64,000 nucleotides of DNA. Source: Elizabethkingia occulta (GTDB lineage: Bacteria > Bacteroidota > Bacteroidia > Flavobacteriales > Weeksellaceae). Within the stretch, counting starts at the first letter, position 1; each line of letters opens with the position of its first letter. Where the stretch lies: contig NZ_MAHX01000007.1 of the NCBI RefSeq assembly GCF_002023715.1, forward strand, positions 203,176 to 267,175, written 5' to 3'. Below are positions 1-64,000 of the stretch, piece by piece. Both the position numbers and the translations under genes were made by a program. Below the pieces are notes generated by a model. It searched no databases and was not told where the DNA came from. It saw nothing but the letters and a program-made list of their open reading frames with translations.

Positions 1-180
1 GCCTTCCGCGCTGCAAACAAAGCAGCCCTCAATGTATATGAACATATCCGAAAAGATGGTACGCAGGCCAATGTACTGGATACAATGCAGACCAGAGAAG
101 AGCTGTATGCCAGTATTGGCTACTACGATTATGAGCAAAAATTAGATAAACTGTTTAAAACAAACCAAGATGTCAAGTAA
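1..180 (+). CDS. prpB: 2-methylisocitrate lyase, C-terminal fragment (partial)
   Basis: The first 60 codons of the window are open in frame 1 and end at the TAA at 178-180; the start lies upstream of the window. The visible part holds the motif [10 protein letters not shown], followed by a Tyr-Tyr-x-Tyr-Glu run and a Lys-rich tail, which is the typical C-terminus of PrpB in the isocitrate lyase/PEP mutase family. PrpB cleaves 2-methylisocitrate to pyruvate and succinate, the last step of the methylcitrate cycle. The stop overlaps the start of prpC (ATG at 170) by 11 bases, so the two are translationally coupled. The catalytic domain is outside the window, so activity cannot be judged here. 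Confidence 0.88.
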
Positions 181-1321
181 CGAAGGAACTTTCAAACCTA
201 AAAAAAGCGTAGCTCTTTCGGGAGTAGTCGCAGGAAATACAGCGCTTTGCAGTGTTGGGAAAAGCGGAAACGATTTACATTACAGAGGCTATAATATTCT
301 TGATCTGGCTGTGAAAGCCCAGTTTGAAGAAGTTGCCTACTTGCTTATATATGGCCAGCTGCCTACAGAAGCACAATTGAAAAATTATAAATCTAAACTA
401 AAATCACTGCGGGGACTGCCTAACTCTGTTAGAAATATTCTGAAAAGCATTCCTGCAGCTGCACATCCGATGGATGTAATGCGTTCCATGGTTTCGGCTA
501 TTGGAAGTATACAACCGGAGAAAGACGATCATAATGTGGCAGGAGCAAGAGATATTGCTGACAAATTATTAGCTTCCTTCAGTTCAGGCTTATTATACTG
601 GTACCATTACAGCCATAACGGGAAAGAAATAGAGGTAAATACTGATGATGATACAATTGGTGGTCACTTTCTGCATTTGTTACATGGTAAAGTACCTTCT
701 GAATCCTGGGTGAAAGCCATGCAGATTTCACTTAACCTGTATGCTGAACACGAATTTAATGCGTCTACTTTTACAAGCAGGGTTATTGCCGGAACAGGTT
801 CAGATTTTTATTCTGCAATTACAGGAGCAATTGGAGCACTAAGAGGTCCGAAACATGGTGGTGCCAATGAGGTTGCTTTTGAAATACAAAGCAGATATAA
901 CTCTCCGGATGAAGCCGAAGCAGATATCCGCCAACGGATTGCTAGTAAGGAAGTGATTATAGGTTTTGGCCATCCTGTTTATACAATATCAGATCCAAGA
1001 AATGTAGTTATTAAGGAAGTTGCAAGAGAGCTTTCCGAAGAGTCAGGCGATATGCTGCTATTTAATATTGCCGAAAGACTTGAAGCAGTAATGTGGGAAG
1101 AAAAGAAAATGTTCCCCAACCTGGATTGGTTCTCGGCAGTGTCATACCATCAGATGGGAGTACCAACACTAATGTTTACACCATTATTTGTTATTTCCAG
1201 AGTCACAGGATGGAGTGCCCATATCATCGAGCAAAGACAAGATGGAAAAATAATCAGGCCAAGTGCTAATTACATTGGGCCAGAGAACAAAGAATTTGTC
1301 TCGATTACAGACAGAAAATAA
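170..1321 (+). CDS. prpC: 2-methylcitrate synthase (citrate synthase family)
   Basis: A 383-residue citrate synthase family protein that should condense propionyl-CoA with oxaloacetate to 2-methylcitrate. The family landmarks are present: the RGYNILDL block near residue 39, [12 protein letters not shown] (catalytic His and substrate loop) near residue 220, GFGHPVYT near 265 and the C-terminal [14 protein letters not shown] near 345. The length is that of bacterial PrpC/citrate synthase II (about 370-390), shorter than the 430-residue gram-negative GltA. Its position between prpB and prpD decides the assignment as methylcitrate synthase rather than housekeeping citrate synthase. The start overlaps the prpB stop. 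Some side activity with acetyl-CoA is common in the family and cannot be excluded. Confidence 0.93.
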
Positions 1322-1366
1322 ACCCAACATCCTTAAGTAATAAATAACATTCAATTTTAAACTACA

Positions 1367-2815
1367 ATGAGTCATATATCAAATGAAAGACCGCAACCTG
1401 ATCATGTTTTAACAGCTATTGCGGATTATGTACTGAACTACGAAATAAAGAATGATTTAGCCTGGAAAACTGCACACTATTGTCTATTGGATACGATAGG
1501 GTGTGGTCTGGAGGCATTAACATATCCGGCATGTACCAAATTGCTGGGACCAATTGTAAAAGGAACCATTGTACCCAATGGTGCTAAAGTACCGGGAACA
1601 CAGTTTCAGCTGGATCCGGTTCAGGCTGCTTTTAATATAGGCGCTATTATTCGATGGCTGGATTTTAATGATACTTGGCTGGCCGCTGAATGGGGACATC
1701 CTTCTGATAACCTGGGTGGAATTCTGGCAACGGCAGACTGGCTGTCCAGAACCAATATAGCAGAAGGGAAAAAGCCTCTGAAAGTAAAACAGGTATTGGA
1801 AGCCATGATTATGGCACATGAGATCCAAGGGGTAATTGCTTTGGAGAATTCATTTAATAAAGTTGGTCTGGATCATGTATTGTTAGTGAAATTAGCTTCC
1901 ACAGCTGTTGTTGGAAAACTGATTGGCCTTACCAGAGACGAGCTGATTAATGCTGTTTCGCTTGCATTTGTGGATGGGCAGTCTCTACGAACATACCGAC
2001 ATGCTCCTAATACAGGGAGTCGTAAATCCTGGGCAGCAGGTGATGCTACTTCCAGAGCAGTTCGCCTGGCGCTAATTGCCAAAACAGGAGAAATGGGCTA
2101 TCCTTCTGTTCTGACCGCAAAAACATGGGGTTTTTATGATGTCTCCTTCAAAGGAAATGAATTTAAGTTCCAGAGAGAATATGGTTCTTATGTTATGGAA
2201 AATGTATTATTCAAAATTTCTTTCCCTGCAGAATTCCATTCTCAGACGGCTGTAGAAGTGGCTATGACACTGCATGAAAAGCTGAACGAATTAGGAAAGA
2301 CAACTGCAGATATCCGCAAGATTACAATACGTACACATGAAGCTGCTATTCGTATTATTGATAAAAAGGGACCTCTGAATAATCCGGCAGACCGCGATCA
2401 TTGTCTTCAGTACATGATTGCTGTACCTCTTATCTTCGGAAGGCTTACAGCAGCAGATTATGAAGACAACATAGCATCTGACGAAAGAATAGATGTGCTA
2501 CGCGACAAAATGGAATGTGTAGAAGATGTACAGTTTACTAAAGATTATCATGATCCTGAAAAACGTTCCATAGCCAATGCACTTACTGTTGAACTAAATG
2601 ACGGAACGATACTGGACGAAATAGTTGTTGAATATCCTATCGGGCACAAGCGCAGAAGAGAAGAAGGTATTCCGGAGCTGATTAAGAAATATAAAGTTAA
2701 TCTGGCTCGTATTTTCCCTGAAAAACAACAGCGAATTTTACTGGAAAACTCACTGGATTACAATACACTGGTGAATCTTGACGTAAACGAATTTGTCGAT
2801 TTACTAGTGATTTAA
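1367..2815 (+). CDS. prpD: 2-methylcitrate dehydratase (MmgE/PrpD family)
   Basis: A 482-residue MmgE/PrpD family protein, full length for the family. PrpD dehydrates 2-methylcitrate to 2-methyl-cis-aconitate, which an aconitase then rehydrates to the substrate of PrpB. Recognisable PrpD segments are [12 protein letters not shown] near residue 42, [20 protein letters not shown] near 95, and the [17 protein letters not shown] block near 225. No acnD or prpF gene is visible, so this is the PrpD version of the cycle rather than the AcnD/PrpF version. The gene follows prpC after 45 bases and a strong terminator lies 10 bases past its stop, so prpB-prpC-prpD form one transcription unit. Confidence 0.93.
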
Positions 2816-2824
2816 ACTATACTG

Positions 2825-2869
2825 AACGGAAAGTTAAGGACTGTTCTGGTAACCTTAGCTTTCCGTTTT
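2825..2869 (+). terminator. Rho-independent terminator after prpD
   Basis: A 15-bp stem (arms 2825-2839 and 2853-2867, one wobble) with a 13-base loop is followed directly by TTTT. It separates the prpBCD unit from the valine genes that start at 2897. Confidence 0.85.
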
Positions 2870-2896
2870 ATACCATTTACACCAATCCTATTTATA

Positions 2897-4393
2897 ATGT
2901 CAGAAAAAATCAAAATATTAATAAACGGTGCTTTTACAGAAAGTAAAACTACCGAATACTTACCTGTGGAAAATCCGGCAACACAAGAAACTATTGCTGA
3001 GGTTCCGCTAACCTTGTTGTCTGAGATAGATGAAGCTATTGAAACAGCATCTGCAGCCTTTAAAATATGGAAAGAGGTTGCTACTCCTGAGCGGGCGAGG
3101 CTTTTTCTTAAATATCAGCAACTCCTGAAAGAACATCAGAAAGAACTTGCAGAAATACTTTCCAAAGAAAACGGTAAAACCTTTGCCGATGCTATGGGAG
3201 ATGTATGGCGCGGTATAGAAGTAGTAGAGCATGCTTGCAATATTCCTACACTGATGATGGGGGAGACAGTAGAAAATGTAGCCAGAGCAGTTGATACTTA
3301 TAGTTATGTACAGCCATTAGGCGTATGTGCAGGTATTACACCATTCAACTTTCCGGCAATGATTCCGTTATGGATGTTTCCTATGGCTATTGCCTGTGGA
3401 AATACTTTTATATTGAAGCCGTCGGAACAGACACCGATGACTTCTGTGAGAATGGCAGAGCTATTCTATGAAGCCGGCTTCCCGAAAGGTGTACTGAATA
3501 TTGTTCATGGTGCTAAAGACCAGGTGAATCATCTTCTGAACCATCCTGATATAAGGGCTATTTCTTTCGTGGGATCAGTTCCTGTTGCAGAGCATGTTTA
3601 CAGAACGGGAACACATAACCTGAAGCGGGTACAGGCTTTTGGCGGGGCTAAAAACCATATGGTTGTAATGCCTGATGCCAACAAAGAGCAGGTCATTAAT
3701 AATCTGGTGGGGGCTTCCTGTGGAGCCGCCGGACAACGCTGTATGGCAATTAGTGTAGCTGTTTTGGTGGGAGAGGCGCAGAATTGGACTGATGATATCA
3801 AAAAAGCGCTAAGCAGTATTAAACCTGGTGTGTGGTCCGATGAATCTGCAGCTTATGGTCCACTGATTAATAAACAATCCAAAGAAAAGGTTCTTAGGCT
3901 TATCCAGAGTGCATACAATCAGGGAGCAGAAGTATTGCTGGATGGCAGTGTCTGTACTGTAGAAGGTTATGAAAACGGATATTTTGTAGGACCGACTTTG
4001 TTTAGTAATGTATCGGTAGATATGGATATTTACAAAGAAGAAATTTTTGGACCTGCATTGTTGCTGCTAAAGGCTGATACATTGGATGAGGCTATAAAGA
4101 TTATTAATACCAATCCTTATGGTAATGGAACATCTATTTTCACTAATTCGGGAGCAGCAGTCCGGAAGTTTCAGCATGAAATAGAAGTTGGACAGATCGG
4201 GATTAATCTACCAATACCAGTTCCTTTACCATTCTTCTCTTTTACAGGCTGGCGCAAATCGTTTTTTGGAGATCTGCATTCTTATGGAAAGCAGGGAGTA
4301 CGGTTTTATACAGAAACCAAGACAATTACTGCACGCTGGTTCGAGGAGGATGTACCGGGAGGTAATGTAAACATGACTATAGCTTTAAAATAA
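2897..4393 (+). CDS. mmsA: Methylmalonate-semialdehyde dehydrogenase (CoA-acylating)
   Basis: A 498-residue aldehyde dehydrogenase superfamily protein. MMSDH oxidises methylmalonate semialdehyde to propionyl-CoA and CO2 with NAD and CoA. MMSDH-type features are [17 protein letters not shown] near residue 145, the cofactor-binding stretch ending in [10 protein letters not shown] near 220, [14 protein letters not shown] near 250, and [11 protein letters not shown] near 275 holding the catalytic Cys; the C-terminal [17 protein letters not shown] block is characteristic of this subfamily. Propionyl-CoA made here is the substrate of prpC just upstream, linking valine breakdown with the methylcitrate cycle. 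It begins 27 bases after the prpD terminator, so it should have its own promoter; I see no clear box in the short gap. Confidence 0.95.
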
Positions 4394-4439
4394 TGAACTG
4401 AACATAACATTCAGTATTCAATTTTTAACCGAATAAAAT

Positions 4440-5600
4440 ATGCAGTTTAACTTAAACGAAAACCAGTATGCCTTTCAGGAGGCGGCAAGGAGTTTTGCCC
4501 AAAAAGAGCTGGCACCGTATGCTTCGGAATGGGATGCTAAAAAAATATTTCCCAGAGAAGCTATTTTAAAAGCCGGAGAGCTGGGATTTTGTAGCATTTA
4601 TACAAGTGAGGAAAGTGGTGGTTTAGGTCTTTCGAGACTGGATGCTGCTATTATATTTGAAGAACTGGCAGCAGCATGCCCGTCTACTACAGCCTATATT
4701 ACCATTCATAATATGGTTTCGTGGATGATTGATAAATACGGAAAAGATGAAATCCGGAAAGAATTGTGTCCAAAATTATCAACAGGAGATCTTCTGGGAT
4801 CATATTGTCTTACCGAACCCGGAGCCGGATCGGATGCAGCAAGCCTGAAAACAACAGCTGTAAAGAAAGGTGATAAATATCTGATAACTGGTACAAAAGC
4901 ATTTATTTCCGGTGCCGGAGAAAGTGATGTGCTTATTGTAATGGCACGCACAGGAGATTCTTCTTCAAAAGGAATTAGTGCTTTTGTTGTTTCTGCGAAA
5001 AGTCCGGGAATAAGCTTTGGCGAAAATGAAAAAAAGCTGGGTTGGAATACACAGCCAACACGATTTATATTTTTGGATCAGGTAGAGGTGGATGAAAGTC
5101 ATCTTTTGGGAACATTAGGCGAAGGCTTTAAAATTGCCTTGAAAGGATTAGACGGAGGGCGTATCAATATTGGAACGTGTTCTGTAGGAGCTGCTCAGGG
5201 AGCTATTAACCAGGCACAACGTTATATGCACGAGAGACAACAGTTCGGGAAAACTTTAGCGCAGTTTCAGTCATTACAATTTAAGATTGCTGATATGGTA
5301 ACAGAGTTGGTTGCAGCCCGGCAGATGATTCATCTGGCGGCATTTAAGCTGGATTCCAATGATCCAAATGCCACGACATACTGTGCAATGGCCAAAAGAT
5401 TGGCTACCGATATGTGTTTTAATATCTGTAATGAAGCTTTACAGATTCTGGGCGGATATGGCTGTACGCAGGATTTTCCTGTGGAAAGGTTAATGCGCGA
5501 TGCAAGAATACATCAGGTTGTAGAGGGAACAAATGAAATTATGAAACTGGTAATCTCCAGAAAAATACTGGAGGAAGGAGCTACGCTCCAGATCAGATAA
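4440..5600 (+). CDS. Acyl-CoA dehydrogenase, probably isobutyryl-CoA dehydrogenase
   Basis: A 386-residue FAD-dependent acyl-CoA dehydrogenase. The signature CLTEPGAGSDAASLKT lies near residue 123, the middle beta domain around residue 120-230, and the C-terminal helical domain carries the ERQQFGKTLAQFQSLQ and QILGGYGCTQDFPVERLMRDARI motifs with the catalytic base in VVEGTNEIM near residue 365. The family makes alpha,beta-unsaturated acyl-CoA and passes electrons to ETF. Neighbours for the later steps of valine breakdown (hydratase, HIBCH, MmsB, MmsA) point to isobutyryl-CoA as substrate, giving methacrylyl-CoA. Substrate choice is an inference; 2-methylbutyryl-CoA could also be used. Confidence 0.88.
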   Translation: MQFNLNENQYAFQEAARSFAQKELAPYASEWDAKKIFPREAILKAGELGFCSIYTSEESGGLGLSRLDAAIIFEELAAACPSTTAYITIHNMVSWMIDKYGKDEIRKELCPKLSTGDLLGSYCLTEPGAGSDAASLKTTAVKKGDKYLITGTKAFISGAGESDVLIVMARTGDSSSKGISAFVVSAKSPGISFGENEKKLGWNTQPTRFIFLDQVEVDESHLLGTLGEGFKIALKGLDGGRINIGTCSVGAAQGAINQAQRYMHERQQFGKTLAQFQSLQFKIADMVTELVAARQMIHLAAFKLDSNDPNATTYCAMAKRLATDMCFNICNEALQILGGYGCTQDFPVERLMRDARIHQVVEGTNEIMKLVISRKILEEGATLQIR

Positions 5601-5638
5601 AGCTTAACTTTATATTCACTTCATTTTCACTTAAAAAT

Positions 5639-6745
5639 ATGGATTTAATACTTACAGAAATAAAAAATAAAGTCGGGTTTATTACACTTAATTCAGAAAA
5701 GACCCTTAATTCTCTTTCACTTCCGATGATAGAACAATTGGGTGCCGTCCTGAAAAGGTGGGAACTGTCTGATGAGGTTGCCTGCATCTTTTTGCAGGGA
5801 GCAGGCGAAAAGGCCTTTTGTGCCGGAGGCGATGTGAGAAAACTTCATGATGCAATTGTGGAACAAAGGGCTATTGATCCAAAGAAAGTTCCGCAGGAAT
5901 GCCTTGATTTTTTCTCTAAAGAATACAAAGTAGATTATGCTATTCATACGTATCCCAAGCCTGTAATTGTATGGGGTAGCGGTATTGTAATGGGTGGCGG
6001 AATAGGTCTGATGGTAGGAGCTTCCCATCGTATTGTTACAGAAAAGAGCAAACTGGCCATGCCGGAAATTACAATAGGTTTGTATCCGGATGTAGGCGGA
6101 ACCTGGTTTTTAAACAGAATGCCTTCTGCTTATGGTTTGTATTCCGGTTTAACGGGAGCCAGACTGGATGGTGCAGACTGCAGGTTTCTGGGACTGGCGG
6201 ATTATTATGTAGAATCTGCTTCAAAACAAGATCTTGTAAGAGCTTTGGAACTGGCAGACTGGAGCGGTGGACTTTATAAAACAGTTTCTGAGGTGCTCGA
6301 AAAATTTTCAGCCCGTACTAAAATGCCTGAATCTAAAGCTGCTGCCCGTGAGCTGTTCATCCGTAAGTTTGAAGGGGTAAACACATTAAAAGAATTTGCT
6401 GATATTTTAACAGCACATCAGGGAGAAGATGAATGGGTAAATACAGGAATCAAAACCTTTGAATCAGGGTCTCCAAGTTCGGCTGCTGTCATTTTTAGAC
6501 AGCTGAAGTCAGGAGTTAAGCTGAGTCTGGAAGATGTATTTCGTTCAGAGCTCAACTTATCATGTCAATGTTGTATACATCCGGATTTTGCAGAAGGTGT
6601 ACGTGCTCTGTTGGTGGATAAGGATCAGTCTCCGAAATGGATTCCGGCAACACAAAATGAGATTACCGAAGAATGGGTAGATGGTTATTTTTCTCCTATC
6701 TGGAATGCGGAAGAGCACCCTTTAAAGAATTTAAGTATAAATTAA
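5639..6745 (+). CDS. 3-hydroxyisobutyryl-CoA hydrolase (crotonase superfamily)
   Basis: A 368-residue crotonase-fold protein, about 100 residues longer than simple enoyl-CoA hydratases and matching the length of HIBCH. N-terminal NSLSLPMIEQL and AFCAGGDVRKLHD (oxyanion loop near residue 60) are followed by GIVMGGGIGLMVGASHRIVT near 115 and MPEITIGLYPDVGGTW near 140, where the Glu and Asp correspond to the HIBCH active-site acids. HIBCH hydrolyses 3-hydroxyisobutyryl-CoA to free 3-hydroxyisobutyrate, removing reactive methacrylyl-CoA by pulling the pathway forward. It lies 38 bases after the dehydrogenase gene and 3 bases before mmsB, as expected of one operon. Confidence 0.9.
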   Translation: MDLILTEIKNKVGFITLNSEKTLNSLSLPMIEQLGAVLKRWELSDEVACIFLQGAGEKAFCAGGDVRKLHDAIVEQRAIDPKKVPQECLDFFSKEYKVDYAIHTYPKPVIVWGSGIVMGGGIGLMVGASHRIVTEKSKLAMPEITIGLYPDVGGTWFLNRMPSAYGLYSGLTGARLDGADCRFLGLADYYVESASKQDLVRALELADWSGGLYKTVSEVLEKFSARTKMPESKAAARELFIRKFEGVNTLKEFADILTAHQGEDEWVNTGIKTFESGSPSSAAVIFRQLKSGVKLSLEDVFRSELNLSCQCCIHPDFAEGVRALLVDKDQSPKWIPATQNEITEEWVDGYFSPIWNAEEHPLKNLSIN

Positions 6746-6748
6746 TTA

Positions 6749-7636
6749 ATGATCATGAAAAAAATCACATTTATAGGATTAGGAAATATGGGTGGGCCTA
6801 TGGCTGCAAATCTGGTAAGAAAAGGCTATGAGGTTAAAGGTTTTGATCTTTCAGCAGAAGCCTTGAATCATTTAAAAGAAGCCGGAGGTCATATTGCTGA
6901 TTCTTCGATAGAAGCCGTTAAAGATGCAGATATCGTTATTACAATGTTGCCTTCGGGTAAACATGTTTCCGATCTGTATTCCGATGAGTTTATAAATAAT
7001 CTGAAATCTGATGCACTTTTGATAGATAGCAGTACAATTGATGCTGTTACTGCCAGAGCTGTTGCAGATAAAGTACGGTTAAAAGGCTGTAGCATGATAG
7101 ATGCTCCTGTTTCAGGAGGAACGGGTGGTGCACAAGCCGGAACATTAACTTTTATTGTTGGTGGAACACAGGAAAACTTTGAAAAAGCAAAGCCTGTACT
7201 GGAATCTATGGGAAAGAATATTTTCCATGCCGGTGAATCCGGAGCAGGACAAGTTGCTAAAATGTGTAATAATATGCTTTTGGCAGTTCATATGATTGGA
7301 ACTTCGGAGGCTATCAACTTAGGGGTAAGACAAGGACTGGATGCTAAAGTGCTGAGTGAGATTATGAAGAAGAGCTCAGGTGGAAACTGGTCTCTGGAAG
7401 TCTACAATCCTTATCCGGGAGTGATGGAAAATGCGCCTGCATCAAAAGATTATGCAGGTGGTTTTGCTGTAGATCTTATGACAAAAGATCTTGGCCTGGC
7501 AGCGGCAGCGGGGCTGGAAACAAAAACAGCTACTCCGCTGGGAAGTACAGCATTAAACTTGTACCGAATGTGGAGCGATGCAGGTAACGGGAAAATAGAT
7601 TTCTCCAGTATTATTCAGTTTCTAAACAAACAATAA
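6749..7636 (+). CDS. mmsB: 3-hydroxyisobutyrate dehydrogenase
   Basis: A 295-residue beta-hydroxyacid dehydrogenase. The N-terminal Rossmann motif GLGNMGGPMAANL is near residue 11, the substrate-binding block DAPVSGGTGGAQAGTLTFIVGG near 120, and the GAGQVAKMCNNMLL helix with the catalytic Lys near 170. It oxidises 3-hydroxyisobutyrate to methylmalonate semialdehyde with NAD. Two starts are possible, ATG at 6749 and ATG at 6755; the second gives the usual MKKITFIGLG N-terminus and is at least as likely. The gap to the preceding gene is only 3 bases and to the following one 5 bases, so coupling within one operon is expected. Confidence 0.93.
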   Translation: MIMKKITFIGLGNMGGPMAANLVRKGYEVKGFDLSAEALNHLKEAGGHIADSSIEAVKDADIVITMLPSGKHVSDLYSDEFINNLKSDALLIDSSTIDAVTARAVADKVRLKGCSMIDAPVSGGTGGAQAGTLTFIVGGTQENFEKAKPVLESMGKNIFHAGESGAGQVAKMCNNMLLAVHMIGTSEAINLGVRQGLDAKVLSEIMKKSSGGNWSLEVYNPYPGVMENAPASKDYAGGFAVDLMTKDLGLAAAAGLETKTATPLGSTALNLYRMWSDAGNGKIDFSSIIQFLNKQ

Positions 7637-7641
7637 CAACT

Positions 7642-8424
7642 ATGGATTTCGAAACATTAATCTATACACAGGACGGATATACCGGAATATTAACGATTAA
7701 CCGCCCACAGGCTTTGAATGCTCTAAATGCAGATGTATTAAAAGAGCTAAAGATATTTACAGATTATATTAAAACAAATACGGATATAAGGGTTCTTATT
7801 ATTACCGGAGCTGGTGATAAAGCTTTTGTAGCCGGAGCCGATATAAAAGCAATGCAGAAAATGACTCCCAAAGAGGCAGAAGAATTTTCGGTTACTGCCC
7901 AGACAGTATTTAATGCTATCGAAGCATTACCTTTCGCTGTTATAGCTGCAGTAAATGGATTTGCATTGGGCGGGGGCTGTGAACTTGCATTGGCCTGCGA
8001 TATTATTCTGGCAAGTGAAAAATCCAGATTTGGTCTGCCGGAAGTTACACTGGGACTTTTACCCTGCTTTGGTGGAACGCAGCGTTTGCCCAGAGCAATA
8101 GGATTGTACAAAGCAAAAGAAATGATCTTCTCTGGCGAGTTTTATACAGCTGAAAGCTGTAAAGAATTTGGTTTTGTCAATCGTGTAATTGCTCCGGAGA
8201 AACTATTGGATGAAGCCTGTAAACTAGCTGCAACCATTGCTTCCAGAGGCCCTGTTGCGGTAGCGAAGGCTAAGCAGTCACTAAATACAGGGGTTGAAAT
8301 ACATATTACCGAAGGCTTGAAACAGGAAGCTTACCTGTTTGGAGAGCTCTTCGATACAGAAGATCACAATGAAGGCATTGGAGCCTTTGTTGAAAAACGT
8401 ACTCCTGATTTTAAGGGGAAATAA
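7642..8424 (+). CDS. Enoyl-CoA hydratase
   Basis: A 260-residue crotonase-family protein of standard length. NRPQALNALNADVL near residue 18, AFVAGADIKAMQ near 62 (first oxyanion-hole segment), NGFALGGGCELALACDI near 105 and the catalytic Glu pair (GCE at the end of that motif and LPEVTLG near 132) fit an active hydratase. In this operon it should hydrate methacrylyl-CoA to 3-hydroxyisobutyryl-CoA, the one step between the acyl-CoA dehydrogenase and the HIBCH-like hydrolase. Broad activity on short enoyl-CoAs, as in classical crotonases, is equally compatible with the sequence. Confidence 0.9.
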   Translation: MDFETLIYTQDGYTGILTINRPQALNALNADVLKELKIFTDYIKTNTDIRVLIITGAGDKAFVAGADIKAMQKMTPKEAEEFSVTAQTVFNAIEALPFAVIAAVNGFALGGGCELALACDIILASEKSRFGLPEVTLGLLPCFGGTQRLPRAIGLYKAKEMIFSGEFYTAESCKEFGFVNRVIAPEKLLDEACKLAATIASRGPVAVAKAKQSLNTGVEIHITEGLKQEAYLFGELFDTEDHNEGIGAFVEKRTPDFKGK

Positions 8425-8441
8425 AGATTGCATAATATTAC

Positions 8442-9098
8442 ATGAGTTTGATAAGAGAGAAGCTGGTATTGCCGGAAGAAGGTAAAAAACTATTATTACA
8501 TTCTTGTTGTGCACCATGCTCAGGAGAGGTGATGGAAGCAATTATTGCTTCGGGTACAGAGTTTACAATATTCTTTTACAATCCAAATATTCATCCTAAA
8601 AAGGAATATGATTTGCGGAAAGAAGAAAATATACGCTTTGCAGAAAAATATAATATCCCTTTTGTTGATGCAGATTATGATGTAGATAATTGGTTTTCCC
8701 GGGCAAAAGGAATGGAATGGGAACCCGAAAAAGGAGTGCGTTGTACGATGTGTTTTGATATGCGTTTTGAGCGTACCGCTTTATATGCTTATGAAAATGG
8801 ATTTGATATAATATCCAGTTCTTTAGGAATTTCCAGATGGAAGAATATGGAACAAATTAATGATTGTGGTATACGGGCTGCCGGGCATTATGATGGCATC
8901 TCCTACTGGACATATAATTGGAGGAAGAAAGGTGGTTCTGCAAGAATGCTTGAAATTAGTAAGCAAGAGCGATTTTATATGCAGGAATATTGTGGCTGTG
9001 CCTATTCTTTACGAGATACCAACAAATGGAGAATGGAAAATGGACGGGAGAAAATAAAATTAGGTGAAAAATATTATGGAGCCCATGAAGAGATATAA
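8442..9098 (+). CDS. queH: Epoxyqueuosine reductase QueH
   Basis: A 218-residue QueH/DUF208 family protein, the non-orthologous alternative to QueG that reduces epoxyqueuosine to queuosine at the wobble position of tRNAs with GUN anticodons. The diagnostic cysteines are visible: HSCCAPC with C22, C23 and C26, CTMC with C101 and C104, and CGC with C184 and C186; these ligate an iron-sulfur cluster and a second metal in characterised QueH. The stretch [15 protein letters not shown] near residue 127 is also typical. It starts 17 bases after the enoyl-CoA hydratase stop and is probably co-transcribed with the valine operon, though functionally unrelated. Confidence 0.93.
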
Positions 9099-9152
9099 CA
9101 AAAATAGAAAGTTATCACTCCAAAATAATAATGAAAACAAGAAAAATGAAAA

Positions 9153-9185
9153 AAAGGCAGTATCACAATTTCTGATACTGCCTTT
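9153..9185. terminator. Bidirectional Rho-independent terminator
   Basis: A perfect 13-bp stem (9153-9165 with 9173-9185) and a 7-base loop, with A-rich sequence on the left and T-rich on the right, lies between convergent genes queH (+) and the lipoprotein gene ending at 9214 (-). It can stop both. Confidence 0.88.
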
Positions 9186-9213
9186 TGTATTTTTTAGTGT
9201 ATAAAATCTTCTT

Positions 9214-9639
9214 TTAAGAATTTTTGGCTACGAATTTTTTATAGTTCTCTTCATTCTTGAAATAGGCAACTTCACCATTGTCGCCTACCATTACAATATA
9301 TGCATTTGCCTTGTCTATTTTTTCTCCACTAAATGGATCTGTAGCTTCTCTTACACTTTTGTCTTTCGGAATACGTTCTACACACATTTCGCAACAGCCA
9401 TAATAAGTTTTGCCATCATGGGGAACTTCTATTTGCTTCTTTCCCATATAAGCATCATTCACCATGCACACTGTTTCATTTGGTACTTTGTCCCCTTTGG
9501 CATATCTACCGTCGGACGGAGTTGCCGTCATCTGTTCTGCCATCGCCTGAGTATTATTCTTAGGTTTATCAGTGTTGCATGCATATAGTATAACAGAACT
9601 GAAAATAATAAGAGATGTATTTCTGAGCATTGCTTTCAT
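9214..9639 (-). CDS. Cys-rich lipoprotein, probable metal-binding (TRASH/NosL-like C-terminus)
   Basis: A 141-residue lipoprotein: a hydrophobic signal with lipobox LYAC puts the acylated Cys near residue 21. After a low-complexity linker come Cys-Met (VCMVNDAYMGK), then YYGCCEMCVERIP, giving a CM...CCxxC set that resembles YHS/TRASH-type metal-binding knuckles, and a C-terminal segment with NAYIVMVGDNGEVAYFKN reminiscent of NosL-type domains. I infer a periplasmic or outer-membrane-anchored soft-metal (copper-like) binding role; no metal transporter lies next to it. ATG at 9639 or at 9630 could be the start. It is transcribed alone, divergent from the glycosyltransferase at 10053. Confidence 0.6.
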   Translation of the reverse strand: MKAMLRNTSLIIFSSVILYACNTDKPKNNTQAMAEQMTATPSDGRYAKGDKVPNETVCMVNDAYMGKKQIEVPHDGKTYYGCCEMCVERIPKDKSVREATDPFSGEKIDKANAYIVMVGDNGEVAYFKNEENYKKFVAKNS

Positions 9640-10052
9640 TGCTAATCTAATTTAATAAGAATTATCTCCAAAATTAAGTTTAATGCTTCAGTATATTTTA
9701 TCAAATTCTGGTAAAAGTTTACATGAAAGAAAAAAAAATATGCAGGAATGTTTCTTTATTTTTTACTGCTTTTTTTATTGAAAATAATTTATAACTATTT
9801 GTAATAAAACTATTTATTCTTTAATATATTGATTTATTATTAATTTGAATATAAAAGTAATTTCATATTGATTTAAATATTCAATAGATTAATTTTATAT
9901 ATTTTGGCTGTTTTTCGTTAATTATATCTGTTTAGTTGTTTGTTAATAGATGTTAAACTTATTTTTTTCTTTTAACCCCTTTTATAAAAGTTTATCTAAG
10001 CTTAAAGAAAACTTAAAGAAAACTAATAGTAAATTAATAAACCTTAATTAGT
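9640..10052. other. AT-rich divergent intergenic region
   Basis: A 413-bp gap between divergent genes, very AT-rich, with no convincing ORF. It contains a perfect tandem duplication of the 11-mer CTTAAAGAAAA (10001-10011 and 10012-10022) just upstream of the glycosyltransferase start. Promoters for both flanking genes must lie here, but I cannot place them with confidence. Confidence 0.6.
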
Positions 10053-10727
10053 ATGTCTATACAAAAAAACATCTTTCAGACATTTAAAACTAAGAAGCTT
10101 CCTCTGCTCACGAGATTTCATATTTGGAAAATTAAAAGGCTGAATCCTGATTACTCTTACCATTTGTACGATGATGATGATATCGACAAATTTCTGCAGG
10201 AAGAATTTCCACCACGGTATTTCGAAGCTTATAAACGTTTGACAATCGGGGCTGCGAAAGCAGATTTTTTTCGTTATGCTATTCTCTATAAGAAAGGAGG
10301 TGTATATCTTGATGTAGACAGTGGGATATCGAAACCTCTGAAAGCACTTATAAGACCTGATGATGCCGCTGTATTAAGCAGAGAACGTCATCCTCAGTTT
10401 TTTGTACAATGGGCGTTAATTTATGAAAAAGGGCATCCTTTCCTGGCAAAAGTTTTAGAGCATATTGTTGATAATATTGAAAATCATAGGTATCCAAATG
10501 ATATTCATAAAACAACGGGACCTACTGCTTATACAAAAGGAATTGAAGCGAGTTTAAAAGAAAATCCTGAGACTCCGTACAGAGTTTTTGACGGAATAGA
10601 ATTTCGGAGATATTTAAAATTTAAATACAAACTAGGAAAGTTTTTTCTGTACTCGAGCAGGGCCGAACATTGGAAACAAAAGCAGCTTACAATGGATATT
10701 ATAAATCCGCGAATGGTTAATATTTAA
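10053..10727 (+). CDS. GT32-type glycosyltransferase
   Basis: A 224-residue protein of the glycosyltransferase family 32 (DXD-sugar-binding, OCH1-like) type. The start IQKNIFQTFKTKKLP matches the family's 'IPKIIHQTWK' opening, NPDYSYHLYDDDD follows, and the block AAKADFFRYAILYKKGGVYLDVDS near residue 68-92 carries the conserved Asp and the DxD metal/nucleotide-sugar motif (DVD). Such enzymes add sugars to capsule or lipopolysaccharide-type glycans. No other glycan gene is adjacent, so acceptor and sugar are unknown. The gene stands alone between an AT-rich gap and the barnase-like gene. Confidence 0.85.
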   Translation: MSIQKNIFQTFKTKKLPLLTRFHIWKIKRLNPDYSYHLYDDDDIDKFLQEEFPPRYFEAYKRLTIGAAKADFFRYAILYKKGGVYLDVDSGISKPLKALIRPDDAAVLSRERHPQFFVQWALIYEKGHPFLAKVLEHIVDNIENHRYPNDIHKTTGPTAYTKGIEASLKENPETPYRVFDGIEFRRYLKFKYKLGKFFLYSSRAEHWKQKQLTMDIINPRMVNI

Positions 10728-10766
10728 ATATAATATTCAATTAACTTATAAACCGTAGAATAAGAT

Positions 10767-10774
10767 TAGCTTTG
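10767..10774 (+). promoter_or_regulatory. Candidate -7 promoter box (TAGCTTTG) for the barnase-like gene
   Basis: TAGCTTTG matches the Bacteroidota sigma-ABfr -7 consensus TAnnTTTG exactly and lies 22 bases before the ATG at 10797. The -33 region is only weakly TTG-like. Confidence 0.55.
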
Positions 10775-10796
10775 CGTAAATCATCAAAACAATTTT

Positions 10797-11273
10797 ATGA
10801 AAGCAAAGTTTTTATTCATTGCTATTTTAGCAATTTTCACAATTTTTACGGGATGTAGTAACGATGACAGCAGAGCAGATTTAAAAGGATCGGCTGTAGC
10901 ATTAAGCGCAGAAGCTAAGGCTCAGATTGTAGCGGCTTCTGATATTTACCAGCTTACGAATGAAGATGTTGTTGTAGATTATGTAAAAAACAACAAAAAA
11001 TTACCTAACTACTATGTAACCAAGAGTGTTGCTCAAAAGGCTGGCTGGGTAGCTTCAAAAGGAAATCTGTGTACTGTATTGCCAGGGAAAGCTATCGGTG
11101 GTGATGTCTTTGGGAACAGAGAAGGGCTTTTACCAAAAAAGACGGGTAGAACCTATTACGAAGCAGATCTTAATTATAACTGCGGAAACAGAAATGCAGA
11201 TCGTTTGATTATGAGTAATGATGGACTTATATATGTAACAAAAGATCATTATCAGACTTTTACACAGAAGTAG
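10797..11273 (+). CDS. Barnase-like guanyl-specific ribonuclease with lipoprotein signal
   Basis: A 158-residue protein with a signal peptide and lipobox (FTGC, acylated Cys20), then a full barnase domain at about residues 50-158. It aligns without gaps to Bacillus barnase at an offset of 49: barnase K27, E73, R83, R87 and H102 correspond to K76, E122, R132, R136 and H151, so all catalytic residues are kept; WVASKGNL, IGGD, NREG, EAD and DHYQTFT are shared. It should cleave single-stranded RNA after G outside the cytoplasm, either lipid-anchored in the envelope or released. Two Cys, C92 and C129, fall on barnase positions 43 and 80, where they could form a disulfide. No barstar gene is adjacent. 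The gene has its own promoter and terminator. Confidence 0.93.
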   Translation: MKAKFLFIAILAIFTIFTGCSNDDSRADLKGSAVALSAEAKAQIVAASDIYQLTNEDVVVDYVKNNKKLPNYYVTKSVAQKAGWVASKGNLCTVLPGKAIGGDVFGNREGLLPKKTGRTYYEADLNYNCGNRNADRLIMSNDGLIYVTKDHYQTFTQK

Positions 11274-11292
11274 ACAGTAACATTAATAAAGT

Positions 11293-11326
11293 AAAAGCCT
11301 TTACCAAATAAATGGTAAAGGCTTTT
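11293..11326 (+). terminator. Rho-independent terminator after the barnase-like gene
   Basis: A perfect 13-bp stem (11293-11305 with 11314-11326), 8-base loop, followed by further T residues, 20 bases after the ribonuclease stop. Confidence 0.88.
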
Positions 11327-11382
11327 TTATTCTTTTAATCCTGTTATATAAAATATAATGTAAATTATCGTTAGCTTGCAGT

Positions 11383-11649
11383 ATGAAGCTAGTCTCGGGA
11401 ATCTATATTTTTTACTGCTCAGTAACCGAAGATGTATTTATAGATGCGTCAATTATTGTACGACAGAAAATAAAGCACCATATCCGTATGCTAAAAGCAG
11501 GAGTACATTCTAATAAGGAACTTCAGGATTTGTATAATACCTATGGTGGAGATACTATACATTTTGAAATTGTTGACCGCAGTGAGGAAAAATTTCACGC
11601 TGAAAAGCTAAAAGAAATTCAGGAAGAGTTAAAAGCAAAAAAGCTCTGA
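11383..11649 (+). CDS. Degenerate GIY-YIG domain protein
   Basis: An 88-residue protein whose first 65 residues follow the GIY-YIG nuclease pattern: GIYIFY at residues 6-11, a short hairpin, helix with KHHIRMLKAGVHSNKELQDLYNTYGG, then HFEIVD. The usual YIG triad is replaced by FID and the catalytic Arg position appears to be Lys, so hydrolytic activity is doubtful. A Lys/Glu-rich helix ends the protein. The ATG lies only a few bases after a TTAGCTTGC element resembling a -7 box, so the message may be nearly leaderless. Function is unknown; it might bind DNA without cutting. The spacing and an intervening terminator argue against an operon with the ribonuclease. Confidence 0.6.
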   Translation: MKLVSGIYIFYCSVTEDVFIDASIIVRQKIKHHIRMLKAGVHSNKELQDLYNTYGGDTIHFEIVDRSEEKFHAEKLKEIQEELKAKKL

Positions 11650-11665
11650 TCCTATACCGGATACA

Positions 11666-11705
11666 AAAAATATCTTTATTCTGGATTCAGAATAAAGATA
11701 TTTTT
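11666..11705. terminator. Bidirectional Rho-independent terminator
   Basis: A perfect 18-bp stem (11666-11683 with 11688-11705) with the 4-base loop GATT and A/T tracts on both sides sits between convergent genes ending at 11649 (+) and 11731 (-). Confidence 0.88.
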
Positions 11706-11730
11706 ATTTATAAACCTACTATATATTGGC

Positions 11731-12357
11731 TTAAAACTGATAGCCTAAACCAAGAAGAAGCATGCTAGGTCTGTTGTCGTAGTTTATAGCTTTGCCACTT
11801 GTTTTATTGATAAATTTACGTTCGTCCCTGGAAAAAGAACCTTCATATCTGGCATTTACAATGATTTTGGAAATTTTTACATTTGCTCCGAATTGGTATC
11901 CTACAGATAATTTTCCGGATCCGTCAACTTCAAAATTTCCGGAATCTTTATTGTTGGATAGGTTAGTGGATAATACAGGTCCGGCAAAAACACTTACAGG
12001 TCCAATAACATCAATACCTGCCAATATTGGAATATCTATTCTCTGGCTCTTTGCTGAAATTTCAAAAATATCTCTGTTATCATAATCTACATAGGTGACT
12101 TTACTTTTAAAGTTTGTATAGTAGATCTCGGGCATTAAAAATATTGGAGTAGCTGGTAGCTTAAATTTTGTAGAAAGTCCAATATTAAAACCGGCTACAT
12201 CTTTTGGATTGGTAAAAGCATTTTTTGCCGTATTACCGAGGGTATTCCAATTGGAGGATGAGGTGTTGAATAATGCATTGACCCTTACTCCTATACTAAC
12301 CTGAGCCTGGGCTGCCACTGCGAAACAGATCATCAATGGGATAAATATTTTTCTCAT
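11731..12357 (-). CDS. Outer-membrane beta-barrel protein (PorT-like)
   Basis: A 208-residue protein from the ATG at 12357; an upstream in-frame ATG at 12402 would add 15 residues before what is plainly a signal peptide (MRKIFIPLMICFAVAAQAQ), so 12357 is chosen. After cleavage near residue 19 the protein shows alternating hydrophobic strands and the typical GxxxGLSTKF, PEIYYTNFKS, IDIPILAGIDVIGPVSVFAGP and C-terminal LLLGLGYQF pattern of the small Bacteroidota outer-membrane barrels (OMP_b-brl_2/PorT-like). The C-terminal Phe fits BAM recognition. Cargo or role is unknown; it stands alone and shares a terminator with the gene on its left. Confidence 0.8.
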   Translation of the reverse strand: MRKIFIPLMICFAVAAQAQVSIGVRVNALFNTSSSNWNTLGNTAKNAFTNPKDVAGFNIGLSTKFKLPATPIFLMPEIYYTNFKSKVTYVDYDNRDIFEISAKSQRIDIPILAGIDVIGPVSVFAGPVLSTNLSNNKDSGNFEVDGSGKLSVGYQFGANVKISKIIVNARYEGSFSRDERKFINKTSGKAINYDNRPSMLLLGLGYQF

Positions 12358-12702
12358 AATTATAACTGATTTATTATTTTTAATATGAAATTTTATTTTC
12401 AATCAGAGGGAATCTTTTGAGATCATTCCTAAGAATTAAATCTATTTTTTAAGACATAAATTTTTTAGTAAAATTTACAGGTAATTCTAAATTGAAAACC
12501 AGAGCGTAAGCATGCAAATATTGTTCCTAAATGTCCTGTGGTAGGCTGTTTGTTTCCGAACTTTTAAATAATTATAAATTTCGGCCATATGAATTTTATA
12601 TTTTATAATATATCTGTATCTCTGTAAAATATAAAAAGTGTGACCTTAATTTCAGGGAAATTATATTTTATTTTGTATATCACAATACATATAACAAATA
12701 AT
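12358..12702. other. Divergent intergenic region without recognised gene
   Basis: About 345 bp, AT-rich, between the beta-barrel gene (-) and the acetyltransferase (+). I see no ORF, RNA or strong hairpin in it; it must hold both promoters. Confidence 0.5.
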
Positions 12703-13137
12703 ATGCATACGGTTATGGAGTATCAAATAAAATCAGGATATGAAAATATGGATATTAATGCTGTTCATGATTTTTTGAGTAATAAGAGCTACTGGGCAAG
12801 TGGTATTTCTTTAGAGGCAGTGAAGAAATCCTTAAAATATTCTTATTGTTCAGGTGTTTTTTATGGTGATGTTCAGGTTGGTTTTGGAAGGCTTATTACA
12901 GATTATACGACATTCGCTTATCTCGCAGACGTTTATATACTGGAAAATCACAGAGGTAAAGGACTTTCTAAAATGCTTATGGAGCATATAATGAACTTAG
13001 AATGGACTCATAATTTAAGGAGAATCTTACTGGCAACTTTAGATGCTCATGAATTGTACAGGCAATTTGGATTTAATCCCCCTGTAAAGCCTGAATCCTT
13101 TATGGAAATCAACAGGCCTGGAATATACAAGGGGTAG
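12703..13137 (+). CDS. GNAT family N-acetyltransferase
   Basis: A 144-residue GNAT protein from the ATG at 12703; the frame is open back to 12640 but those codons look non-coding and ATG at 12715 is a further option. The central strand FAYLADVYILENHRGKGLSKMLMEHIM holds the acetyl-CoA binding motif A (RGKGLS), followed by LRRILLATLDAHELYRQFGF, typical of the YjaB/ElaA-like small GNATs. Substrate is not predictable. The gene is monocistronic, convergent with the minus-strand group ending at 13238; a short TATCCT/AGGATA hairpin near 13205 may help stop transcription. Confidence 0.85.
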   Translation: MHTVMEYQIKSGYENMDINAVHDFLSNKSYWASGISLEAVKKSLKYSYCSGVFYGDVQVGFGRLITDYTTFAYLADVYILENHRGKGLSKMLMEHIMNLEWTHNLRRILLATLDAHELYRQFGFNPPVKPESFMEINRPGIYKG

Positions 13138-13237
13138 AATATTGGTGTTTGGATACTGTGATTAATGCTTAATTATTTACAGTGAATTTCTTATTGCGAT
13201 TTATCCTTTTAGGATATTTCTTTCACAGCTACTAAGG

Positions 13238-14143
13238 TTAAAACAGCAATTTCCAAAGCGGTTTTCTTTTAAAAAGATGCCTGGACTCCTGTAGATATTC
13301 ATCTATTATTCGCGGTTTTCTTGAAATTAAGTTTGTAATGGTGTCATTTTCCGGTTCCGGAACTTTAATTGCCAGATCATCAAGCTCCACGATATGCGAG
13401 GCCAGCCATTCCGGTAACTTCGCTTTTTTTGTTAATTGACTGAATAATTCATCCGGTGTAATATTGATATATTCGATTTTACGGCCTGTTACAAGGGAAA
13501 TTTTTTCTGCCATTTCTATATTTGTAATAGCTTGTGGCCCTGCCAGAATAACGGAGTCTTGTTTTACTTCTTCAGATGTTAATAAATAATTTACGGCTAC
13601 CTCTGCCACATCGCGGCTATCAATATAGTTTCTTTTAGCATTATCTAAAGATCCGTAAATTTTACCAAAATGTTGAATTGTAAACGTATTACGTTCCCAG
13701 TTTTGCATAAATGAATGAGGTCTCAGGCAACAAAATTCATCGATATTTCGTATAAGGTAATTATCTATTGTGTTATGCCATTGGCTGACTTTTACAATAG
13801 ATAATGGCTGAACTATTGGTGCTGATAATTTAACAATTCTTTTGATACCACATTGTCTGGCAGCATTGATTATGTTAATTTCATATTCAATTTGATCCGG
13901 AGATGTAGCTGTCAGAAGAAACAAGGCATCTGCTCCGGAGCATACTTCCTTAAGCTGTTTTATAGAATTTAGACTGGCACTTACATAAGTGATATTTGAT
14001 GAGAGGGGTACAGGGTAGATACGTTCAGGGCTTCTAAGAACGCCTCGTGCCATACAGTCACGGTTTTTTAGTTGCTGCATGATTTCTCTTCCAATGGTAC
14101 CAGTACACCCAAAAACAACAATGACGGGCTTAGTTTTTTTCAT
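13238..14143 (-). CDS. NmrA-like NAD(P)-binding protein (atypical SDR)
   Basis: A 301-residue Rossmann-fold protein. The N-terminal VFGCTGTIGREIMQQL gives the GxxGxxG nucleotide motif near residue 11; RGVLRSPER, a GADALFLLTAT turn near residue 90 and the AARQCGIKRIVKLSA strand-helix are the NmrA/QOR2-type pattern. The classical YxxxK catalytic pair is not evident, as usual in NmrA-like proteins, which may be NAD(P) sensors or quinone/azo reductases. The gene overlaps the upstream membrane protein gene by 14 bases and is the last of the four-gene group led by the AraC-type regulator, which probably controls it. Confidence 0.82.
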   Translation of the reverse strand: MKKTKPVIVVFGCTGTIGREIMQQLKNRDCMARGVLRSPERIYPVPLSSNITYVSASLNSIKQLKEVCSGADALFLLTATSPDQIEYEINIINAARQCGIKRIVKLSAPIVQPLSIVKVSQWHNTIDNYLIRNIDEFCCLRPHSFMQNWERNTFTIQHFGKIYGSLDNAKRNYIDSRDVAEVAVNYLLTSEEVKQDSVILAGPQAITNIEMAEKISLVTGRKIEYINITPDELFSQLTKKAKLPEWLASHIVELDDLAIKVPEPENDTITNLISRKPRIIDEYLQESRHLFKRKPLWKLLF

Positions 14144-14537
14144 CTTTATAATCTTTTATCTGTTGACGGATTGTTATTATTGCTGCGCCCAGAAAAGCTG
14201 AAAAAGTGATATTGAATCGTTCTGACGGAAGATTAGCGATGAAGGATAGAATGAGCCCCAAAGTCATCATTAATAATATGATTAAAAAAGATCTTATCGA
14301 TTTGTTCCGCGCTAAAATTTTTCTCAATCTGAATTGCCATAATATGATAAAACTTAATATTGTCGATAGTAATGAAGACAGACCTATAGTTGAGTAGCTT
14401 GCTGCCATAAGCTCGGTTTTCTGAAGAAAGTAACCTGATAAAAAAGACATTAGAGCAGGAAATATATAGGAAGGTAGTGCTGCTGCAATCATAGATTGCA
14501 TACTGAAATCTGAGGAAATATTGTTTTTCTCTTTCAT
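14130..14537 (-). CDS. Small integral membrane protein, unknown function
   Basis: A 135-residue protein with four predicted membrane segments: about residues 16-35 (ALPSYIFPALMSFLSGYFL), 42-66, 82-102 and 107-122. A Lys/Asp-rich cytoplasmic tail ends it. I recognise no family with confidence; 4-TM proteins of this size often accompany NmrA-like genes as DoxX- or DUF-type partners, but no such signature is clear here. Its 14-base overlap with the NmrA-like gene downstream and 19-base gap to the gene upstream place it firmly in the same operon. Confidence 0.6.
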   Translation of the reverse strand: MKEKNNISSDFSMQSMIAAALPSYIFPALMSFLSGYFLQKTELMAASYSTIGLSSLLSTILSFIILWQFRLRKILARNKSIRSFLIILLMMTLGLILSFIANLPSERFNITFSAFLGAAIITIRQQIKDYKDEKN

Positions 14538-14556
14538 GTGATTTTCCGTTGATTAT

Positions 14557-15540
14557 TTATTTCTTGCCAATACGATAGGAGAGTGTTAATTTTCCGTAAG
14601 CCATGTTGGAAACAGAAAAATTGTTTACGGTTTTCTGATTTATGTCAAATAACTCATAACTGTTGAAAAGCCCTGCTCCTCCTTGTAACTGTAACCATAT
14701 TCCGCCTGCAATACGCTGGTTTAGCTGTAGTCCACCATGAATGGTAGAGAACTGAGCATAGTCGGCTTCTTTGCCATTATAGCCGCGAAAACTTTTTAGT
14801 TTAAACCTTGTCCAGTCTATTGAACCAGCCAGACCTATCTGGGTATTCGGACCTACATTATAGAGCACATTTAGTCTTGGCCAGTAAAATTGTGCCAGCC
14901 ATTTATTATCTGTACTTCTGTAGTCGATTGATATTCCGGGGGTAATTAAAGTTTCTCCGAAAGAGTGCAGTGCATGAACGCCAACGCCGATTTCGAAATT
15001 TGATTCAGGGCCAAATTTTTTCGATACACCAAGAATGCCGTCGAGAACTAAATTATCAAAAGAAACGGACTTTTCTCCTGCAAGTGCCGGCATAGCTATC
15101 GCCAGAATAGACCATTTTTCTGAAATAGGATGTCGGATAATTATGGTTGGTTTTATTTCCTGAACTCTTTTAAGTCGGTTTGGATCATCTATGGTATTGT
15201 TATCATAATTAAAATCCATCAGGCGATAATTCAGATTTCCAAAAATGCTTGTCTTTCCTATTTTAATTTGGGGTATAGGTATCCATGCATCATAGGTATT
15301 CAGTCTAAATTTATTTTCCGGATCCGGACTTTCTGGTGGTAAATCTTTAAATGTTGCTTTACTATGGCTTGTGACAGATATCCCACCGATATCCTGAATA
15401 ATCTGAGCATTAATTTTGCCTGAAAAGAAAAAAGTTAAAAGAATGGCTAAACAAAAATATGACCATTTGTGTGTTAGGCTTTGTTTGCTATAAAAGGGAG
15501 ATTTATGACTTCTTTTTTTTAGAATTACGAATGTTTTCAT
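14557..15540 (-). CDS. Outer-membrane beta-barrel protein (DUF6268-like)
   Basis: A 327-residue protein with an N-terminal signal: a basic stretch followed by the hydrophobic FCLAILLTFFFSGKINAQ and probable cleavage near residue 45. The rest is a run of alternating strands with aromatic girdles (for example SIFGNLNYRLMDFNY and GGIWLQLQGGAGLFNSY), ending in LTLSYRIGKK, consistent with a 10- to 14-strand barrel; the overall pattern reminds me of DUF6268. The unusually long basic N-region suggests the true start might be internal, but no better ATG precedes the hydrophobic core. It sits between the AraC-type regulator and the membrane/NmrA pair. Function unknown. Confidence 0.65.
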   Translation of the reverse strand: MKTFVILKKRSHKSPFYSKQSLTHKWSYFCLAILLTFFFSGKINAQIIQDIGGISVTSHSKATFKDLPPESPDPENKFRLNTYDAWIPIPQIKIGKTSIFGNLNYRLMDFNYDNNTIDDPNRLKRVQEIKPTIIIRHPISEKWSILAIAMPALAGEKSVSFDNLVLDGILGVSKKFGPESNFEIGVGVHALHSFGETLITPGISIDYRSTDNKWLAQFYWPRLNVLYNVGPNTQIGLAGSIDWTRFKLKSFRGYNGKEADYAQFSTIHGGLQLNQRIAGGIWLQLQGGAGLFNSYELFDINQKTVNNFSVSNMAYGKLTLSYRIGKK

Positions 15541-15606
15541 TTTCTCTGTATTTAATGATACAAAGATGAGCTGAAAACAAAGGAAGCTTTAAAACTAAAC
15601 CACGCT

Positions 15607-16497
15607 TTACTCGGACAAATCTTGCATAAAAGTTGCCCGGTATTCTGAAGGTGTTACTCCGGTTATCTTTTTAAAAAGACGTCCAAAATAACTGGGATCC
15701 CCATAATTAAGCTCGAAAGCAACTTCGGAGATACTCTTTGTCAGGTCTTGCAAAAGCAACTGGCTTTGCAGTATATTAACTTTATTAATCCATTCTTTTG
15801 GCCCCTCGCCAATAGTTTCTTTTGTACATCTGTGAAGATAGTTTTCGGAAACAGATAAAGCATCTGCATAAAAAATAACCGATTTATGCTCCAGATAATT
15901 TTTGTAAACCAGCTCCTTAAAATTAAAAGTGATCTCAGCGCTTCGGTTCATATTTTTATTGAGCTCTTTAGCCGAAGTGAATATTTTCTGAAGACCAGCC
16001 TGGAAAAGGGAATAGCAGATGCCAAGCTTTGGATCCGGTTGGTAAATTTCGATCGTTAACAATTCAAATAAAGAGTCCAGCCAGATACTGCTTTCCTTTG
16101 GAAGGTGAATAACCACATTTGCGGAAAAAAGTTTAATCAATTCTTGTTTGGACAGAAGTTGATTTAGTGTCTGATCCTCGAATAAAATCATGTGTCCGGC
16201 GGCATCAGGGCTTACTTCTACCAGTGAAGTTACGTTTCCCTGTCTGACAAATAAGATTTCATTCTCTTTTATTGATATCAGATTAGCGTCTACTTGCTGT
16301 TTTGCGTTTCCTTTGGTAATATGAACTATAAAATTGAATTCGGGTCTGTGTAGTGGCGTGGGTACTTTGATAAAACCAGACGTCTTGGCTATATCATGTA
16401 CCTGAATAGGTGTTTTTAAAATTGCAAAGTCAGAGGATATCTCCGGCATATATTGCCCTCTGAAATCTGTCGGAGTTATTCTCATGATTTTTGCCAT
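15607..16497 (-). CDS. AraC family transcriptional regulator
   Basis: A 296-residue regulator. Residues about 1-165 form a cupin-like sensor domain (FNFIVHITKG, ENEILFVRQGNV), and the C-terminal 100 residues contain two helix-turn-helix units, the second with VAFELNYGDPSYFGRLFKKITGVTPSEYR, the AraC/XylS signature. The start at 16497 is supported by the decayed paralogue at 16813, whose first codons match MAKIMRITPTDF but lack the second Met. A TAACTTTG box ends only about 5 bases before the ATG, so the message may be leaderless. It heads a minus-strand group with the barrel, membrane and NmrA-like genes, its likely targets. Confidence 0.9.
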   Translation of the reverse strand: MAKIMRITPTDFRGQYMPEISSDFAILKTPIQVHDIAKTSGFIKVPTPLHRPEFNFIVHITKGNAKQQVDANLISIKENEILFVRQGNVTSLVEVSPDAAGHMILFEDQTLNQLLSKQELIKLFSANVVIHLPKESSIWLDSLFELLTIEIYQPDPKLGICYSLFQAGLQKIFTSAKELNKNMNRSAEITFNFKELVYKNYLEHKSVIFYADALSVSENYLHRCTKETIGEGPKEWINKVNILQSQLLLQDLTKSISEVAFELNYGDPSYFGRLFKKITGVTPSEYRATFMQDLSE

Positions 16498-16501
16498 AGT
16501 A

Positions 16502-16509
16502 CAAAGTTA
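16502..16509 (-). promoter_or_regulatory. Candidate -7 promoter box of the AraC-type gene
   Basis: Read on the minus strand this is TAACTTTG, an exact TAnnTTTG match, ending five bases before the ATG at 16497. The transcription start would then fall at or near the initiation codon. Confidence 0.45.
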
Positions 16510-16544
16510 ACAGCATATATCATACAATGCTATACATGTTTTAT
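16503..16544. repeat. Upstream region of the AraC gene, copy 1 of a duplication
   Basis: GTTAACAGCATATA and the next ~15 bases recur at 16819-16857 with a few changes, at a constant offset of about 316 bases. The similarity continues into the coding start on the left, so it is a duplicated gene 5' end rather than a pair of operators. Confidence 0.75.
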
Positions 16545-16732
16545 AAAAAAATTTTGTTCGGTTGCCACTAACACATTTCCGATGAATTAATATTTGGATA
16601 AAATCTGACCGTTTGAAATAGCCTAATTAATACTTGCTATTATTTATAGTTCATCGTGAGCAATTCTATCTTAAATTTTATAGGTTATTTATTCTTTTTT
16701 CCGTTGTCTGTATTAATGATGAATAAGTAAAT

Positions 16733-16813
16733 TAAAATTACAAAATAAGCATATATCTCCGCTATCTATCTCTTTCTAAAATCTGTTCGGGATATTCTCT
16801 TTATTTTTGTCAT
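16733..16813 (-). pseudogene. Remnant of a second AraC-type regulator gene (N-terminus)
   Basis: Reading the minus strand from the ATG at 16813 gives MTKIKRISRTDFRKR, then a TAG stop at 16768-16766, then IAEIYAYFVIL in the same frame. This matches the AraC-type protein starting at 16497 (MAKIMRITPTDFRGQYMPEI, then SSDFAIL) position by position, with the stop where Gln/Tyr stand. Similarity fades to the left of about 16730 and no C-terminal HTH remains. The upstream 40 bases are also duplicated. I conclude that an ancestral tandem copy was mostly deleted and is decaying. Confidence 0.75.
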
Positions 16814-16818
16814 AACAA

Positions 16819-16857
16819 AAAGTTAACAGCATATACCACACAATGTTATATGCTTTT
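16819..16857. repeat. Upstream region of the AraC pseudogene, copy 2 of the duplication
   Basis: Shares GTTAACAGCATATA and the following bases with 16505-16544. Here GCATATA and TATATGC also form a small dyad around CCACACAATG, less perfect in copy 1. The rest of 16858-17128 shows no gene. Confidence 0.7.
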
Positions 16858-17128
16858 TGTGTAGAAAAAAATGTCTGTTTCTTTTGTGACAAAACTCCGA
16901 TCTATTTTTAAATTTGAAAATAAGTGGAAAAAATTCTACAGAAATGTAGTATTATGTGTAATTTTATTCCTTTGTTCCTGAAATATATTTATTGAATGTA
17001 AAAGCATCAAAAGATAGAGTTGAGGTACTATTGTGAGATTGGTGAAATTGCTGCTCGAAACAAATTGTTAAAACAATGGTTAGTATTGTAATTTTCGCTT
17101 TTGCATAAATTAATAAAAGATAAAATGT

Positions 17129-17488
17129 ATGAATTATAAACTTGAACTTAACACACAAGGATCAGGTTCTAGTCTTGTTTTTAACAATATTGTATTTGAT
17201 TCGTTCAAAGTTAATATTGTTGAAAGACATATTGGGTCAACGCGTTCTGCTTTAAAATTTAACCATGTATTATTTAAAGTCAGAACATTAGATGATGTTA
17301 TTGTTAAAACTAAAAATGGCAATAATCGAATTATGATAAAAGGAGAGGAGTTGGTTATATATGAAAAATTAGTGAAGACACTGGGTTCATATGAGTATAG
17401 AAATAAACTTATTAACAGGAAGCAGGCTGATGAAGATTATGTTCACTTTATTTTACGCCTGGTTATTTTGAATTACGATCTCAACTAA
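17129..17488 (+). CDS. Hypothetical protein
   Basis: A 119-residue protein with no signal peptide or membrane segment. The first half looks like alternating beta strands (NYKLELNTQG, SLVFNNIVFDSFKVNIVE, ALKFNHVLFKVRTLDDVIVKT), the second half helical with many Lys/Asp/Asn residues. I do not recognise a family. It is AT-rich relative to the catabolic genes, sits alone between the AraC pseudogene region and a palindromic repeat that begins exactly at its stop codon, and has no clear promoter. It may be a horizontally acquired orphan; that it is a real gene rests mainly on length and plausible residue composition. Confidence 0.5.
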   Translation: MNYKLELNTQGSGSSLVFNNIVFDSFKVNIVERHIGSTRSALKFNHVLFKVRTLDDVIVKTKNGNNRIMIKGEELVIYEKLVKTLGSYEYRNKLINRKQADEDYVHFILRLVILNYDLN

Positions 17489-17617
17489 GAGCCTATTTAA
17501 AATACTATTCGACAGGCTCAGAGTGACATTGTTTATCCAAAGCTTCTTTCTTTTAGAGCTGTCAGACTGAGCCTGTCGAAGTCTAACATTATTGAATTAA
17601 AATTTAAACATGCTCTA
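17488..17617. repeat. Palindromic MITE-like repeat (about 130 bp)
   Basis: The ends are imperfect inverted copies (AAGAGCCTATTTAAA at 17487-17501 against the reverse complement of 17601-17617), and inside them lie long arms: TTCGACAGGCTCAG at 17508-17521 and its complement CTGAGCCTGTCGAA at 17567-17580, extended to 18 of 20 matches. The loop is about 33 bp. The core is a dispersed repeat I know from flavobacterial genomes. There is no ORF inside. Its left end coincides with the stop codon of the preceding ORF. It may fold as RNA or be a non-autonomous mobile element. Confidence 0.7.
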
Positions 17618-17691
17618 ATGCTTTATTGATAAATTTTTACATTTAATTAATATTAATGTGACTGTGATATTTCATGGAGTACATTATTCAT

Positions 17692-17735
17692 AGTCTTTAA
17701 GGTTGCAGTTTGTGATCTTAAAGACTTTCGTTTTT
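17692..17735 (+). terminator. Probable Rho-independent terminator
   Basis: A 10-bp stem (AGTCTTTAAG at 17692-17701, complement at 17717-17726) with a 15-base loop followed by TTTCGTTTTTA. It lies between the orphan ORF/repeat and the convergent acetyltransferase gene. Confidence 0.55.
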
Positions 17736-17770
17736 ATACTTTATACCCTTAGGAATTTACATGCTGAATA

Positions 17771-18289
17771 TTAATATGTTAAAGTGAAAATAATCAAATT
17801 AGAATTTTCTGTACACATCTCTGTTGATTGTATAAAATTTGACTTTAGCAGAAGATTGATTGAATTCTGATTTTCATAATGGGTAAAAGCAAGTATCTTT
17901 TTTAGCTTTAATGTATGAAATACATAGTCGATTACTGCTTGTATCGCTTCTGTCATTATTCCTTGTCCCTGGAATGTCGTCATTAATTCATATCCAATTT
18001 CACAACTGTTATTTTCGCTTGAAAGATCAAATAAGCTTACGGTACCTATAAGTGTATTCGTTTTAGTCAAGGTAATTGCCCAATAAAAAGAATTGCCTTT
18101 TTCAATGTTGCCATTGACACTTTTGATGAAATTTATGGCATCTTCTTTTGTTTTACAAATTGCGCGGTCAAGGAACTCGTTAATTTTGGGATCAGAACGC
18201 AAAGCAAAAATATCTTGCTCATCACCAATCGATAATTGCCTAAGAGTTAATCTTTCAGTTTTCAAAACCGGAAACGCCACTGAATTCAT
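17771..18289 (-). CDS. GNAT family N-acetyltransferase (RimJ/RimL-like)
   Basis: A 172-residue acetyltransferase of the ribosomal-protein-alanine/Acetyltransf_3 type. LKTERLTLRQLSIGDEQDIFALRSD at the start is the family's hallmark opening, WAITLTKTNTLIGTVSLFDL gives the central strands, and CEIGYELMTTFQGQGIMTEAIQAVIDY near residue 98 is motif A with the acetyl-CoA loop (Q/RGxGxx as QGQGIM). The C-terminal FTHYENQNSINLLLKSNF is typical. Substrate unknown; relatives modify proteins, aminoacyl compounds or antibiotics. It lies 36 bases downstream of the small membrane protein gene on the same strand and could share its transcript. Confidence 0.88.
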   Translation of the reverse strand: MNSVAFPVLKTERLTLRQLSIGDEQDIFALRSDPKINEFLDRAICKTKEDAINFIKSVNGNIEKGNSFYWAITLTKTNTLIGTVSLFDLSSENNSCEIGYELMTTFQGQGIMTEAIQAVIDYVFHTLKLKKILAFTHYENQNSINLLLKSNFIQSTEMCTENSNLIIFTLTY

Positions 18290-18325
18290 ACCTGTTATTA
18301 ATTTATATTTATTGAGCCTAGAATC

Positions 18326-18538
18326 TTATTGAATGGCTTGACTTCTGTTAAGTATGTAAATACTAAATATCGGACCGACAATAGGAATTAGAATTGAGAT
18401 AGTAAACAGCATAAGTTTATTGTTATCATCCTTTTCTCGTAAAATAAGCCAGCAAGAATATAATAGCAATATCAGCCCTAGTATTAAAAATACAGGTAAT
18501 GTTATCAGGTAGATTAGTTCTGCAGTTGATAAATCCAT
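18326..18538 (-). CDS. Small two-TM membrane protein (PLDc_N-like)
   Basis: A 70-residue protein with two membrane helices, about residues 8-32 (IYLITLPVFLILGLILLLYSCWLIL) and 42-62 (LMLFTISILIPIVGPIFSIYIL), separated by the charged loop REKDDNNK. The second helix with PIVGPIFSIYIL resembles the phospholipase D nuclease N-terminal domain (PLDc_N), a common stand-alone membrane module of unknown role. No catalytic HKD domain is present. Downstream on the same strand is the RimJ/L-like acetyltransferase. Confidence 0.65.
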   Translation of the reverse strand: MDLSTAELIYLITLPVFLILGLILLLYSCWLILREKDDNNKLMLFTISILIPIVGPIFSIYILNRSQAIQ

Positions 18539-18646
18539 AGTACTATTTACATATTCCTGAAAGTTAATATTTATTTTGTTTTCGAATACAATTTTTAGTA
18601 AAATTATTGCATCTATAATATTGTACTATCAATAGTGTATATTTGT

Positions 18647-18718
18647 AGCCCCGAGCAGAATCGAACTGCTATCTAAAGTTTAGGAAACTTCTATTCTATC
18701 CGTTGAACTACAGGGCCA
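18647..18718 (-). tRNA. tRNA-Arg (anticodon CCU)
   Basis: On the minus strand a 7-bp acceptor stem (GGCCCTG with CGGGGCT, including G-U pairs), D-arm with GTTCAACGG, anticodon arm GAAGT/ACTTT around the loop TTCCTAA (anticodon CCT) and a T-arm with GTTCGATTC fold a complete cloverleaf; discriminator A at 18647. CCA is not encoded. It begins only 6 bases after the stop codon of the SRPBCC gene on the same strand. Confidence 0.93.
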
Positions 18719-18724
18719 GAAGAA

Positions 18725-19177
18725 TTATTTCGGAAATCTGTCTTTCACAAGGTTTAGTTCGATTCCGTGTTCCAAATGAGCTTTCAGGCCAGCAAGTACT
18801 AAAGTAAAGCCTTCAGTAGAGTCACGGACAGCGGAGATCACGGTATCTTCATCACCTGTAAAATTGCTGTTAATTACAGAAACAAAAGTGTCACCTTCAT
18901 GTTCAGAGAAAGTCCATACAACCGGAGTTTTTTCTTCATAATTCCCCCATAATACTGAAATTTTCTGATTAGGCTGAAGCTCAGTTACTTCTACATCAAC
19001 ATCAACATTGTACATTTCCCATGTCCATGTAATATTTTTGTTTTCATCGAGCCTTCCTGAACTCTTGGTAAACCAGAACTTAGTCGTTATTTCAGGGTTT
19101 ATAAAAGCTTCATAAACATCTGCTACAGGTTTTCTTATCAGCATTTCTGCTTTTGCGTAATGGTTATTATTTTCCAT
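18725..19177 (-). CDS. SRPBCC / AHSA1 domain protein
   Basis: A 150-residue START-like protein of the AHSA1 (activator of Hsp90 ATPase homologue 1) type. AEMLIRKPVADVYEAFINPEITTKFWFTKSSGRLDENKN at the start gives the beta1-alpha1 and the WF signature, then WTWEMYNVDVDVEVTELQPNQKISVLWG, a strand pair, and the long C-terminal helix GFTLVLAGLKAHLEHGIELN that closes the hydrophobic pocket. Such small SRPBCC proteins bind lipids or polyketide-like ligands; the ligand here is unknown. Its stop is six bases from the tRNA-Arg 5' end, so the tRNA is probably co-transcribed and cut from the same RNA. Confidence 0.87.
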   Translation of the reverse strand: MENNNHYAKAEMLIRKPVADVYEAFINPEITTKFWFTKSSGRLDENKNITWTWEMYNVDVDVEVTELQPNQKISVLWGNYEEKTPVVWTFSEHEGDTFVSVINSNFTGDEDTVISAVRDSTEGFTLVLAGLKAHLEHGIELNLVKDRFPK

Positions 19178-19240
19178 TGTTGTTATTTTTGTAAGTCTAA
19201 ATTTAAAACATAATTTCTAATCGCTATATAAAAATAACAA

Positions 19241-19259
19241 CACAGGCTAAAAGCCTGTG
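19241..19259 (-). terminator. Rho-independent terminator of the SusCD-phosphoesterase operon
   Basis: An 8-bp stem CACAGGCT/AGCCTGTG with a 3-base loop; on the minus strand it is followed by TTGTTATTTTTA. It lies 40 bases past the phosphoesterase stop. Confidence 0.75.
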
Positions 19260-19298
19260 CTGTCTAAAATAAAGTAAAAGTAAAATGTTTAAAATTGA

Positions 19299-20876
19299 TT
19301 AAGGAATCATTCTGGCATCCTCTACACGGAAGGTTTCGGTTGCCTGAAAAGATTGCCCGAAACGATCTGTTGCACGGATGTTAATCTTATGCTGACCTTT
19401 TTCCAGTTTTTTAGGAAACTCAGCATTCCATAGATGGGTAGAGAATTCCGGATTTGAAGGTCTTCTACCTTCCAGTAACTGTGGGTTAATATCCCATTTC
19501 AGAACTTCTGTCACATATTTAGGATCGTAATCTTTAAGATAGCGCATCGGTTTCCAATCGCCATTGTCAATTTGGAATTCTACCTTATCATTAGGAGCTC
19601 CCATAAAGAAGTTAGCGACAATCTGTGCCGATGTTTTCCCTGGATATGGGATAACCTTCGGTGCAAATATGGAAATCTGATAATCATTTGGTTTCCCGGC
19701 TACCTTGTATTTTATTTTATAATCCGTATCGTTAAAGTGAATAAACGCATAGCCTCTTGGGGTTCCGTCCCGCATTGTAGATGCAGGTACACCCAATTCG
19801 TCTGCCGTACCGGAATACCAATCACCAGCAGTGGTTCCGGCATTGAATTCATATAATTTATGTTCCTGATCCCATCCTTGCTCTTTTCCATAAGTCAGTT
19901 GCTGCTGAATATGGGTATGTGCGGACATTAAAAACGATTTTTTAAAAGGTTTCAAAAGATTGAAAAGTTTTTCACGGTCGGCGTTTCGGAAGTTTTCCTC
20001 ATCATAGATCATAGGAATATGAAAAGAAATAACCACCAGTTTCTTTTTATCGACCAGTTTTAGATCATTTTCTATAAAACTTAGCTGGTCCGGACGAAGT
20101 CCGCCCCAATAACCTTTTCCGTCACGAGGATCAGGATAAAGAATATCATCCAGAACAATAAAGTGAACATTCCCGTAGTTGAATGCATAATTGTTCGGAC
20201 CGAAATTCTTTTTGAATGTTACATCAGATTGTTCGTCTGTTGCAGTATCATAGTTCATATCGTGATTTCCCATTACGTTGTACCATGGAAGTCCGATTTC
20301 CTTTACGGCGTCAGCATAGTACGGCTGAAGGCTTAGATCATCACCGACAAGATCGCCAAGGCTGATTCCAAAAGTGTAGTTCTCTTTCAGGTTTTTGACT
20401 TCCTGTACAATCCCTCTTTTGAAATATTCAATCTGCTTTTGGGTGTAAGGTTGTGGATCTCCGAATACGATAATATTGAAATCTTTTTTGTCTTCTGATT
20501 TTACCAACGGGAAATTAATTTCTCCCGGAAGATTTCCTGTCGGACCTATTCCTTTGTATTTGAATTGCGCTGGAGCACCTTTGGGGTTGTGATGATAATA
20601 AAACTTTGGTGTATTATTGCCACTTAACGGTGTACTATAACCAGATGGTTTGATAACAAAAAATATATTTTCGTCACCTGCAAGCAGCTGATATGCACCT
20701 TTGTTGTCTGTCAGTACAACCTGAATACCATTGGATACAGCAATATTGGGAATTCCGGATTCACCGGTATCTTTTATCCCGTTGTTATTTTTGTCTTCAA
20801 ATACATAACCTTTTGCAATGTTTTGTGCAGATAATATTCCGCAAAGTAAAACGGCTGATAATAACTGAACTTTCAT
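19299..20876 (-). CDS. Secreted calcineurin-like phosphoesterase with SdrD-B-like N-terminus
   Basis: A 525-residue secreted protein. A signal peptide (VQLLSAVLLCGILSAQ) is followed at about residues 20-75 by an SdrD B-like/Cna-B fold (GYVFEDKNNNGIKDTGESGIPNIAVS), a metallophosphatase core at about 130-345 and a C-terminal beta domain found with these enzymes. Metal motifs are visible: GDPQPY in place of GDxH, GDLVGDD, GNHDMNYD, SFHIPM and SAHTHIQQQ. Replacement of the first His by Gln is seen in this subfamily. It should hydrolyse phosphomonoesters or diesters outside the cytoplasm. It lies 20 bases behind susD, so the operon probably takes up a phosphorylated ligand or its product. Confidence 0.88.
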   Translation of the reverse strand: MKVQLLSAVLLCGILSAQNIAKGYVFEDKNNNGIKDTGESGIPNIAVSNGIQVVLTDNKGAYQLLAGDENIFFVIKPSGYSTPLSGNNTPKFYYHHNPKGAPAQFKYKGIGPTGNLPGEINFPLVKSEDKKDFNIIVFGDPQPYTQKQIEYFKRGIVQEVKNLKENYTFGISLGDLVGDDLSLQPYYADAVKEIGLPWYNVMGNHDMNYDTATDEQSDVTFKKNFGPNNYAFNYGNVHFIVLDDILYPDPRDGKGYWGGLRPDQLSFIENDLKLVDKKKLVVISFHIPMIYDEENFRNADREKLFNLLKPFKKSFLMSAHTHIQQQLTYGKEQGWDQEHKLYEFNAGTTAGDWYSGTADELGVPASTMRDGTPRGYAFIHFNDTDYKIKYKVAGKPNDYQISIFAPKVIPYPGKTSAQIVANFFMGAPNDKVEFQIDNGDWKPMRYLKDYDPKYVTEVLKWDINPQLLEGRRPSNPEFSTHLWNAEFPKKLEKGQHKINIRATDRFGQSFQATETFRVEDARMIP

Positions 20877-20896
20877 CTTACTTATAATTTAAAGTT

Positions 20897-22342
20897 TTAC
20901 TTATTCCACCACACTTTGATGTTAATATCGTCTCCGCCCATTTGTTGTACCGCTTTCTGATAATTCTCGGAGTTTAGTACCCGGGATTGGGTGGTGTACA
21001 TATATCGTTGAGGTAGTTTGCCTTCATTTTGCAGACCGCCGTTATTCGGAAGTTTAGGCAGTCCGGTTCTGCGTTGTTCAAACCATTGTTGATGATCTAT
21101 AAAAAACAGGGCAACATATTTTTGCAGCATAATCTGTTCGAAGCTATTATTAAAGGCAACTTTAGGATTGCTGAAATAATTAGCAGGTACTTCGCTTCCC
21201 CATTGTTCCAGATTGGCTTTTACACCTGCTTCGTAATAAGATTTTGTATTTCCGGTGACAATGCCTTTATAAGAAAGTTCAGCCATAATAAACTGTAACT
21301 CGGAATAAGTCATCATAAATAATCTCATCGGTGCTTTGGCTAAATTCTGGCTAAGCTGGGAAGGCTGGTAATCGAAATAAGTGCCCAAAGGATAACCTGC
21401 AGGAGCACCTTTGTATCCAATGTCCTTATTTTTCAGATCTTTTGCTTTTGTCAGGAAAACAGGGATTCTCGGGTCATTATTGTCCAACAAAGTATTGACA
21501 AAGAATTCACCTGCAGCTCTTGCTGTTGTAAAATCCTGAGGACGTGCAATAGGGGGAAGGAATGGTGCTATACCGGAAATGTCAAGAGCGGCGTTGTCTG
21601 CATTGGATGAGAAAACAGGATAGTTAACTGGATCATTTACGATTTTTCTGATCCTCTCATGAACGTTGATTTCTCCGTTTTTAGCAGAAATTCTGGTTAG
21701 CAATCGAAGAGAAAGGCTATTGGCAAATTTTTTCCATTTTACAATACCATCTACAGAAGCTTCACCTTTGTACAGAATATCTGATTCGGCAAGTTTCTTT
21801 TTTACGTCCAGTAAACTATTGGCCTGATTAAGCTGATCGAGCAGATTGATATAAATATCTTTTTGTCTGTCGAATGCAGGCTGTTTTACACCTGTATCCA
21901 ATTGGGAAGCCTGGGTCATAGGAATATCACCAAAGCTGTCTGTAAGATTAGCGTAGATCCAAGCATTGAGAATTGTTCCGATTGCCAGATTGTTATTATC
22001 ACCTTCCTGTTTGGCAATATCCATCATATCCCGTACCTGTTTCAACCACAGATAAGAAGTGTTCCACATGCCTTGTCCTGTTTTATCAGTCATATAGTAC
22101 CGGCTTGTAATGTTTCCCTCATTCGGAAAATCAATGGAAACCTGCATCAGGTCAAATGTAAAGTCATTGGCTCTGTTATAGCCATATGATGCCATATTGT
22201 ATAGCACCGGATTTAATAAGCTTCCGGAAGTCGGATCTTTTATTCTGCTTTCATCGGTATTGATTTGTTCGAAATTACGGCTGCATGAAACGGCCATCAG
22301 AGAAAGACTTAAGGGTATTATAAATTTAAAATAAGATTTCAT
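20897..22342 (-). CDS. SusD/RagB-like outer-membrane lipoprotein (SusD-like_2)
   Basis: A 481-residue surface lipoprotein: signal with lipobox MAVSC (Cys near residue 20), then FEQINTDESRIKDPTSG, typical of the SusD-like_2 subfamily. The rest is helical with TPR-like repeats (for example DIYINLLDQLNQANSLLDV and KWKKFANSLSLRLLTRIS) and ends in the common SusD-like segment with QQWFEQRRTGLPKLP and NSENYQKAVQQMGG. SusD proteins form the lid over their SusC channel and bind the ligand. It follows susC after 11 bases and precedes the phosphoesterase by 20, so the three are one operon. The ligand is not predictable from sequence; no glycosidase is nearby, so polysaccharide is unlikely. Confidence 0.93.
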   Translation of the reverse strand: MKSYFKFIIPLSLSLMAVSCSRNFEQINTDESRIKDPTSGSLLNPVLYNMASYGYNRANDFTFDLMQVSIDFPNEGNITSRYYMTDKTGQGMWNTSYLWLKQVRDMMDIAKQEGDNNNLAIGTILNAWIYANLTDSFGDIPMTQASQLDTGVKQPAFDRQKDIYINLLDQLNQANSLLDVKKKLAESDILYKGEASVDGIVKWKKFANSLSLRLLTRISAKNGEINVHERIRKIVNDPVNYPVFSSNADNAALDISGIAPFLPPIARPQDFTTARAAGEFFVNTLLDNNDPRIPVFLTKAKDLKNKDIGYKGAPAGYPLGTYFDYQPSQLSQNLAKAPMRLFMMTYSELQFIMAELSYKGIVTGNTKSYYEAGVKANLEQWGSEVPANYFSNPKVAFNNSFEQIMLQKYVALFFIDHQQWFEQRRTGLPKLPNNGGLQNEGKLPQRYMYTTQSRVLNSENYQKAVQQMGGDDINIKVWWNK

Positions 22343-22353
22343 GAAGTAAAGAA

Positions 22354-25329
22354 TTAGAATTTAAGATTAAGCTGCATACCAATTGTCCTGGCAGAAGGTA
22401 ATTGTCCGACTTCAGCTCCGGGAGTAATGGTGCTGTTGTTTAGTGTGGCTGCTTCCGGATCGAATAACGGGAATTTAGTCCACATCCATAGATTTTTACC
22501 ATATAGGGCAATTGTAAGTTCTTTCAGTTTTAGCTTTCCAATGCTGGCATCAGGGAAGGTATAAGATACTCTTGCATCTCTAAGCTTGATGAAAGAAGTA
22601 TCAAATGAATTGGTTTCCACATTGGCACGGCGGTAATAATCTCCATAATAGTTGGTTAAAAGAACTTTTTTAGTGTTCGGAGAGTAGCTTCCATCAGTAT
22701 TTTGTATAACGCCTTCGCCAATGACCATTCCGTCCGGGTTTTCTCTTCCCCATAGAGTATGTCCTAGTTTTCCTTGTTCACTCATCTTGTGATGAGATTG
22801 AGAATAAGCCATTCCTTTGTACTGACCATCAAACGAGAAGCTTATGCGGAAGTTTTTAATTTTAAATTCGTTCTGAAGTCCGGCTCTCCATTCCGGGAAT
22901 GCGTTTCCTACATATTCAATATCCGAAGGTCTGGCAGGTAATCCGGTAGCCGGATCATAAATAACCTGACCGTCCGGAGCACGTTTTAGTTTGTAACCAT
23001 ACATATCTCCAAGGGATCCTCCAATACGAACCTGATAGAATAGAACGTCCCCCACAGAAGCAACTGTATATGGATTACCTTCAAATTCAGCAGGGAGACT
23101 TAGTACCTTATTTCTGTTAGCAGACCAGTTGGCATTAATGTTCCATGTAAAGTTTGGCCTTTTTATTGGGGTAGCATTAAGTGTGATTTCCAAACCTTTG
23201 TTTTCTACGCTTCCTGAATTGATAAAGCGCGATCTGAATCCACTCTCGGTAAGAGCCGGAATTTCAACAATCTGATTTTTGGTAATATTTTTATAGAATG
23301 TGAAATTAAGACCTAATCTGTTTTTAAACATGGAGAAATCCATACCTCCTTCGTAATTGGTATTCTTTTCAGGAAGAAGATTGATATTGTTCAGCGTATT
23401 GGGAGCTACTACTGAACCTGATATTTCACCTATACTATAGTATCTGTCCAGTCTGTAAGGTTTGGTACCATTTCCAACGCCTGCTACAGATAGTCTTAAT
23501 TTCCAGAAATCAAAAGTGTTTTTTATACCGAATATATCGGAAAGAATAAAGCTGGTACTCGCTGAAGGGTAGAAGAACGAGTTATTTCCTTTTCTTAACG
23601 TACTTGTCCAGTCATTTCTGGCAGTAAGATCCAAGTAAACATATTTTCCATAGTTTAGGGAAACCAAACCATAAATACTGTTTTCCTGTCTGTCTTTAGG
23701 TGAAGGAATAGCACTGAACAAAGAAAGTCCGTTAGAAAGAGTATATATATTGGGTTTTCTCAACCCTGTTGCACGCGTCATTTCATAGCGGTATTCATTG
23801 TATCTGATGCTTCCTCCTAATGATGCACTGATGCCTATTTTACTACCTGTCTGATTGTTTTTGTAGCTAAAGAGAATATCATTATTGTATTCCTGATTGG
23901 TGATATGTTCCTCTCTGTAATAACCTTGTGGATAATTAGCTGTGCTAAAAGGTCTGCGCTGGGTACGGATGTCATTTTGCCACTCCAGTCCGGAGCGGAA
24001 CATAACATCGAAACTGCGATTGATCTTATAATTTAAAGTTATATTGGCGTTCAGCTGATTATTATTAGCGCTGTTCAGCATTTCATAAGCAATCATGTAA
24101 GGATTGTCTATGTAAGAGCTGAACGGGTGTATCTGGTCTATACCTTCTTTTCCCGGTCTCCATATTGGGCGGTACCACGCCAGATCCACATTAGGATTCT
24201 GGAAAATCATAAAATAAGAAATAGACTGATTATTGTATCCGGTTGCAGGAAGATTATCACTCATCATTTTAGAGTACATAACCTTAGTGGTAATTTTTAA
24301 TTTTTCATTCAGTTGGTGTGTTAAAGATGTTGAAAAATTAAAGCGATCAAAACCGGTATTAGGCATCATCCAATTATTTTTTACATAGCCTAATGAGCTT
24401 CTGAAACTGGTTTTGTCATTTGAATTTTCCAACGAAAGTGTATTGGAATAAGTCTCACCGGCTTGCCAAAAACCTTTGATATTGTTTTTATAAGGCTTCC
24501 AAAGCTGGCGCTCCAGACTTGGGCCGATAATATTAGGATCATATTGAAAATAAGACTGCCCATCGAATTTAGGACCAAATGCACTACTGGTACTTCCCGT
24601 ATTTACGCCATCTTCAGATGCCCCGTATGAATAATAGAATTTTCCGCTTTTATCTTTATTCAGCGTTCCTTGTCCGTATTCATATTGATAATCCGGCCAT
24701 TTCAGAACAGTGTCGAAACTGGTGTCAGATGAAAAAGAAACTCTTAGTTTTCTACTTCCTGCACCTGATTTGGTTGTAATCATAATAGCTCCGTTTGCTG
24801 CTCTGGAACCATATAAAGCAGCTGCCGAAGCTCCTTTCAATATCGTAACAGAAGCAATGTCATCAGGATTAATACTGTTGATGCCATTTCCGTAATCAAT
24901 AGGAAGATCACCACCAGCACCTGCTCCATAAGCGGATGCACCGGTTCCGGTTGTGTTATTACTCATAGGGACTCCGTCGATAACAATGAGAGCGCTATTG
25001 CTATCCATGTCAAAAGACTTTTCACCACGTAATGTGATTCTGGCGCTTCCTAATGGTCCTGCTCCCGCGGTCTGGATTTTTAAACCAGCTACTTTTCCTT
25101 CCAAAGCATTTGCCCAGTTATTGTTTTGGGTGTCTTCAAATATTTTTGAATCCTTGTTTTCAGCAGCATATCCTAAAGATTTATTCATTCTTTTGATACC
25201 TAATGCTGTTACTACAACTTCGTCAATAACTTTGGTTTTTAATGTGTCTTTGGTCTTTTGGGAAAAAGCGGTTTGTGTAATACATCCCGTAAGAACCAGA
25301 GCCAAAAGGCTTTTGACATTCTTATTCAT
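22354..25329 (-). CDS. SusC/RagA-like TonB-dependent transporter
   Basis: A 991-residue outer-membrane transporter. After a signal peptide (residues 1-23) it goes directly into a TonB-box-like segment (VIDEVVVTALGIKR) without the carboxypeptidase-regulatory-like domain that opens many SusC proteins. The plug (about residues 45-200) holds NNWANALEGKVAGLKIQT, ALIVIDGVPM, INPDDIASVTILKGASAAALYGSRAANGAIMITTK, the SusC signature. A 22-strand barrel follows, ending in GMQLNLKF with a terminal Phe. It energises import across the outer membrane through TonB-ExbBD, with the SusD-like lid encoded next. It is the first gene of the operon; a TACTTTTG -7 box lies 20 bases upstream. Confidence 0.95.
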   Translation of the reverse strand: MNKNVKSLLALVLTGCITQTAFSQKTKDTLKTKVIDEVVVTALGIKRMNKSLGYAAENKDSKIFEDTQNNNWANALEGKVAGLKIQTAGAGPLGSARITLRGEKSFDMDSNSALIVIDGVPMSNNTTGTGASAYGAGAGGDLPIDYGNGINSINPDDIASVTILKGASAAALYGSRAANGAIMITTKSGAGSRKLRVSFSSDTSFDTVLKWPDYQYEYGQGTLNKDKSGKFYYSYGASEDGVNTGSTSSAFGPKFDGQSYFQYDPNIIGPSLERQLWKPYKNNIKGFWQAGETYSNTLSLENSNDKTSFRSSLGYVKNNWMMPNTGFDRFNFSTSLTHQLNEKLKITTKVMYSKMMSDNLPATGYNNQSISYFMIFQNPNVDLAWYRPIWRPGKEGIDQIHPFSSYIDNPYMIAYEMLNSANNNQLNANITLNYKINRSFDVMFRSGLEWQNDIRTQRRPFSTANYPQGYYREEHITNQEYNNDILFSYKNNQTGSKIGISASLGGSIRYNEYRYEMTRATGLRKPNIYTLSNGLSLFSAIPSPKDRQENSIYGLVSLNYGKYVYLDLTARNDWTSTLRKGNNSFFYPSASTSFILSDIFGIKNTFDFWKLRLSVAGVGNGTKPYRLDRYYSIGEISGSVVAPNTLNNINLLPEKNTNYEGGMDFSMFKNRLGLNFTFYKNITKNQIVEIPALTESGFRSRFINSGSVENKGLEITLNATPIKRPNFTWNINANWSANRNKVLSLPAEFEGNPYTVASVGDVLFYQVRIGGSLGDMYGYKLKRAPDGQVIYDPATGLPARPSDIEYVGNAFPEWRAGLQNEFKIKNFRISFSFDGQYKGMAYSQSHHKMSEQGKLGHTLWGRENPDGMVIGEGVIQNTDGSYSPNTKKVLLTNYYGDYYRRANVETNSFDTSFIKLRDARVSYTFPDASIGKLKLKELTIALYGKNLWMWTKFPLFDPEAATLNNSTITPGAEVGQLPSARTIGMQLNLKF

Positions 25330-25348
25330 GGTCTCTATTTTTTAGCGG

Positions 25349-25356
25349 CAAAAGTA
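25349..25356 (-). promoter_or_regulatory. Candidate -7 promoter box for the SusC operon
   Basis: On the minus strand TACTTTTG, an exact match to TAnnTTTG, ends 20 bases before the susC ATG. No strong -33 TTG is seen at the right distance. Confidence 0.5.
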
Positions 25357-25478
25357 AGAGACCAATGTTACGAGATTTTTAAGCTAATTTTAACTTTTAC
25401 CGAATTAAAGTTAATAATAGTTAAAATTGTAAAAACTAAATATTTATAATTAAAAAACTATATTAATGTATAAAAAAA

Positions 25479-25502
25479 CATTCTGCTTAAGAAAACAGAA
25501 TG
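25479..25502 (-). terminator. Rho-independent terminator
   Basis: CATTCTG and CAGAATG form a 7-bp stem with a 10-base loop; on the minus strand it is followed by seven T. It probably ends the transcript of the reductase-like gene and the two-component genes before it. Confidence 0.65.
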
Positions 25503-25575
25503 AAAGAAATTAAGTTTATGTTAATAAATGACTTTTGTGTGAATTATTTAGTTGTAATTATGCTGTACTCAAAGT

Positions 25576-26118
25576 TTATTCAGGCTGATAAGTAAGTTCT
25601 ATAACCCCTGATTTGAACATGCGGAAGCCCAGTAGTTTTAATCCAATCCTGTTTTTTAAATTTTCAAATAATGGCTTTCCGTTTCCCAATACAACAGGAT
25701 GCAGAGATATTTTATAAAGATCAATAAGCCCCAGATGGATAAATGTTTTTATAAGATTGGCTCCTCCATATAACCATATATCTTTACCTTGCTGTTTTTT
25801 TATTTCATTAACTTTAGCAATGATGTCAGAGGTAATAAATTTTGCATTCTCATTTGATCTGTCCTGATGAGAGAATACAAATTTTTGTTTTGAATGTATT
25901 TCATTCCATATCTCTTTTTCTGAAATATCAGCATCAGATTCAGGCTGATAAGTGCCCCAGGCGTCATAGCTTACTCTGCCATAAAATATAGTGTCAATAC
26001 TTTGGAGAAAATTTTCGAAGCCCATGTCATCATCCATAATACACCAATCAGTTTCTCCATTGGATCCCTCAATAAAACCATCCAAACTGACCGCTAAGTT
26101 TAAAACTACCTTTTTCAT
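25576..26118 (-). CDS. Dihydrofolate reductase family protein (RibD C-terminal-like)
   Basis: A 180-residue protein of the RibD_C/YwjB/YyaP group. VVLNLAVSLDGFIEGSNGETDW opens with the family's SLDGFI motif, then a TIFYGRVSYDAWG segment near residue 42 and WLYGGANLIKTFIHLGLIDLYKISLHPVVLGNGKPLF in the second half, the glycine pair being part of the NADPH site. The group includes reductases of unknown substrate; true folate reduction is not implied. It starts 33 bases after the histidine kinase stop on the same strand and may be read from the same transcript, though a functional link is not evident. Confidence 0.87.
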   Translation of the reverse strand: MKKVVLNLAVSLDGFIEGSNGETDWCIMDDDMGFENFLQSIDTIFYGRVSYDAWGTYQPESDADISEKEIWNEIHSKQKFVFSHQDRSNENAKFITSDIIAKVNEIKKQQGKDIWLYGGANLIKTFIHLGLIDLYKISLHPVVLGNGKPLFENLKNRIGLKLLGFRMFKSGVIELTYQPE

Positions 26119-26151
26119 GTGAATTTTTAAAGTTTATTTTTTATGATATAA

Positions 26152-27471
26152 CTAAGTAAACCACAGCTCGAAAACACTGCCCTGTTGTTGTTTACGGAAA
26201 TTAATGTAACCATTATGAGCTTCCATAATGCTTTTGGTTAGGGTAAGTCCAATACCGGAGCCACTATTTCTCGTGGTGAAGAAGGGCAAAAATATTTTAT
26301 CCGATATCTGCTCACTGATACCAATACCATTGTCTTCCACCTGAATAACAGTTCTGGTATTCTGTTGGTCGGTGGATATTCTTATTTTTTTGTTTTCCAG
26401 ATCTTCTACAGCATGCAGGGCATTTGTAAGTAGGTTGATAAGACTTCGTTCCAGCATTTTTTCATCGGCCATTATCATATAGTCTTTGATGCTGGTGGTA
26501 AGTGTGATGTTTTTATTCTGAAACTCGCTTTCCATCAGTCTCAGCACTTTTTCTATAACAGGTCTGATGGATATTTTCTGAAGTTTAGGTTTAGGAAGCT
26601 CTGCAACCTGTCGGTAGTTGTTTATAAAGTTGAGTAGTTGCTCGGACTTGTTATTCACAATCTTGAGACTCTCTTTTATTTCTTCCTGATCGTCTCCGGA
26701 AATTTCTTCCTGATCGGTGATGTACTCCATATTCCGTATCAGGCTGTTGATAGGAGTCAGGGTATTGAGTAATTCATGGGAAATAACTTTCATCAGGTTA
26801 TTCCATGCCATCTTTTCTTTCCGTTCTATAATCTTTTGTACCGATTCCAGAGAGATAATACAAAAATCTTCGCGTGGCGTTTCCAGTCGGGTTGTCCGTA
26901 TAGAGTATGTCTGAAAACCTGACTGGTTGATGGAAACTTCCATAAAATCCTGACTTTCTCTGTAACCAGTATCTTTTATAAGACTGAAAAACTCCGGACT
27001 CTTTTCCTCATATAAACTCCATCTGTTGTATTTCGGAACTTTCAGAATTTCAATAAACTTTGGATTAGAGTAGAATACTTCCCAGTCATTAGCATCCTCT
27101 TTTAATATCATGATACCTATATCAAGCTGATTCAGGATATTTTCGTACAGAACCTTGAACGACAATACATCGGTGTTTTTCTCTTTTTCCTGATAGTAAA
27201 GGTCAACAGCTTTTTGCTTTAACGGATCATGTTGTTTTTTGTCCGGGAATAAAGAAAAATCTTTATGGTGAATTGCCTGCAGAATCTGTTCCGTTTCTCT
27301 TCCGGATTGTTGGGCATTGCGGATATTCAAGATAATCATGAAAGCCGAAAGAAAAAGAAAAAGCAATGCTGTAATCCATTTTTCCGACTCATAACAATCA
27401 AAAGCCAATATGCCAAAGACAAGACCCAGCAATAAAATCGCTATCTGAATAATATAGAATTTTGTTTTCAT
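26152..27471 (-). CDS. Sensor histidine kinase (NtrY-like)
   Basis: A 439-residue membrane sensor kinase. Two adjacent membrane helices lie at about residues 6-24 and 33-49 with almost no periplasmic loop, then a coiled linker, a PAS-like domain (about 105-215, LDIGIMILKEDANDWEVFYSNP), an H-box VISHELLNTLTPINSLIRN near residue 235 and a full ATPase domain with N-box NLLTNALHAVE, G1 VEDNGIGI and G2 GSGIGLTLTKSIMEAHNG. Lack of an external domain suggests it senses a signal in the membrane or cytoplasm. The gene overlaps the response regulator stop by one base (TGATG), so the pair is translationally coupled. It faces away from the efflux operon it likely controls. Confidence 0.92.
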   Translation of the reverse strand: MKTKFYIIQIAILLLGLVFGILAFDCYESEKWITALLFLFLSAFMIILNIRNAQQSGRETEQILQAIHHKDFSLFPDKKQHDPLKQKAVDLYYQEKEKNTDVLSFKVLYENILNQLDIGIMILKEDANDWEVFYSNPKFIEILKVPKYNRWSLYEEKSPEFFSLIKDTGYRESQDFMEVSINQSGFQTYSIRTTRLETPREDFCIISLESVQKIIERKEKMAWNNLMKVISHELLNTLTPINSLIRNMEYITDQEEISGDDQEEIKESLKIVNNKSEQLLNFINNYRQVAELPKPKLQKISIRPVIEKVLRLMESEFQNKNITLTTSIKDYMIMADEKMLERSLINLLTNALHAVEDLENKKIRISTDQQNTRTVIQVEDNGIGISEQISDKIFLPFFTTRNSGSGIGLTLTKSIMEAHNGYINFRKQQQGSVFELWFT

Positions 27472-28817
27472 CAGATACCGAATTTTTCCATTCTGCGGTA
27501 TAGTGCTGCACGCGAAAGTCCCAAATCTTCTGCCGCAGAAGATATATTGCCCTGATGTTTTTTCAAGGCTTTTTTAATCAGGATTTCTTCCATTTCTTCA
27601 ATATTCAGTACATCCGGTAATCCCTGTGATGAATTTTCCATAGGTTTGGGCAGGGAAAGCTGTAATATTCCGTGATCGGAAAGGATTACACTTCTTTCCA
27701 TAGCATGTTCCAGCTCTCGGATATTACCCGGCCAGTTATAGCTGCATAATTCTTTTATATCTCCTTCGGAAAGCGATAAGGTTTTGTGGTATTTGTACTG
27801 GTATTTCGCTAAGAAGTATTGTGCAAACAAAGGCATGTCTTCCAAACGTTCCCGTAAAGGCGGGATGGTAATTTCTACGGTATTGATTCTGAAATAAAGG
27901 TCCTTTCTGAACAAAAATTCGCTTACTTTCTGCTGAAGATTTTCATTGGTTGCAAAAATAAAACGGACATCCATTTGTCGCTCCCTGGTTTCCCCAATAC
28001 GGGATAATTTTTTATTCTGAATAAGGGTAAGGAGCTTAGCCTGGAGATGAAGCGGTAAATTTCCGATTTCATCCAGAAAAACAGTGCCGCCCTGTGCATT
28101 TTCTATTTTTCCTGCAGTGTCTGCAATTGCATCTGTAAAAGCACCTTTTTTATAGCCAAAGAGTTCTGCTTCAAAAAGACCTTCGGGAAGGCTTCCCAGG
28201 TCGATATGTACAAAAGGTTCTTTGCTGCGTGGAGATTTTCTGTGGACTTGTTCAGCCAGAACATATTTTCCGGTACCATTCTCTCCCAATAACAAAACAT
28301 TGGCATCGGTAGGTGCAATTTTGTCTATAGTATGAAGAATATGCTGTACCGCACCCGAATTACTTTCCAGAATATAATTCTGGTCACTTTGCTGAATGCT
28401 TTCCCACTGATGAAGCTTTTTGTTTTTGCGCGAAACATCTACAGCAAGATTAACCGAAGCATAGAGTTTTTCATTATTCCAGGGTTTCAGGATAAAGTCC
28501 GAAGCTCCTAATTTTAATGCTTCTACCGCTAGCTCTACTTCTCCATAAGCTGTCATTAATATAATAGGAATATCAGGAGAGACTTCCTTAACCTCGTTCA
28601 TCCAGTATAATCCGTCCTGTCCGTTTTCGAAGCCTTTCCGGAAATTCATATCCAGAAGTATAACATCGAAGACTTCTTCCGTAAGTGCGGGGAGAATTTT
28701 CTTTGGATTATTAATTGTTTTTACATCGGTAAAAAATTTTTTCAGCCACACTTTTGCAGAGAAAAGAATGTCTTCATCATCGTCAACAATTAATATTTTG
28801 GCTGTTTTCTTTCGCAT
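27471..28817 (-). CDS. Sigma-54-dependent response regulator (NtrC family)
   Basis: A 448-residue regulator with the complete NtrC architecture: receiver domain at about 1-125 with D12-D13 and the phospho-acceptor D56 and Lys in FILKPWN; AAA+ domain at about 145-375 with Walker A GENGTGK, the sigma-54 contact loop GAFTDA, Walker B TVFLDEIGNLPL and the arginine-finger region PPLRERLEDMPLFAQYF; and a Fis-type helix-turn-helix at the C-terminus (NISSAAEDLGLSRAALYRRM). It activates sigma-54 promoters when phosphorylated by the coupled kinase. The gap of 147 bases to the divergent efflux operon holds a dyad and a possible sigma-54 promoter, so that operon is the prime target. Confidence 0.95.
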   Translation of the reverse strand: MRKKTAKILIVDDDEDILFSAKVWLKKFFTDVKTINNPKKILPALTEEVFDVILLDMNFRKGFENGQDGLYWMNEVKEVSPDIPIILMTAYGEVELAVEALKLGASDFILKPWNNEKLYASVNLAVDVSRKNKKLHQWESIQQSDQNYILESNSGAVQHILHTIDKIAPTDANVLLLGENGTGKYVLAEQVHRKSPRSKEPFVHIDLGSLPEGLFEAELFGYKKGAFTDAIADTAGKIENAQGGTVFLDEIGNLPLHLQAKLLTLIQNKKLSRIGETRERQMDVRFIFATNENLQQKVSEFLFRKDLYFRINTVEITIPPLRERLEDMPLFAQYFLAKYQYKYHKTLSLSEGDIKELCSYNWPGNIRELEHAMERSVILSDHGILQLSLPKPMENSSQGLPDVLNIEEMEEILIKKALKKHQGNISSAAEDLGLSRAALYRRMEKFGI

Positions 28818-28833
28818 GGGTGTTCAGTTTTGT

Positions 28834-28859
28834 ACACTTAGTGTTCGATTTCGGACACT
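28834..28859. promoter_or_regulatory. Candidate response-regulator binding site (UAS)
   Basis: AGTGTTCG (28840-28847) and CGGACACT (28852-28859) form an 8-bp dyad with one mismatch around ATTT; a second perfect dyad ACACT-T-AGTGT lies at 28834-28844. The three AGTGT/ACACT half sites sit about 65-90 bases upstream of the possible -24 element, the usual place for NtrC-type enhancers. Confidence 0.6.
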
Positions 28860-28921
28860 TTTATTTTGACTTAAAATCTTTACTGTTTAATTTTCAGACT
28901 TTTACCGACAGATTCTTTTTG

Positions 28922-28936
28922 TGGCATATTTGTCGT
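28922..28936 (+). promoter_or_regulatory. Possible sigma-54 promoter of the efflux operon
   Basis: TGGCATATTTGTCGT has the -24 element TGGCA and, at the correct spacing, TCGT instead of TTGC: the -24 GG and the -12 G are in register but the following C is T. It ends 29 bases before the ATG at 28965. Plausible because of the divergent NtrC-type gene, but not a perfect match. Confidence 0.4.
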
Positions 28937-28964
28937 GTATATTATTGAAAATCAAATAGCTGTA

Positions 28965-30209
28965 ATGGATACGAAAATAGAGAAAAAAAGATCTAAACTC
29001 AAAATTATTCTTTTAGCACTTGCCGGAGTGGTGATTCTGGGATTATTTCTGGGATATTTTTTTCGTCAGAAAAAAACTTTTAATGTAAAAGCAGAAGATT
29101 TACAGGTAGAAAAAGTGACCAAAGGGAAGTTTGAAGATATGATGATGATTACAGCGCAAACGCAGTCATTAAACTCTTCCTTGGTAAATGTAATGGAAGG
29201 CGGAGCTGTAAAAGAAATCTTTGCAGAGGATGGGAAAATGGTAACAAAAGGAGAACCTTTGGCGAGGGTGTATAATCCGAATACTGAATTCAATTTTATG
29301 AGCCAGGAAACAGGAATTATGCAGCAGATCAGCCAGATGAGAAATACCTTATTAGAACTTAAAAATCAGGAATTCACACAGGATAAAGAGATACTTCAGG
29401 CACAGAATGATTATAATACAGCACAGCAGAATTACAATCTGCAAAAAAGATTATATGATGCGGAAATAGGTAAGAAAACGGATTATGAAATGGCACGTCA
29501 GAATCTGGCTTATCAACAAAAAAGAAAACAAATCGTAGAACAGAGTATTGTGAATGAAAAACATTCCCGCGCTTCGCAGATTGCTGCAGTTAATAATTCT
29601 ATTGCACAAATGGAAAAAAGCCTGGATGTACTGAGAAATAATAAAAATAATTTTCTCATCATGTCTCCGGCTACAGGGCGCTTGTCTTCCTTTAGTATTT
29701 CATTGGGGCAAAGCCTTACTACCGGACAAAGTATTGGAAAGGTAGATTTGATGGGGGGCTATAAGCTGGTTGCTAAAATCGATGAATACTATATCAATAA
29801 ACTGCATGCAGGGATCAAAGGAACATTGGAAAGCAACGGTAAGGAATATAATGTTATTGTATCCAAAGTATTGCCGGAAGTCGTACAGGGGCAGTTCTCC
29901 GCGGAACTTAATTTTGCGGAGAATAACAAACCGGATGATCTGAAAATAGGAATGACTTTCGGAGTGAAGCTGAAGCTTTCTGCGGATACACAGAGTTTGA
30001 TGATTCCTAAAGGAAACTTCTTTAAAGATACCAACGGAAAATGGATTTTTGTTGCAGAAAAGGGAAAAGCTGTACGCAAGAACATCAGTCTGGGAAGAGA
30101 GAATCCATTGTATTATGAAGTTTTATCAGGACTAAAAGAAGGAGAGCAGGTCATTGTATCAGATTACTCGGATTACAAAAAATATGAAATACTAGATATT
30201 AAAAACTAA
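28965..30209 (+). CDS. HlyD/MacA-type membrane fusion protein
   Basis: A 414-residue periplasmic adaptor. ATG at 28965 is preferred to an in-frame ATG at 28935, which would start within the promoter region. One N-terminal membrane anchor (about residues 13-33, LKIILLALAGVVILGLFLGYF) is followed by a barrel/lipoyl half with GGAVKEIFAEDGKMVTKGEPLARV, a long coiled-coil hairpin (about 105-215, rich in Gln/Asn/Lys), the second lipoyl half NFLIMSPATGRLSSFSISLGQSL, and the C-terminal beta-barrel with LKIGMTFGVKLKL and GLKEGEQVIVSDYS. It should bridge the permease-ATPase complex and the TolC-type channel encoded at the far end of the same operon. It is the only fusion protein for six permeases. Confidence 0.92.
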   Translation: MDTKIEKKRSKLKIILLALAGVVILGLFLGYFFRQKKTFNVKAEDLQVEKVTKGKFEDMMMITAQTQSLNSSLVNVMEGGAVKEIFAEDGKMVTKGEPLARVYNPNTEFNFMSQETGIMQQISQMRNTLLELKNQEFTQDKEILQAQNDYNTAQQNYNLQKRLYDAEIGKKTDYEMARQNLAYQQKRKQIVEQSIVNEKHSRASQIAAVNNSIAQMEKSLDVLRNNKNNFLIMSPATGRLSSFSISLGQSLTTGQSIGKVDLMGGYKLVAKIDEYYINKLHAGIKGTLESNGKEYNVIVSKVLPEVVQGQFSAELNFAENNKPDDLKIGMTFGVKLKLSADTQSLMIPKGNFFKDTNGKWIFVAEKGKAVRKNISLGRENPLYYEVLSGLKEGEQVIVSDYSDYKKYEILDIKN

Positions 30210-30210
30210 C

Positions 30211-31623
30211 ATGAAAACTCAAATAAACAAATATTTTTTAATAGCTGCTTTTGCCGGAACTCAGGTTTTTGGTCAACAGAAAATAGAGCCTTATGTAGAT
30301 GAAAGAGTAGAGCTTATGAGTACTTTATTCCGACTTATAGAAGCCAAAGAATATTCTGACAGAAATAATGAGCTATATGTTCAGGATATGGAAAAATATT
30401 TTGCTCCGGTGAAAATAGATCCGTTTTTGTCAACTCTAAAAAATATAAGAAACGAAAACGGTATAGGCTACGATGCTGTAATGTCTATGGCAGTGCATCT
30501 GAAGATAAAAGATCAAAAAATTAGTCTGGTAAAGGAAAGAAGTAATACTGTAGAGAAAAGATGGAAAACGGTAGATCTTCCCGTATTTTTGAAAGGATTG
30601 AACAGTTTTTACAAAAACAGTAAATATCATCAGTTTTTCCAATCTCATCAGGCCGATTATAAACAGGCAGCTAAAGCATATTCGGATTCAGTTTTAACGA
30701 GGTTTCAGCAGGACTGGTATGTGAAATTTTATGGTAAAGAGCCCAACGAGGATTACAAAATAGTATTAGGCTATGGAAACGGTGGCGGAAATTATGGACC
30801 CAGGGTATCACCTGAAAAGGGAAAAGATATCGTATATGCTATTGTAAGCGGGGGTAAGTTTACTGGAAGAACTGTAAGCTTTTCCAGTAATTACGCACCT
30901 ACTTTAATTCATGAATTCAATCATTCCTTTGTAAACTATATTTTAGAGACTAAAGATTATAAAAATCAGTTGCAGGATGCAGGAGAGAAAATTCTAAAAG
31001 AATTTAAAAAGCCAATGGCAGATCAGGCTTACAGTTCATGGGAAACTATCATTAATGAATCTATTGTAAGGGCAGCTGTTCTGGTTTATATGAAGGAGAA
31101 TAATTTTTCTCAGATTGAAATTGACAATGAAATGAAAGAGCAGATTTCCAGAAGTTTTATATGGACACCAGATTTAGTAAAGCTTTTAGAGGAATATCAG
31201 GCTAGCAGAAAACAATATCCTGATTTGGAAGCTTTCTATCCGCGTATTGTTTCTTTTTTTCAGAATACAGCAAAAGATATGGACAAGGTTCTGAGTGATT
31301 TTACGGCAAAAAGACCTAAAGTAAAATCATTAAGTCCCGATATTAATGGAAAAAGTGATGTAGATACCTCAATAAAAGAGTTTGTTGTAGAATTTAACCA
31401 ACCACTTTCAGGCAGAGGATTATCTATACATTGGGGAGAATTAGGACGGGATGCTGTGCCCATTAGTGCAAGATCAGTTTATATTAATAATAACAAAGGA
31501 CTAAAAATTCCGGTAGATTTAAAACCCAATAAAGAATATGAGTTTATTCTGGTGGGGGGGAATTTTGAATCTGTAGAAGGATATCCATTGCAGGACTACA
31601 CCATAAAATTTAAAACTAAATAA
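30211..31623 (+). CDS. Secreted gluzincin-like metallopeptidase (DUF4932-like) with Ig-like C-terminus
   Basis: A 470-residue protein starting one base after the fusion protein stop. A signal peptide (about residues 1-21, cleavage after VFG) leads to a helical domain with LIHEFNHSF: H234, E235 and H238 form an HExxH zinc motif, and E283 in TIINESIVRAA is well placed as the third, gluzincin-type ligand. This looks like the DUF4932 group. About residues 370-470 form a Big_5/Ig-like domain (FVVEFNQPLSGRGLSIHWG, NKEYEFILVGGNF). A periplasmic or surface peptidase inside an efflux operon may process the exported substrate, or be a chaperone that only keeps the fold. Direct evidence for substrate is absent. 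Confidence 0.78.
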   Translation: MKTQINKYFLIAAFAGTQVFGQQKIEPYVDERVELMSTLFRLIEAKEYSDRNNELYVQDMEKYFAPVKIDPFLSTLKNIRNENGIGYDAVMSMAVHLKIKDQKISLVKERSNTVEKRWKTVDLPVFLKGLNSFYKNSKYHQFFQSHQADYKQAAKAYSDSVLTRFQQDWYVKFYGKEPNEDYKIVLGYGNGGGNYGPRVSPEKGKDIVYAIVSGGKFTGRTVSFSSNYAPTLIHEFNHSFVNYILETKDYKNQLQDAGEKILKEFKKPMADQAYSSWETIINESIVRAAVLVYMKENNFSQIEIDNEMKEQISRSFIWTPDLVKLLEEYQASRKQYPDLEAFYPRIVSFFQNTAKDMDKVLSDFTAKRPKVKSLSPDINGKSDVDTSIKEFVVEFNQPLSGRGLSIHWGELGRDAVPISARSVYINNNKGLKIPVDLKPNKEYEFILVGGNFESVEGYPLQDYTIKFKTK

Positions 31624-31633
31624 AAATAATAAT

Positions 31634-32455
31634 ATGAAAAAGATTCTTTTACCTTTAGTGATCGCAGGCAGTATCGTGACATCCTGTGTTATTGTAAAAG
31701 CGAGTGATGATGGCTATACCAGTAGAAACTCTTCACTCATAGGACAGAGTATCGAAAGTGGTGTATCAGAAACAAAAACTTTTAATGTACAGAACTTCAG
31801 TGGTGTAAAAACATCACAAGCTATAAAAGTTGAAATCGTAAAGTCGGATATTGAAAAAGCGGTGGTTACCAGTAATTATATGGAATATGTACGTGTAGAA
31901 AACAGAGGGGGCGTACTAGCTGTTTTTTATGAGATTCCAAGAGGACATAATGGACTTAGAAATGCCAATACAACAGTTATTGTCTATGCGAAAAATCTTA
32001 GTGATCTTAAAGCGAGCAGCGCTGGTAAAATTGTAGTAAAAGATCAGTTCAGTACTTCTACACTTAATGTGGACGTTTCCAGTGCCGGAAAAATACAATA
32101 CGAGAATATTAAAGCAGGCCGCCTGAATCTGGGACTTAGTAGTGCTGCTACTTTTACAGGAAGTGCAGATGTCCAGTCTGTGAATGCAGATATTTCGAGT
32201 GCTTCTACGGTCAATATCAATGGTAAAGCAAATGAGGTAAAAATTGATGCTTCAAGCTCTGCAGACTTTAACGGATCGGATCTTAGAGGTGGTACTGTAA
32301 AGGCACAAGCTTCATCCGCGGGTAAAATAAAAATAGGAGTAATAGATGAGCTTACAGCCACTGCATCTTCGGGAGCAAAAATTTACTATAAAAGTCCATC
32401 CGGTATAAGACTCAATGCAAGTAAAAGCTCCGGAGGAAAAGTGGAAACATTATAA
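31634..32455 (+). CDS. GIN-domain (DUF2807) lipoprotein
   Basis: A 273-residue lipoprotein: signal with lipobox VTSC puts the acylated Cys at about residue 18. The rest is a right-handed beta-helix-like GIN/DUF2807 domain: FSGVKTSQAIKVEIVKSD at its start, then short repeats rich in Ser-Ala-Gly such as LKASSAGKIVVKD, VDVSSAGKIQYEN, LGLSSAATFTG and ADISSASTVNING. GIN proteins are common surface or periplasmic lipoproteins in Bacteroidota with unknown, probably adhesive or scaffold, roles. It lies 10 bases after the metallopeptidase gene and 65 before the ATPase gene, within the efflux operon. Confidence 0.88.
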   Translation: MKKILLPLVIAGSIVTSCVIVKASDDGYTSRNSSLIGQSIESGVSETKTFNVQNFSGVKTSQAIKVEIVKSDIEKAVVTSNYMEYVRVENRGGVLAVFYEIPRGHNGLRNANTTVIVYAKNLSDLKASSAGKIVVKDQFSTSTLNVDVSSAGKIQYENIKAGRLNLGLSSAATFTGSADVQSVNADISSASTVNINGKANEVKIDASSSADFNGSDLRGGTVKAQASSAGKIKIGVIDELTATASSGAKIYYKSPSGIRLNASKSSGGKVETL

Positions 32456-32520
32456 TCAATACCAATCTCAGATCTTAAATTGAAAACACATAACTAATAA
32501 TCTTAAATATTAATCTTATT

Positions 32521-33255
32521 ATGATAACAATAGAAAAATTATCCAAAGTATACCGAACAGAAGACGTACAGACTACGGCACTTAATCAGGTAGATCTCAA
32601 TATTAAAAAAGGAGAATTTCTGGCTATTATGGGACCTTCAGGGTGTGGCAAATCTACTTTACTTAATATTCTGGGTTTACTGGATTTTTCTACTTCAGGA
32701 TCTTACAGGTTCAATGATTTGGAAACAACAAGTTTATCTGAAAGAAAAAAATCAGATGTTAGAAAGCAAAATATAGGATTCATCTTTCAGAACTTTAATT
32801 TGATTGATGAACTAACGGTTTATGAAAATATTGAATTGCCATTGATCTATAATGGAGTTTCTTCTTCTGAAAGAAAGAAGAGAGTAGAAGAGATTATGGA
32901 GAAAATAAACATCAGACACCGTGCAAAACATTATCCGCAGCAACTTTCCGGAGGGCAGCAGCAAAGAGTAGCTGTAGCAAGAGCTCTGGTTACCAGACCC
33001 AAACTGATCCTTGCAGATGAGCCAACAGGAAATCTGGATAGTACCAACGGAAACGAGGTAATGAATCTTTTAGCTGAGCTTCACCGCGAGGGATCAACTA
33101 TTGTAATGGTGACTCACTCGTCTTACGATGCAAGCTTCTCTTCCCGTATTGTCAATATGAAAGACGGCGAAATCTTTAATGAAGAGCATACGACAAAAAG
33201 AACAGATGTTTTCGATAAAGCACAGCCAGGAGATTATGCTGTAACCGGAGAATAG
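32521..33255 (+). CDS. ABC transporter ATP-binding protein (LolD/MacB type)
   Basis: A 244-residue ABC ATPase of the LolD/MacB/FtsE lineage. MITIEKLSKVYRTEDVQTTALNQVDLNIKKGEF is the normal opening; Walker A is GPSGCGKST near residue 39, Q-loop FIFQNFNLID near 88, signature LSGGQQQRVAVARAL near 142 and Walker B LILADEPTGNLDS near 162, with the His switch in VMVTHSSYDA. All catalytic elements are present. The C-terminus extends about 15 residues past the usual fold. It is the only ATPase gene in the operon and so must serve the six permeases that follow, as homodimer with each permease dimer. Confidence 0.95.
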   Translation: MITIEKLSKVYRTEDVQTTALNQVDLNIKKGEFLAIMGPSGCGKSTLLNILGLLDFSTSGSYRFNDLETTSLSERKKSDVRKQNIGFIFQNFNLIDELTVYENIELPLIYNGVSSSERKKRVEEIMEKINIRHRAKHYPQQLSGGQQQRVAVARALVTRPKLILADEPTGNLDSTNGNEVMNLLAELHREGSTIVMVTHSSYDASFSSRIVNMKDGEIFNEEHTTKRTDVFDKAQPGDYAVTGE

Positions 33256-33382
33256 TATTAAGTACGAAAATTGAAGTTAGAAATTAGAGGGTAGAAGTTA
33301 GATAATTCACTATTTACTATTCATCAGATTCATTCATTGAACCATTCACCAAATTACCTATCAACTAATAAATCATAAGACC
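33256..33382. repeat. Spacer repeat before permease 1
   Basis: AGTACGAAAATTGAAGTTAGAAATTAGA-type sequence, a member of the GTTAGAA repeat found in every gap of the permease array; followed by CACTATTTACTATTCATC-like AT-rich text up to the ATG at 33383. Confidence 0.7.
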
Positions 33383-35800
33383 ATGCTCCGTAACTGGCTG
33401 AAAATAGCTTTTACCCATTATAAAAAGAACTGGCTTTCCACAGTCATTAATTTTTTTGGTTTGGCCATAGGACTTACCAGCTTTATGCTTATTCTGATGC
33501 ATTGGGAAGATGAAGAATCTTTTGAAAACTGGAATCCTAAAAAAGAGAATATTTATTTTTTTCAGGGTTATTATAAAAAGGATAATGTTTATGGTAATAA
33601 TACTTCATACCTGGTCGCTAAGCGCGCCAAAGACATCATACCAGAAATTGAAGATTATGTATTGATAAATGGTTCCGGATATGCTGGAATAGCAACTTCA
33701 GATAATAAATCTGTGTACATTGAAGGAGGGATGTCTGTATCACCATCTTTTTTTAAACTATTTCCTTTCAAAATTTTATCTGGAAATGGGAAAAATGCTT
33801 TACTTGAAACGAATTCTATAGCAATATCAAATACCGTTAGCCAAAAACTTTTTGGAACTACAAATGCCATCGGAAAAACTTTAACTTATGAGAATAATCA
33901 ACTTGTAGTAACAGCAGTTTATGAGTTGCCAAAAGGAAATACAGAAATTAATCCTGAATTTATATTTCTTTCAAAACAGTATGCAAATGCTGTAAAGGAT
34001 CCGGGAGACGGGTGGGGAAATAATAGTTATGGATGTTTCTTCCTGTTCAAAGACAATGCATCCACTGAAGCTGTACGTCAGAAGGTAGTAAAAGATATTT
34101 TTGAATATCGAGCGAAAATGTTTGGTGATAAAGGTATGAGTGCTGAAAAGTATTTGGAACTCTATGGGCCTAATAATGTAGAATTTACCCGATTGGATAA
34201 AATGAAATTGCATGCCAAAGCTTCCTGGTTTGGTGGTGGGGACTATAAGCTTATTCTTATTTTATTTAGTTTATCTGTATTGTTACTGCTGATGTCAGCC
34301 ATTAATTTCATTAATCTGAAAACCGCTCAGGCTTCACAACGGGCTAAAGAAATAGGCGTAAGAAAAGCCCTGGGAAGTAGCAAATCACAGCTGATTGGGC
34401 AATTTTTACTCGAAACCTTTATAATCACGTTTGCTGCTTATTTATTTTCATTAGCCCTTACAGAAGCTGCATTGCCATTTTTTGGTAAGTTTTTAAATAA
34501 AGAAATTCATTTTCAAAATGACTTTTATTTATACTCAATGGTTATTGTTATTGCGATTTCGTTAGTATCAGGGAGCATTCCGGCTTTATATCTGTCTAAC
34601 TTCAAAGCCATAGATACACTGAAAGGAAATTTTGCACGCAGCAAAAATGGTATTTGGCTCAGAAATTCAATTTTAGGACTTCAATTGGTTATTTCTTCAT
34701 TCTTTATTATCGGCAGCTTTATTATCAATAATCAGGTTACCTACATGATGAATAAAGATCTGGGCTTCGATGGGAATCAGTTATATACAATCAATTTTAA
34801 TCAGGATTCTAAAAAGCCATGGATGAAATATGAGCTTCTAAAATCCGAACTGAAAAAAATAGAAGGGGTCAAAAGTGTGACTTTTGGTGAAGCTTTACCA
34901 GGATATAATGGCCGTAATACTTCCAACGTAGACTGGCATAATGAATCGGTTGAGGCGCAGCATGGTTCTTTGGATTTTGGATTTTTAGAAGCTATGAAAG
35001 TAAAATTGCTTGCAGGTAGATTTCTTTCTCCAAAGTTATCATCGGATACTATTAATTCAGCTATTGTCAATGAAGCTTTTGTACGAAAATTTGGATGGAA
35101 AAATAATGAAGTTTTTAATCATCAGGTTGCACCGGGATTCGATACTATAAAATATAATATTGTAGGAATAGTTAAAGACTTTAATGTGTTTAATCCAAGA
35201 GCTGAAATAGAGCCTATGATATTTTTTCATTACAGAGAAACCGATTGGAAGCGTTATGACCTTAACAGAGTTATTTTAGGATTCGATCCAAATAATATGT
35301 TATCCACTCAGCAAAGAGTAAAATCCTATTGGGAGAAAAATATAGAGCCCGGTTATCCTTTTAACGGTGATTTCATCAATAAAAAATTTGCTAAAACCTT
35401 TGTGAAATACCAGAAACAGCAGACTCTTTTTAATATCTTAAATACAATGGTTTTAATAATAGCGCTACTGGGGCTTTTCGCTTTATCATCTTTAATGATT
35501 GAACAAAAACTGAAGGATGTCGCTATTAAAAAAGCATTGGGAGCATCAGATAGCACACTGATAAAAGATCTGACTAAGAAATTCCTTTGGATAACTCTAA
35601 TAGCTGTTTTAGTTAGTATTCCGATCAGCTACTACTTCATGAATGAATGGCTGAAAGACTTTGCTTATCGTATAGAGATGCCTTGGTGGCCATATATTCT
35701 GAGCTTGGTAATTCTGTTGTTACTGACATTTCTGGTGGTGAGTATAAAAGCATACCGCGCTACCAAAGTAGAGCTGGTAAAATACCTGAAATACGAATAA
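33383..35800 (+). CDS. FtsX/MacB-like ABC permease, array copy 1
   Basis: An 805-residue permease with the double FtsX layout: helix 1 at about 20-40, a large periplasmic MacB_PCD domain (45-285), helices near 289-309, 340-360 and 383-403, helix 5 near 430-450, a second periplasmic domain (455-680), and helices near 686-706, 737-757 and 770-790. Conserved cytoplasmic coupling motifs are NLKTAQASQRAKEIGVRKALGSS after helix 2 and EQKLKDVAIKKALGAS after helix 6. No ATPase domain is fused. With copy 2 it shares HW(E/Q)DEESxExWNP after helix 1, unlike copies 3-6. It probably drives a tripartite pump with the neighbouring ATPase, fusion protein and TolC-like channel. Confidence 0.92.
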   Translation: MLRNWLKIAFTHYKKNWLSTVINFFGLAIGLTSFMLILMHWEDEESFENWNPKKENIYFFQGYYKKDNVYGNNTSYLVAKRAKDIIPEIEDYVLINGSGYAGIATSDNKSVYIEGGMSVSPSFFKLFPFKILSGNGKNALLETNSIAISNTVSQKLFGTTNAIGKTLTYENNQLVVTAVYELPKGNTEINPEFIFLSKQYANAVKDPGDGWGNNSYGCFFLFKDNASTEAVRQKVVKDIFEYRAKMFGDKGMSAEKYLELYGPNNVEFTRLDKMKLHAKASWFGGGDYKLILILFSLSVLLLLMSAINFINLKTAQASQRAKEIGVRKALGSSKSQLIGQFLLETFIITFAAYLFSLALTEAALPFFGKFLNKEIHFQNDFYLYSMVIVIAISLVSGSIPALYLSNFKAIDTLKGNFARSKNGIWLRNSILGLQLVISSFFIIGSFIINNQVTYMMNKDLGFDGNQLYTINFNQDSKKPWMKYELLKSELKKIEGVKSVTFGEALPGYNGRNTSNVDWHNESVEAQHGSLDFGFLEAMKVKLLAGRFLSPKLSSDTINSAIVNEAFVRKFGWKNNEVFNHQVAPGFDTIKYNIVGIVKDFNVFNPRAEIEPMIFFHYRETDWKRYDLNRVILGFDPNNMLSTQQRVKSYWEKNIEPGYPFNGDFINKKFAKTFVKYQKQQTLFNILNTMVLIIALLGLFALSSLMIEQKLKDVAIKKALGASDSTLIKDLTKKFLWITLIAVLVSIPISYYFMNEWLKDFAYRIEMPWWPYILSLVILLLLTFLVVSIKAYRATKVELVKYLKYE

Positions 35801-35903
35801 TGCTAAGTACGAAATACGAAGTTAGAAGTTAGAATTACAAATTTAGAAATTAGAGGTTAGAGAGTTAACCATTTACAATTAATCTATTAACCATTAGGTA
35901 ATT
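35801..35903. repeat. Spacer repeat between permeases 1 and 2
   Basis: Begins CTAAGTACGAAATACGAAG, continues with GTTAGAAGTTAGAATTAC and ends in ATTAACCATTAGGTAATT just before the ATG. The ending recurs before permease 4 and, changed, before 5 and 6. Confidence 0.75.
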
Positions 35904-38318
35904 ATGTTAAAGAACTGGCTGAAAATAGCATTTACACAATACAAAAAGAACTGGCTTTCTACAGTAATCAATCTGTTTGGGTTAACGATTGGGCTTACTG
36001 GCTTTATGCTCATCCTGATGCACTGGCAGGATGAAGAATCATATGAAGTATGGAATCCCGGTAAAGAAAATATCTATTTTCTGGAAAACGGGATGGGGAA
36101 AAATTTTGGTATCTGGAGTTCTTCTACTCAGGCAGAAATGCGTTATGGAAAGGAAAAAGTAAGCGGTATTCAGGACTATCTTCTAATAAATCCTTTTCAA
36201 AATAATGAGCGTGTTAGTTTCGGTTCTAAGGTTTCCAATCCTGTAAAATATACAACATCAGACAGTTTTTTCAGATTTTTTCCTTTTAAAAAGCTTGCCG
36301 GTTCCTATAAAGATATTTTTAAAAATACTCATGTTGCTGCTATTTCTGCAGAAACAGCTCAACAGCTATTTGGTAATAATTATCAGGATGCTGTAGGTAA
36401 AACAATCGTATCCGACCAGAATAAATATGTTATTGCTGCCGTATATGAACTCCCAAAAGGAAATTCGGTCATTAAGCCAGGACTACTTGTAAGAGATGGG
36501 TTTCTGAACGGAAATGAAGAAAATTGGGGAGATTATAATTATGCAGGCTTTTTTATGATAAAGCCCAATGCGGATATCACAAAGGTAAATACAGATCTTA
36601 ATAAAATGCTTTACGACTACAAGGTTGCCAAGGATATGAAGATCATGAATAAAACAGTTCAGGAATATGAAGCTGCAATTGGTGGTAAAGCAGAGCTCTT
36701 TATCACAAGGCTGGACAGAATGAAACTCGAGGCCAAGGGTGGAGGTTTGGAAAAAGCAGATAAAAAGAATATTTATATACTGTTGGGACTTTCAGTTATC
36801 ATTGTATTATTATCTGCTATTAATTTTATTAATCTAAAGACAGCACAAGCCTCGCAGCGTGCGAAAGAAGTAGGTGTACGTCGTGTAATGGGTGGAACAA
36901 CCTGGCAGTTAACAGGTCAGTTTTTATTGGAGACATTACTTATATGCATGACTGCTTATTTGTTGGCAACAGCTTTTGCAGAAATACTATTGCCGGCTTA
37001 TAATAAATTTCTGGGTAAAGAGATCAAGTTATCTAATGCTAATGTCTTTATCTATTCACTTGTAATGTTGCTTATTACTAGTATAGTTTCAGGACTTATT
37101 CCGGCTGTTTATCTGGCGAATTTCAAACCGATTAATACGCTTAAAGGTAATTTTTCCAGAAGTAAACATGGTATATGGCTTAGAAACGGTATCCTGACAA
37201 TACAGCTTGTGATTTCGTCATTCTTTATTATATCAATATTAATTATCAATGCTCAGGTTAATCATATGCTGAATAAAAATCTGGGGTTCAATGGTGATCA
37301 GGTCATTAATATTGATTTTCTGAAACAAGTTGACAAACCCTATCAAAAATATGAATTGCTCAGACAGCAGCTTCCAAAAATAAAAGGTGTAGAAGGTGTT
37401 ACTTACACCAAGCAACGTATGGGAATGGGGAGTGCCGGAAATTCAAATGTTAACTATATGAACAAAAGTATTATGGCTAACCATGGATCTGTAGACCTTA
37501 ACTTTTTTAAATTTTTTGAAATAAAAATTGTAGAAGGCCGGGACTTCGATCCAAAATTATCTTCAGACACATTATCCTCTACAATTGTGAATCAGGCTTT
37601 TATCAAAGAAATGGGCTGGACTCCCAAAGAGGCTATAGGAAAAGAAGTACGTCCGGGATTTGATAGTATAAGATATAAAATTGTAGGTGTAGCACAGGAT
37701 TACAATCAGGAAAGTGTTGCCAATAAGGTAGCGTCTGTTATTTATTTCAACTATGGACGTAACTGGAATAAAAGTAATATCAATAATATTATGGTAAAGC
37801 TTTCCGGTGATAATATACCGGAAACCATAAGTAACATCCAGGATTACTGGCAGAAAGAAATAGAACCGGGGTATCCGTTTCAGTATCAGTTTCTTAATAA
37901 ACAATTTGCTAAAACATATGATAGTTACAAAAAACAGAGATTACTATTCAGTATTCTCAATGCTATGGTGCTTGTTGTAGCACTGTTAGGATTGTTTGCT
38001 TTATCTTCTTTAATGATTGATCAGAAGCTGAAAGATGTAGCCATCAAAAAAACATTGGGAGCATCGGATAGTATACTGATAAAAGATCTGACAAAAAGAT
38101 TTCTTTTGATTGCTACACTGGCAGTATTCTTAAGTATTCCATTGAGTTATTACTTTATGAATGAATGGCTGAAAGACTTTGCCTACCGGATTGAGATGCC
38201 GTGGTGGCCATATGTTATGAGTCTGGTAATCCTACTGTTGCTAACCTTCTTTGTTGTGAGTATTAAAGCATACCGTGCGACCAAAGTAGATTTGGTGAAG
38301 TATCTTAAATACGAATGA
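35904..38318 (+). CDS. FtsX/MacB-like ABC permease, array copy 2
   Basis: An 804-residue paralogue of copy 1 with the same eight-helix, two-periplasmic-domain layout. The first helix-loop (LTGFMLILMHWQDEESYEVWNPGKENIYF-like) is closest to copy 1, while the middle of the first periplasmic domain (about 60-270) is largely its own. Coupling motif 1 is NLKTAQASQRAKEVGVRRVMGG, with Arg-Val-Met in place of the usual Lys-Ala-Leu; coupling motif 2 (DQKLKDVAIKKTLGAS) is standard. The last 80 bases of coding sequence and the following spacer are nearly identical to those of copy 3. Frame is intact and codon use normal, so it is under selection and not a decaying duplicate. Confidence 0.92.
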   Translation: MLKNWLKIAFTQYKKNWLSTVINLFGLTIGLTGFMLILMHWQDEESYEVWNPGKENIYFLENGMGKNFGIWSSSTQAEMRYGKEKVSGIQDYLLINPFQNNERVSFGSKVSNPVKYTTSDSFFRFFPFKKLAGSYKDIFKNTHVAAISAETAQQLFGNNYQDAVGKTIVSDQNKYVIAAVYELPKGNSVIKPGLLVRDGFLNGNEENWGDYNYAGFFMIKPNADITKVNTDLNKMLYDYKVAKDMKIMNKTVQEYEAAIGGKAELFITRLDRMKLEAKGGGLEKADKKNIYILLGLSVIIVLLSAINFINLKTAQASQRAKEVGVRRVMGGTTWQLTGQFLLETLLICMTAYLLATAFAEILLPAYNKFLGKEIKLSNANVFIYSLVMLLITSIVSGLIPAVYLANFKPINTLKGNFSRSKHGIWLRNGILTIQLVISSFFIISILIINAQVNHMLNKNLGFNGDQVINIDFLKQVDKPYQKYELLRQQLPKIKGVEGVTYTKQRMGMGSAGNSNVNYMNKSIMANHGSVDLNFFKFFEIKIVEGRDFDPKLSSDTLSSTIVNQAFIKEMGWTPKEAIGKEVRPGFDSIRYKIVGVAQDYNQESVANKVASVIYFNYGRNWNKSNINNIMVKLSGDNIPETISNIQDYWQKEIEPGYPFQYQFLNKQFAKTYDSYKKQRLLFSILNAMVLVVALLGLFALSSLMIDQKLKDVAIKKTLGASDSILIKDLTKRFLLIATLAVFLSIPLSYYFMNEWLKDFAYRIEMPWWPYVMSLVILLLLTFFVVSIKAYRATKVDLVKYLKYE

Positions 38319-38440
38319 TAGTAAGTACGAGGTTAGAAGTTAGAATTACGAATTTAGAAATTAGAGGTTGGAAAATTAATCATTCATAATTGACCATTAC
38401 GAAATACGAAGTTAGAAAATTAACCATTAATAATTAACCA
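38319..38440. repeat. Spacer repeat between permeases 2 and 3
   Basis: Near-identical to the spacer after permease 3 for its first ~55 bases (GTAAGTACGA, GTTAGAAGTTAGAATTACGA). It then carries a second CGAAATACGAAGTTAGAA piece, and lacks the AGGTAATTATG leader that precedes the other copies. Confidence 0.75.
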
Positions 38441-40861
38441 TTGATACAGAACTGGCTAAAAATAGCATTTACGAACTACAAAAGAAACTGGGTTTCAACA
38501 CTAATTAATCTTTTAGGATTAACTGTTGGGTTTACTGTTTTCATTTTGATATTTCTAAACTGGCAGGACGAGAAAAGTTATGAAAGCTGGGTGCCGGGTA
38601 AGGAGAATATCTATTTGGTAGAAAATAATAATGCCATTTTTGGATATATGGCAGTATCAAGCTATCCAGAGTTATATGTTTCCAAAGAAAAGTTCAGTGA
38701 GATAGAAGATTATACTATAGCCGGTATTTGGAAAGGGAAATATAAACTAATTTATAAAGACAAATCTGCTTATGCTGAGGAGGCTAGCGCTATAGATTCC
38801 TATTTCGAATTCTTTCCTCATGAAGCAATAGCAGGAAGCTTTAAAAATGCTATTAGCGATGAAAATAAAATAGCTCTTTCCGAAAAAACAGCGAAGATGC
38901 TTTTCGGTACAGAATATAAAAACTGTATAGGTAAGGTAATAAAAAAAGATAGTGATAATAAATCGTATGTTGTAACGGCTGTATATAAGTATACGGATAA
39001 TAATAGTGTATTTAAATCCGATTATATTATTAAGACGCCGGGACTTGATAATGCTAATGGTTGGAGTAATTATAGCTATATAGGTTTTTTTAAAGTAAAA
39101 CCTGAAACTGATATCAAAAATCTGGAAAAAAAGCTTACAGATCAGATGGCTGTAGAGGAGAAAAAGAATTCTGAGAAATGGCGTGAAAAGTATGATGAAA
39201 AAGATAAAACACTCGTTTCTCTTGTTCCTTTAAATACCATGAAATTGGATGCAAAGAGTGAAGGAATTGAAAAAGGAGATAAAAAATCTATTCTAATCTT
39301 ATTAAGCCTGTCAGCTCTTATTCTTACACTATCCGGAATTAATCTGATTAATCTGAAAACAGCTCAGGCTTCTCAACGAGCAAAAGAAGTAGGAGTAAGA
39401 AAAGCCATAGGAGATTCCAGATTCGGAGTTATTCTTCAGTTTTTATTCGAGAATGCAATAGTCTGTATTGTAGCCTATTTATTGTCTTTTGTTGTAATAG
39501 AATTTTTACTTCCCTCTTACAATAAATTTTTAGGAAAAGAAATAAGTATGGATAATACCAATGTTATAGTCTATTCAGCGCTTTTATTGCTTCTGTTTAT
39601 ATTTTTATCCGGTATTATACCAGCTCTTTATTTATCGAACTTCCAACCTATTAATACACTAAAGGGAAATTTCTCCAGAAGTAAGCATGGTGTATGGCTA
39701 AGAAACTCTATCCTTACACTGCAGTTGATTATTTCTTCATTCTTTATTGTCTGTTCTTTTATAATTCATAGCCAGGTTCAGTATATGTTAAATAAGGATC
39801 TGGGATTCAAGGGAGATCAGGTTGTTCAGATAGATTTTAAAAAAACCAATTACAGAGACGATTATAATTATAAAAAATACCTGAGACTAAAGGCGGAAAT
39901 ATCTAAAATATCCGGAGTTCAGGAGATTACAGGATCTGTTCTTTCATTAGGTAATGGTGTAAGAAATTCATCATCTGTGAAAAATGTTCTGGACACTACC
40001 AAGAATATTAATAATGTAGGAAATGGTGGGATAGATTATAATTATTTTCAGTTTTACAAAATAAAATTTGCAAGCGGAAGAAATATTGATATTCATAAAA
40101 CTTCAGATACGATTTCCGGAGCGGTAGCCAACGAAACATTTGTGAAAATGATGGGATGGAACAATCAACAGGCCTTAGGAAAAGAAGTATATCCAGGCTG
40201 GGATGGCAAGAAAAAATATAAAATTCTCGGTGTTGTTAAAGACTTCTATGTAACAGGTGTAGACAAGCCTATAGATCCAATATTATTCTATAACTACGAC
40301 AGAACCTATATTAAAAATAGCCTGACAGGTTTGCAAATCAAACTTTCAGGTAATGACATTAACGGGACTATAAAACGTATTGAAGAATTCTGGAATACAA
40401 AAGCAGAACCCGGATATCCATTCGAGTATACATTTGTAGACAAATCTTTTGCAAGAACATTTACTAAATATGAAAAACAAAAAATTCTTTTTTCTATTTT
40501 AAATTCTGTGGTTTTGGTTGTCGCATTATCAGGACTCTTTGCCTTATCCAGCCTGATGATTGATCAGAAATTAAAAGAAGTGGCTATCAAAAAAACAATG
40601 GGAGCTTCGGATAGCATATTGATAAGAGATCTTACGAAGAGATACTTATGGCTGACAGCATTAGCAGTACTAATTAGTATACCAATTAGTTATTACTTTA
40701 TGAATGAATGGCTGAAAGACTTTGCTTATCGGATTGAGATGCCCTGGTGGCCGTATGTTCTGAGTTTTGTAATCCTACTGTTGCTAACCTTCTTTGTTGT
40801 GAGTATTAAAGCATACCGTGCGACCAAAGTAGATTTGGTGAAGTATCTGAAATACGAATGA
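38441..40861 (+). CDS. FtsX/MacB-like ABC permease, array copy 3 (TTG start)
   Basis: An 806-residue copy with the same layout. It has no ATG at the conserved position: the alignment of IQNWLKIAF with LRNWLKIAF of the other copies requires initiation at the TTG at 38441, so translation is probably weaker. From here on the copies carry FLNWQDEKSYExWVP after helix 1 instead of HWxDEES. Coupling motif 1 reads NLKTAQASQRAKEVGVRKAIGDS; motif 2 is DQKLKEVAIKKTMGAS with Glu and Met changes. The second periplasmic domain shows the TGSVLSLGNGVRNSSS segment shared in form with copies 4-6, placing this copy between the two subgroups. Confidence 0.9.
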   Translation: MIQNWLKIAFTNYKRNWVSTLINLLGLTVGFTVFILIFLNWQDEKSYESWVPGKENIYLVENNNAIFGYMAVSSYPELYVSKEKFSEIEDYTIAGIWKGKYKLIYKDKSAYAEEASAIDSYFEFFPHEAIAGSFKNAISDENKIALSEKTAKMLFGTEYKNCIGKVIKKDSDNKSYVVTAVYKYTDNNSVFKSDYIIKTPGLDNANGWSNYSYIGFFKVKPETDIKNLEKKLTDQMAVEEKKNSEKWREKYDEKDKTLVSLVPLNTMKLDAKSEGIEKGDKKSILILLSLSALILTLSGINLINLKTAQASQRAKEVGVRKAIGDSRFGVILQFLFENAIVCIVAYLLSFVVIEFLLPSYNKFLGKEISMDNTNVIVYSALLLLLFIFLSGIIPALYLSNFQPINTLKGNFSRSKHGVWLRNSILTLQLIISSFFIVCSFIIHSQVQYMLNKDLGFKGDQVVQIDFKKTNYRDDYNYKKYLRLKAEISKISGVQEITGSVLSLGNGVRNSSSVKNVLDTTKNINNVGNGGIDYNYFQFYKIKFASGRNIDIHKTSDTISGAVANETFVKMMGWNNQQALGKEVYPGWDGKKKYKILGVVKDFYVTGVDKPIDPILFYNYDRTYIKNSLTGLQIKLSGNDINGTIKRIEEFWNTKAEPGYPFEYTFVDKSFARTFTKYEKQKILFSILNSVVLVVALSGLFALSSLMIDQKLKEVAIKKTMGASDSILIRDLTKRYLWLTALAVLISIPISYYFMNEWLKDFAYRIEMPWWPYVLSFVILLLLTFFVVSIKAYRATKVDLVKYLKYE

Positions 40862-40956
40862 TAGTAAGTACGAAGTTAGAAGTTAGAATTACGAATTTAG
40901 AATTTAGAGGTTAGAAAATTAACGACTTATAATTAATCATTAACCATTAGGTAATT
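40862..40956. repeat. Spacer repeat between permeases 3 and 4
   Basis: GTAAGTACGAAGTTAGAAGTTAGAAT-type start matching the previous spacer almost base for base, ending with CATTAACCATTAGGTAATT before the ATG at 40957, as before permease 2. Confidence 0.75.
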
Positions 40957-43386
40957 ATGTTTAAAAACTGGATTAAAATAGCATTTAGCAATTATAAAAA
41001 GAACTGGCTTACTACCCTTATCAACCTTTTGGGGCTGTCTGTGGGGCTAACTGTATTCCTGTTGGTATTCCTGAATTGGCAGGACGAAAAATCCTATGAA
41101 AAATGGGTGCCTGAAGGAGATAATGTGTATTATGTCGAAAGAGTTTTTGATCACAAAGATTTTAATGCTGTATGCAGCTATCCTTTTCTGGAAGTGCCAT
41201 CAAAAACATTCCCGGAGATTCAGAATTTTTCAGTGATTAATTATTGGGCAAACAATAAATCCCGACTTTTAACGGACGGTCATTCCAGTTATAATAGCTC
41301 TGCTGAAGTATCAGAAGGTTTCTTCAAGGTTCTTCCTTTTCCTCTCGTAGCGGGTAGCTATAATAATCTTTTTGTGGATGAAAATTCAATAGCATTATCC
41401 GAAGATGTTGCAAAACAGCTTTTCGGGGATAGCTACAAAGAGAGTATTGGAAAGACCGTTACAAAAGATGAAAGCGGTAAAAAAGCTGTTGTACAGGCTA
41501 TTTACAAACTTCCTGCAGAAGAAGAGAATACTATTTTCAGACCCGGCTTCGTCGTAAGAAATTCTAATATAGATTCTAATAAAAATGTATGGAGTAATAA
41601 CAGCTTCTTTGGTTTTTTCCGTGTAAAGCCAGGTACAAATATTTCGGAACTGGAGAAAAAACTATCTGCAATACAGACAAGACAGCAAAATATTGAGCTT
41701 AAACAGTCAGGCTGGCCAGAAATGAAAAGTCCAATAGAAATACGCCTGGTAAACATAAAAAAAATGAGGCTGGATGCTAAAAGTGGTGGGCTTGAAGGTA
41801 CAGACAAAAAATCAATCTTGATTTTGCTGTCCTTATCAGGGCTTATTATGATACTTTCTGCTATTAATTTTATCAATCTCAATACAGCTCAGGCATCACA
41901 AAGAGCAAAAGAAGTAGGCATTCGAAAATCATTTGGGAGTTCCAAAGGACAATTGGTTATACAATTCTTACTGGAGACCTTTATAATTTATATCACTGCA
42001 TTCTTTATATCACTGATTCTTCTGGAGCTTTTATTACCTCTTTACGGTAAATTTCTCAACAAGATAATAAAGATAGGTGATCCTGTTGTTTATCTGTATA
42101 CAGTATTAATTGTCTCTGTATTTGCATTTATTTCCGGAATTGTTCCTGCAATATATCTTTCCGGTTTCAAGCCAATTCAAACACTTAAAGGGAACTTTTC
42201 CAGAAGTAAACATGGTATATGGTTACGTAATTCTATTTTGACCTTGCAAATTATTATTTCTTCATTTTTTATTATATCCTCTTTCGTTGTCTATAAGCAG
42301 GTTGATCATATGATGCAGAAAGATTTAGGCTTTCATGGTGAACAGGTTTACCAGCTTAATTTTAATAAAATATCTTGGGAAAATAATTATAATATGAAGA
42401 AGTACCAGTTGTATAGTGAGAAGATAAAACACTTTCCTGGTGTCATAGATGTTACAGGGTCTTCTCAGACTTTAGGAAACGGTGTTAACAGTACAACAGG
42501 CATTAAGTATAAAAGAGATTCTACAAAGTCCGTGGATGTTGGTGTAGGTGCTATAGATCTGAACTTTACAAAGTTTTATAAAATTAAATTCCTTTCGGGA
42601 AGAGATTTTAATCCAAAATTAACTACAGATACAACAAAGGCAATTGTAGTAAATGAAGCCTTTGTCCAAAAAATAGGATGGAATAATCAGGAAGCCATTG
42701 GTAAAGAAATGACAAGTAATACGGATAGTAAAGCCCGAAACATGGTCATAATCGGGGTTGTAAAGGATATGAATTTTGCTGATGTACAGTATAAAATTGA
42801 CCCGATAATGTTTTTTAATTACGATAGGTACTGGACCAGAAATAATCTAATCAGTTTACAAATCAAATTATCCGGTGAAAATATCAATGAAAATCTGACC
42901 AGAATCAAAAAATATTGGGAAACAGAAGTAGAACCGGGATATCCGTTCCGAGGAGAATTTGTCAATAAACAGTTTGCCAGAACCTTTGAGAAGTATGAAA
43001 AACAGCGCACTTTGTTTTCGATTCTGAATGCTATCGTTCTGTTAGTAGCTCTTTTAGGACTGTTTGCACTATCCAGCTTAATGATAGAACAAAAGCTGAA
43101 GGATGTTGCCATTAAGAAAACATTAGGTGCATCAGACAGTATACTGATAAAGGATCTGACTAAGAAATTCCTTTGGATAACACTGATAGCTGTTTTAATT
43201 AGTATTCCGGTTAGTTACTACTTTATGAATGAATGGTTGAAAGGTTTTGCTTATCGTATAGAAATGCCGTGGTGGCCATATATTTTAAGCTTGGCAATCC
43301 TTTTATTGCTGACAATTCTTGTGGTAAGTATCAAAGCCTACAGGGCAACCAAAGTAGAACTGATAAAATATTTGAAATACGAATAA
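40957..43386 (+). CDS. FtsX/MacB-like ABC permease, array copy 4
   Basis: An 809-residue copy, first of the 4-5-6 subgroup, which is marked by NLNTAQASQRAKE (Asn for Lys) in coupling motif 1; here it continues VGIRKSFGSSKGQL. Four extra residues relative to copy 1 lie in the periplasmic domains. The second periplasmic domain has TGSSQTLGNGVNSTTG followed by YKRDSTKS, shared in pattern with copies 5 and 6. Coupling motif 2 is EQKLKDVAIKKTLGAS and the C-terminus ends RATKVELIKYLKYE, one Ile substitution from copies 1, 5 and 6. All eight membrane segments are predicted. The periplasmic parts, which should contact the substrate or the fusion protein, are the most divergent. Confidence 0.92.
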   Translation: MFKNWIKIAFSNYKKNWLTTLINLLGLSVGLTVFLLVFLNWQDEKSYEKWVPEGDNVYYVERVFDHKDFNAVCSYPFLEVPSKTFPEIQNFSVINYWANNKSRLLTDGHSSYNSSAEVSEGFFKVLPFPLVAGSYNNLFVDENSIALSEDVAKQLFGDSYKESIGKTVTKDESGKKAVVQAIYKLPAEEENTIFRPGFVVRNSNIDSNKNVWSNNSFFGFFRVKPGTNISELEKKLSAIQTRQQNIELKQSGWPEMKSPIEIRLVNIKKMRLDAKSGGLEGTDKKSILILLSLSGLIMILSAINFINLNTAQASQRAKEVGIRKSFGSSKGQLVIQFLLETFIIYITAFFISLILLELLLPLYGKFLNKIIKIGDPVVYLYTVLIVSVFAFISGIVPAIYLSGFKPIQTLKGNFSRSKHGIWLRNSILTLQIIISSFFIISSFVVYKQVDHMMQKDLGFHGEQVYQLNFNKISWENNYNMKKYQLYSEKIKHFPGVIDVTGSSQTLGNGVNSTTGIKYKRDSTKSVDVGVGAIDLNFTKFYKIKFLSGRDFNPKLTTDTTKAIVVNEAFVQKIGWNNQEAIGKEMTSNTDSKARNMVIIGVVKDMNFADVQYKIDPIMFFNYDRYWTRNNLISLQIKLSGENINENLTRIKKYWETEVEPGYPFRGEFVNKQFARTFEKYEKQRTLFSILNAIVLLVALLGLFALSSLMIEQKLKDVAIKKTLGASDSILIKDLTKKFLWITLIAVLISIPVSYYFMNEWLKGFAYRIEMPWWPYILSLAILLLLTILVVSIKAYRATKVELIKYLKYE

Positions 43387-43474
43387 TGCTAAGTACGAAA
43401 TTAGAATTACGAAGTTAGAAGTTTGAATTACTAAAATTTACCATTGACAATTAATCATTAACAATTAGCTAATT
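43387..43474. repeat. Spacer repeat between permeases 4 and 5
   Basis: Shortest spacer: CTAAGTACGAAATTAGAATTACGAAG, then TTGACAATTAATCATTAACAATTAGCTAATT before the ATG (shown here in parts: TTGACAATTAATCATTAAC and AATTAGCTAATT). The second part is repeated before permease 6. Confidence 0.7.
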
Positions 43475-45907
43475 ATGTTACGCAACTGGATAAAAATAGC
43501 ATTTACAAATTATAAAAAAAATTGGCTGACAAGCCTTATTAATCTTTTAGGTTTATCTGTCGGGTTGGTGATATTTTTGTTAGTATTTCTAAATTGGCAG
43601 GATGAGAAATCTTATGAGAAATGGGTTCCGAATGGGGAAAATGTATATTTAATAGAATTACAAAACGGTAAGGATAGCTATGTTTCTCAGGTCAATTATC
43701 CACTTTTGTATACTTCTCCTAAGACATTTCCGGAAATAGAGACATATACAGTAGTCAATATGTGGATGGATGTTAAAAACAAACTAACCACAGAAGGACA
43801 TTCTGTTTATACTACTCCCATTTTTGCAACCGAAAATTTCTTTAAAGTACTACAGTTTCCCAAACTAGCTGGGAGCTATGAAAATATTCTTTTAGACAAT
43901 ACATCTATAGCTCTTTCCGAAGATACTGCCAAGGCTTTATTTGGTAAAGATTACCTTCATAGTATCGGGAAAACAGTGGTGCTGGATAATGAAGGCAGCA
44001 AATATGTTGTACATGCAATTTATAAGAACCCCGAAGAATCCGAAAATACAATATTCCGGGGCGGGTTTGTAGTCCGTGATGCTTTTGTTAACGACAGCAA
44101 AGAGAGCTGGACCAACTATAGTTACTATGGTTTCTTTAAAGTAAAGCCTAATACGGATTTAGCTAAACTGGAAGAAAAGCTCTCCAAATGGGATGATGAT
44201 CATGAAAGAATTGAGAATCGAAAAAATGGATGGGGAGATAACGGAGATCATATCAAAGCTCATTTGACTAATATCAGAAATATGAAGCTCGATGCTAAAG
44301 GATGGGGAGTGATGAAGGGCGATAAAAAATCTATTATTATTCTGATGTCATTATCAGGCCTTATTTTAGTTCTTTCCGGAATTAATTTCATTAATCTCAA
44401 TACAGCGCAAGCTTCACAACGTGCTAAAGAAGTAGGTGTAAGAAAGGCTTTGGGAAGTTCTAAAAGAAAAATAATAGTTCAGTTTTTGTTAGAAACCCTT
44501 ATCATGTATGCCACAGCATTTGTGATCTCTATGGTTGTACTGGAATTGCTTTTACCAATCTACGGAAAGTATTTGGGGAAAGAGATAAAAATACAGGGAT
44601 TTCAGGTCTATTTATATGCAGTTTTTATTGTCCTCATTTTCACCCTTGTTTCCGGAATTATTCCAGCGCTTTATCTTTCAGGATTTAAGCCTATTCAGAC
44701 GCTGAAAGGAAATTTTGCAGGCAGTAAGCATGGTATATGGTTACGAAATCTTATTTTGTCATTACAGCTTATTATTTCATCATTTTTTATTATTTCATCA
44801 TTGATTATTTATAAACAGGTAAACTATATGATGGATAAAGATTTAGGTTTTAATGGGGATCAGGTATTTGAGATCAGCTTTAAAAAGACAAATTTTAAAG
44901 ATGGCAACTATAATCAGAGAAAATATGAATTGTACAGAGACCAGATAAAGCATTTTCCCGGAGTATTGGATATTACCGGTTCATCACAAAGTATTGGTAA
45001 TGGTCTTAGGAATTTTGCAGGTGCAAAAGATAAAAGGGACTCTACAAAAACCACATCTGCCGGAATCGGAGCTATAGATTTTAATTATTTCAGTTTTTAT
45101 AAACTAAGATTGGTTGCAGGCAGAGATATTAATCCCAAATTGGCTACAGATACAGTGAATGGACTCGTAGTTAATGAAGCTTTTGTAAAAAGTATGGGCT
45201 GGAAACCTGCAGAAGCTATTGGTAAAGAAATATCAAGCGGACTATCTGAAAAGAGTAATAATTTGTTGATTATAGGAGTGGTGAAGGATTTCCATTATGG
45301 TGGAGTAAAAAATGAAATTTCTCCGGTCATGTTCTTTAATTACCAAAGGTACTGGACTAAAAACCAAATGAATAATCTGCAGATTAAACTTTCAGGGGAC
45401 AATATCTCTCAAAATATTCAACGTATCAAAAAATATTGGGAAACTCAGGTAGAGCCAGGCTATCCTTTTGAAGGTAATTTTGTCAATAAAAATTTCGCCA
45501 AGACTTTTGACAAATATAAAAAGCAACGCCTATTATTCTCTATTCTAAATTCTGTTGTTTTGGTTGTTGCCCTTTTAGGACTATTTGCATTGTCCAGTCT
45601 GATTATAGAACAAAAACTCAAAGATGTAGCGATTAAAAAGACATTGGGAGCATCAGACGGAGTACTGATAAAAGATCTGACAAAGAAATTTCTTTGGATC
45701 ACAGCAATAGCGGTATTAATAAGTATACCGATAAGTTATTATTTTATGAACGAATGGCTGAAAGATTTTGCCTACCGCATTGAAATGCCATGGTGGCCTT
45801 ATATTGTGAGTTTAGCTATTCTTTTGCTGCTAACTTTTCTTGTCGTAAGTATTAAAGCTTACAGAGCAACAAAAGTAGAACTGGTAAAATACCTGAAATA
45901 CGAATGA
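43475..45907 (+). CDS. FtsX/MacB-like ABC permease, array copy 5
   Basis: An 810-residue copy, closest to copy 6: both share KLEEKLSKWDDD in the first periplasmic domain, KTxFxDxNYNQRKYE in the second, and similar leaders. Coupling motif 1 is NLNTAQASQRAKEVGVRKALGSSKRKI and motif 2 EQKLKDVAIKKTLGASDG. The helix-5 segment LSLQLIISSFFIISSLIIYKQ is conserved. The first periplasmic domain (45-280) keeps the fold-defining hydrophobics but differs from copy 6 in many exposed positions. Reading frame is intact. Function as for the other copies; what each copy adds is unknown. Confidence 0.92.
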   Translation: MLRNWIKIAFTNYKKNWLTSLINLLGLSVGLVIFLLVFLNWQDEKSYEKWVPNGENVYLIELQNGKDSYVSQVNYPLLYTSPKTFPEIETYTVVNMWMDVKNKLTTEGHSVYTTPIFATENFFKVLQFPKLAGSYENILLDNTSIALSEDTAKALFGKDYLHSIGKTVVLDNEGSKYVVHAIYKNPEESENTIFRGGFVVRDAFVNDSKESWTNYSYYGFFKVKPNTDLAKLEEKLSKWDDDHERIENRKNGWGDNGDHIKAHLTNIRNMKLDAKGWGVMKGDKKSIIILMSLSGLILVLSGINFINLNTAQASQRAKEVGVRKALGSSKRKIIVQFLLETLIMYATAFVISMVVLELLLPIYGKYLGKEIKIQGFQVYLYAVFIVLIFTLVSGIIPALYLSGFKPIQTLKGNFAGSKHGIWLRNLILSLQLIISSFFIISSLIIYKQVNYMMDKDLGFNGDQVFEISFKKTNFKDGNYNQRKYELYRDQIKHFPGVLDITGSSQSIGNGLRNFAGAKDKRDSTKTTSAGIGAIDFNYFSFYKLRLVAGRDINPKLATDTVNGLVVNEAFVKSMGWKPAEAIGKEISSGLSEKSNNLLIIGVVKDFHYGGVKNEISPVMFFNYQRYWTKNQMNNLQIKLSGDNISQNIQRIKKYWETQVEPGYPFEGNFVNKNFAKTFDKYKKQRLLFSILNSVVLVVALLGLFALSSLIIEQKLKDVAIKKTLGASDGVLIKDLTKKFLWITAIAVLISIPISYYFMNEWLKDFAYRIEMPWWPYIVSLAILLLLTFLVVSIKAYRATKVELVKYLKYE

Positions 45908-45995
45908 TACGGATTATGAAGTACGAATTACGAAGTTAGAGGTTCGAAATTAGAAAGTTAACCATTGACAATTAATCATTAACAATTAGCGGATT
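45908..45995. repeat. Spacer repeat between permeases 5 and 6
   Basis: GAAGTACGAATTACGAAGTT-type repeat, then TTGACAATTAATCATTAAC and a leader with GCGGATT before the ATG, nearly the same as before permease 5. Confidence 0.7.
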
Positions 45996-48428
45996 ATGTT
46001 ACACAACTGGATTAAAATAGCATTTAGCAATTATTATAAAAATTGGCTGACAACAATTATTAACCTTTTAGGATTATCTATCGGGTTAACAATTTTCTTG
46101 CTGGTATTTCTGAATTGGCAGGATGAGAAATCCTATGAGAAATGGGTGCCGAATAAAGAGAATATTTATTTTGTGGAACTACAGACCAGTAAAAATAATT
46201 ATGCCTCCAATGTCAATTATCCATTGTTACATACAGCACCGAAAATGTTTTCAGAGATAGAGAATTATTCCGTAGTTGCTAATATAGGAGAAGAGGATAA
46301 AACTAAACTGATAGCTGATGGGCGCTCTGTCTATACTACCCCAATTGCCGCCAGTGAAGACTTTTTTAAAGTAATACAGCTTCCTAAAGTAGCAGGTAGT
46401 TATGATAACATTTTAGTAGACAGACATTCCGCAGCACTTTCTGAAGATACGGCCAAGGCTTTATTTGGTAAAGATTATCTGAACAGTATCGGCAAAGTTG
46501 TGGTGGCAGATAACGATGGAAGTAAATATGTGGTGCAAGCAATTTACAAGAATCCTGCTGATGCTGAAAATACAATATTCAGAAGTGGTTTTATAGTTAG
46601 ACAATCCAATATTGATAATAATGAGAATTGGACCAATTATAGTTTTTATGGCTTTTTCAAAGTGAAACCCAATACAGATATCACTAAGCTTGAAGAAAAA
46701 TTGTCCAAATGGGATGACGATAACGAAAGAGCAGACAGAAGTAAATACGGTTGGGCAGATGACAGAGATCCTATTAAAGTTCATCTGACTAATGTCCGTG
46801 ATATGAAACTTAAAGCCAAAGGTTCGGGAATTATGAAAGGTGATCAGAAATCTATTATAATTCTGATGACTTTAGCGGGGCTTATTTTAGTTCTTTCCGG
46901 TATTAATTTTATCAATCTCAATACAGCGCAGGCTTCCCAAAGAGCCAAGGAGGTAGGAGTGCGAAAAGCCTTGGGAAGCTCGAAAGGAAAATTAGTAATG
47001 CAATTTTTATTGGAGGCTTTTATTGTTTATATCACTGCATTTATTATTTCTCTGGTTTTATTAGAATTGTTATTGCCTGTATACGGCAGGTTTCTGAAGA
47101 AAGAAATCAGGGTGGAAGGGATTCATGTATATCTTTATACTTTCCTCATTATAATCACCTTTGCTTTCTTCTCCGGAATAATTCCGGCATTGTATCTTTC
47201 CAATTTTAAGCCTATTCAAACGCTTAAAGGAAACTTTGCCCGAAGCAGGCATGGAATCTGGCTGCGCAATGCGATCTTATCATTACAACTGATTATTTCC
47301 TCTTTTTTTATTATTTCTTCATTGATTATATACACTCAGGTAAATTATATGATGAATAAAGACTTAGGCTTTAGTGGAGATCAGGTTTTTCAGATAAATT
47401 TTAAAAAAACCAATTTTATAGATGAAAATTACAATCAGAGGAAATACGAACGCTACAGAGATAAAATAAAGCACTTCCCCGGAGTAATAGACATTACAGG
47501 ATCATCACATACGATGGGTGGTGGTATTACCAGCTCATCGGGTGCTAAATATAAAAGAGACTCTACAAAATCAACATCTGCGGGAATTGGGGCCATTGAC
47601 TTTAATTATTTTAAATTTTATAAAATAAAGTTTATTGTAGGTCGCGAGATGAATCCTAAGATGACGACAGATACCGCACGCGGATTAATTGTAAATGAGT
47701 CTTTTGTGAAGAAGATGAACTGGAGCCCATCAGAGGCTATAGGTAAAGAAATTTCCAGTGGATTGGATGATAAGAGCAACAATATGCTTATTATAGGTGT
47801 TGTAAAGAACTTTCATTACGGAAGTGTACAATATGATGTTTTCCCAATGATGTTCTTTAATTATCAAAGGTACTGGACTAAGAACCAAATGAACAATCTA
47901 CAGATAAAACTTTCCCCAGAGAATATCACAGAAAATACAGAGCGCATAAAAAAATACTGGGAAACAGAAGTAGAACCAGGATATCCATTCGAAGGAAATT
48001 TTGTGAACAAGAATTTTGCCCGGACTTTTGACAAATTTAAAAAACAACGATTGTTATTTTCGATTCTCAATTCTGTAGTATTATCTGTAGCACTTCTGGG
48101 ATTATTTGCATTATCCAGTTTGATGATAGAGCAAAAATTGAAAGATGTAGCTATTAAAAAGACATTGGGAGCATCTGATGTTATATTGATAAGAGACCTG
48201 ACCCGAAAATTTCTTTGGATTACTACAGTGGCGGTGTTTATCAGTATTCCGTTTAGTTATTATTTTATGAACGAATGGCTGAAAGAATTTGTGTACCGTA
48301 TCGACATGCCTTGGTGGCCCTATATTTTAAGCTTAGTAATCCTCTTACTGCTGACATTCCTGGTGACAAGTATCAAAGCCTACAGAGCTACCAAAGTAGA
48401 ACTGGTAAAGTACCTGAAATACGAATGA
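45996..48428 (+). CDS. FtsX/MacB-like ABC permease, array copy 6
   Basis: An 810-residue copy, last of the array and closest to copy 5. It departs from the others in the otherwise fixed C-terminal block: EWLKEFVYRIDMPWWPY instead of EWLKDFAYRIEMPWWPY, and LVTSIKAYRATK instead of VVSIKAYRATK. Coupling motifs are NLNTAQASQRAKEVGVRKALGSSKGKL and EQKLKDVAIKKTLGASDV. Helix pattern and both periplasmic domains are complete. That the last copy has escaped the homogenisation seen elsewhere fits conversion acting between inner copies. It is followed by a heptamer repeat tract and the TolC-type gene. Confidence 0.92.
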   Translation: MLHNWIKIAFSNYYKNWLTTIINLLGLSIGLTIFLLVFLNWQDEKSYEKWVPNKENIYFVELQTSKNNYASNVNYPLLHTAPKMFSEIENYSVVANIGEEDKTKLIADGRSVYTTPIAASEDFFKVIQLPKVAGSYDNILVDRHSAALSEDTAKALFGKDYLNSIGKVVVADNDGSKYVVQAIYKNPADAENTIFRSGFIVRQSNIDNNENWTNYSFYGFFKVKPNTDITKLEEKLSKWDDDNERADRSKYGWADDRDPIKVHLTNVRDMKLKAKGSGIMKGDQKSIIILMTLAGLILVLSGINFINLNTAQASQRAKEVGVRKALGSSKGKLVMQFLLEAFIVYITAFIISLVLLELLLPVYGRFLKKEIRVEGIHVYLYTFLIIITFAFFSGIIPALYLSNFKPIQTLKGNFARSRHGIWLRNAILSLQLIISSFFIISSLIIYTQVNYMMNKDLGFSGDQVFQINFKKTNFIDENYNQRKYERYRDKIKHFPGVIDITGSSHTMGGGITSSSGAKYKRDSTKSTSAGIGAIDFNYFKFYKIKFIVGREMNPKMTTDTARGLIVNESFVKKMNWSPSEAIGKEISSGLDDKSNNMLIIGVVKNFHYGSVQYDVFPMMFFNYQRYWTKNQMNNLQIKLSPENITENTERIKKYWETEVEPGYPFEGNFVNKNFARTFDKFKKQRLLFSILNSVVLSVALLGLFALSSLMIEQKLKDVAIKKTLGASDVILIRDLTRKFLWITTVAVFISIPFSYYFMNEWLKEFVYRIDMPWWPYILSLVILLLLTFLVTSIKAYRATKVELVKYLKYE

Positions 48429-48532
48429 AACTAAATCAGAAGTTAGAAATTAGAAGTTAGAAGTTAGAAGTTAGAAGTTAGAAAATTCACTATTCACCCA
48501 TTGACCTATTGATTATTAATAAACCGATCATC
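48429..48532. repeat. Spacer with heptamer tandem repeat before the TolC-type gene
   Basis: TAGAAGT is repeated four times in perfect tandem plus a partial fifth unit at 48451-48483, preceded by related GTTAGAAAT text. The 7-bp unit number could vary by slippage but it lies in non-coding DNA 50 bases before the next ATG. Confidence 0.8.
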
Positions 48533-49831
48533 ATGTTTAAAAAACTTATTTTCCTTAGTATATCAGCCTTTATGTTTTCTCAGCAGACCGAAGAATGGGA
48601 CCTGCAAAAAACAGTAGATTATGCTATAAGTAAGCACCCTACAGTGCAGCAAAGCATTCTGAAGGTAGACCAGCGTAAACAGGAAATAACAGCATCCAAA
48701 GGAATGCTGCTGCCTTCCGTTTCAGCTAATACCAGCCAGAATTATAGCTTTGGTTCAACTATTAATCCCGGAACCAACCAAAGAGAAGCCCTGAATGTAG
48801 GAACGACACAATTCTCGGCAACAGCTAATTGGGAATTATTCAACTGGAGAAATTTCATGAATATTTCACTAAGCAAAATGAATAAAGAAAGTTCCGATTA
48901 CCGCCTGAAAGCAGTGCAAAATGATATTGCACTCAATGTTATACAATTGTTCTTTCAGTATCAGAATGACAAGGCATGGTTCGGAGTATTGAAAACTCAG
49001 CTGGATGGAGTAGAAGAACAAATTAAAAGAACAGAAAAAGAAGTGGAAATAGGGAACAGACCTAAAAGTGATATCTATGATATAAAAGCCAACATGGGAA
49101 CCTTGCAGGAACAATGGGTATCAGCTAAAAATCAGAAAGAAATTTCCAAAAACAATCTGCTCAATGCATTAGCCATTACTTCGGACAATGTAGATTTCGT
49201 TCAGAATACAACGGATACATCTTCTGTTCTGGCCTTTTCAGACGAAAACTTTGTAAAAGAAATGCTGGAAAAGAATCCGGCATATCTGGCTGCTGCAAAA
49301 GAAATCCAGGTTTCTGCCGAGAAGATCAGAGTAGAGAGAAGCGGTTACCTACCAACATTGAACGGGCAGTATTCGTGGTCTACTTTTTATAGTAAAGTAC
49401 TGGGAGGCAATCAGCCTACAACAGCATTTTCAGATCAATTTAACCAAAACAAAAATCAACAGGTGTACTTTAATCTAAGTATTCCTGTTTTCAACAAGCT
49501 GCAGGTAAAATCCAATGTAGAAATTGCAAAGCTTAATAAAATTAATGCCGATCTGGAAAAAGAAAAAACAGTCAGTAATCTGGTTGCAGCATTAAAGTCC
49601 ATTAAGATTCAGTACCAGAACTCAGAAGAGAAATATAGACTTTTGCAGCAAAATTTTGAAAACCAAAAACTTTCTTTTGACAAATCAGAAGAAAAATACA
49701 AAGAAGGACTAATGGACGCTTATACCTTTTTCGTAGTTCGTAATAACTGGCTTCAGGCTAATTATAACCTGATTAAAAGCCGTTATGATGTAATGTTGCA
49801 GGAAGAATTATGGAAAATTTATAATAAATAA
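48533..49831 (+). CDS. TolC-like outer-membrane efflux protein
   Basis: A 432-residue protein from the ATG at 48533; the frame is open to a TTG at 48509 but the signal peptide (FKKLIFLSISAFMFSQ) starts only at the ATG. The body shows two TolC-type repeats: WDLQKTVDYAISKHPTVQQSILKVDQRKQEITASKGMLLPSVSA, long helices with KTEKEVEIGNRPKSDIYDIKANMGTLQEQW, a second KNPAYLAAAKEIQVSAEKIRVERSGYLPTLNGQYSW and YKEGLMDAYTFFVVRNNWLQANYNLIKSRYDVMLQ at the end (quoted here as landmarks of the OEP fold). It provides the outer-membrane exit duct for the six-permease system and closes the operon. Confidence 0.92.
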   Translation: MFKKLIFLSISAFMFSQQTEEWDLQKTVDYAISKHPTVQQSILKVDQRKQEITASKGMLLPSVSANTSQNYSFGSTINPGTNQREALNVGTTQFSATANWELFNWRNFMNISLSKMNKESSDYRLKAVQNDIALNVIQLFFQYQNDKAWFGVLKTQLDGVEEQIKRTEKEVEIGNRPKSDIYDIKANMGTLQEQWVSAKNQKEISKNNLLNALAITSDNVDFVQNTTDTSSVLAFSDENFVKEMLEKNPAYLAAAKEIQVSAEKIRVERSGYLPTLNGQYSWSTFYSKVLGGNQPTTAFSDQFNQNKNQQVYFNLSIPVFNKLQVKSNVEIAKLNKINADLEKEKTVSNLVAALKSIKIQYQNSEEKYRLLQQNFENQKLSFDKSEEKYKEGLMDAYTFFVVRNNWLQANYNLIKSRYDVMLQEELWKIYNK

Positions 49832-49851
49832 TTCTCCGTATTAACAGATTA

Positions 49852-49883
49852 TTTGTGCATTTTGTCATGTCTCACTACATTTG
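49852..49883 (+). promoter_or_regulatory. Promoter of fabV (sigma-ABfr type)
   Basis: TTTG at 49852-49855 and TACATTTG at 49876-49883 are spaced by 20 bases, matching the Bacteroidota -33/-7 consensus TTTG and TAnnTTTG, 32 bases before the ATG. Confidence 0.7.
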
Positions 49884-49915
49884 TATTCATTAAATAGAAT
49901 TGAAAATTAAGAACT

Positions 49916-51118
49916 ATGATCATACAACCACGTGTTAGAGGGTTTATCTGCCTTACAGCACACCCTGAAGGAGCTTTACAGAATGTAAAAAGTCAGATTG
50001 ATTATGTAAAATCTAAAGGTGAGATTAAAAACGGGCCTAAGAAAGTATTGGTAATTGGTGCTTCTACAGGTTTCGGTTTATCTTCCAGAATTTCTGCAGC
50101 TTTTGGTTCTGGTGCAGCTACTGTAGGTGTTTTCTTCGAAAAAGCGCCATCAGAAGGTAAACTGGCTACAGCCGGATGGTATAACTCTGCAGCTTTCGAA
50201 AAAGAAGCCGCTGCAGCAGGATTATATGCTAAAAGTATTAATGGTGATGCTTTCTCCGATGAGATAAAACAACAGACAATTGAGCTTATTAAAAAAGATT
50301 TAGGTCAGGTTGATCTTGTAATATACAGTTTGGCATCCCCAAGACGTACGCATCCTAAAACTGGAGTGGCTTATGCTTCAGTATTAAAGCCAATCGGAGA
50401 AGCTTTTACTAACAAAACAGTAGATTTCCACACAGGTGTTGTTTCAGATATCAGCATCCAACCGGTAGATAAAGATGAAGATATTCAGAATACTATCGCT
50501 GTAATGGGTGGTGAAGACTGGAAATTCTGGATCGAAGATCTTAAGAATGCCGGTGTTCTGGCTGATGGAGTTAAGACTGTTGCTTATTCTTATATTGGCC
50601 CTGAATTAACTTTCCCTATCTACAGAAACGGAACTATTGGACAGGCTAAAAATGATCTTGAAGGTTCTGTAACAGCAATCAATGATATGCTGAAAGACCT
50701 TAACGGTATTTCTTATGTATCTGTTAATAAGGCTTTGGTTACACAATCCAGTTCAGCAATTCCTGTAGTGCCACTTTATATTTCTCTACTTTACAAAGTA
50801 ATGAAAGAAAAAGGTATTCATGAAGGTACAATAGAGCAAATGCAGAGACTTTTTGCTGACAGATTGTATACAGAGAACGGAGAAGTTTTGCTAGATGATA
50901 AAGGAAGAATCCGTATCGATGACTGGGAAATGCGTGAAGACGTACAAAAAGAAGTTGCAGCTCTTTGGGAAACTATTTCTACAGAAAACCTAGGAGAAAT
51001 CAGTGATATCGAAGGTTATCGTAAAGAATTTTTCCAGTTATTTGGATTTGATGTTCCGGGTATTGATTATGAAAAAGATACCAATGAAGTGGTAAACATC
51101 CCAAGTATAGAAGGGTAA
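49916..51118 (+). CDS. fabV: Trans-2-enoyl-CoA/ACP reductase FabV
   Basis: A 400-residue FabV-family enoyl reductase of full family length. IIQPRVRGFICLTAHPEG is the unmistakable opening; VLVIGASTGFGLSSRISAAFG near residue 44 is the NADH site; YSLASPRRTHP near 140 and the catalytic Y-x8-K motif (Y236 to K245, in PIYRNGTIGQAK) follow. It reduces the trans-2 double bond of acyl-ACP or acyl-CoA in fatty acid synthesis. FabV enzymes are little affected by triclosan, so the gene predicts intrinsic tolerance if it is the main reductase. It is monocistronic with a good promoter and terminator. Confidence 0.95.
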   Translation: MIIQPRVRGFICLTAHPEGALQNVKSQIDYVKSKGEIKNGPKKVLVIGASTGFGLSSRISAAFGSGAATVGVFFEKAPSEGKLATAGWYNSAAFEKEAAAAGLYAKSINGDAFSDEIKQQTIELIKKDLGQVDLVIYSLASPRRTHPKTGVAYASVLKPIGEAFTNKTVDFHTGVVSDISIQPVDKDEDIQNTIAVMGGEDWKFWIEDLKNAGVLADGVKTVAYSYIGPELTFPIYRNGTIGQAKNDLEGSVTAINDMLKDLNGISYVSVNKALVTQSSSAIPVVPLYISLLYKVMKEKGIHEGTIEQMQRLFADRLYTENGEVLLDDKGRIRIDDWEMREDVQKEVAALWETISTENLGEISDIEGYRKEFFQLFGFDVPGIDYEKDTNEVVNIPSIEG

Positions 51119-51137
51119 TAATTAAAAAATGATATAT

Positions 51138-51162
51138 AAAGCGGTTCCATTGGGACCGCTTT
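51138..51162 (+). terminator. Rho-independent terminator after fabV
   Basis: A 12-bp stem (AAAGCGGTTCC arm at 51138-51148, one wobble, closing at 51162) with a short ATT-type loop, followed by TTTTATT, 20 bases after the stop. Confidence 0.85.
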
Positions 51163-51297
51163 TTTTATTGGCTGAAATTTATCATTAAATATTATTTTTA
51201 TTAATTCTAAATAAAAGTGTAATATTGTAAAATCATATAAATGAACAAAGAGTTCAGTATGAAGATTAAAATTTGATAGGAACAAAATTAAATCTGT

Positions 51298-52176
51298 ATG
51301 AAAAAAGCAATATTAATGGCATCCGTAGTGCTTGCCCTGTATTCTTGTAAGAAAGAAACCGATAAGCTTAGCAGTGGAGCAACTGAACAGACCTCGGAAA
51401 ATCCGAAATCTGCAAATAAGATAGTAAGCTTAAGTGGCGGAATTACTGAGATCGTAAGTGCATTAGGATATGAAAGTGAAATTGTGGGAGCTGATGTTAC
51501 CAGTACATATCCTGAAACACTAAAAGCAACAGCTAAAGATTTGGGACACGTAAGAAGTATGACGATTGAGCCTATCATGGCACTTAATCCAAATTTAATT
51601 CTGGCTTCAGATAAAGACTTGAATCCTGAATTATTAAGTAAAATAAAATCTTCAGGGATTAAAGCAGATATTTTTCAGCAGGAATTTTCTGTAGACGGAA
51701 CAAAAAAACTAATAGAACAGATTGCCAAAGCTGTTGGTAATACAGATTATCAGAAACTGAATGATAAGATCGATGCCGATATGAAGCAGGTACAATCTTT
51801 AGCAAAAAAGCCTAAGGTATTATTTATCTATGCAAGAGGAAATAACTTGATGGTAGCCGGAAAAAATACTCCAATGGAAAAGATTATTACATTGGCTGGC
51901 GGTGAAAATGCAATTAATGAATTTGACGATTTTAAACCCCTTACTCCTGAAGCCGTTGTAAAAGCCAATCCGGATATTTTATTCTTATTCAAAAGCGGAT
52001 TAGCCGGAGCAGGAGGAAATGAGGCCGTATTAAAAATGCCTGGAGTTGCACAAACTAACGCCGGGAAGAACAAGAAGATTATCTCTATGGACGGCGGTTT
52101 AGCATCGAGCTTTGGCCCAAGACTAGGGCAAGCAGTAGTAGAACTAAACAAACTACTAATTGAAAACACAAAATAA
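51298..52176 (+). CDS. hmuT: Haem ABC transporter substrate-binding lipoprotein
   Basis: A 292-residue periplasmic-binding protein of the BtuF/HmuT class. Lipobox LYSC gives an acylated Cys at about residue 17. KIVSLSGGITEIVSALGYESEIVGADVTSTYPETLK, then LGHVRSMTIEPIMALNPNLILAS and the C-terminal lobe with ARGNNLMVAGKNTPMEKIITLAGG are typical. Substrate is assigned as haem because the operon continues with a FecCD permease, an ATPase and HmuS; vitamin B12 or siderophore binding could not be told from sequence alone. It overlaps the permease gene by 17 bases. I saw no convincing Fur box upstream. Confidence 0.86.
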   Translation: MKKAILMASVVLALYSCKKETDKLSSGATEQTSENPKSANKIVSLSGGITEIVSALGYESEIVGADVTSTYPETLKATAKDLGHVRSMTIEPIMALNPNLILASDKDLNPELLSKIKSSGIKADIFQQEFSVDGTKKLIEQIAKAVGNTDYQKLNDKIDADMKQVQSLAKKPKVLFIYARGNNLMVAGKNTPMEKIITLAGGENAINEFDDFKPLTPEAVVKANPDILFLFKSGLAGAGGNEAVLKMPGVAQTNAGKNKKIISMDGGLASSFGPRLGQAVVELNKLLIENTK

Positions 52177-53200
52177 ATTATATTTTTATCTTATTTCGGG
52201 TGGGCTTTTACTCGTTGCACTTGTAGTAATTGCCCTCTATGTTGGGGTATATGATTTTGGAGGACATTCTCCGTTTGCAGTATTATATAAAGTAATAACT
52301 CAGGACAAAAGCCTTTCACTCAGTGATAAATATATTATTTGGGATGTAAGATTTTCCCGGATCATAATGGCTATATTAATAGGAAGTATGTTGGCAGTAT
52401 CGGGAACCTCATTACAGGGACTATTCAAAAATCCCCTGGCAACAGGAGATCTGATAGGACTTACATCCGGAGCTACGCTTATGGCAGCAATCGCTATAAT
52501 CCTGGGTGGTAGTTTCAGGGCTTACCTGCCGGAAGCAGTACAATTCTCACTGGTTGGTTTATCGGCATTTGTCGGTGCCTTATTTTCTATGCTTTTGGTA
52601 TACAAAATATCTACAAGCGGCGGGAAAACCAATATTGTGATGATGCTTCTTACAGGTGTGGCTATTACAGCAATAGGTTTCTCTATTACCGGTTTCCTTA
52701 TTTATATATCGAAGGATGACCAGCTTAGAGACCTTACTTTCTGGAATTTGGGAAGTCTGGCAGCAGCTACCTGGACCAAGAACCTTGTTTTGTTAGCCGT
52801 TTTGCTTATTTCTTACTTTATATTAATGCCAAAAGGAAAAGCACTGAATGCAATGATGTTAGGGGAAAAAGATGCACAGCATTTGGGAGTCAATGTAGAG
52901 AAATTAAAAAAACAGATTGTAGTAATTACAGCACTTATGGTTGGTACCTGTGTTGCTTTCTCAGGAGCTATCGGATTTGTAGGGCTAATTGTCCCTTATA
53001 TACTCAGATTACTTTTTAGATCTAATTACTACTTTATATTGCCTTTGTCAGCGATCTTCGGAGCTGTACTGTTATTGGTAGCTGATACTTTCAGCAGAAG
53101 CATAGTAGCACCTTCGGAACTGCCAATTGGAATACTGACCGCATTAATGGGTGGACCAATTTTTATTGCAATTTTAATGAAACATAAAAAGTCTTTATAA
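52160..53200 (+). CDS. hmuU: Haem ABC transporter permease (FecCD family), TTG start
   Basis: A 346-residue FecCD/BtuC-type permease with about ten membrane helices. Family motifs are VRFSRIIMAILIGSMLAVSGTSLQGLFKNPLATGDLIGLTSGA near residue 65-105 and GAIGFVGLIVPYILRLL near 275, the coupling-helix contact to the ATPase. Start: no ATG is near; the TTG at 52160 gives KTQNKLYFYLISGG as N-terminus and overlaps the hmuT end by 17 bases, so translational coupling is expected. The stop overlaps the hmuV start by one base. Confidence 0.9.
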   Translation: MKTQNKLYFYLISGGLLLVALVVIALYVGVYDFGGHSPFAVLYKVITQDKSLSLSDKYIIWDVRFSRIIMAILIGSMLAVSGTSLQGLFKNPLATGDLIGLTSGATLMAAIAIILGGSFRAYLPEAVQFSLVGLSAFVGALFSMLLVYKISTSGGKTNIVMMLLTGVAITAIGFSITGFLIYISKDDQLRDLTFWNLGSLAAATWTKNLVLLAVLLISYFILMPKGKALNAMMLGEKDAQHLGVNVEKLKKQIVVITALMVGTCVAFSGAIGFVGLIVPYILRLLFRSNYYFILPLSAIFGAVLLLVADTFSRSIVAPSELPIGILTALMGGPIFIAILMKHKKSL

Positions 53201-53976
53201 TGATAAAAGCACATCGTATAAATTACCTGCACAAGAAATTTCATATTCTGGACGGCGTAGATGTGTCTGTAGAATATGGAGAGTTTTTAGCAATTGTAGG
53301 ACCTAACGGAGCAGGAAAGTCGAGTTTGTTGAGTGTTTTGGCAAACGAGATCAAGCAAGATAAAAAACAACAGATTTTATTTAAAAACAAACAGATTACA
53401 GACTGGAGAATACACGAATTATCGAAGCACAAAGCCAAGTTTTCACAGCATAACAGCACAGATATTCCTCTGAAGGTAAAAGACGTTGTGATGATGGGGC
53501 GCTATCCATACTTTGATGGACAGCCCAGAAAAGAAGACTGGGATGCTATGAGTAAGATGTTGTTGGAAACCGATATTGTTCATCTTAAAGACAGAGATTA
53601 TAACACTTTATCCGGAGGCGAAAAACAAAGAGTACACCTTTCACGGGTAATGGCTCAGCTTGAAAATGATGTTGCTCATAAACTTCTGTTTCTGGATGAA
53701 CCACTGAATAATCTGGATATAAAATACCAGTACCGTGCATTGGAGAGTATGAAAAGCTTTACGCGGAAGACCAATTCCGTAATAGTAGTCTTACATGACC
53801 TGAACCTGGCGGCACAGTTTGCTGATAAAATTCTGTTAATGAAAAACGGCAGGGTAGCTGCATATGGAAATCCCGATGAGGTATTTACAAAGGAAAGAAT
53901 AAGCGATACTTATAACTTCCCGTGTACAATATGTAAAAATCCGGTAAACGAAACACCAATGATAATTTTTGGATAA
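53200..53976 (+). CDS. hmuV: Haem ABC transporter ATP-binding protein
   Basis: A 258-residue FepC/HmuV-type ATPase. Walker A GPNGAGKSS near residue 34, Q-loop KAKFSQHN near 78, signature LSGGEKQRVHLSRVMAQL near 140, Walker B HKLLFLDEPLNNLD near 165 and the switch His in VVLHDLNLAAQFAD near 200 are all present. The MMGRYPYFDG segment is characteristic of haem/siderophore importers. The C-terminus carries the two Cys in PCTICKNP, often seen in HmuV. Starts at the last base of hmuU and ends 2 bases before the methyltransferase gene. Confidence 0.93.
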   Translation: MIKAHRINYLHKKFHILDGVDVSVEYGEFLAIVGPNGAGKSSLLSVLANEIKQDKKQQILFKNKQITDWRIHELSKHKAKFSQHNSTDIPLKVKDVVMMGRYPYFDGQPRKEDWDAMSKMLLETDIVHLKDRDYNTLSGGEKQRVHLSRVMAQLENDVAHKLLFLDEPLNNLDIKYQYRALESMKSFTRKTNSVIVVLHDLNLAAQFADKILLMKNGRVAAYGNPDEVFTKERISDTYNFPCTICKNPVNETPMIIFG

Positions 53977-53978
53977 CT

Positions 53979-54629
53979 ATGAATACAGAAGATCTGAAAT
54001 TACTGGCAAAAAATCTGGCCAATCCGCAGGGCGATAAGGGAATAGAAATCGCTGAGATGATGGACACAACCAATATTTCCATGACAATGGAAAGTATTGC
54101 AGCTCTGGAACTTGACGATTCCGACAGAATATTGGAAGTAGGACATGGCAATGCCGGACACCTGGAACAATTACTAAAATTGGCAGATGATCTTAATTAT
54201 ACGGGACTGGATATTTCCGAAACAATGAGAGATCAGGCATTTAGAAAAAATATAAAATTCGAAAATCAGTCACAATTCTTTGTTTACGACGGGCAGAACA
54301 TACCCTTTGTTGAGCAGAGTTTTGATAAAATTTTCACAGTAAATACCTTGTACTTCTGGAAAGAACCGGAAGCTTTCTTAGAAGAAATTTACAGAGTACT
54401 GAGAAACAATGGAACTTTTGTTCTCACCTTCGGGCAAAAAGATTTTATGGAGGGACTTGCCTTTACGCAATATGGCTTCCAGCTGTATAATAATGAAGAT
54501 GCAGAAGCATTAATCCGTAAAAGCAGATTTGTACAAATTAAACTAACGCAAAAAGAAGAATGGATACCTGGTAAAACCGGGGAAGGTCCTGTTAAAAGAA
54601 ACTATACAATATTAACCTTAAAAAAATAA
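53979..54629 (+). CDS. Class I SAM-dependent methyltransferase in the haem operon
   Basis: A 216-residue Rossmann-fold methyltransferase. Motif I is RILEVGHGNAGHLEQLL near residue 52 and motif II YTGLDISETMRDQA near 78; FDKIFTVNTLYFWKEPEAFLEEIYRVLRNNGTFVLTFG near 115-150 gives motifs IV-VI of the UbiE/Methyltransf_11 type. It is packed between hmuV (2-base gap) and hmuS (4-base gap), so it is co-expressed with haem uptake. A methyltransferase here could act on a tetrapyrrole or on a haem breakdown product, but sequence alone gives no substrate and it may be a passenger. Confidence 0.85.
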   Translation: MNTEDLKLLAKNLANPQGDKGIEIAEMMDTTNISMTMESIAALELDDSDRILEVGHGNAGHLEQLLKLADDLNYTGLDISETMRDQAFRKNIKFENQSQFFVYDGQNIPFVEQSFDKIFTVNTLYFWKEPEAFLEEIYRVLRNNGTFVLTFGQKDFMEGLAFTQYGFQLYNNEDAEALIRKSRFVQIKLTQKEEWIPGKTGEGPVKRNYTILTLKK

Positions 54630-54633
54630 TATA

Positions 54634-55662
54634 ATGAATACAATAGCCGGAGATTTAAAAGAAAAGTGGACTAATCTGAAAGCAGAGACTCCACATCTTA
54701 GAATCAGAAATGCAGCAGAACAATTAGGGGTTAGCGAAGCCGATTTACTGGTAACCTGTATAGGTGAAGGTGTTACGGTCTTGAATCCTGATTTTTCAGG
54801 AATTTTAACCGATACTGAACAGCTTGGTAAAGTAATGGCTTTAACCAGAAACAACGAATGTGTACATGAAAGAAAAGGAACTTATCTGAATGGCGATTTC
54901 AGTAGCCCACATGCACAATTATTTGTTGGAGAAGATATTGATCTTAGAATATTCCTGAATTCGTGGAAGCATGCTTTTGCGGTTGTAGAAGGAGATAAGA
55001 AAAGTTTACAGTTCTTTGGAAAAGACGGACTGGCACTTCACAAAATATATTTAACGAAAGACAGTAATGCACATGCTTTCGATACCATTACAGATAAATA
55101 CAAAGCTGATATTCAGACTCAGGAATTTGTATTTGAGGCACTAGCACCTAAGGCTGCCGAGAAACCAGATGCTGAGATCGATGTAGAGGCTTTTCGTAAA
55201 GAGTGGTCGGAGCTGAAAGATACTCATGACTTCTTTGCTATGACAAGAAAGTATGGTGTAACAAGAACACAGGCATTACGTCTGGCATCGGATGAATTTG
55301 TAACAAAAATTGATCCTGCTAAAGTGGTAGCCTTACTTGAGACTGCATCTGAAAGAAAACTTCCGATAATGATTTTTGTTGGAAATCGTGGAATTATCCA
55401 GATCCATACCGGAGAAGTAAACAAAGTATTGTGGTACAATAGCTGGATCAATGTAATGGATCCTGATTTCAATCTTCACCTGGATACAGAAAAAATTGCG
55501 GAAGCATGGATCGTGAAAAAGCCTACAGAAGACGGGCTGGTTCATGCTGTTGAGGTCTTCAATAAAGATGGAGAGTTCATTGTACAGTTTTTCGGAAAGA
55601 GAAAACCGGGAATTCCTGAATTACAGGAATGGAAAGACCTTGTTACGGAACTGGAAAAATAA
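54634..55662 (+). CDS. hmuS: Haem-degrading/haem-trafficking protein HmuS
   Basis: A 342-residue HemS/HmuS family protein built of two similar halves. Each half begins with an LKEKWTNLKAETPHLRIRNAA-type or FRKEWSELKDTHDFF-type helix and contains ARxxGV/QLGVSEADLL, FVGxxG, and NSW motifs (FLNSWKHAFAV and YNSWINVMDPDFNLHL), the fold known from HemS/ChuS. Members bind cytoplasmic haem and release or degrade it for iron. It is the last tightly packed gene of the operon; a terminator follows 27 bases after the stop. Confidence 0.92.
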   Translation: MNTIAGDLKEKWTNLKAETPHLRIRNAAEQLGVSEADLLVTCIGEGVTVLNPDFSGILTDTEQLGKVMALTRNNECVHERKGTYLNGDFSSPHAQLFVGEDIDLRIFLNSWKHAFAVVEGDKKSLQFFGKDGLALHKIYLTKDSNAHAFDTITDKYKADIQTQEFVFEALAPKAAEKPDAEIDVEAFRKEWSELKDTHDFFAMTRKYGVTRTQALRLASDEFVTKIDPAKVVALLETASERKLPIMIFVGNRGIIQIHTGEVNKVLWYNSWINVMDPDFNLHLDTEKIAEAWIVKKPTEDGLVHAVEVFNKDGEFIVQFFGKRKPGIPELQEWKDLVTELEK

Positions 55663-55688
55663 AATAACTAAGCTAAATTTAAATGTTG

Positions 55689-55728
55689 AGGCCGTTACGA
55701 ATCATTGCATTTCAAAACGGCCTTTTTT
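55689..55728 (+). terminator. Rho-independent terminator after hmuS
   Basis: AGGCCGTT at 55689-55696 pairs with AACGGCCT at 55716-55723, 19-base loop, then five T. Any start codon of the next gene upstream of this hairpin is unlikely. Confidence 0.85.
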
Positions 55729-55766
55729 ATTGTAAATTGGTATTTCAATTATACATTTATTTAAAG

Positions 55767-56639
55767 ATGAGAAAACTACTTTTTGCCTTTGCTATAGTAT
55801 GTATTAGCGGAATAAAAGCTCAGCAGTTTGATGCTTACAAATTCTATAATAAAAAAGGAAAGGTTGTAAAACCCGAGAAAATTGTCAGACAACTTTCCGG
55901 TTACGATGTGGTTTTGTTCGGTGAACTGCATAATAATTCGATTGTTCACTGGTTACAACTGAAGTTTACAGAAGGCTTGTATGAGCAGAAAAATAAACAG
56001 CTGATTCTGGGAGCGGAGATGTTCGAAAGAGATAATCAGCCGCAGTTGGACCGTTATCTGGCAGGAAAGCTGGATTCTAAAAACATGAAGGATTCAGTCC
56101 GTCTGTGGAATAATTATACAACAGATTACAAACCGCTTTTGGATTTTGCAAAAATTAGAAATCTGAAATTTGTGGCAGGAAATATTCCGAGAAAATATGC
56201 TTCTCAGGTGGCCAAACAAGGCCTTGAATCATTGAATACACTAAATGCTCAGGAGAAGACCTATATCGCAGATTTACCAATCAAAGTAACATTGGATACT
56301 CCCGGGTATAAGGAAATGAAAACCATGATGGGAGATCATGCAGATGATCTGAAGGTAATGAATTTTATTTCTGCTCAGGCTGTTAAAGATGCTACAATGG
56401 CAGAATCTATTTTCAAAAGTTTAGAATCGGGAAAGACTTTTATTCATTACAATGGAAACTACCACAGTAAGGAGTATGGTGGTATTTATTGGTATCTGAA
56501 ACAAAAGAATCCTAATCTTAAAATTGCGGTTATTTCTGTTTTCGAATCAGAAAGTCCCAAATTATGGGTCCCCGAAAAAGATTATATACCGACAGATTTT
56601 AACCTTATCGTTCCTGCGGATATGACTAAGACTTATTAG
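55767..56639 (+). CDS. ChaN-like (DUF399) iron/haem-binding protein
   Basis: A 290-residue secreted protein from the ATG at 55767; the frame is open to 55683 but that stretch is the hmuS terminator, so the shorter form is chosen. The signal RKLLFAFAIVCISGIKAQ is cut near residue 19 and has no lipobox. The ChaN/DUF399 core is clear: VVLFGELHNNSIVHWLQLKF with GE(x)H near residue 52, ILGAEMFERDNQPQLDRYLAG near 85, AGNIPRKYAS near 150 and HYNGNYHSKEYGG near 245. ChaN of Campylobacter binds haem, which fits the neighbouring operon; other family members are of unknown function. It has no separate strong promoter box and may be reached by read-through. Confidence 0.85.
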   Translation: MRKLLFAFAIVCISGIKAQQFDAYKFYNKKGKVVKPEKIVRQLSGYDVVLFGELHNNSIVHWLQLKFTEGLYEQKNKQLILGAEMFERDNQPQLDRYLAGKLDSKNMKDSVRLWNNYTTDYKPLLDFAKIRNLKFVAGNIPRKYASQVAKQGLESLNTLNAQEKTYIADLPIKVTLDTPGYKEMKTMMGDHADDLKVMNFISAQAVKDATMAESIFKSLESGKTFIHYNGNYHSKEYGGIYWYLKQKNPNLKIAVISVFESESPKLWVPEKDYIPTDFNLIVPADMTKTY

Positions 56640-56677
56640 AGGCTAATCGCTCTTATACTATACTGGATAAATAATCT

Positions 56678-56710
56678 AAAAACTCACAGAATCTTCATCT
56701 GTGAGTTTTT
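56678..56710 (+). terminator. Rho-independent terminator after the ChaN-like gene
   Basis: A perfect 13-bp stem (56678-56690 with 56698-56710), 7-base loop, more T following. Confidence 0.88.
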
Positions 56711-56778
56711 TTATAGTCAAATTATTGAATAGCTGTTCATCCATACATAACTCAAGAAAGACATTGCACAAATAAAAA

Positions 56779-56807
56779 ATCCCCTGATAATAAAAATTTC
56801 AGGGGAT
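56779..56807 (-). terminator. Rho-independent terminator of the UDP-sugar dehydrogenase gene
   Basis: ATCCCCTGA pairs with TCAGGGGAT across an 11-base loop; on the minus strand TTTTTTATTTG follows. It is 43 bases past the stop of the dehydrogenase. Confidence 0.82.
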
Positions 56808-56850
56808 CTTAAAAATATATGTTTTTTACTTTTTTAGAGATGAGGAATAC

Positions 56851-58143
56851 TTATAGCCTTGCATCTACAATATCTCTGTTCAGCTTTGCTTTTATGTCGA
56901 ATACAACCGATGTTTCTTTTCTTAATTTATTTAAATCCAATGTCAAAAACTCATCATGTGATACGGCTAAAACAATGCTATCATATTTTTTGTTGTAGTC
57001 TATATTTTCCAGCATACTGATTTTATACTTTTCTAGCACTTCATCGCGGTCAGCCCATGGATCGTACATATCTACATGTAAGCCATATTCTTCCAACTCT
57101 TTATACACGTCTACTACTTTCGTATTTCGGACATCCGGGCAATTTTCCTTGAAAGTAATTCCCAGAATAAGAACATTGGCATTGCTAATAGAAATTCCCT
57201 TTTTAATCATTAATTTCAAGACTTTTGAAGCAATAAATTCTGCCATAGAGTTGTTCACCCTTCTTCCACTAAGGATTACCTGAGGGTGATAGCCAAGCTG
57301 GGAAGCTTTATGTGCCAGATAATACGGGTCTACAGAGATACAGTGTCCACCTACAAGACCAGGTTTATATTTCAGGAAATTGAATTTTGTACCGGCAGCT
57401 TCCAGTACATCATTGGTATCAATTCCGACTCTGTCGAAGATAAGAGCCAGTTCATTGACAAAAGAAATATTAATATCTCTTTGTGCATTTTCAATGGCTT
57501 TAGAAGCTTCGGCAACTTTTATGTTTGAAGCTTTGTGAGTTCCTGCCGTTATAATTTTTTTATAAAGTGTATCTACTATTTCAGCAATTTCCGGAGTAGA
57601 ACCTGATGTTACTTTCTTTATAGTTGTAAGTGTATTTACTTTGTCTCCCGGATTAATTCTTTCAGGTGAGTAGCCTACAAAAAAGTCTTCGTTGTATTTT
57701 AATCCTGAGATATTTTCAAGAACAGGTACACAGTCTTCTTCTGTACAACCAGGATATACGGTAGATTCATAAATTACAATGTCACCTTTCTTTAAAATCT
57801 CTGCCAGCATTTTGGTTGCATTTAGCAAAGGTCTCAGATCCGGAGCATTAAATTTATCAATAGGTGTTGGAACGGTTACGATATAGATATTTGCATCCTT
57901 AATAGTGTCCAGGGAGGCGGAGGCAATATAGCCTTTGGAAAAATCAGAATTTTGAGCCTCATGAATCACTTCGGAAAGCAATGTAAGATCTGCTTCCAAT
58001 GTGCGGTCTTTTCCGGAATTAAGCTCTTTTACCCTGTCTGTATTAACGTCGAATCCGTATACCGGGAAATGTTTTGCAAATTCCAGTGCCAGTGGTAATC
58101 CTACATATCCTTGTCCTATAACAGCTATTCGGTGATTGTTCAT
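56851..58143 (-). CDS. Nucleotide-sugar dehydrogenase (UDP-GlcNAc/ManNAc type, TviB/WbpA-like)
   Basis: A 430-residue UDP-glucose/GDP-mannose dehydrogenase family enzyme. The NAD motif GQGYVGLPLALEFAKHF is at residue 9, the central dimer helix at about 200-295, with the catalytic Cys in GLVGGHCISVDPYYLAHKA near residue 260, and the C-terminal UDP-binding domain with ILGITFKENCPDVRNTK near 335. VPTPIDKFNAPDLRPL and ESTVYPGCTEE are characteristic of the Vi/WbpA subgroup, which oxidises UDP-GlcNAc or UDP-ManNAc to the uronic acid. It faces away from a hyaluronan-synthase-like GT2 gene and may supply it with an acidic precursor. Confidence 0.92.
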   Translation of the reverse strand: MNNHRIAVIGQGYVGLPLALEFAKHFPVYGFDVNTDRVKELNSGKDRTLEADLTLLSEVIHEAQNSDFSKGYIASASLDTIKDANIYIVTVPTPIDKFNAPDLRPLLNATKMLAEILKKGDIVIYESTVYPGCTEEDCVPVLENISGLKYNEDFFVGYSPERINPGDKVNTLTTIKKVTSGSTPEIAEIVDTLYKKIITAGTHKASNIKVAEASKAIENAQRDINISFVNELALIFDRVGIDTNDVLEAAGTKFNFLKYKPGLVGGHCISVDPYYLAHKASQLGYHPQVILSGRRVNNSMAEFIASKVLKLMIKKGISISNANVLILGITFKENCPDVRNTKVVDVYKELEEYGLHVDMYDPWADRDEVLEKYKISMLENIDYNKKYDSIVLAVSHDEFLTLDLNKLRKETSVVFDIKAKLNRDIVDARL

Positions 58144-58986
58144 ATTTATAATCTTCTTTTATTTTTAGGTTGTATAAGCATATAGATTACCTATGTTATT
58201 TAGTGATAAACTAAGGTTTTGAATCTATCTAATGATTTACAATTATGAGTAATTTGAATGTTAAGAATGCTAAATTATTTTTCAGCTATTTAATAAATTT
58301 TTTTCAACATTATAACGCCCATATCCACTGTTTAGTATATTTTATTATTCATTTTGTTACAAATAAGAGAATACTCTGTGCATATTTTTGAAACTTTATT
58401 TGTCCATGTGCATTAACTAATACCCATGAAAATTTATCATTAAAAAAGCTATTATACTGTATTTTAGCGTTTAACATATAGTGACCTAATGAACAAAATT
58501 ACAAAAAATATCCTATTAAAATTCTTTCGATTTTCATATATCCCTATCAAATACCAGCCCAAATACCTTACAAAGTAATCTGCTATTATAAAGTACTAAT
58601 AATCAAATACTATTCATAAATGATAGATTTTATTTTTTTTTAAATGATTTGACAGTCAAAATGGCACAAAGTTTTCATTAGAGCAGCAATAAATAACGAA
58701 AATTAACGTTATCATACTGTATGGATTCTGATCGTACTTTGGTCTCCTTCATGATAATACTTATCAATTAATACATGATATAAAACTATTCTCTTCTGTT
58801 TTGTTAAAAGTTTAAACCTTTTTATTCTGTTTCAGAATAAGGCTTTTCCAACAAAATAAGAGTGTGCAGGTTTTTTGGGAAACCTTGCTTCCAATTTCAA
58901 AAGTTGAAATAATAAATTATTGGATACTGATATTCCGGCTAATCAAAAGAAGAGGAATACCAGTAGGGAATTTTTTTATAGAATGT
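58144..58986. other. Long divergent intergenic region
   Basis: About 840 bp of AT-rich DNA between the dehydrogenase (-) and the GT2 gene (+). It contains a 48-codon ORF at 58245-58391 of poor quality, a leader hairpin at 58822-58840, and a frame open to the GT2 ORF from a GTG at 58864. I see no RNA gene. It probably holds both promoters and a long GT2 leader. Confidence 0.5.
58822..58840 (+). promoter_or_regulatory. Leader hairpin upstream of the GT2 gene
   Basis: TTATTCTG-TTT-CAGAATAA is a perfect 8-bp stem with a 3-base loop, followed by GGCTTTT. It could be a weak terminator or attenuator in the leader of the synthase gene 147 bases further on. Confidence 0.35.
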
Positions 58987-60420
58987 ATGAAAGAAACACA
59001 AACACTACACGTTAAGAAAAATGTTGTTCTAAAATCAGCATTAATTCGCAGAAAAGAAGATTTTGTACCCGTCAAAAAGGGGAGGTTTGGAACCATAGAA
59101 TATGGTATCCTTGCAGTGACGTTTATATTGTTGTTCAGCTCAATATATGCCGTATATCTATTACAACCAGAGTTTGAACATCTGCACTGGCAACAAATGA
59201 ACAGCTCCTTTGGTATGGTAATCATCGGAATAGGGCTATTCCTCTTAAGCGTTGCAGTATGCTTCCTGGCCTATTTACTTGTTTTATACCTTCGCTATAA
59301 GCCTATTACTTCTGTATCAGACGATTTGCTTCCTACCTGTACTATTATTGTTCCTGCGTATAATGAAGGAAAACTGGTATATGAGACACTTCATAGTTTG
59401 GCAAGTAGCGACTATCCGGAGGAAAAAGTACAGATTATAGCTGTAGACGATGGTAGTAAAGATGATACATGGGCATGGATTAAGAAGGCTAAGGAGGAAT
59501 TGGGGGACAGAGTAATGGCCTATCAGCAGCCCCGGAATATGGGTAAAAGACATGCTTTACACCGTGGATTCCAGTTGGGTACGGGAGAAATATTTATTAC
59601 TGTAGACAGTGATTCTATTGTAAAAAAAGATACACTCCGTAATATGACAAGCCCGTTTGTAGTAAATGAAAAATGCGGTGGAGTAGCTGGTAATGTACGT
59701 GTATTGAACAATGAGAAGGAGCTAATCCCAAGAATGCTTAATGTAAATTTTGTATTTAGTTTTGAATTTGTCCGCTCCGCACAAAGTATGCTTGGATCTG
59801 TAATGTGTACACCGGGAGCTTTGGCAGCATACCGTAGAGAACAGGTAATGAACTGCCTGGATGAATGGGTGAACCAGACATTTATGGGACGTCCGTCTGA
59901 TATAGGTGAAGACAGGGCTATGACTAATATGATCCTGAAACAAGGTTATCATATCTTATTCCAGAGAAATGCTTATGTATATACTAATATTCCTAAACGA
60001 TATAAAAACCTGTATAAGATGTTTATTCGTTGGGAACGTAGTAATGTGCGTGAAAATATAATGATGAGCAAATTTGCTTTTGGTGATTTCCGCGAAGGGC
60101 CAAAAGTAGGAACCAGAATATTATTGTGTATGCAATGGCTGAAACTGGTTATGTCCTATCCGCTAATGTTATTAATGCTATGGTTTATTATCAATCATAC
60201 GATGTTATTCATTAGTTCAACATTACTGGGCATACTGATTTTCTCCAGTGTACAAGCGTTCTTCTTTGCGAAGAGAAATAAAAACACACCTGAAGCCTTT
60301 TGGGCCTATACCTATAGTATTTTCTACGCCTTTACGCTTTTCTGGATCACACCATACGCTATTGCTACAGCAAGTAAAAGTGGCTGGCTGACCCGTGAAT
60401 TAGCCGTAAAAGAATCATAA
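58987..60420 (+). CDS. Processive GT2 glycosyltransferase, hyaluronan-synthase/NodC-like
   Basis: A 477-residue membrane glycosyltransferase from the ATG at 58987; an in-frame GTG at 58864 would add 41 unlikely residues. Two membrane helices precede the GT2 domain (about residues 38-58 and 76-100), three more follow it (about 370-460). Motifs are VDDGSKDDTW, TVDSDSIV (DxD), MCTPGALAAYR, GEDRAMTN (catalytic base region) and MFIRWERS where family members have QxxRW; the Gln is replaced by Met. The RWxxSxxRE pattern matches HAS and NodC. It should polymerise and extrude a beta-linked acidic or GlcNAc-containing glycan. The nearby UDP-sugar dehydrogenase could make its donor. Confidence 0.85.
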   Translation: MKETQTLHVKKNVVLKSALIRRKEDFVPVKKGRFGTIEYGILAVTFILLFSSIYAVYLLQPEFEHLHWQQMNSSFGMVIIGIGLFLLSVAVCFLAYLLVLYLRYKPITSVSDDLLPTCTIIVPAYNEGKLVYETLHSLASSDYPEEKVQIIAVDDGSKDDTWAWIKKAKEELGDRVMAYQQPRNMGKRHALHRGFQLGTGEIFITVDSDSIVKKDTLRNMTSPFVVNEKCGGVAGNVRVLNNEKELIPRMLNVNFVFSFEFVRSAQSMLGSVMCTPGALAAYRREQVMNCLDEWVNQTFMGRPSDIGEDRAMTNMILKQGYHILFQRNAYVYTNIPKRYKNLYKMFIRWERSNVRENIMMSKFAFGDFREGPKVGTRILLCMQWLKLVMSYPLMLLMLWFIINHTMLFISSTLLGILIFSSVQAFFFAKRNKNTPEAFWAYTYSIFYAFTLFWITPYAIATASKSGWLTRELAVKES

Positions 60421-60440
60421 CTAAAGAAATATTTTAAAAT

Positions 60441-60476
60441 AAAACTCCTCTGTAGTCTAAACTGCAGAGGAGTTTT
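60441..60476 (+). terminator. Rho-independent terminator after the GT2 gene
   Basis: AAAACTCCTCTG at 60441-60452 pairs with CAGAGGAGTTTT at 60465-60476, the stem extending inward by a wobble and AGT/ACT; more T follow. It is 21 bases after the stop. Confidence 0.9.
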
Positions 60477-60784
60477 TTTGTTAATTAATAGTGTAGATTT
60501 TGATAAAATATATAATTAATTTGTTCTTTTTTTAATGATTCAATACCTGTTATTTATATTAAAACAAAGTATTATACTATTTTTATTATTCACTATAATA
60601 TTATTAATTTTTTCAAATTTATTTTTGAATAAAAATATATTTATCTAGATAAAATATGAAATAATTGTCTATTATTTGATAATAGTTAGTTTATAATTAA
60701 TATAAATATTAAAATTAATTAATTGTAAATGACTCTGGTTGAATTTAATTTTTAGATTAGCAAATAATCACAATATTATTTTAA
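60477..60784. other. Very AT-rich gap before the RiPP-like locus
   Basis: About 308 bp, visibly richer in A and T than DNA to its left, with no ORF or hairpin of note. It marks the start of a region of different composition that runs to the IS3 element. Confidence 0.5.
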
Positions 60785-63130
60785 ATGAAAATTAGATTCA
60801 GTATATTATTTTTCTTTTTAATAAGCATTTTATATTTCGCCCAAAGTATTTCCGGAAAGATTATAGGAGAAAATGGTGAAGCTATTTCTTATGTCGAAAT
60901 AATAGTGAAAAGAGATAGTATAAAGAAAGCTACTATAAGTGACGAAAAAGGAAGCTTTAGTCTAAAGGTTCCGGAAAGAGGAAACTACATTTTAGAAATA
61001 TTGGATAATGGTATTAAGGTTTTTACCAATAACTTTTATATTAACGGAGATACTATAGAAAGTATTCGATTAACCAAATATAATGACAGGATTATACAAG
61101 AAGTTGTTGTAAACAAGAAAGTTGTGCAACAGATCGGAGATAAAACTTATTTTAATGTGGAGAATAGTGTTCTGTCTAAAGGAAATAATGGATTGGATAT
61201 ACTCCAAAAAAGTCCTAAACTAAGTATAAATTCAGAAGGCATAGTATTGTTGAAAAATAGAGCTGCGACAATACTAGTGAATGGCAGAAAGATAAATTTA
61301 AGCGGGAATGATCTCAATAATTATCTTTCCGGACTAAGTTCGGAAGATATTAAAAAAATCGAAATTCAAGATGTGGGTTCTGTGGATCAAGATGCATCTA
61401 ACACAGGTGGAGTTATAAATATTATTTTAAAGAATAATCCTAAAGGTTTTCGTTCAATTAATAAAATGTCTTACGCTTTTCGAAAGGAAAATGCAACTCA
61501 GTATAATAGTGGGTTAAATTTGAATTATGGAAATGAAAAATGGAATTTATATTCTGATGTCTCTTATAATGAAAATCAAAATTATGGTTGGTCAACAGGA
61601 ATATTCAATTATAATAATGGTCAAAAAAATATCAATAATGGAGACTTGAAATTTTCTAATAATAATTTGGGACTTCGTTTAGGTAGTGTTTTTTACCCTA
61701 ATAATAAAAGCTCATTTGGTATTGAGGGTTATTATAATAAAAATAAGACTGTTTTGGATGGAATTCAAAATCTGGAGATTTATAATGGAAATAATCAGAC
61801 TGTGAATAGTAAAGGTTCTTCTTTGTTTAAAACACCTTCGGATTTATGGTATATAACCATGAATTATGCTCTTAAAGTTGATAGCTTAGGGAGTAGTCTG
61901 AAATTTATCGGAGATATCGGAAAAAATAATACCCAACCTTTTAATGATGTATACTCAGAATATCCCTCAAATTCTACTTTGAATAATCATTATCTCTATA
62001 AAACCAATTCTGTTTCAAGTTATTATACCGGTCAATTTGATTGGGATCAGAAATTTAGAAATAAATGGGACTTGAATACCGGTGTCAAATTTGGAAGTAT
62101 AAGAAGAGATAATTTGCTGAAGGTTGATTATCTGGAAAGTGGCTTTTGGAAAGAAGACCTCAATCAAAAACAGGATTTTAATAATCTAGAAAATATCCTG
62201 GCAGGTTATGCTTCAATAAGCAAGACATTTGGAAAACATTTTATAAAAGCTGGACTCCGTATAGAGAATACTAATATAAAAGGATATAATAATCTTAATA
62301 ACGAAGAATTAAAACAAAATTATACGAAACTTTTTCCAAGTCTATATTATAAGTATGATTTAAAAAATGAAAAAAGCCTTTCTTTTAGCTATAAAAGGAG
62401 TATTACAAGACCTTCATTTAGAGATTTAAATCCTTTTGTCATTAAGCAGAATGATTTTCTATATATGATTGGTAATCCTAATTTGCAACCATTATATCTG
62501 GATGATATAGAAATTGGTTACAATATGAAAAAGCATTCTTTTTCTGCGTATGGTAGAAAAACAATTAACACAATATTAGGAGTATACTTTACAGATAAGG
62601 ATTTGATCAATTTCTATCAGCCACAAAATTTTGGACAATACTATGAAACCGGTATAGACCATTCCTACAACGGAAATATAACAAAGTGGCTTACTACTAA
62701 TATTTCCAGTGGGGTTTACTATAATTCATTTAAAGCAAATGATAGTGGTAAGAAGAATAGTGGAGCTTCATTTTATAATAATATATATGCCCAGATAAAA
62801 TATTCTAAAACACTTCTGCTAGAGCTTTCAAGTAATTATTATCACCAATATCAATACAAAAATGTTACCGGAGCAAATAGATACAGAATGGATATATCCA
62901 TAAGAAAAACTTTGATGAATGGAAACCTATTAGCCCTTTTTAAAGTAGTGGATTTGTTTAATACTGAAAGAGATAAAAATATTTCCCATTATAAAGATTT
63001 TAATTTTGATTTTTATCAAAAGTGGCAAACAAGAGGTTTTCTTATATCTGTTCAATATACGCTAGATAATAAAAATAAAATTAAAGCTGGTTCAGTAAAA
63101 TCAGATAATGATACTAGAGGGAGATTATAA
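60785..63130 (+). CDS. TonB-dependent receptor-like outer-membrane barrel (OMP_b-brl_3)
   Basis: A 781-residue outer-membrane protein. Signal peptide at about 1-19 (ILFFFLISILYFAQ), CarboxypepD_reg-like domain at about 20-95 (SGKIIGENGEAISYVEIIV, SDEKGSFSLKVPERGNY), a plug-like domain with VNKKVVQQIGDKTYFNV, ILQKSPKLSINSEG and DVGSVDQDASNTGGVINIIL near 110-215, and a barrel in which SLSFSYKRSITRPSFRDLNPF near 545 is typical of the OMP_b-brl_3 family. The codons are more AT-rich than those of the genes on the left. It lies 121 bases upstream of the GG-leader peptide gene; such barrels in that setting may export or import the peptide, which is an inference. Confidence 0.88.
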   Translation: MKIRFSILFFFLISILYFAQSISGKIIGENGEAISYVEIIVKRDSIKKATISDEKGSFSLKVPERGNYILEILDNGIKVFTNNFYINGDTIESIRLTKYNDRIIQEVVVNKKVVQQIGDKTYFNVENSVLSKGNNGLDILQKSPKLSINSEGIVLLKNRAATILVNGRKINLSGNDLNNYLSGLSSEDIKKIEIQDVGSVDQDASNTGGVINIILKNNPKGFRSINKMSYAFRKENATQYNSGLNLNYGNEKWNLYSDVSYNENQNYGWSTGIFNYNNGQKNINNGDLKFSNNNLGLRLGSVFYPNNKSSFGIEGYYNKNKTVLDGIQNLEIYNGNNQTVNSKGSSLFKTPSDLWYITMNYALKVDSLGSSLKFIGDIGKNNTQPFNDVYSEYPSNSTLNNHYLYKTNSVSSYYTGQFDWDQKFRNKWDLNTGVKFGSIRRDNLLKVDYLESGFWKEDLNQKQDFNNLENILAGYASISKTFGKHFIKAGLRIENTNIKGYNNLNNEELKQNYTKLFPSLYYKYDLKNEKSLSFSYKRSITRPSFRDLNPFVIKQNDFLYMIGNPNLQPLYLDDIEIGYNMKKHSFSAYGRKTINTILGVYFTDKDLINFYQPQNFGQYYETGIDHSYNGNITKWLTTNISSGVYYNSFKANDSGKKNSGASFYNNIYAQIKYSKTLLLELSSNYYHQYQYKNVTGANRYRMDISIRKTLMNGNLLALFKVVDLFNTERDKNISHYKDFNFDFYQKWQTRGFLISVQYTLDNKNKIKAGSVKSDNDTRGRL

Positions 63131-63251
63131 AAAATCAGAATTATTTTTTCATTTAAGATACTCGATAGGTGCACATATTAAGTACTGAATGTTTAAATAT
63201 AGCTTTTATTAAAGCAAATGTTAATTTTTTAATTTTCTAAATCAAATTACA

Positions 63252-63446
63252 ATGGAAACTAAAAATCAAAAATTCCAGGAGTTGGTTAAAAAAATGGAAA
63301 CTCTAAAGGAAACGGAAAAAGGACAATTAAGAGGAGGGTTTATGGCCATCTCCCTAAGCTACGAGTTGGCAAATAATGTACGGCTTGATAACAGTAATTC
63401 GAATAATGCATCGGGTTGTTCGTGTTCTTGTACAACTCAGCAATAA
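63252..63446 (+). CDS. Probable RiPP precursor peptide with GG leader and CxCxC core
   Basis: A 64-residue peptide. Residues 1-29 form a charged, helical leader (KKMETLKETEKGQLRGG) ending in Gly28-Gly29, the double-glycine cleavage site of Bacteroidota 'natural product precursor' peptides. The 35-residue core has Asn/Ser-rich sequence and ends GCSCSCTTQQ, with C56, C58 and C60 as the only Cys, good acceptors for thioether or other cross-links. It lies between a barrel gene and an ORF resembling the start of a radical-SAM peptide maturase, the usual RiPP context. The core sequence is not one I recognise. The exact family and modification are inferred. Confidence 0.7.
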   Translation: METKNQKFQELVKKMETLKETEKGQLRGGFMAISLSYELANNVRLDNSNSNNASGCSCSCTTQQ

Positions 63447-63453
63447 CAATGAA

Positions 63454-63482
63454 AAAGCATCTGGTTTGAGACCAGATGCTTT
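63454..63482. terminator. Stem-loop between precursor and maturase genes
   Basis: A perfect 12-bp stem (AAAGCATCTGGT at 63454-63465 and its complement at 63471-63482) with a 5-base loop. On the plus strand only TTTAATA follows, so it is a weak terminator or RNA-stabilising hairpin for the precursor message; on the minus strand five T follow, so it can stop transcription coming from the IS element. Confidence 0.7.
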
Positions 63483-63499
63483 AATAAAAAAATAAAAAT

Positions 63500-63772
63500 A
63501 TGGAATTAGTTTATAGCAAATACAACACGATTCTAATTTATAAAGAGTACTATTTATTATTTAATACTCTTAGAAAAGAACTATTAGTATTAGATGATTT
63601 TCTAAAAGAATTAATTGAATCAGTACAACATTATAATAATAGTGAAGAATTACATAAGATTCATTCTGAATTTTATGAGATATTAGAAAATAAAAAATTC
63701 TTAGTTTCAAAAGCAGAGAATGAACTAGAAACAGCAGAAAGCTATATTAATAGTGTAAATAGTGATACGTCA
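63500..63772 (+). pseudogene. N-terminal fragment of a probable radical-SAM peptide maturase, cut by IS3
   Basis: The ORF starting at 63500 reads LVYSKYNTILIYKEYYLLFNTLRKELLVLDD, then an acidic helical stretch and EILENKKFLVSKAENELETAESYINSVNS. This is the pattern of the N-terminal precursor-binding region of rSAM/SPASM maturases ('YN...NT...L...GFLV...DE'), just before their CxxxCxxC site. After codon 91 (63772) the sequence is that of an insertion element and the frame stops 33 bases later. Whether the rest of the gene exists beyond the element cannot be seen. It could instead be another peptide-related protein, but size and place favour a broken maturase. Confidence 0.55.
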
Positions 63773-64000
63773 TGTAAGTACCCCATATTTCAGACAGCTA
63801 TTAATTGAGTCTTTTTCTTTTCAGTAGCCAATATTTTATACTCAACAGGTGTAAGATTACCAAGTGATTCATGTGGCCTTTTGTGATTATATTCTTCCAT
63901 CCAGTCTTGTGTTAGTTCTCTTACCTGGTCAAGATCAAAGAACAGGTAAGCATCCAATACGGCTTCCCGATAAAGGCGTTTAAAACGTTCTATGTACCCG
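63773..64000 (-). mobile_element. IS3-family insertion sequence, one end (partial)
   Basis: From the TGTAAGTACCCC at 63773 to the window end the DNA belongs to an insertion element carrying the 3' part of an OrfB transposase on the minus strand. TG at the tip and the AT-rich, C-rich first bases fit an IS3-type terminal repeat. The other end and the target duplication lie outside. Confidence 0.75.
63790..64000 (-). CDS. IS3-family transposase OrfB, C-terminal part (partial)
   Basis: Read on the minus strand from 63999 to the TGA at 63792-63790 the frame gives 69 residues: [20 protein letters not shown], then [35 protein letters not shown] and a Lys-rich end. This is the end of the rve integrase domain of IS3-family OrfB; the Glu in YREAVLDAY is the third catalytic acid of the DDE triad. 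The remainder and OrfA lie beyond the window. It is inserted opposite to the peptide-operon direction. Confidence 0.9.

Follow-up and report, generated by a model that had tools for sequence, protein, structure and literature searches.

Among the described systems closest to the locus considered here, the Bce modules have a ten-helix permease, BceB, that bears a single large extracellular domain, and their regulator is of the OmpR type; ADOP permease genes are, to our knowledge, orphans without a nearby ATPase. In Escherichia coli, according to the accessible part of its description, the YbbAP permease is a pseudo-dimer formed by one chain of about 800 residues that carries two periplasmic domains; the ATPase is a separate protein, and the complex with TesA is 2:1:1 (PMC12646458). 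Two Dyadobacter genomes carry 28 and 33 annotated ADOP copies, as given in the portion of the paper that is accessible (PMC11573002). Intramembrane-sensing kinases of Firmicutes work with FtsX-superfamily permeases, and the accessible sections of the same 2011 study describe Bce-like modules as confined to Firmicutes, with one exception (PMC3023708). Finally, a computational survey of 2025 reported COG0577 permeases to be enriched among predicted sigma54 targets in Bacteroidia, a result that its accessible text calls the first such evidence (PMC12316311).

The window, that is, the whole stretch of 64,000 nucleotides of Elizabethkingia occulta DNA that was analysed, contains an operon with the gene order adaptor, DUF4932 gene, DUF2807 gene, ATPase, six permeases (P1-P6) and TolC-type gene, and the following features are relevant to it.

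26152-27471, minus strand: histidine kinase whose two N-terminal helices are joined by a loop of about eight residues, an intramembrane-sensing layout
27471-28817, minus strand: NtrC-type response regulator with receiver, sigma54-activation and Fis-type domains (domain scan)
28821-28857, no strand assigned: predicted operator composed of two TGTYC-N6-GNACA palindromes that lie 21 bp apart, directly upstream of the regulator start codon
28922-28936, plus strand: predicted sigma54-type -24/-12 box TGGCATATTTGTCGT, located 64 bp downstream of the operator pair
28965-30209, plus strand: HlyD/MacA-type periplasmic adaptor (ORF with ATG start, domain scan, NCBIfam scan)
30211-31623, plus strand: DUF4932 protein with HEFNH and NES motifs, putatively metalloprotease-like
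31634-32455, plus strand: DUF2807 protein (ORF and domain scan)
32521-33255, plus strand: ABC ATPase, the sole one in the operon (ORF, ABC_tran match)
33383-35800, plus strand: permease P1, orthologous to the permease called "a" in other genera
35904-38318, plus strand: permease P2 (ORF, paralogue of P1)
38441-40861, plus strand: permease P3, with periplasmic domains orthologous to those of the "b" permease of other genera
40957-43386, plus strand: permease P4 (ORF, paralogue of P1)
43475-45907, plus strand: permease P5 (ORF, paralogue of P1)
45996-48428, plus strand: permease P6 (ORF and domain scan), the copy modelled with AlphaFold2
48533-49831, plus strand: TolC-type outer-membrane channel (ORF with ATG start, domain scan)

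The original prediction held that six intact permease ORFs of 804-810 codons follow one another on the same strand, accompanied by one ATPase (32521), one HlyD-type adaptor (28965) and one TolC-type gene (48533), and all of these were found: the six ORFs occupy 33383-48428 of the plus strand with 805, 804, 806, 809, 810 and 810 codons, and none is broken. The DUF4932 and DUF2807 genes between the adaptor and the ATPase did not figure in that prediction, nor did the regulator/kinase pair at 26152-28817, which is divergent from the operon. The start codon of P3 is TTG. Heptamer repeats in the spacers were considered as array-specific elements and rejected, as the genome has 29 matches to them, 19 of which fall outside the array.

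In the permeases that were scanned (P1, P3 and P6), every chain carries MacB_PCD twice and FtsX twice, all above the Pfam cut-offs. By hydropathy, P2 and P3 have eight helices, and P1, P4, P5 and P6 show nine segments because a single helix is counted as two overlapping ones; in an AlphaFold2 model P6 has eight long helices and a MacB-like fold (mean pLDDT 80.9, pTM 0.68). The fold matches of this model include whole YbbP and BceB, both single-chain proteins, and also FtsX. Domain scan, hydropathy and model thus agree with the predicted layout of two periplasmic domains and eight helices, and because each chain would hold all of these elements, it is likely a complete MacB-type pseudo-dimer that needs no partner. 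The same facts bear on the suggestion, made at the outset, that the copies pair in different combinations around the ATPase and so give rise to many pumps. Alike C-terminal blocks would permit similar contacts in such pairs, but with two FtsX modules and two periplasmic domains already in every chain a mixed pair would have four modules, unlike the solved relatives; combination is not needed, and we consider it extremely unlikely. The E. occulta genome has 14 MacB_PCD matches, of which 10 fall inside the six array permeases; the remaining four are in frames of 400-427 codons, and a second 800-codon permease was not found in the genome.

P2-P6 are 49-53% identical to P1. Among the 11 tabulated same-genome pairs of P1-P6, identity is 82-90% over residues 681-805, 60-90% over residues 1-42, 32-69% in periplasmic domain 1 and 38-76% in periplasmic domain 2 (for this identity table, the N-termini of G3_X and G15_b were cut to the first NW-type motif). 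Of the expectation that both ends are nearly fixed and that the periplasmic domains diverge, the parts on the C-terminal block and the periplasmic domains stand, while the N-terminal block bears it out only partly. Across Elizabethkingia genomes orthologues hold the same array position, and orthologues so placed show 88-94% identity, against 47-77% for the best of the other paralogues. The supposition that the copies are not evolving neutrally was upheld when Nei-Gojobori dN/dS was scored separately for the two parts of the proteins over 17 orthologue pairs covering all six positions: it is low in the membrane parts (0.040-0.096) and in the periplasmic parts (0.050-0.137) alike, and all six positions are under purifying selection. 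Silent differences are near saturation in most paralogue pairs, and no positive selection on the periplasmic domains was seen between orthologues in the 17 pairs. Given this low dN/dS and the lack of adaptive change in the periplasmic domains, their divergence would be old and would since have become fixed, in keeping with separate and stable roles; distinct and conserved periplasmic domains would also fit different substrates for the different copies, as originally proposed.

Redundancy, with copies kept for dosage or by drift and having no separate roles, appears very improbable against this background. Tandem copies are easily gained and lost, and two of the related arrays have one permease more (G003) and one less (G001), but orthologues keep their positions, their dN/dS is 0.04-0.14, and the silent differences between paralogues are close to saturation; recent duplication or drift is ruled out by the latter two observations.

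Over residues 681-805, P3 shares 82-86% identity with P2, P4 and P6 versus 70-74% with its orthologues G13_c and G15_b, and its periplasmic domains are 52-66% identical to those of the orthologues versus 34-50% to those of P2, P4 and P6. Likewise, at 63 positions diagnostic of the a versus the b permeases, residues 43-680 of P3 are b-type at 39 and a-type at 1 of 44, and residues 681-805 are a-type at 6 and b-type at 4 of 11. A silent-site run test detected a P2-P3 tract at codons 774-801 in the window (global P 0.007) and a b-c tract in G013 (global P 0.0047), with nothing below 0.05 in the other four of the six arrays. A tree of the C-terminal block (34 chosen rows) conflicts with the periplasmic placement of P3, and an AU test on the same block and rows did not reject P3 with the b group (p 0.19), so that support for conversion is partial. 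In 32 genomes outside Elizabethkingia that have both a and b permeases, no same-genome excess similarity was seen in any block (permutation 524 to 2157 of 5000), which rules out gene conversion as a general homogeniser of the membrane blocks there and indicates that these blocks are not, as a rule, made alike to suit the ATPase. This test kept 109 rows (74 a, 34 b, 1 unclear), with N-termini cut to the NW-type motif where needed, and omitted L024, L025, L026 and L031 as duplicate genomes as well as permeases outside 760-860 aa or lacking a stop. Overall, ends are exchanged in arrays, but these tests do not establish a general homogenising drive.

Within the genus, four of six genomes have the array, with 6 copies in E. 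occulta and G005, 5 in G001, where P3 is absent, and 7 in G003, where one extra permease lies between P5 and P6; no array was found in G002 and G004, which are smaller and fragmented assemblies. In the family, at least one such permease is present in 113 of 320 genomes (three candidates were scored per genome, so that counts above three are lower bounds). Around the adaptor, 75 named loci were viewed over at most 10 kb on each side; 12 of these views stop short of TolC, with L024 showing 3 of its 7 copies and L025 none, and the 63 with the array in view up to TolC have one permease in 29 cases, two in 32 and three in 2. In trees of the periplasmic domains, P1 groups with the a permeases of other genera and P3 with their b permeases; P4-P6 fall next to the b side. 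The array is, as judged from these comparisons, a genus-level expansion of a one-or-two-permease operon.

The initial statement that such permeases come one or two per operon is consistent with 61 of the 63 named relatives with the whole array in view, but it does not extend to the phylum. Among 61 sampled Bacteroidota genomes, E. occulta included, 12 have matches at E 1e-50, and runs outside E. occulta comprise 7 permeases in G333, 5 in G367, 4 in each of G355, G368 and G378, 3 in G380 and G383, and 2 in G362 and G354 (only matches of E 1e-50 or better were counted, so that true runs may be longer). Runs of four to seven are therefore present in 5 of the 60 other genomes, which rules out six copies as unique. 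As regards the accompanying remark that no characterised system of this size was known, no description of the array was found in the literature searched, which comprised open-licence papers. A regulator, a kinase, an adaptor and an ATPase adjoin the permease runs of G333, G367 and G355, where a second ATPase gene is found close to the far end of the run, so the economy of one ATPase is not a rule; no ATPase was found in the stretches fetched around the G368 and G378 runs. In a quick tree the Flavobacteriales permeases group together and separate splits are seen in G333 and G368, so that multi-permease arrays probably arose more than once.

The NtrC-type regulator and the operator pair are each present in all 75 named loci, the pair in 51 distinct sequences, and the pair occurs nowhere else in the same loci (0 in 1,556,362 bases). 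Downstream of it, TGG[CT]A is located at 62-65 bp in 70 of the 75 loci (63 bp in 45, 64 in 22, 65 in 2 and 62 in 1, counted with a looser pair pattern of 5-6 bp between palindromes), and five loci have no box at the set distance. For the G15 array, measured through its named copy L031, the operator-to-box distance is 64 bp. The consensus of the 70 boxes, TGGCAY-N5-TTGTGTA, has the spacing of sigma54 promoters, in which C is usual where the box consensus has T; the window's own -12 part, TCGT, is off consensus. When the window was scanned with a plain sigma54 consensus, the matches were not in excess (30 versus 36 expected), and the sigma54-like box is recognised only via its fixed distance to the operator pair. 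With an NtrC-type activator, an operator pair, a -24/-12 box, albeit with this off-consensus -12 part, and rpoN in the genome, the operon has the features expected of a putative sigma54-dependent one. The operator-to-promoter layout is kept in distant relatives with a spacing about one helical turn shorter: an operator pair and a TGGCAC box are 53 bp apart in G333, which belongs to another order, and in G367 and G355, which belong to another class. In G362 one operator site is exact and another degraded, with TGGCAC-N4-TTGC at 52 bp; in G354 a single exact site is accompanied by TGGCAC at 61 bp; and G020, from another family, has the operator pair with a box at 63 bp.

A search at up to one mismatch detected the operator pair in 6 of 31 genomes. 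In E. occulta there are three such pairs, which lie ahead of only this operon and two outer-membrane barrel genes (one of 694 aa, accompanied by a 230-aa partner, and one of 789 aa), and in G001 and G005 the pair precedes a 713-aa barrel gene. Allowing up to three mismatches in the six genomes returned the same sites. A reversed-pattern control gave one match over the 31 genomes at one mismatch, in G009 and thus none in E. occulta, and at three mismatches one match per strand in E. occulta and in G001. At each of the nine barrel-gene sites measured, the box lies 63-65 bp from the pair, and the -12 parts there are poor. This architecture marks a directly testable candidate sigma54 stress circuit that is tied to outer-membrane barrel genes.

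The histidine kinase is present in 74 of the 75 loci. Its helices in the window span residues 5-23 and 32-50, a crude count gives two hydrophobic segments in 68 of 74 kinases, and the kinases of eight relatives, up to another class, show a like layout; by analogy only with the Firmicutes systems, the kinase might sense through the permeases. A short-loop kinase so consistently beside the operon would also suit permeases that are sensors or mechanical levers, signalling to the kinase or driving periplasmic enzymes such as the DUF4932 protein in the manner of FtsEX and YbbAP-TesA, with no cargo exported. Fold matches to YbbP, BceB and FtsX and the recurrence of DUF4932-type genes in relatives' operons are in line with this. 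However, the DUF4932 gene is found by blast label in only 10 of 75 loci, although a second DUF4932 type escapes that label (rows of the DUF4932-type comparison were picked by an HExxH-type pattern, so that the motif there is by construction), and the adaptor, present in 75 of 75 loci as the search query for them, and the TolC-type gene, seen in 63 of 75 with the other 12 views cut or showing three or fewer array genes, point to an exit duct. We therefore regard a purely sensory or mechanical role as quite unlikely; the adaptor and channel argue for export.

The explanation that we favour, and to which we give slightly better than an even chance, is a MacAB-TolC-type pump with six interchangeable heads that would use one ATPase, one adaptor and one TolC, and whose expression would be switched on by the sigma54-type regulator and the short-loop kinase. 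Because a set of permeases lies beside one motor and one duct, with a conserved predicted stress switch, one pump could have several heads. Two ATPase subunits would clamp whichever permease is present, and ATP-driven stalk movement in the resulting complex would squeeze periplasmic or membrane-extracted cargo through the adaptor and TolC. The diverged periplasmic domains would set the cargo, and the need to fit the same ATPase would keep the C-terminal membrane block alike. More tentatively, envelope damage may be sensed by the kinase inside the membrane, the cargoes may be amphipathic molecules that act on the envelope, for example antimicrobial peptides or lipids, and a helper role may fall to the metalloprotease-like protein and the two outer-membrane barrels.

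Export need not mean clearance, as each permease could be a dedicated exporter that ships one self-made product, whether peptide, lipid or lipoprotein-like, as DarBCD does with darobactin. DarBCD has a permease, an adaptor and a separate ATPase of the same general kind, and DarC and DarD are the best NCBIfam models for the adaptor and the ATPase, with DarB second for the permeases, but none of the three reaches its cut-off (179.7 of 450 for the adaptor, 286.7 of 375 for the ATPase, and 131.0, 93.6 and 105.7 of 700 for P1, P3 and P6). Two 80-81 aa peptides with a GG-ended leader-like start are encoded near a regulon barrel gene in G001, yet this is one regulon locus of one genome. In the window's operon, ORFs and domain scan reveal no evident biosynthesis gene, and no radical-SAM or precursor gene as for darobactin was seen there; this feature and the sensor kinase argue for clearance over a dedicated product, and we consider dedicated export unlikely. 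If the multi-head pump is correct, one energised core with up to seven heads would widen the range of expulsion without new motors or ducts, and the natural series of 1, 2, 3, 5, 6 and 7 heads would make specificity mappable to single periplasmic domains.

Compared with known systems, the predicted transporter belongs to the type VII ABC (MacB/FtsX/LolCE) superfamily, having an FtsX-like core, a MacB-like periplasmic domain and an ABC ATPase. It shares with MacAB-TolC the MacB_PCD and FtsX modules, a MacB-like ATPase, and a MacA-like adaptor and TolC-type channel encoded beside the transporter, but there are also differences. In MacB proper the ATPase is fused N-terminally to a single four-helix unit, whereas here the ATPase is a separate gene, each 800-residue chain unites two permease units, and one partner set is accompanied by six alternative permeases; P1, P3 and P6 score 31.8-43.1 bits with NF007826 against a cut-off of 966. 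ADOP (TIGR03434) permeases are similar in their length of about 800 residues, duplicated FtsX modules and large paralogous families, but P1, P3 and P6 reach 215.0, 207.6 and 228.8 bits against a cut-off of 622.3, and the ATPase gene is inside the operon here, unlike the case for the ADOP genes known to us. BceRSAB of Firmicutes likewise places a two-helix kinase with a very short loop beside a single-chain FtsX-superfamily permease and an ATPase, as at this locus. In contrast to the BceB and OmpR-type pattern, however, the present system has eight helices by prediction, two periplasmic domains, an NtrC-type regulator, and an adaptor and TolC. A tentative extension, which we would put well short of an even chance, is that the locus is a Bacteroidota counterpart of the Bce module, in which the kinase and the sigma54 activator would run a plural-head extruder, each permease would recognise its own envelope-damaging molecule, report to the kinase and feed the shared motor and duct, and heads added would be specificities added; such a counterpart would be so far undescribed. 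YbbAP, in the accessible part of its description, resembles the present system in that one permease chain of about 800 residues carries both periplasmic domains and the ATPase is a separate protein, but YbbP has an extra helix pair linking its halves, and hence ten helices rather than eight, and works with TesA rather than beside an adaptor and a TolC-type gene (PMC12646458). The operator pair, its fixed spacing, the kinase and the multi-head array were not found described in the open-licence papers searched. The link between sigma54 and FtsX-like permeases in Bacteroidia is itself not new, as the survey of predicted targets already makes it; compared with the accessible text of that survey, the present locus has the regulator, operator, kinase and array laid out with fixed spacing (PMC12316311).

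Some relatives carry, in addition to the genes that make up the operon in the window, further genes, which are listed here with their loci.

L002:6473-7768, L004:4724-6019 and L006:5527-6828, gene with weak likeness to DUF2268 zinc proteases
L007:6230-7687 and L008:11954-13411, second DUF4932 type, 485 aa, with similar genes in other loci
L007:7709-8575, aspartyl-protease-like gene
L007:16843-17664, GLPGLI-family gene
L008:17028-18113, YhcG/DUF1016-type nuclease gene, in the same direction as the regulator, assigned with Pfam run on this copy

The DUF2268-like gene comes after the TolC-type gene in the three other array-bearing Elizabethkingia genomes, and its L002 copy, the one scanned, scores just below the cut-off; in the window, it is absent from the interval between the TolC-type gene and the next gene. 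The second DUF4932 type, which recurs in the operons of relatives, has an HEFGH motif and a weak match to a starch-binding domain (CBM_20). The aspartyl-protease-like and GLPGLI-family genes are additional members of the operon in G013, a relative outside the genus, where they lie between the permeases and the TolC-type gene. As judged by protein starts, the nuclease gene is located between the regulator and adaptor genes, oriented like the regulator, in 15 of the 75 loci surrounding the adaptor gene (L027, L029, L032, L034, L041 and others, besides L008); inspection by eye places an ATPase-like protein at this position instead in L052, L060, and L071.

Beyond the operon itself, a gene for a 713-aa outer-membrane barrel that bears the predicted operator pair (locus L016) is followed downstream by genes for an 80-aa and an 81-aa peptide (L016:8838-9346); both have a leader-like start that terminates in GG, and neither has a match in Pfam or NCBIfam.

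Within the array, a heptamer repeat, GAAGTTA, occupies the seven spacers flanking the permeases (window 33256-48532), where every one of its 16 matches in the window falls; the repeat is not confined to the array, as 19 of the 29 genome matches lie elsewhere. Soonwooa spacers have a different short repeat.

The operon also varies in integrity and permease number. In E. miricola GTC_862 (G001; L003:8373-13701 and L019:8377-15601), phage-like genes separate the DUF4932 gene from the DUF2807 gene, and because they split the operon, the adaptor and permeases are found on two different contigs. In G003, the seventh permease, similar to type a of other genera, is placed between P5 and P6 (L006:10811-13279), and its last codons are similar to those of P5 at silent sites (run test, P = 0.106).

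Finally, the two-permease operon of G127, a genome taken to be that of Chryseobacterium piperi (L020, L021), is far nearer to Elizabethkingia, with identities of 91% for the regulator, 93% for the ATPase, and 86% for the TolC-type protein, than to other Chryseobacterium, and this closeness suggests that the operon moved as a whole by horizontal transfer.
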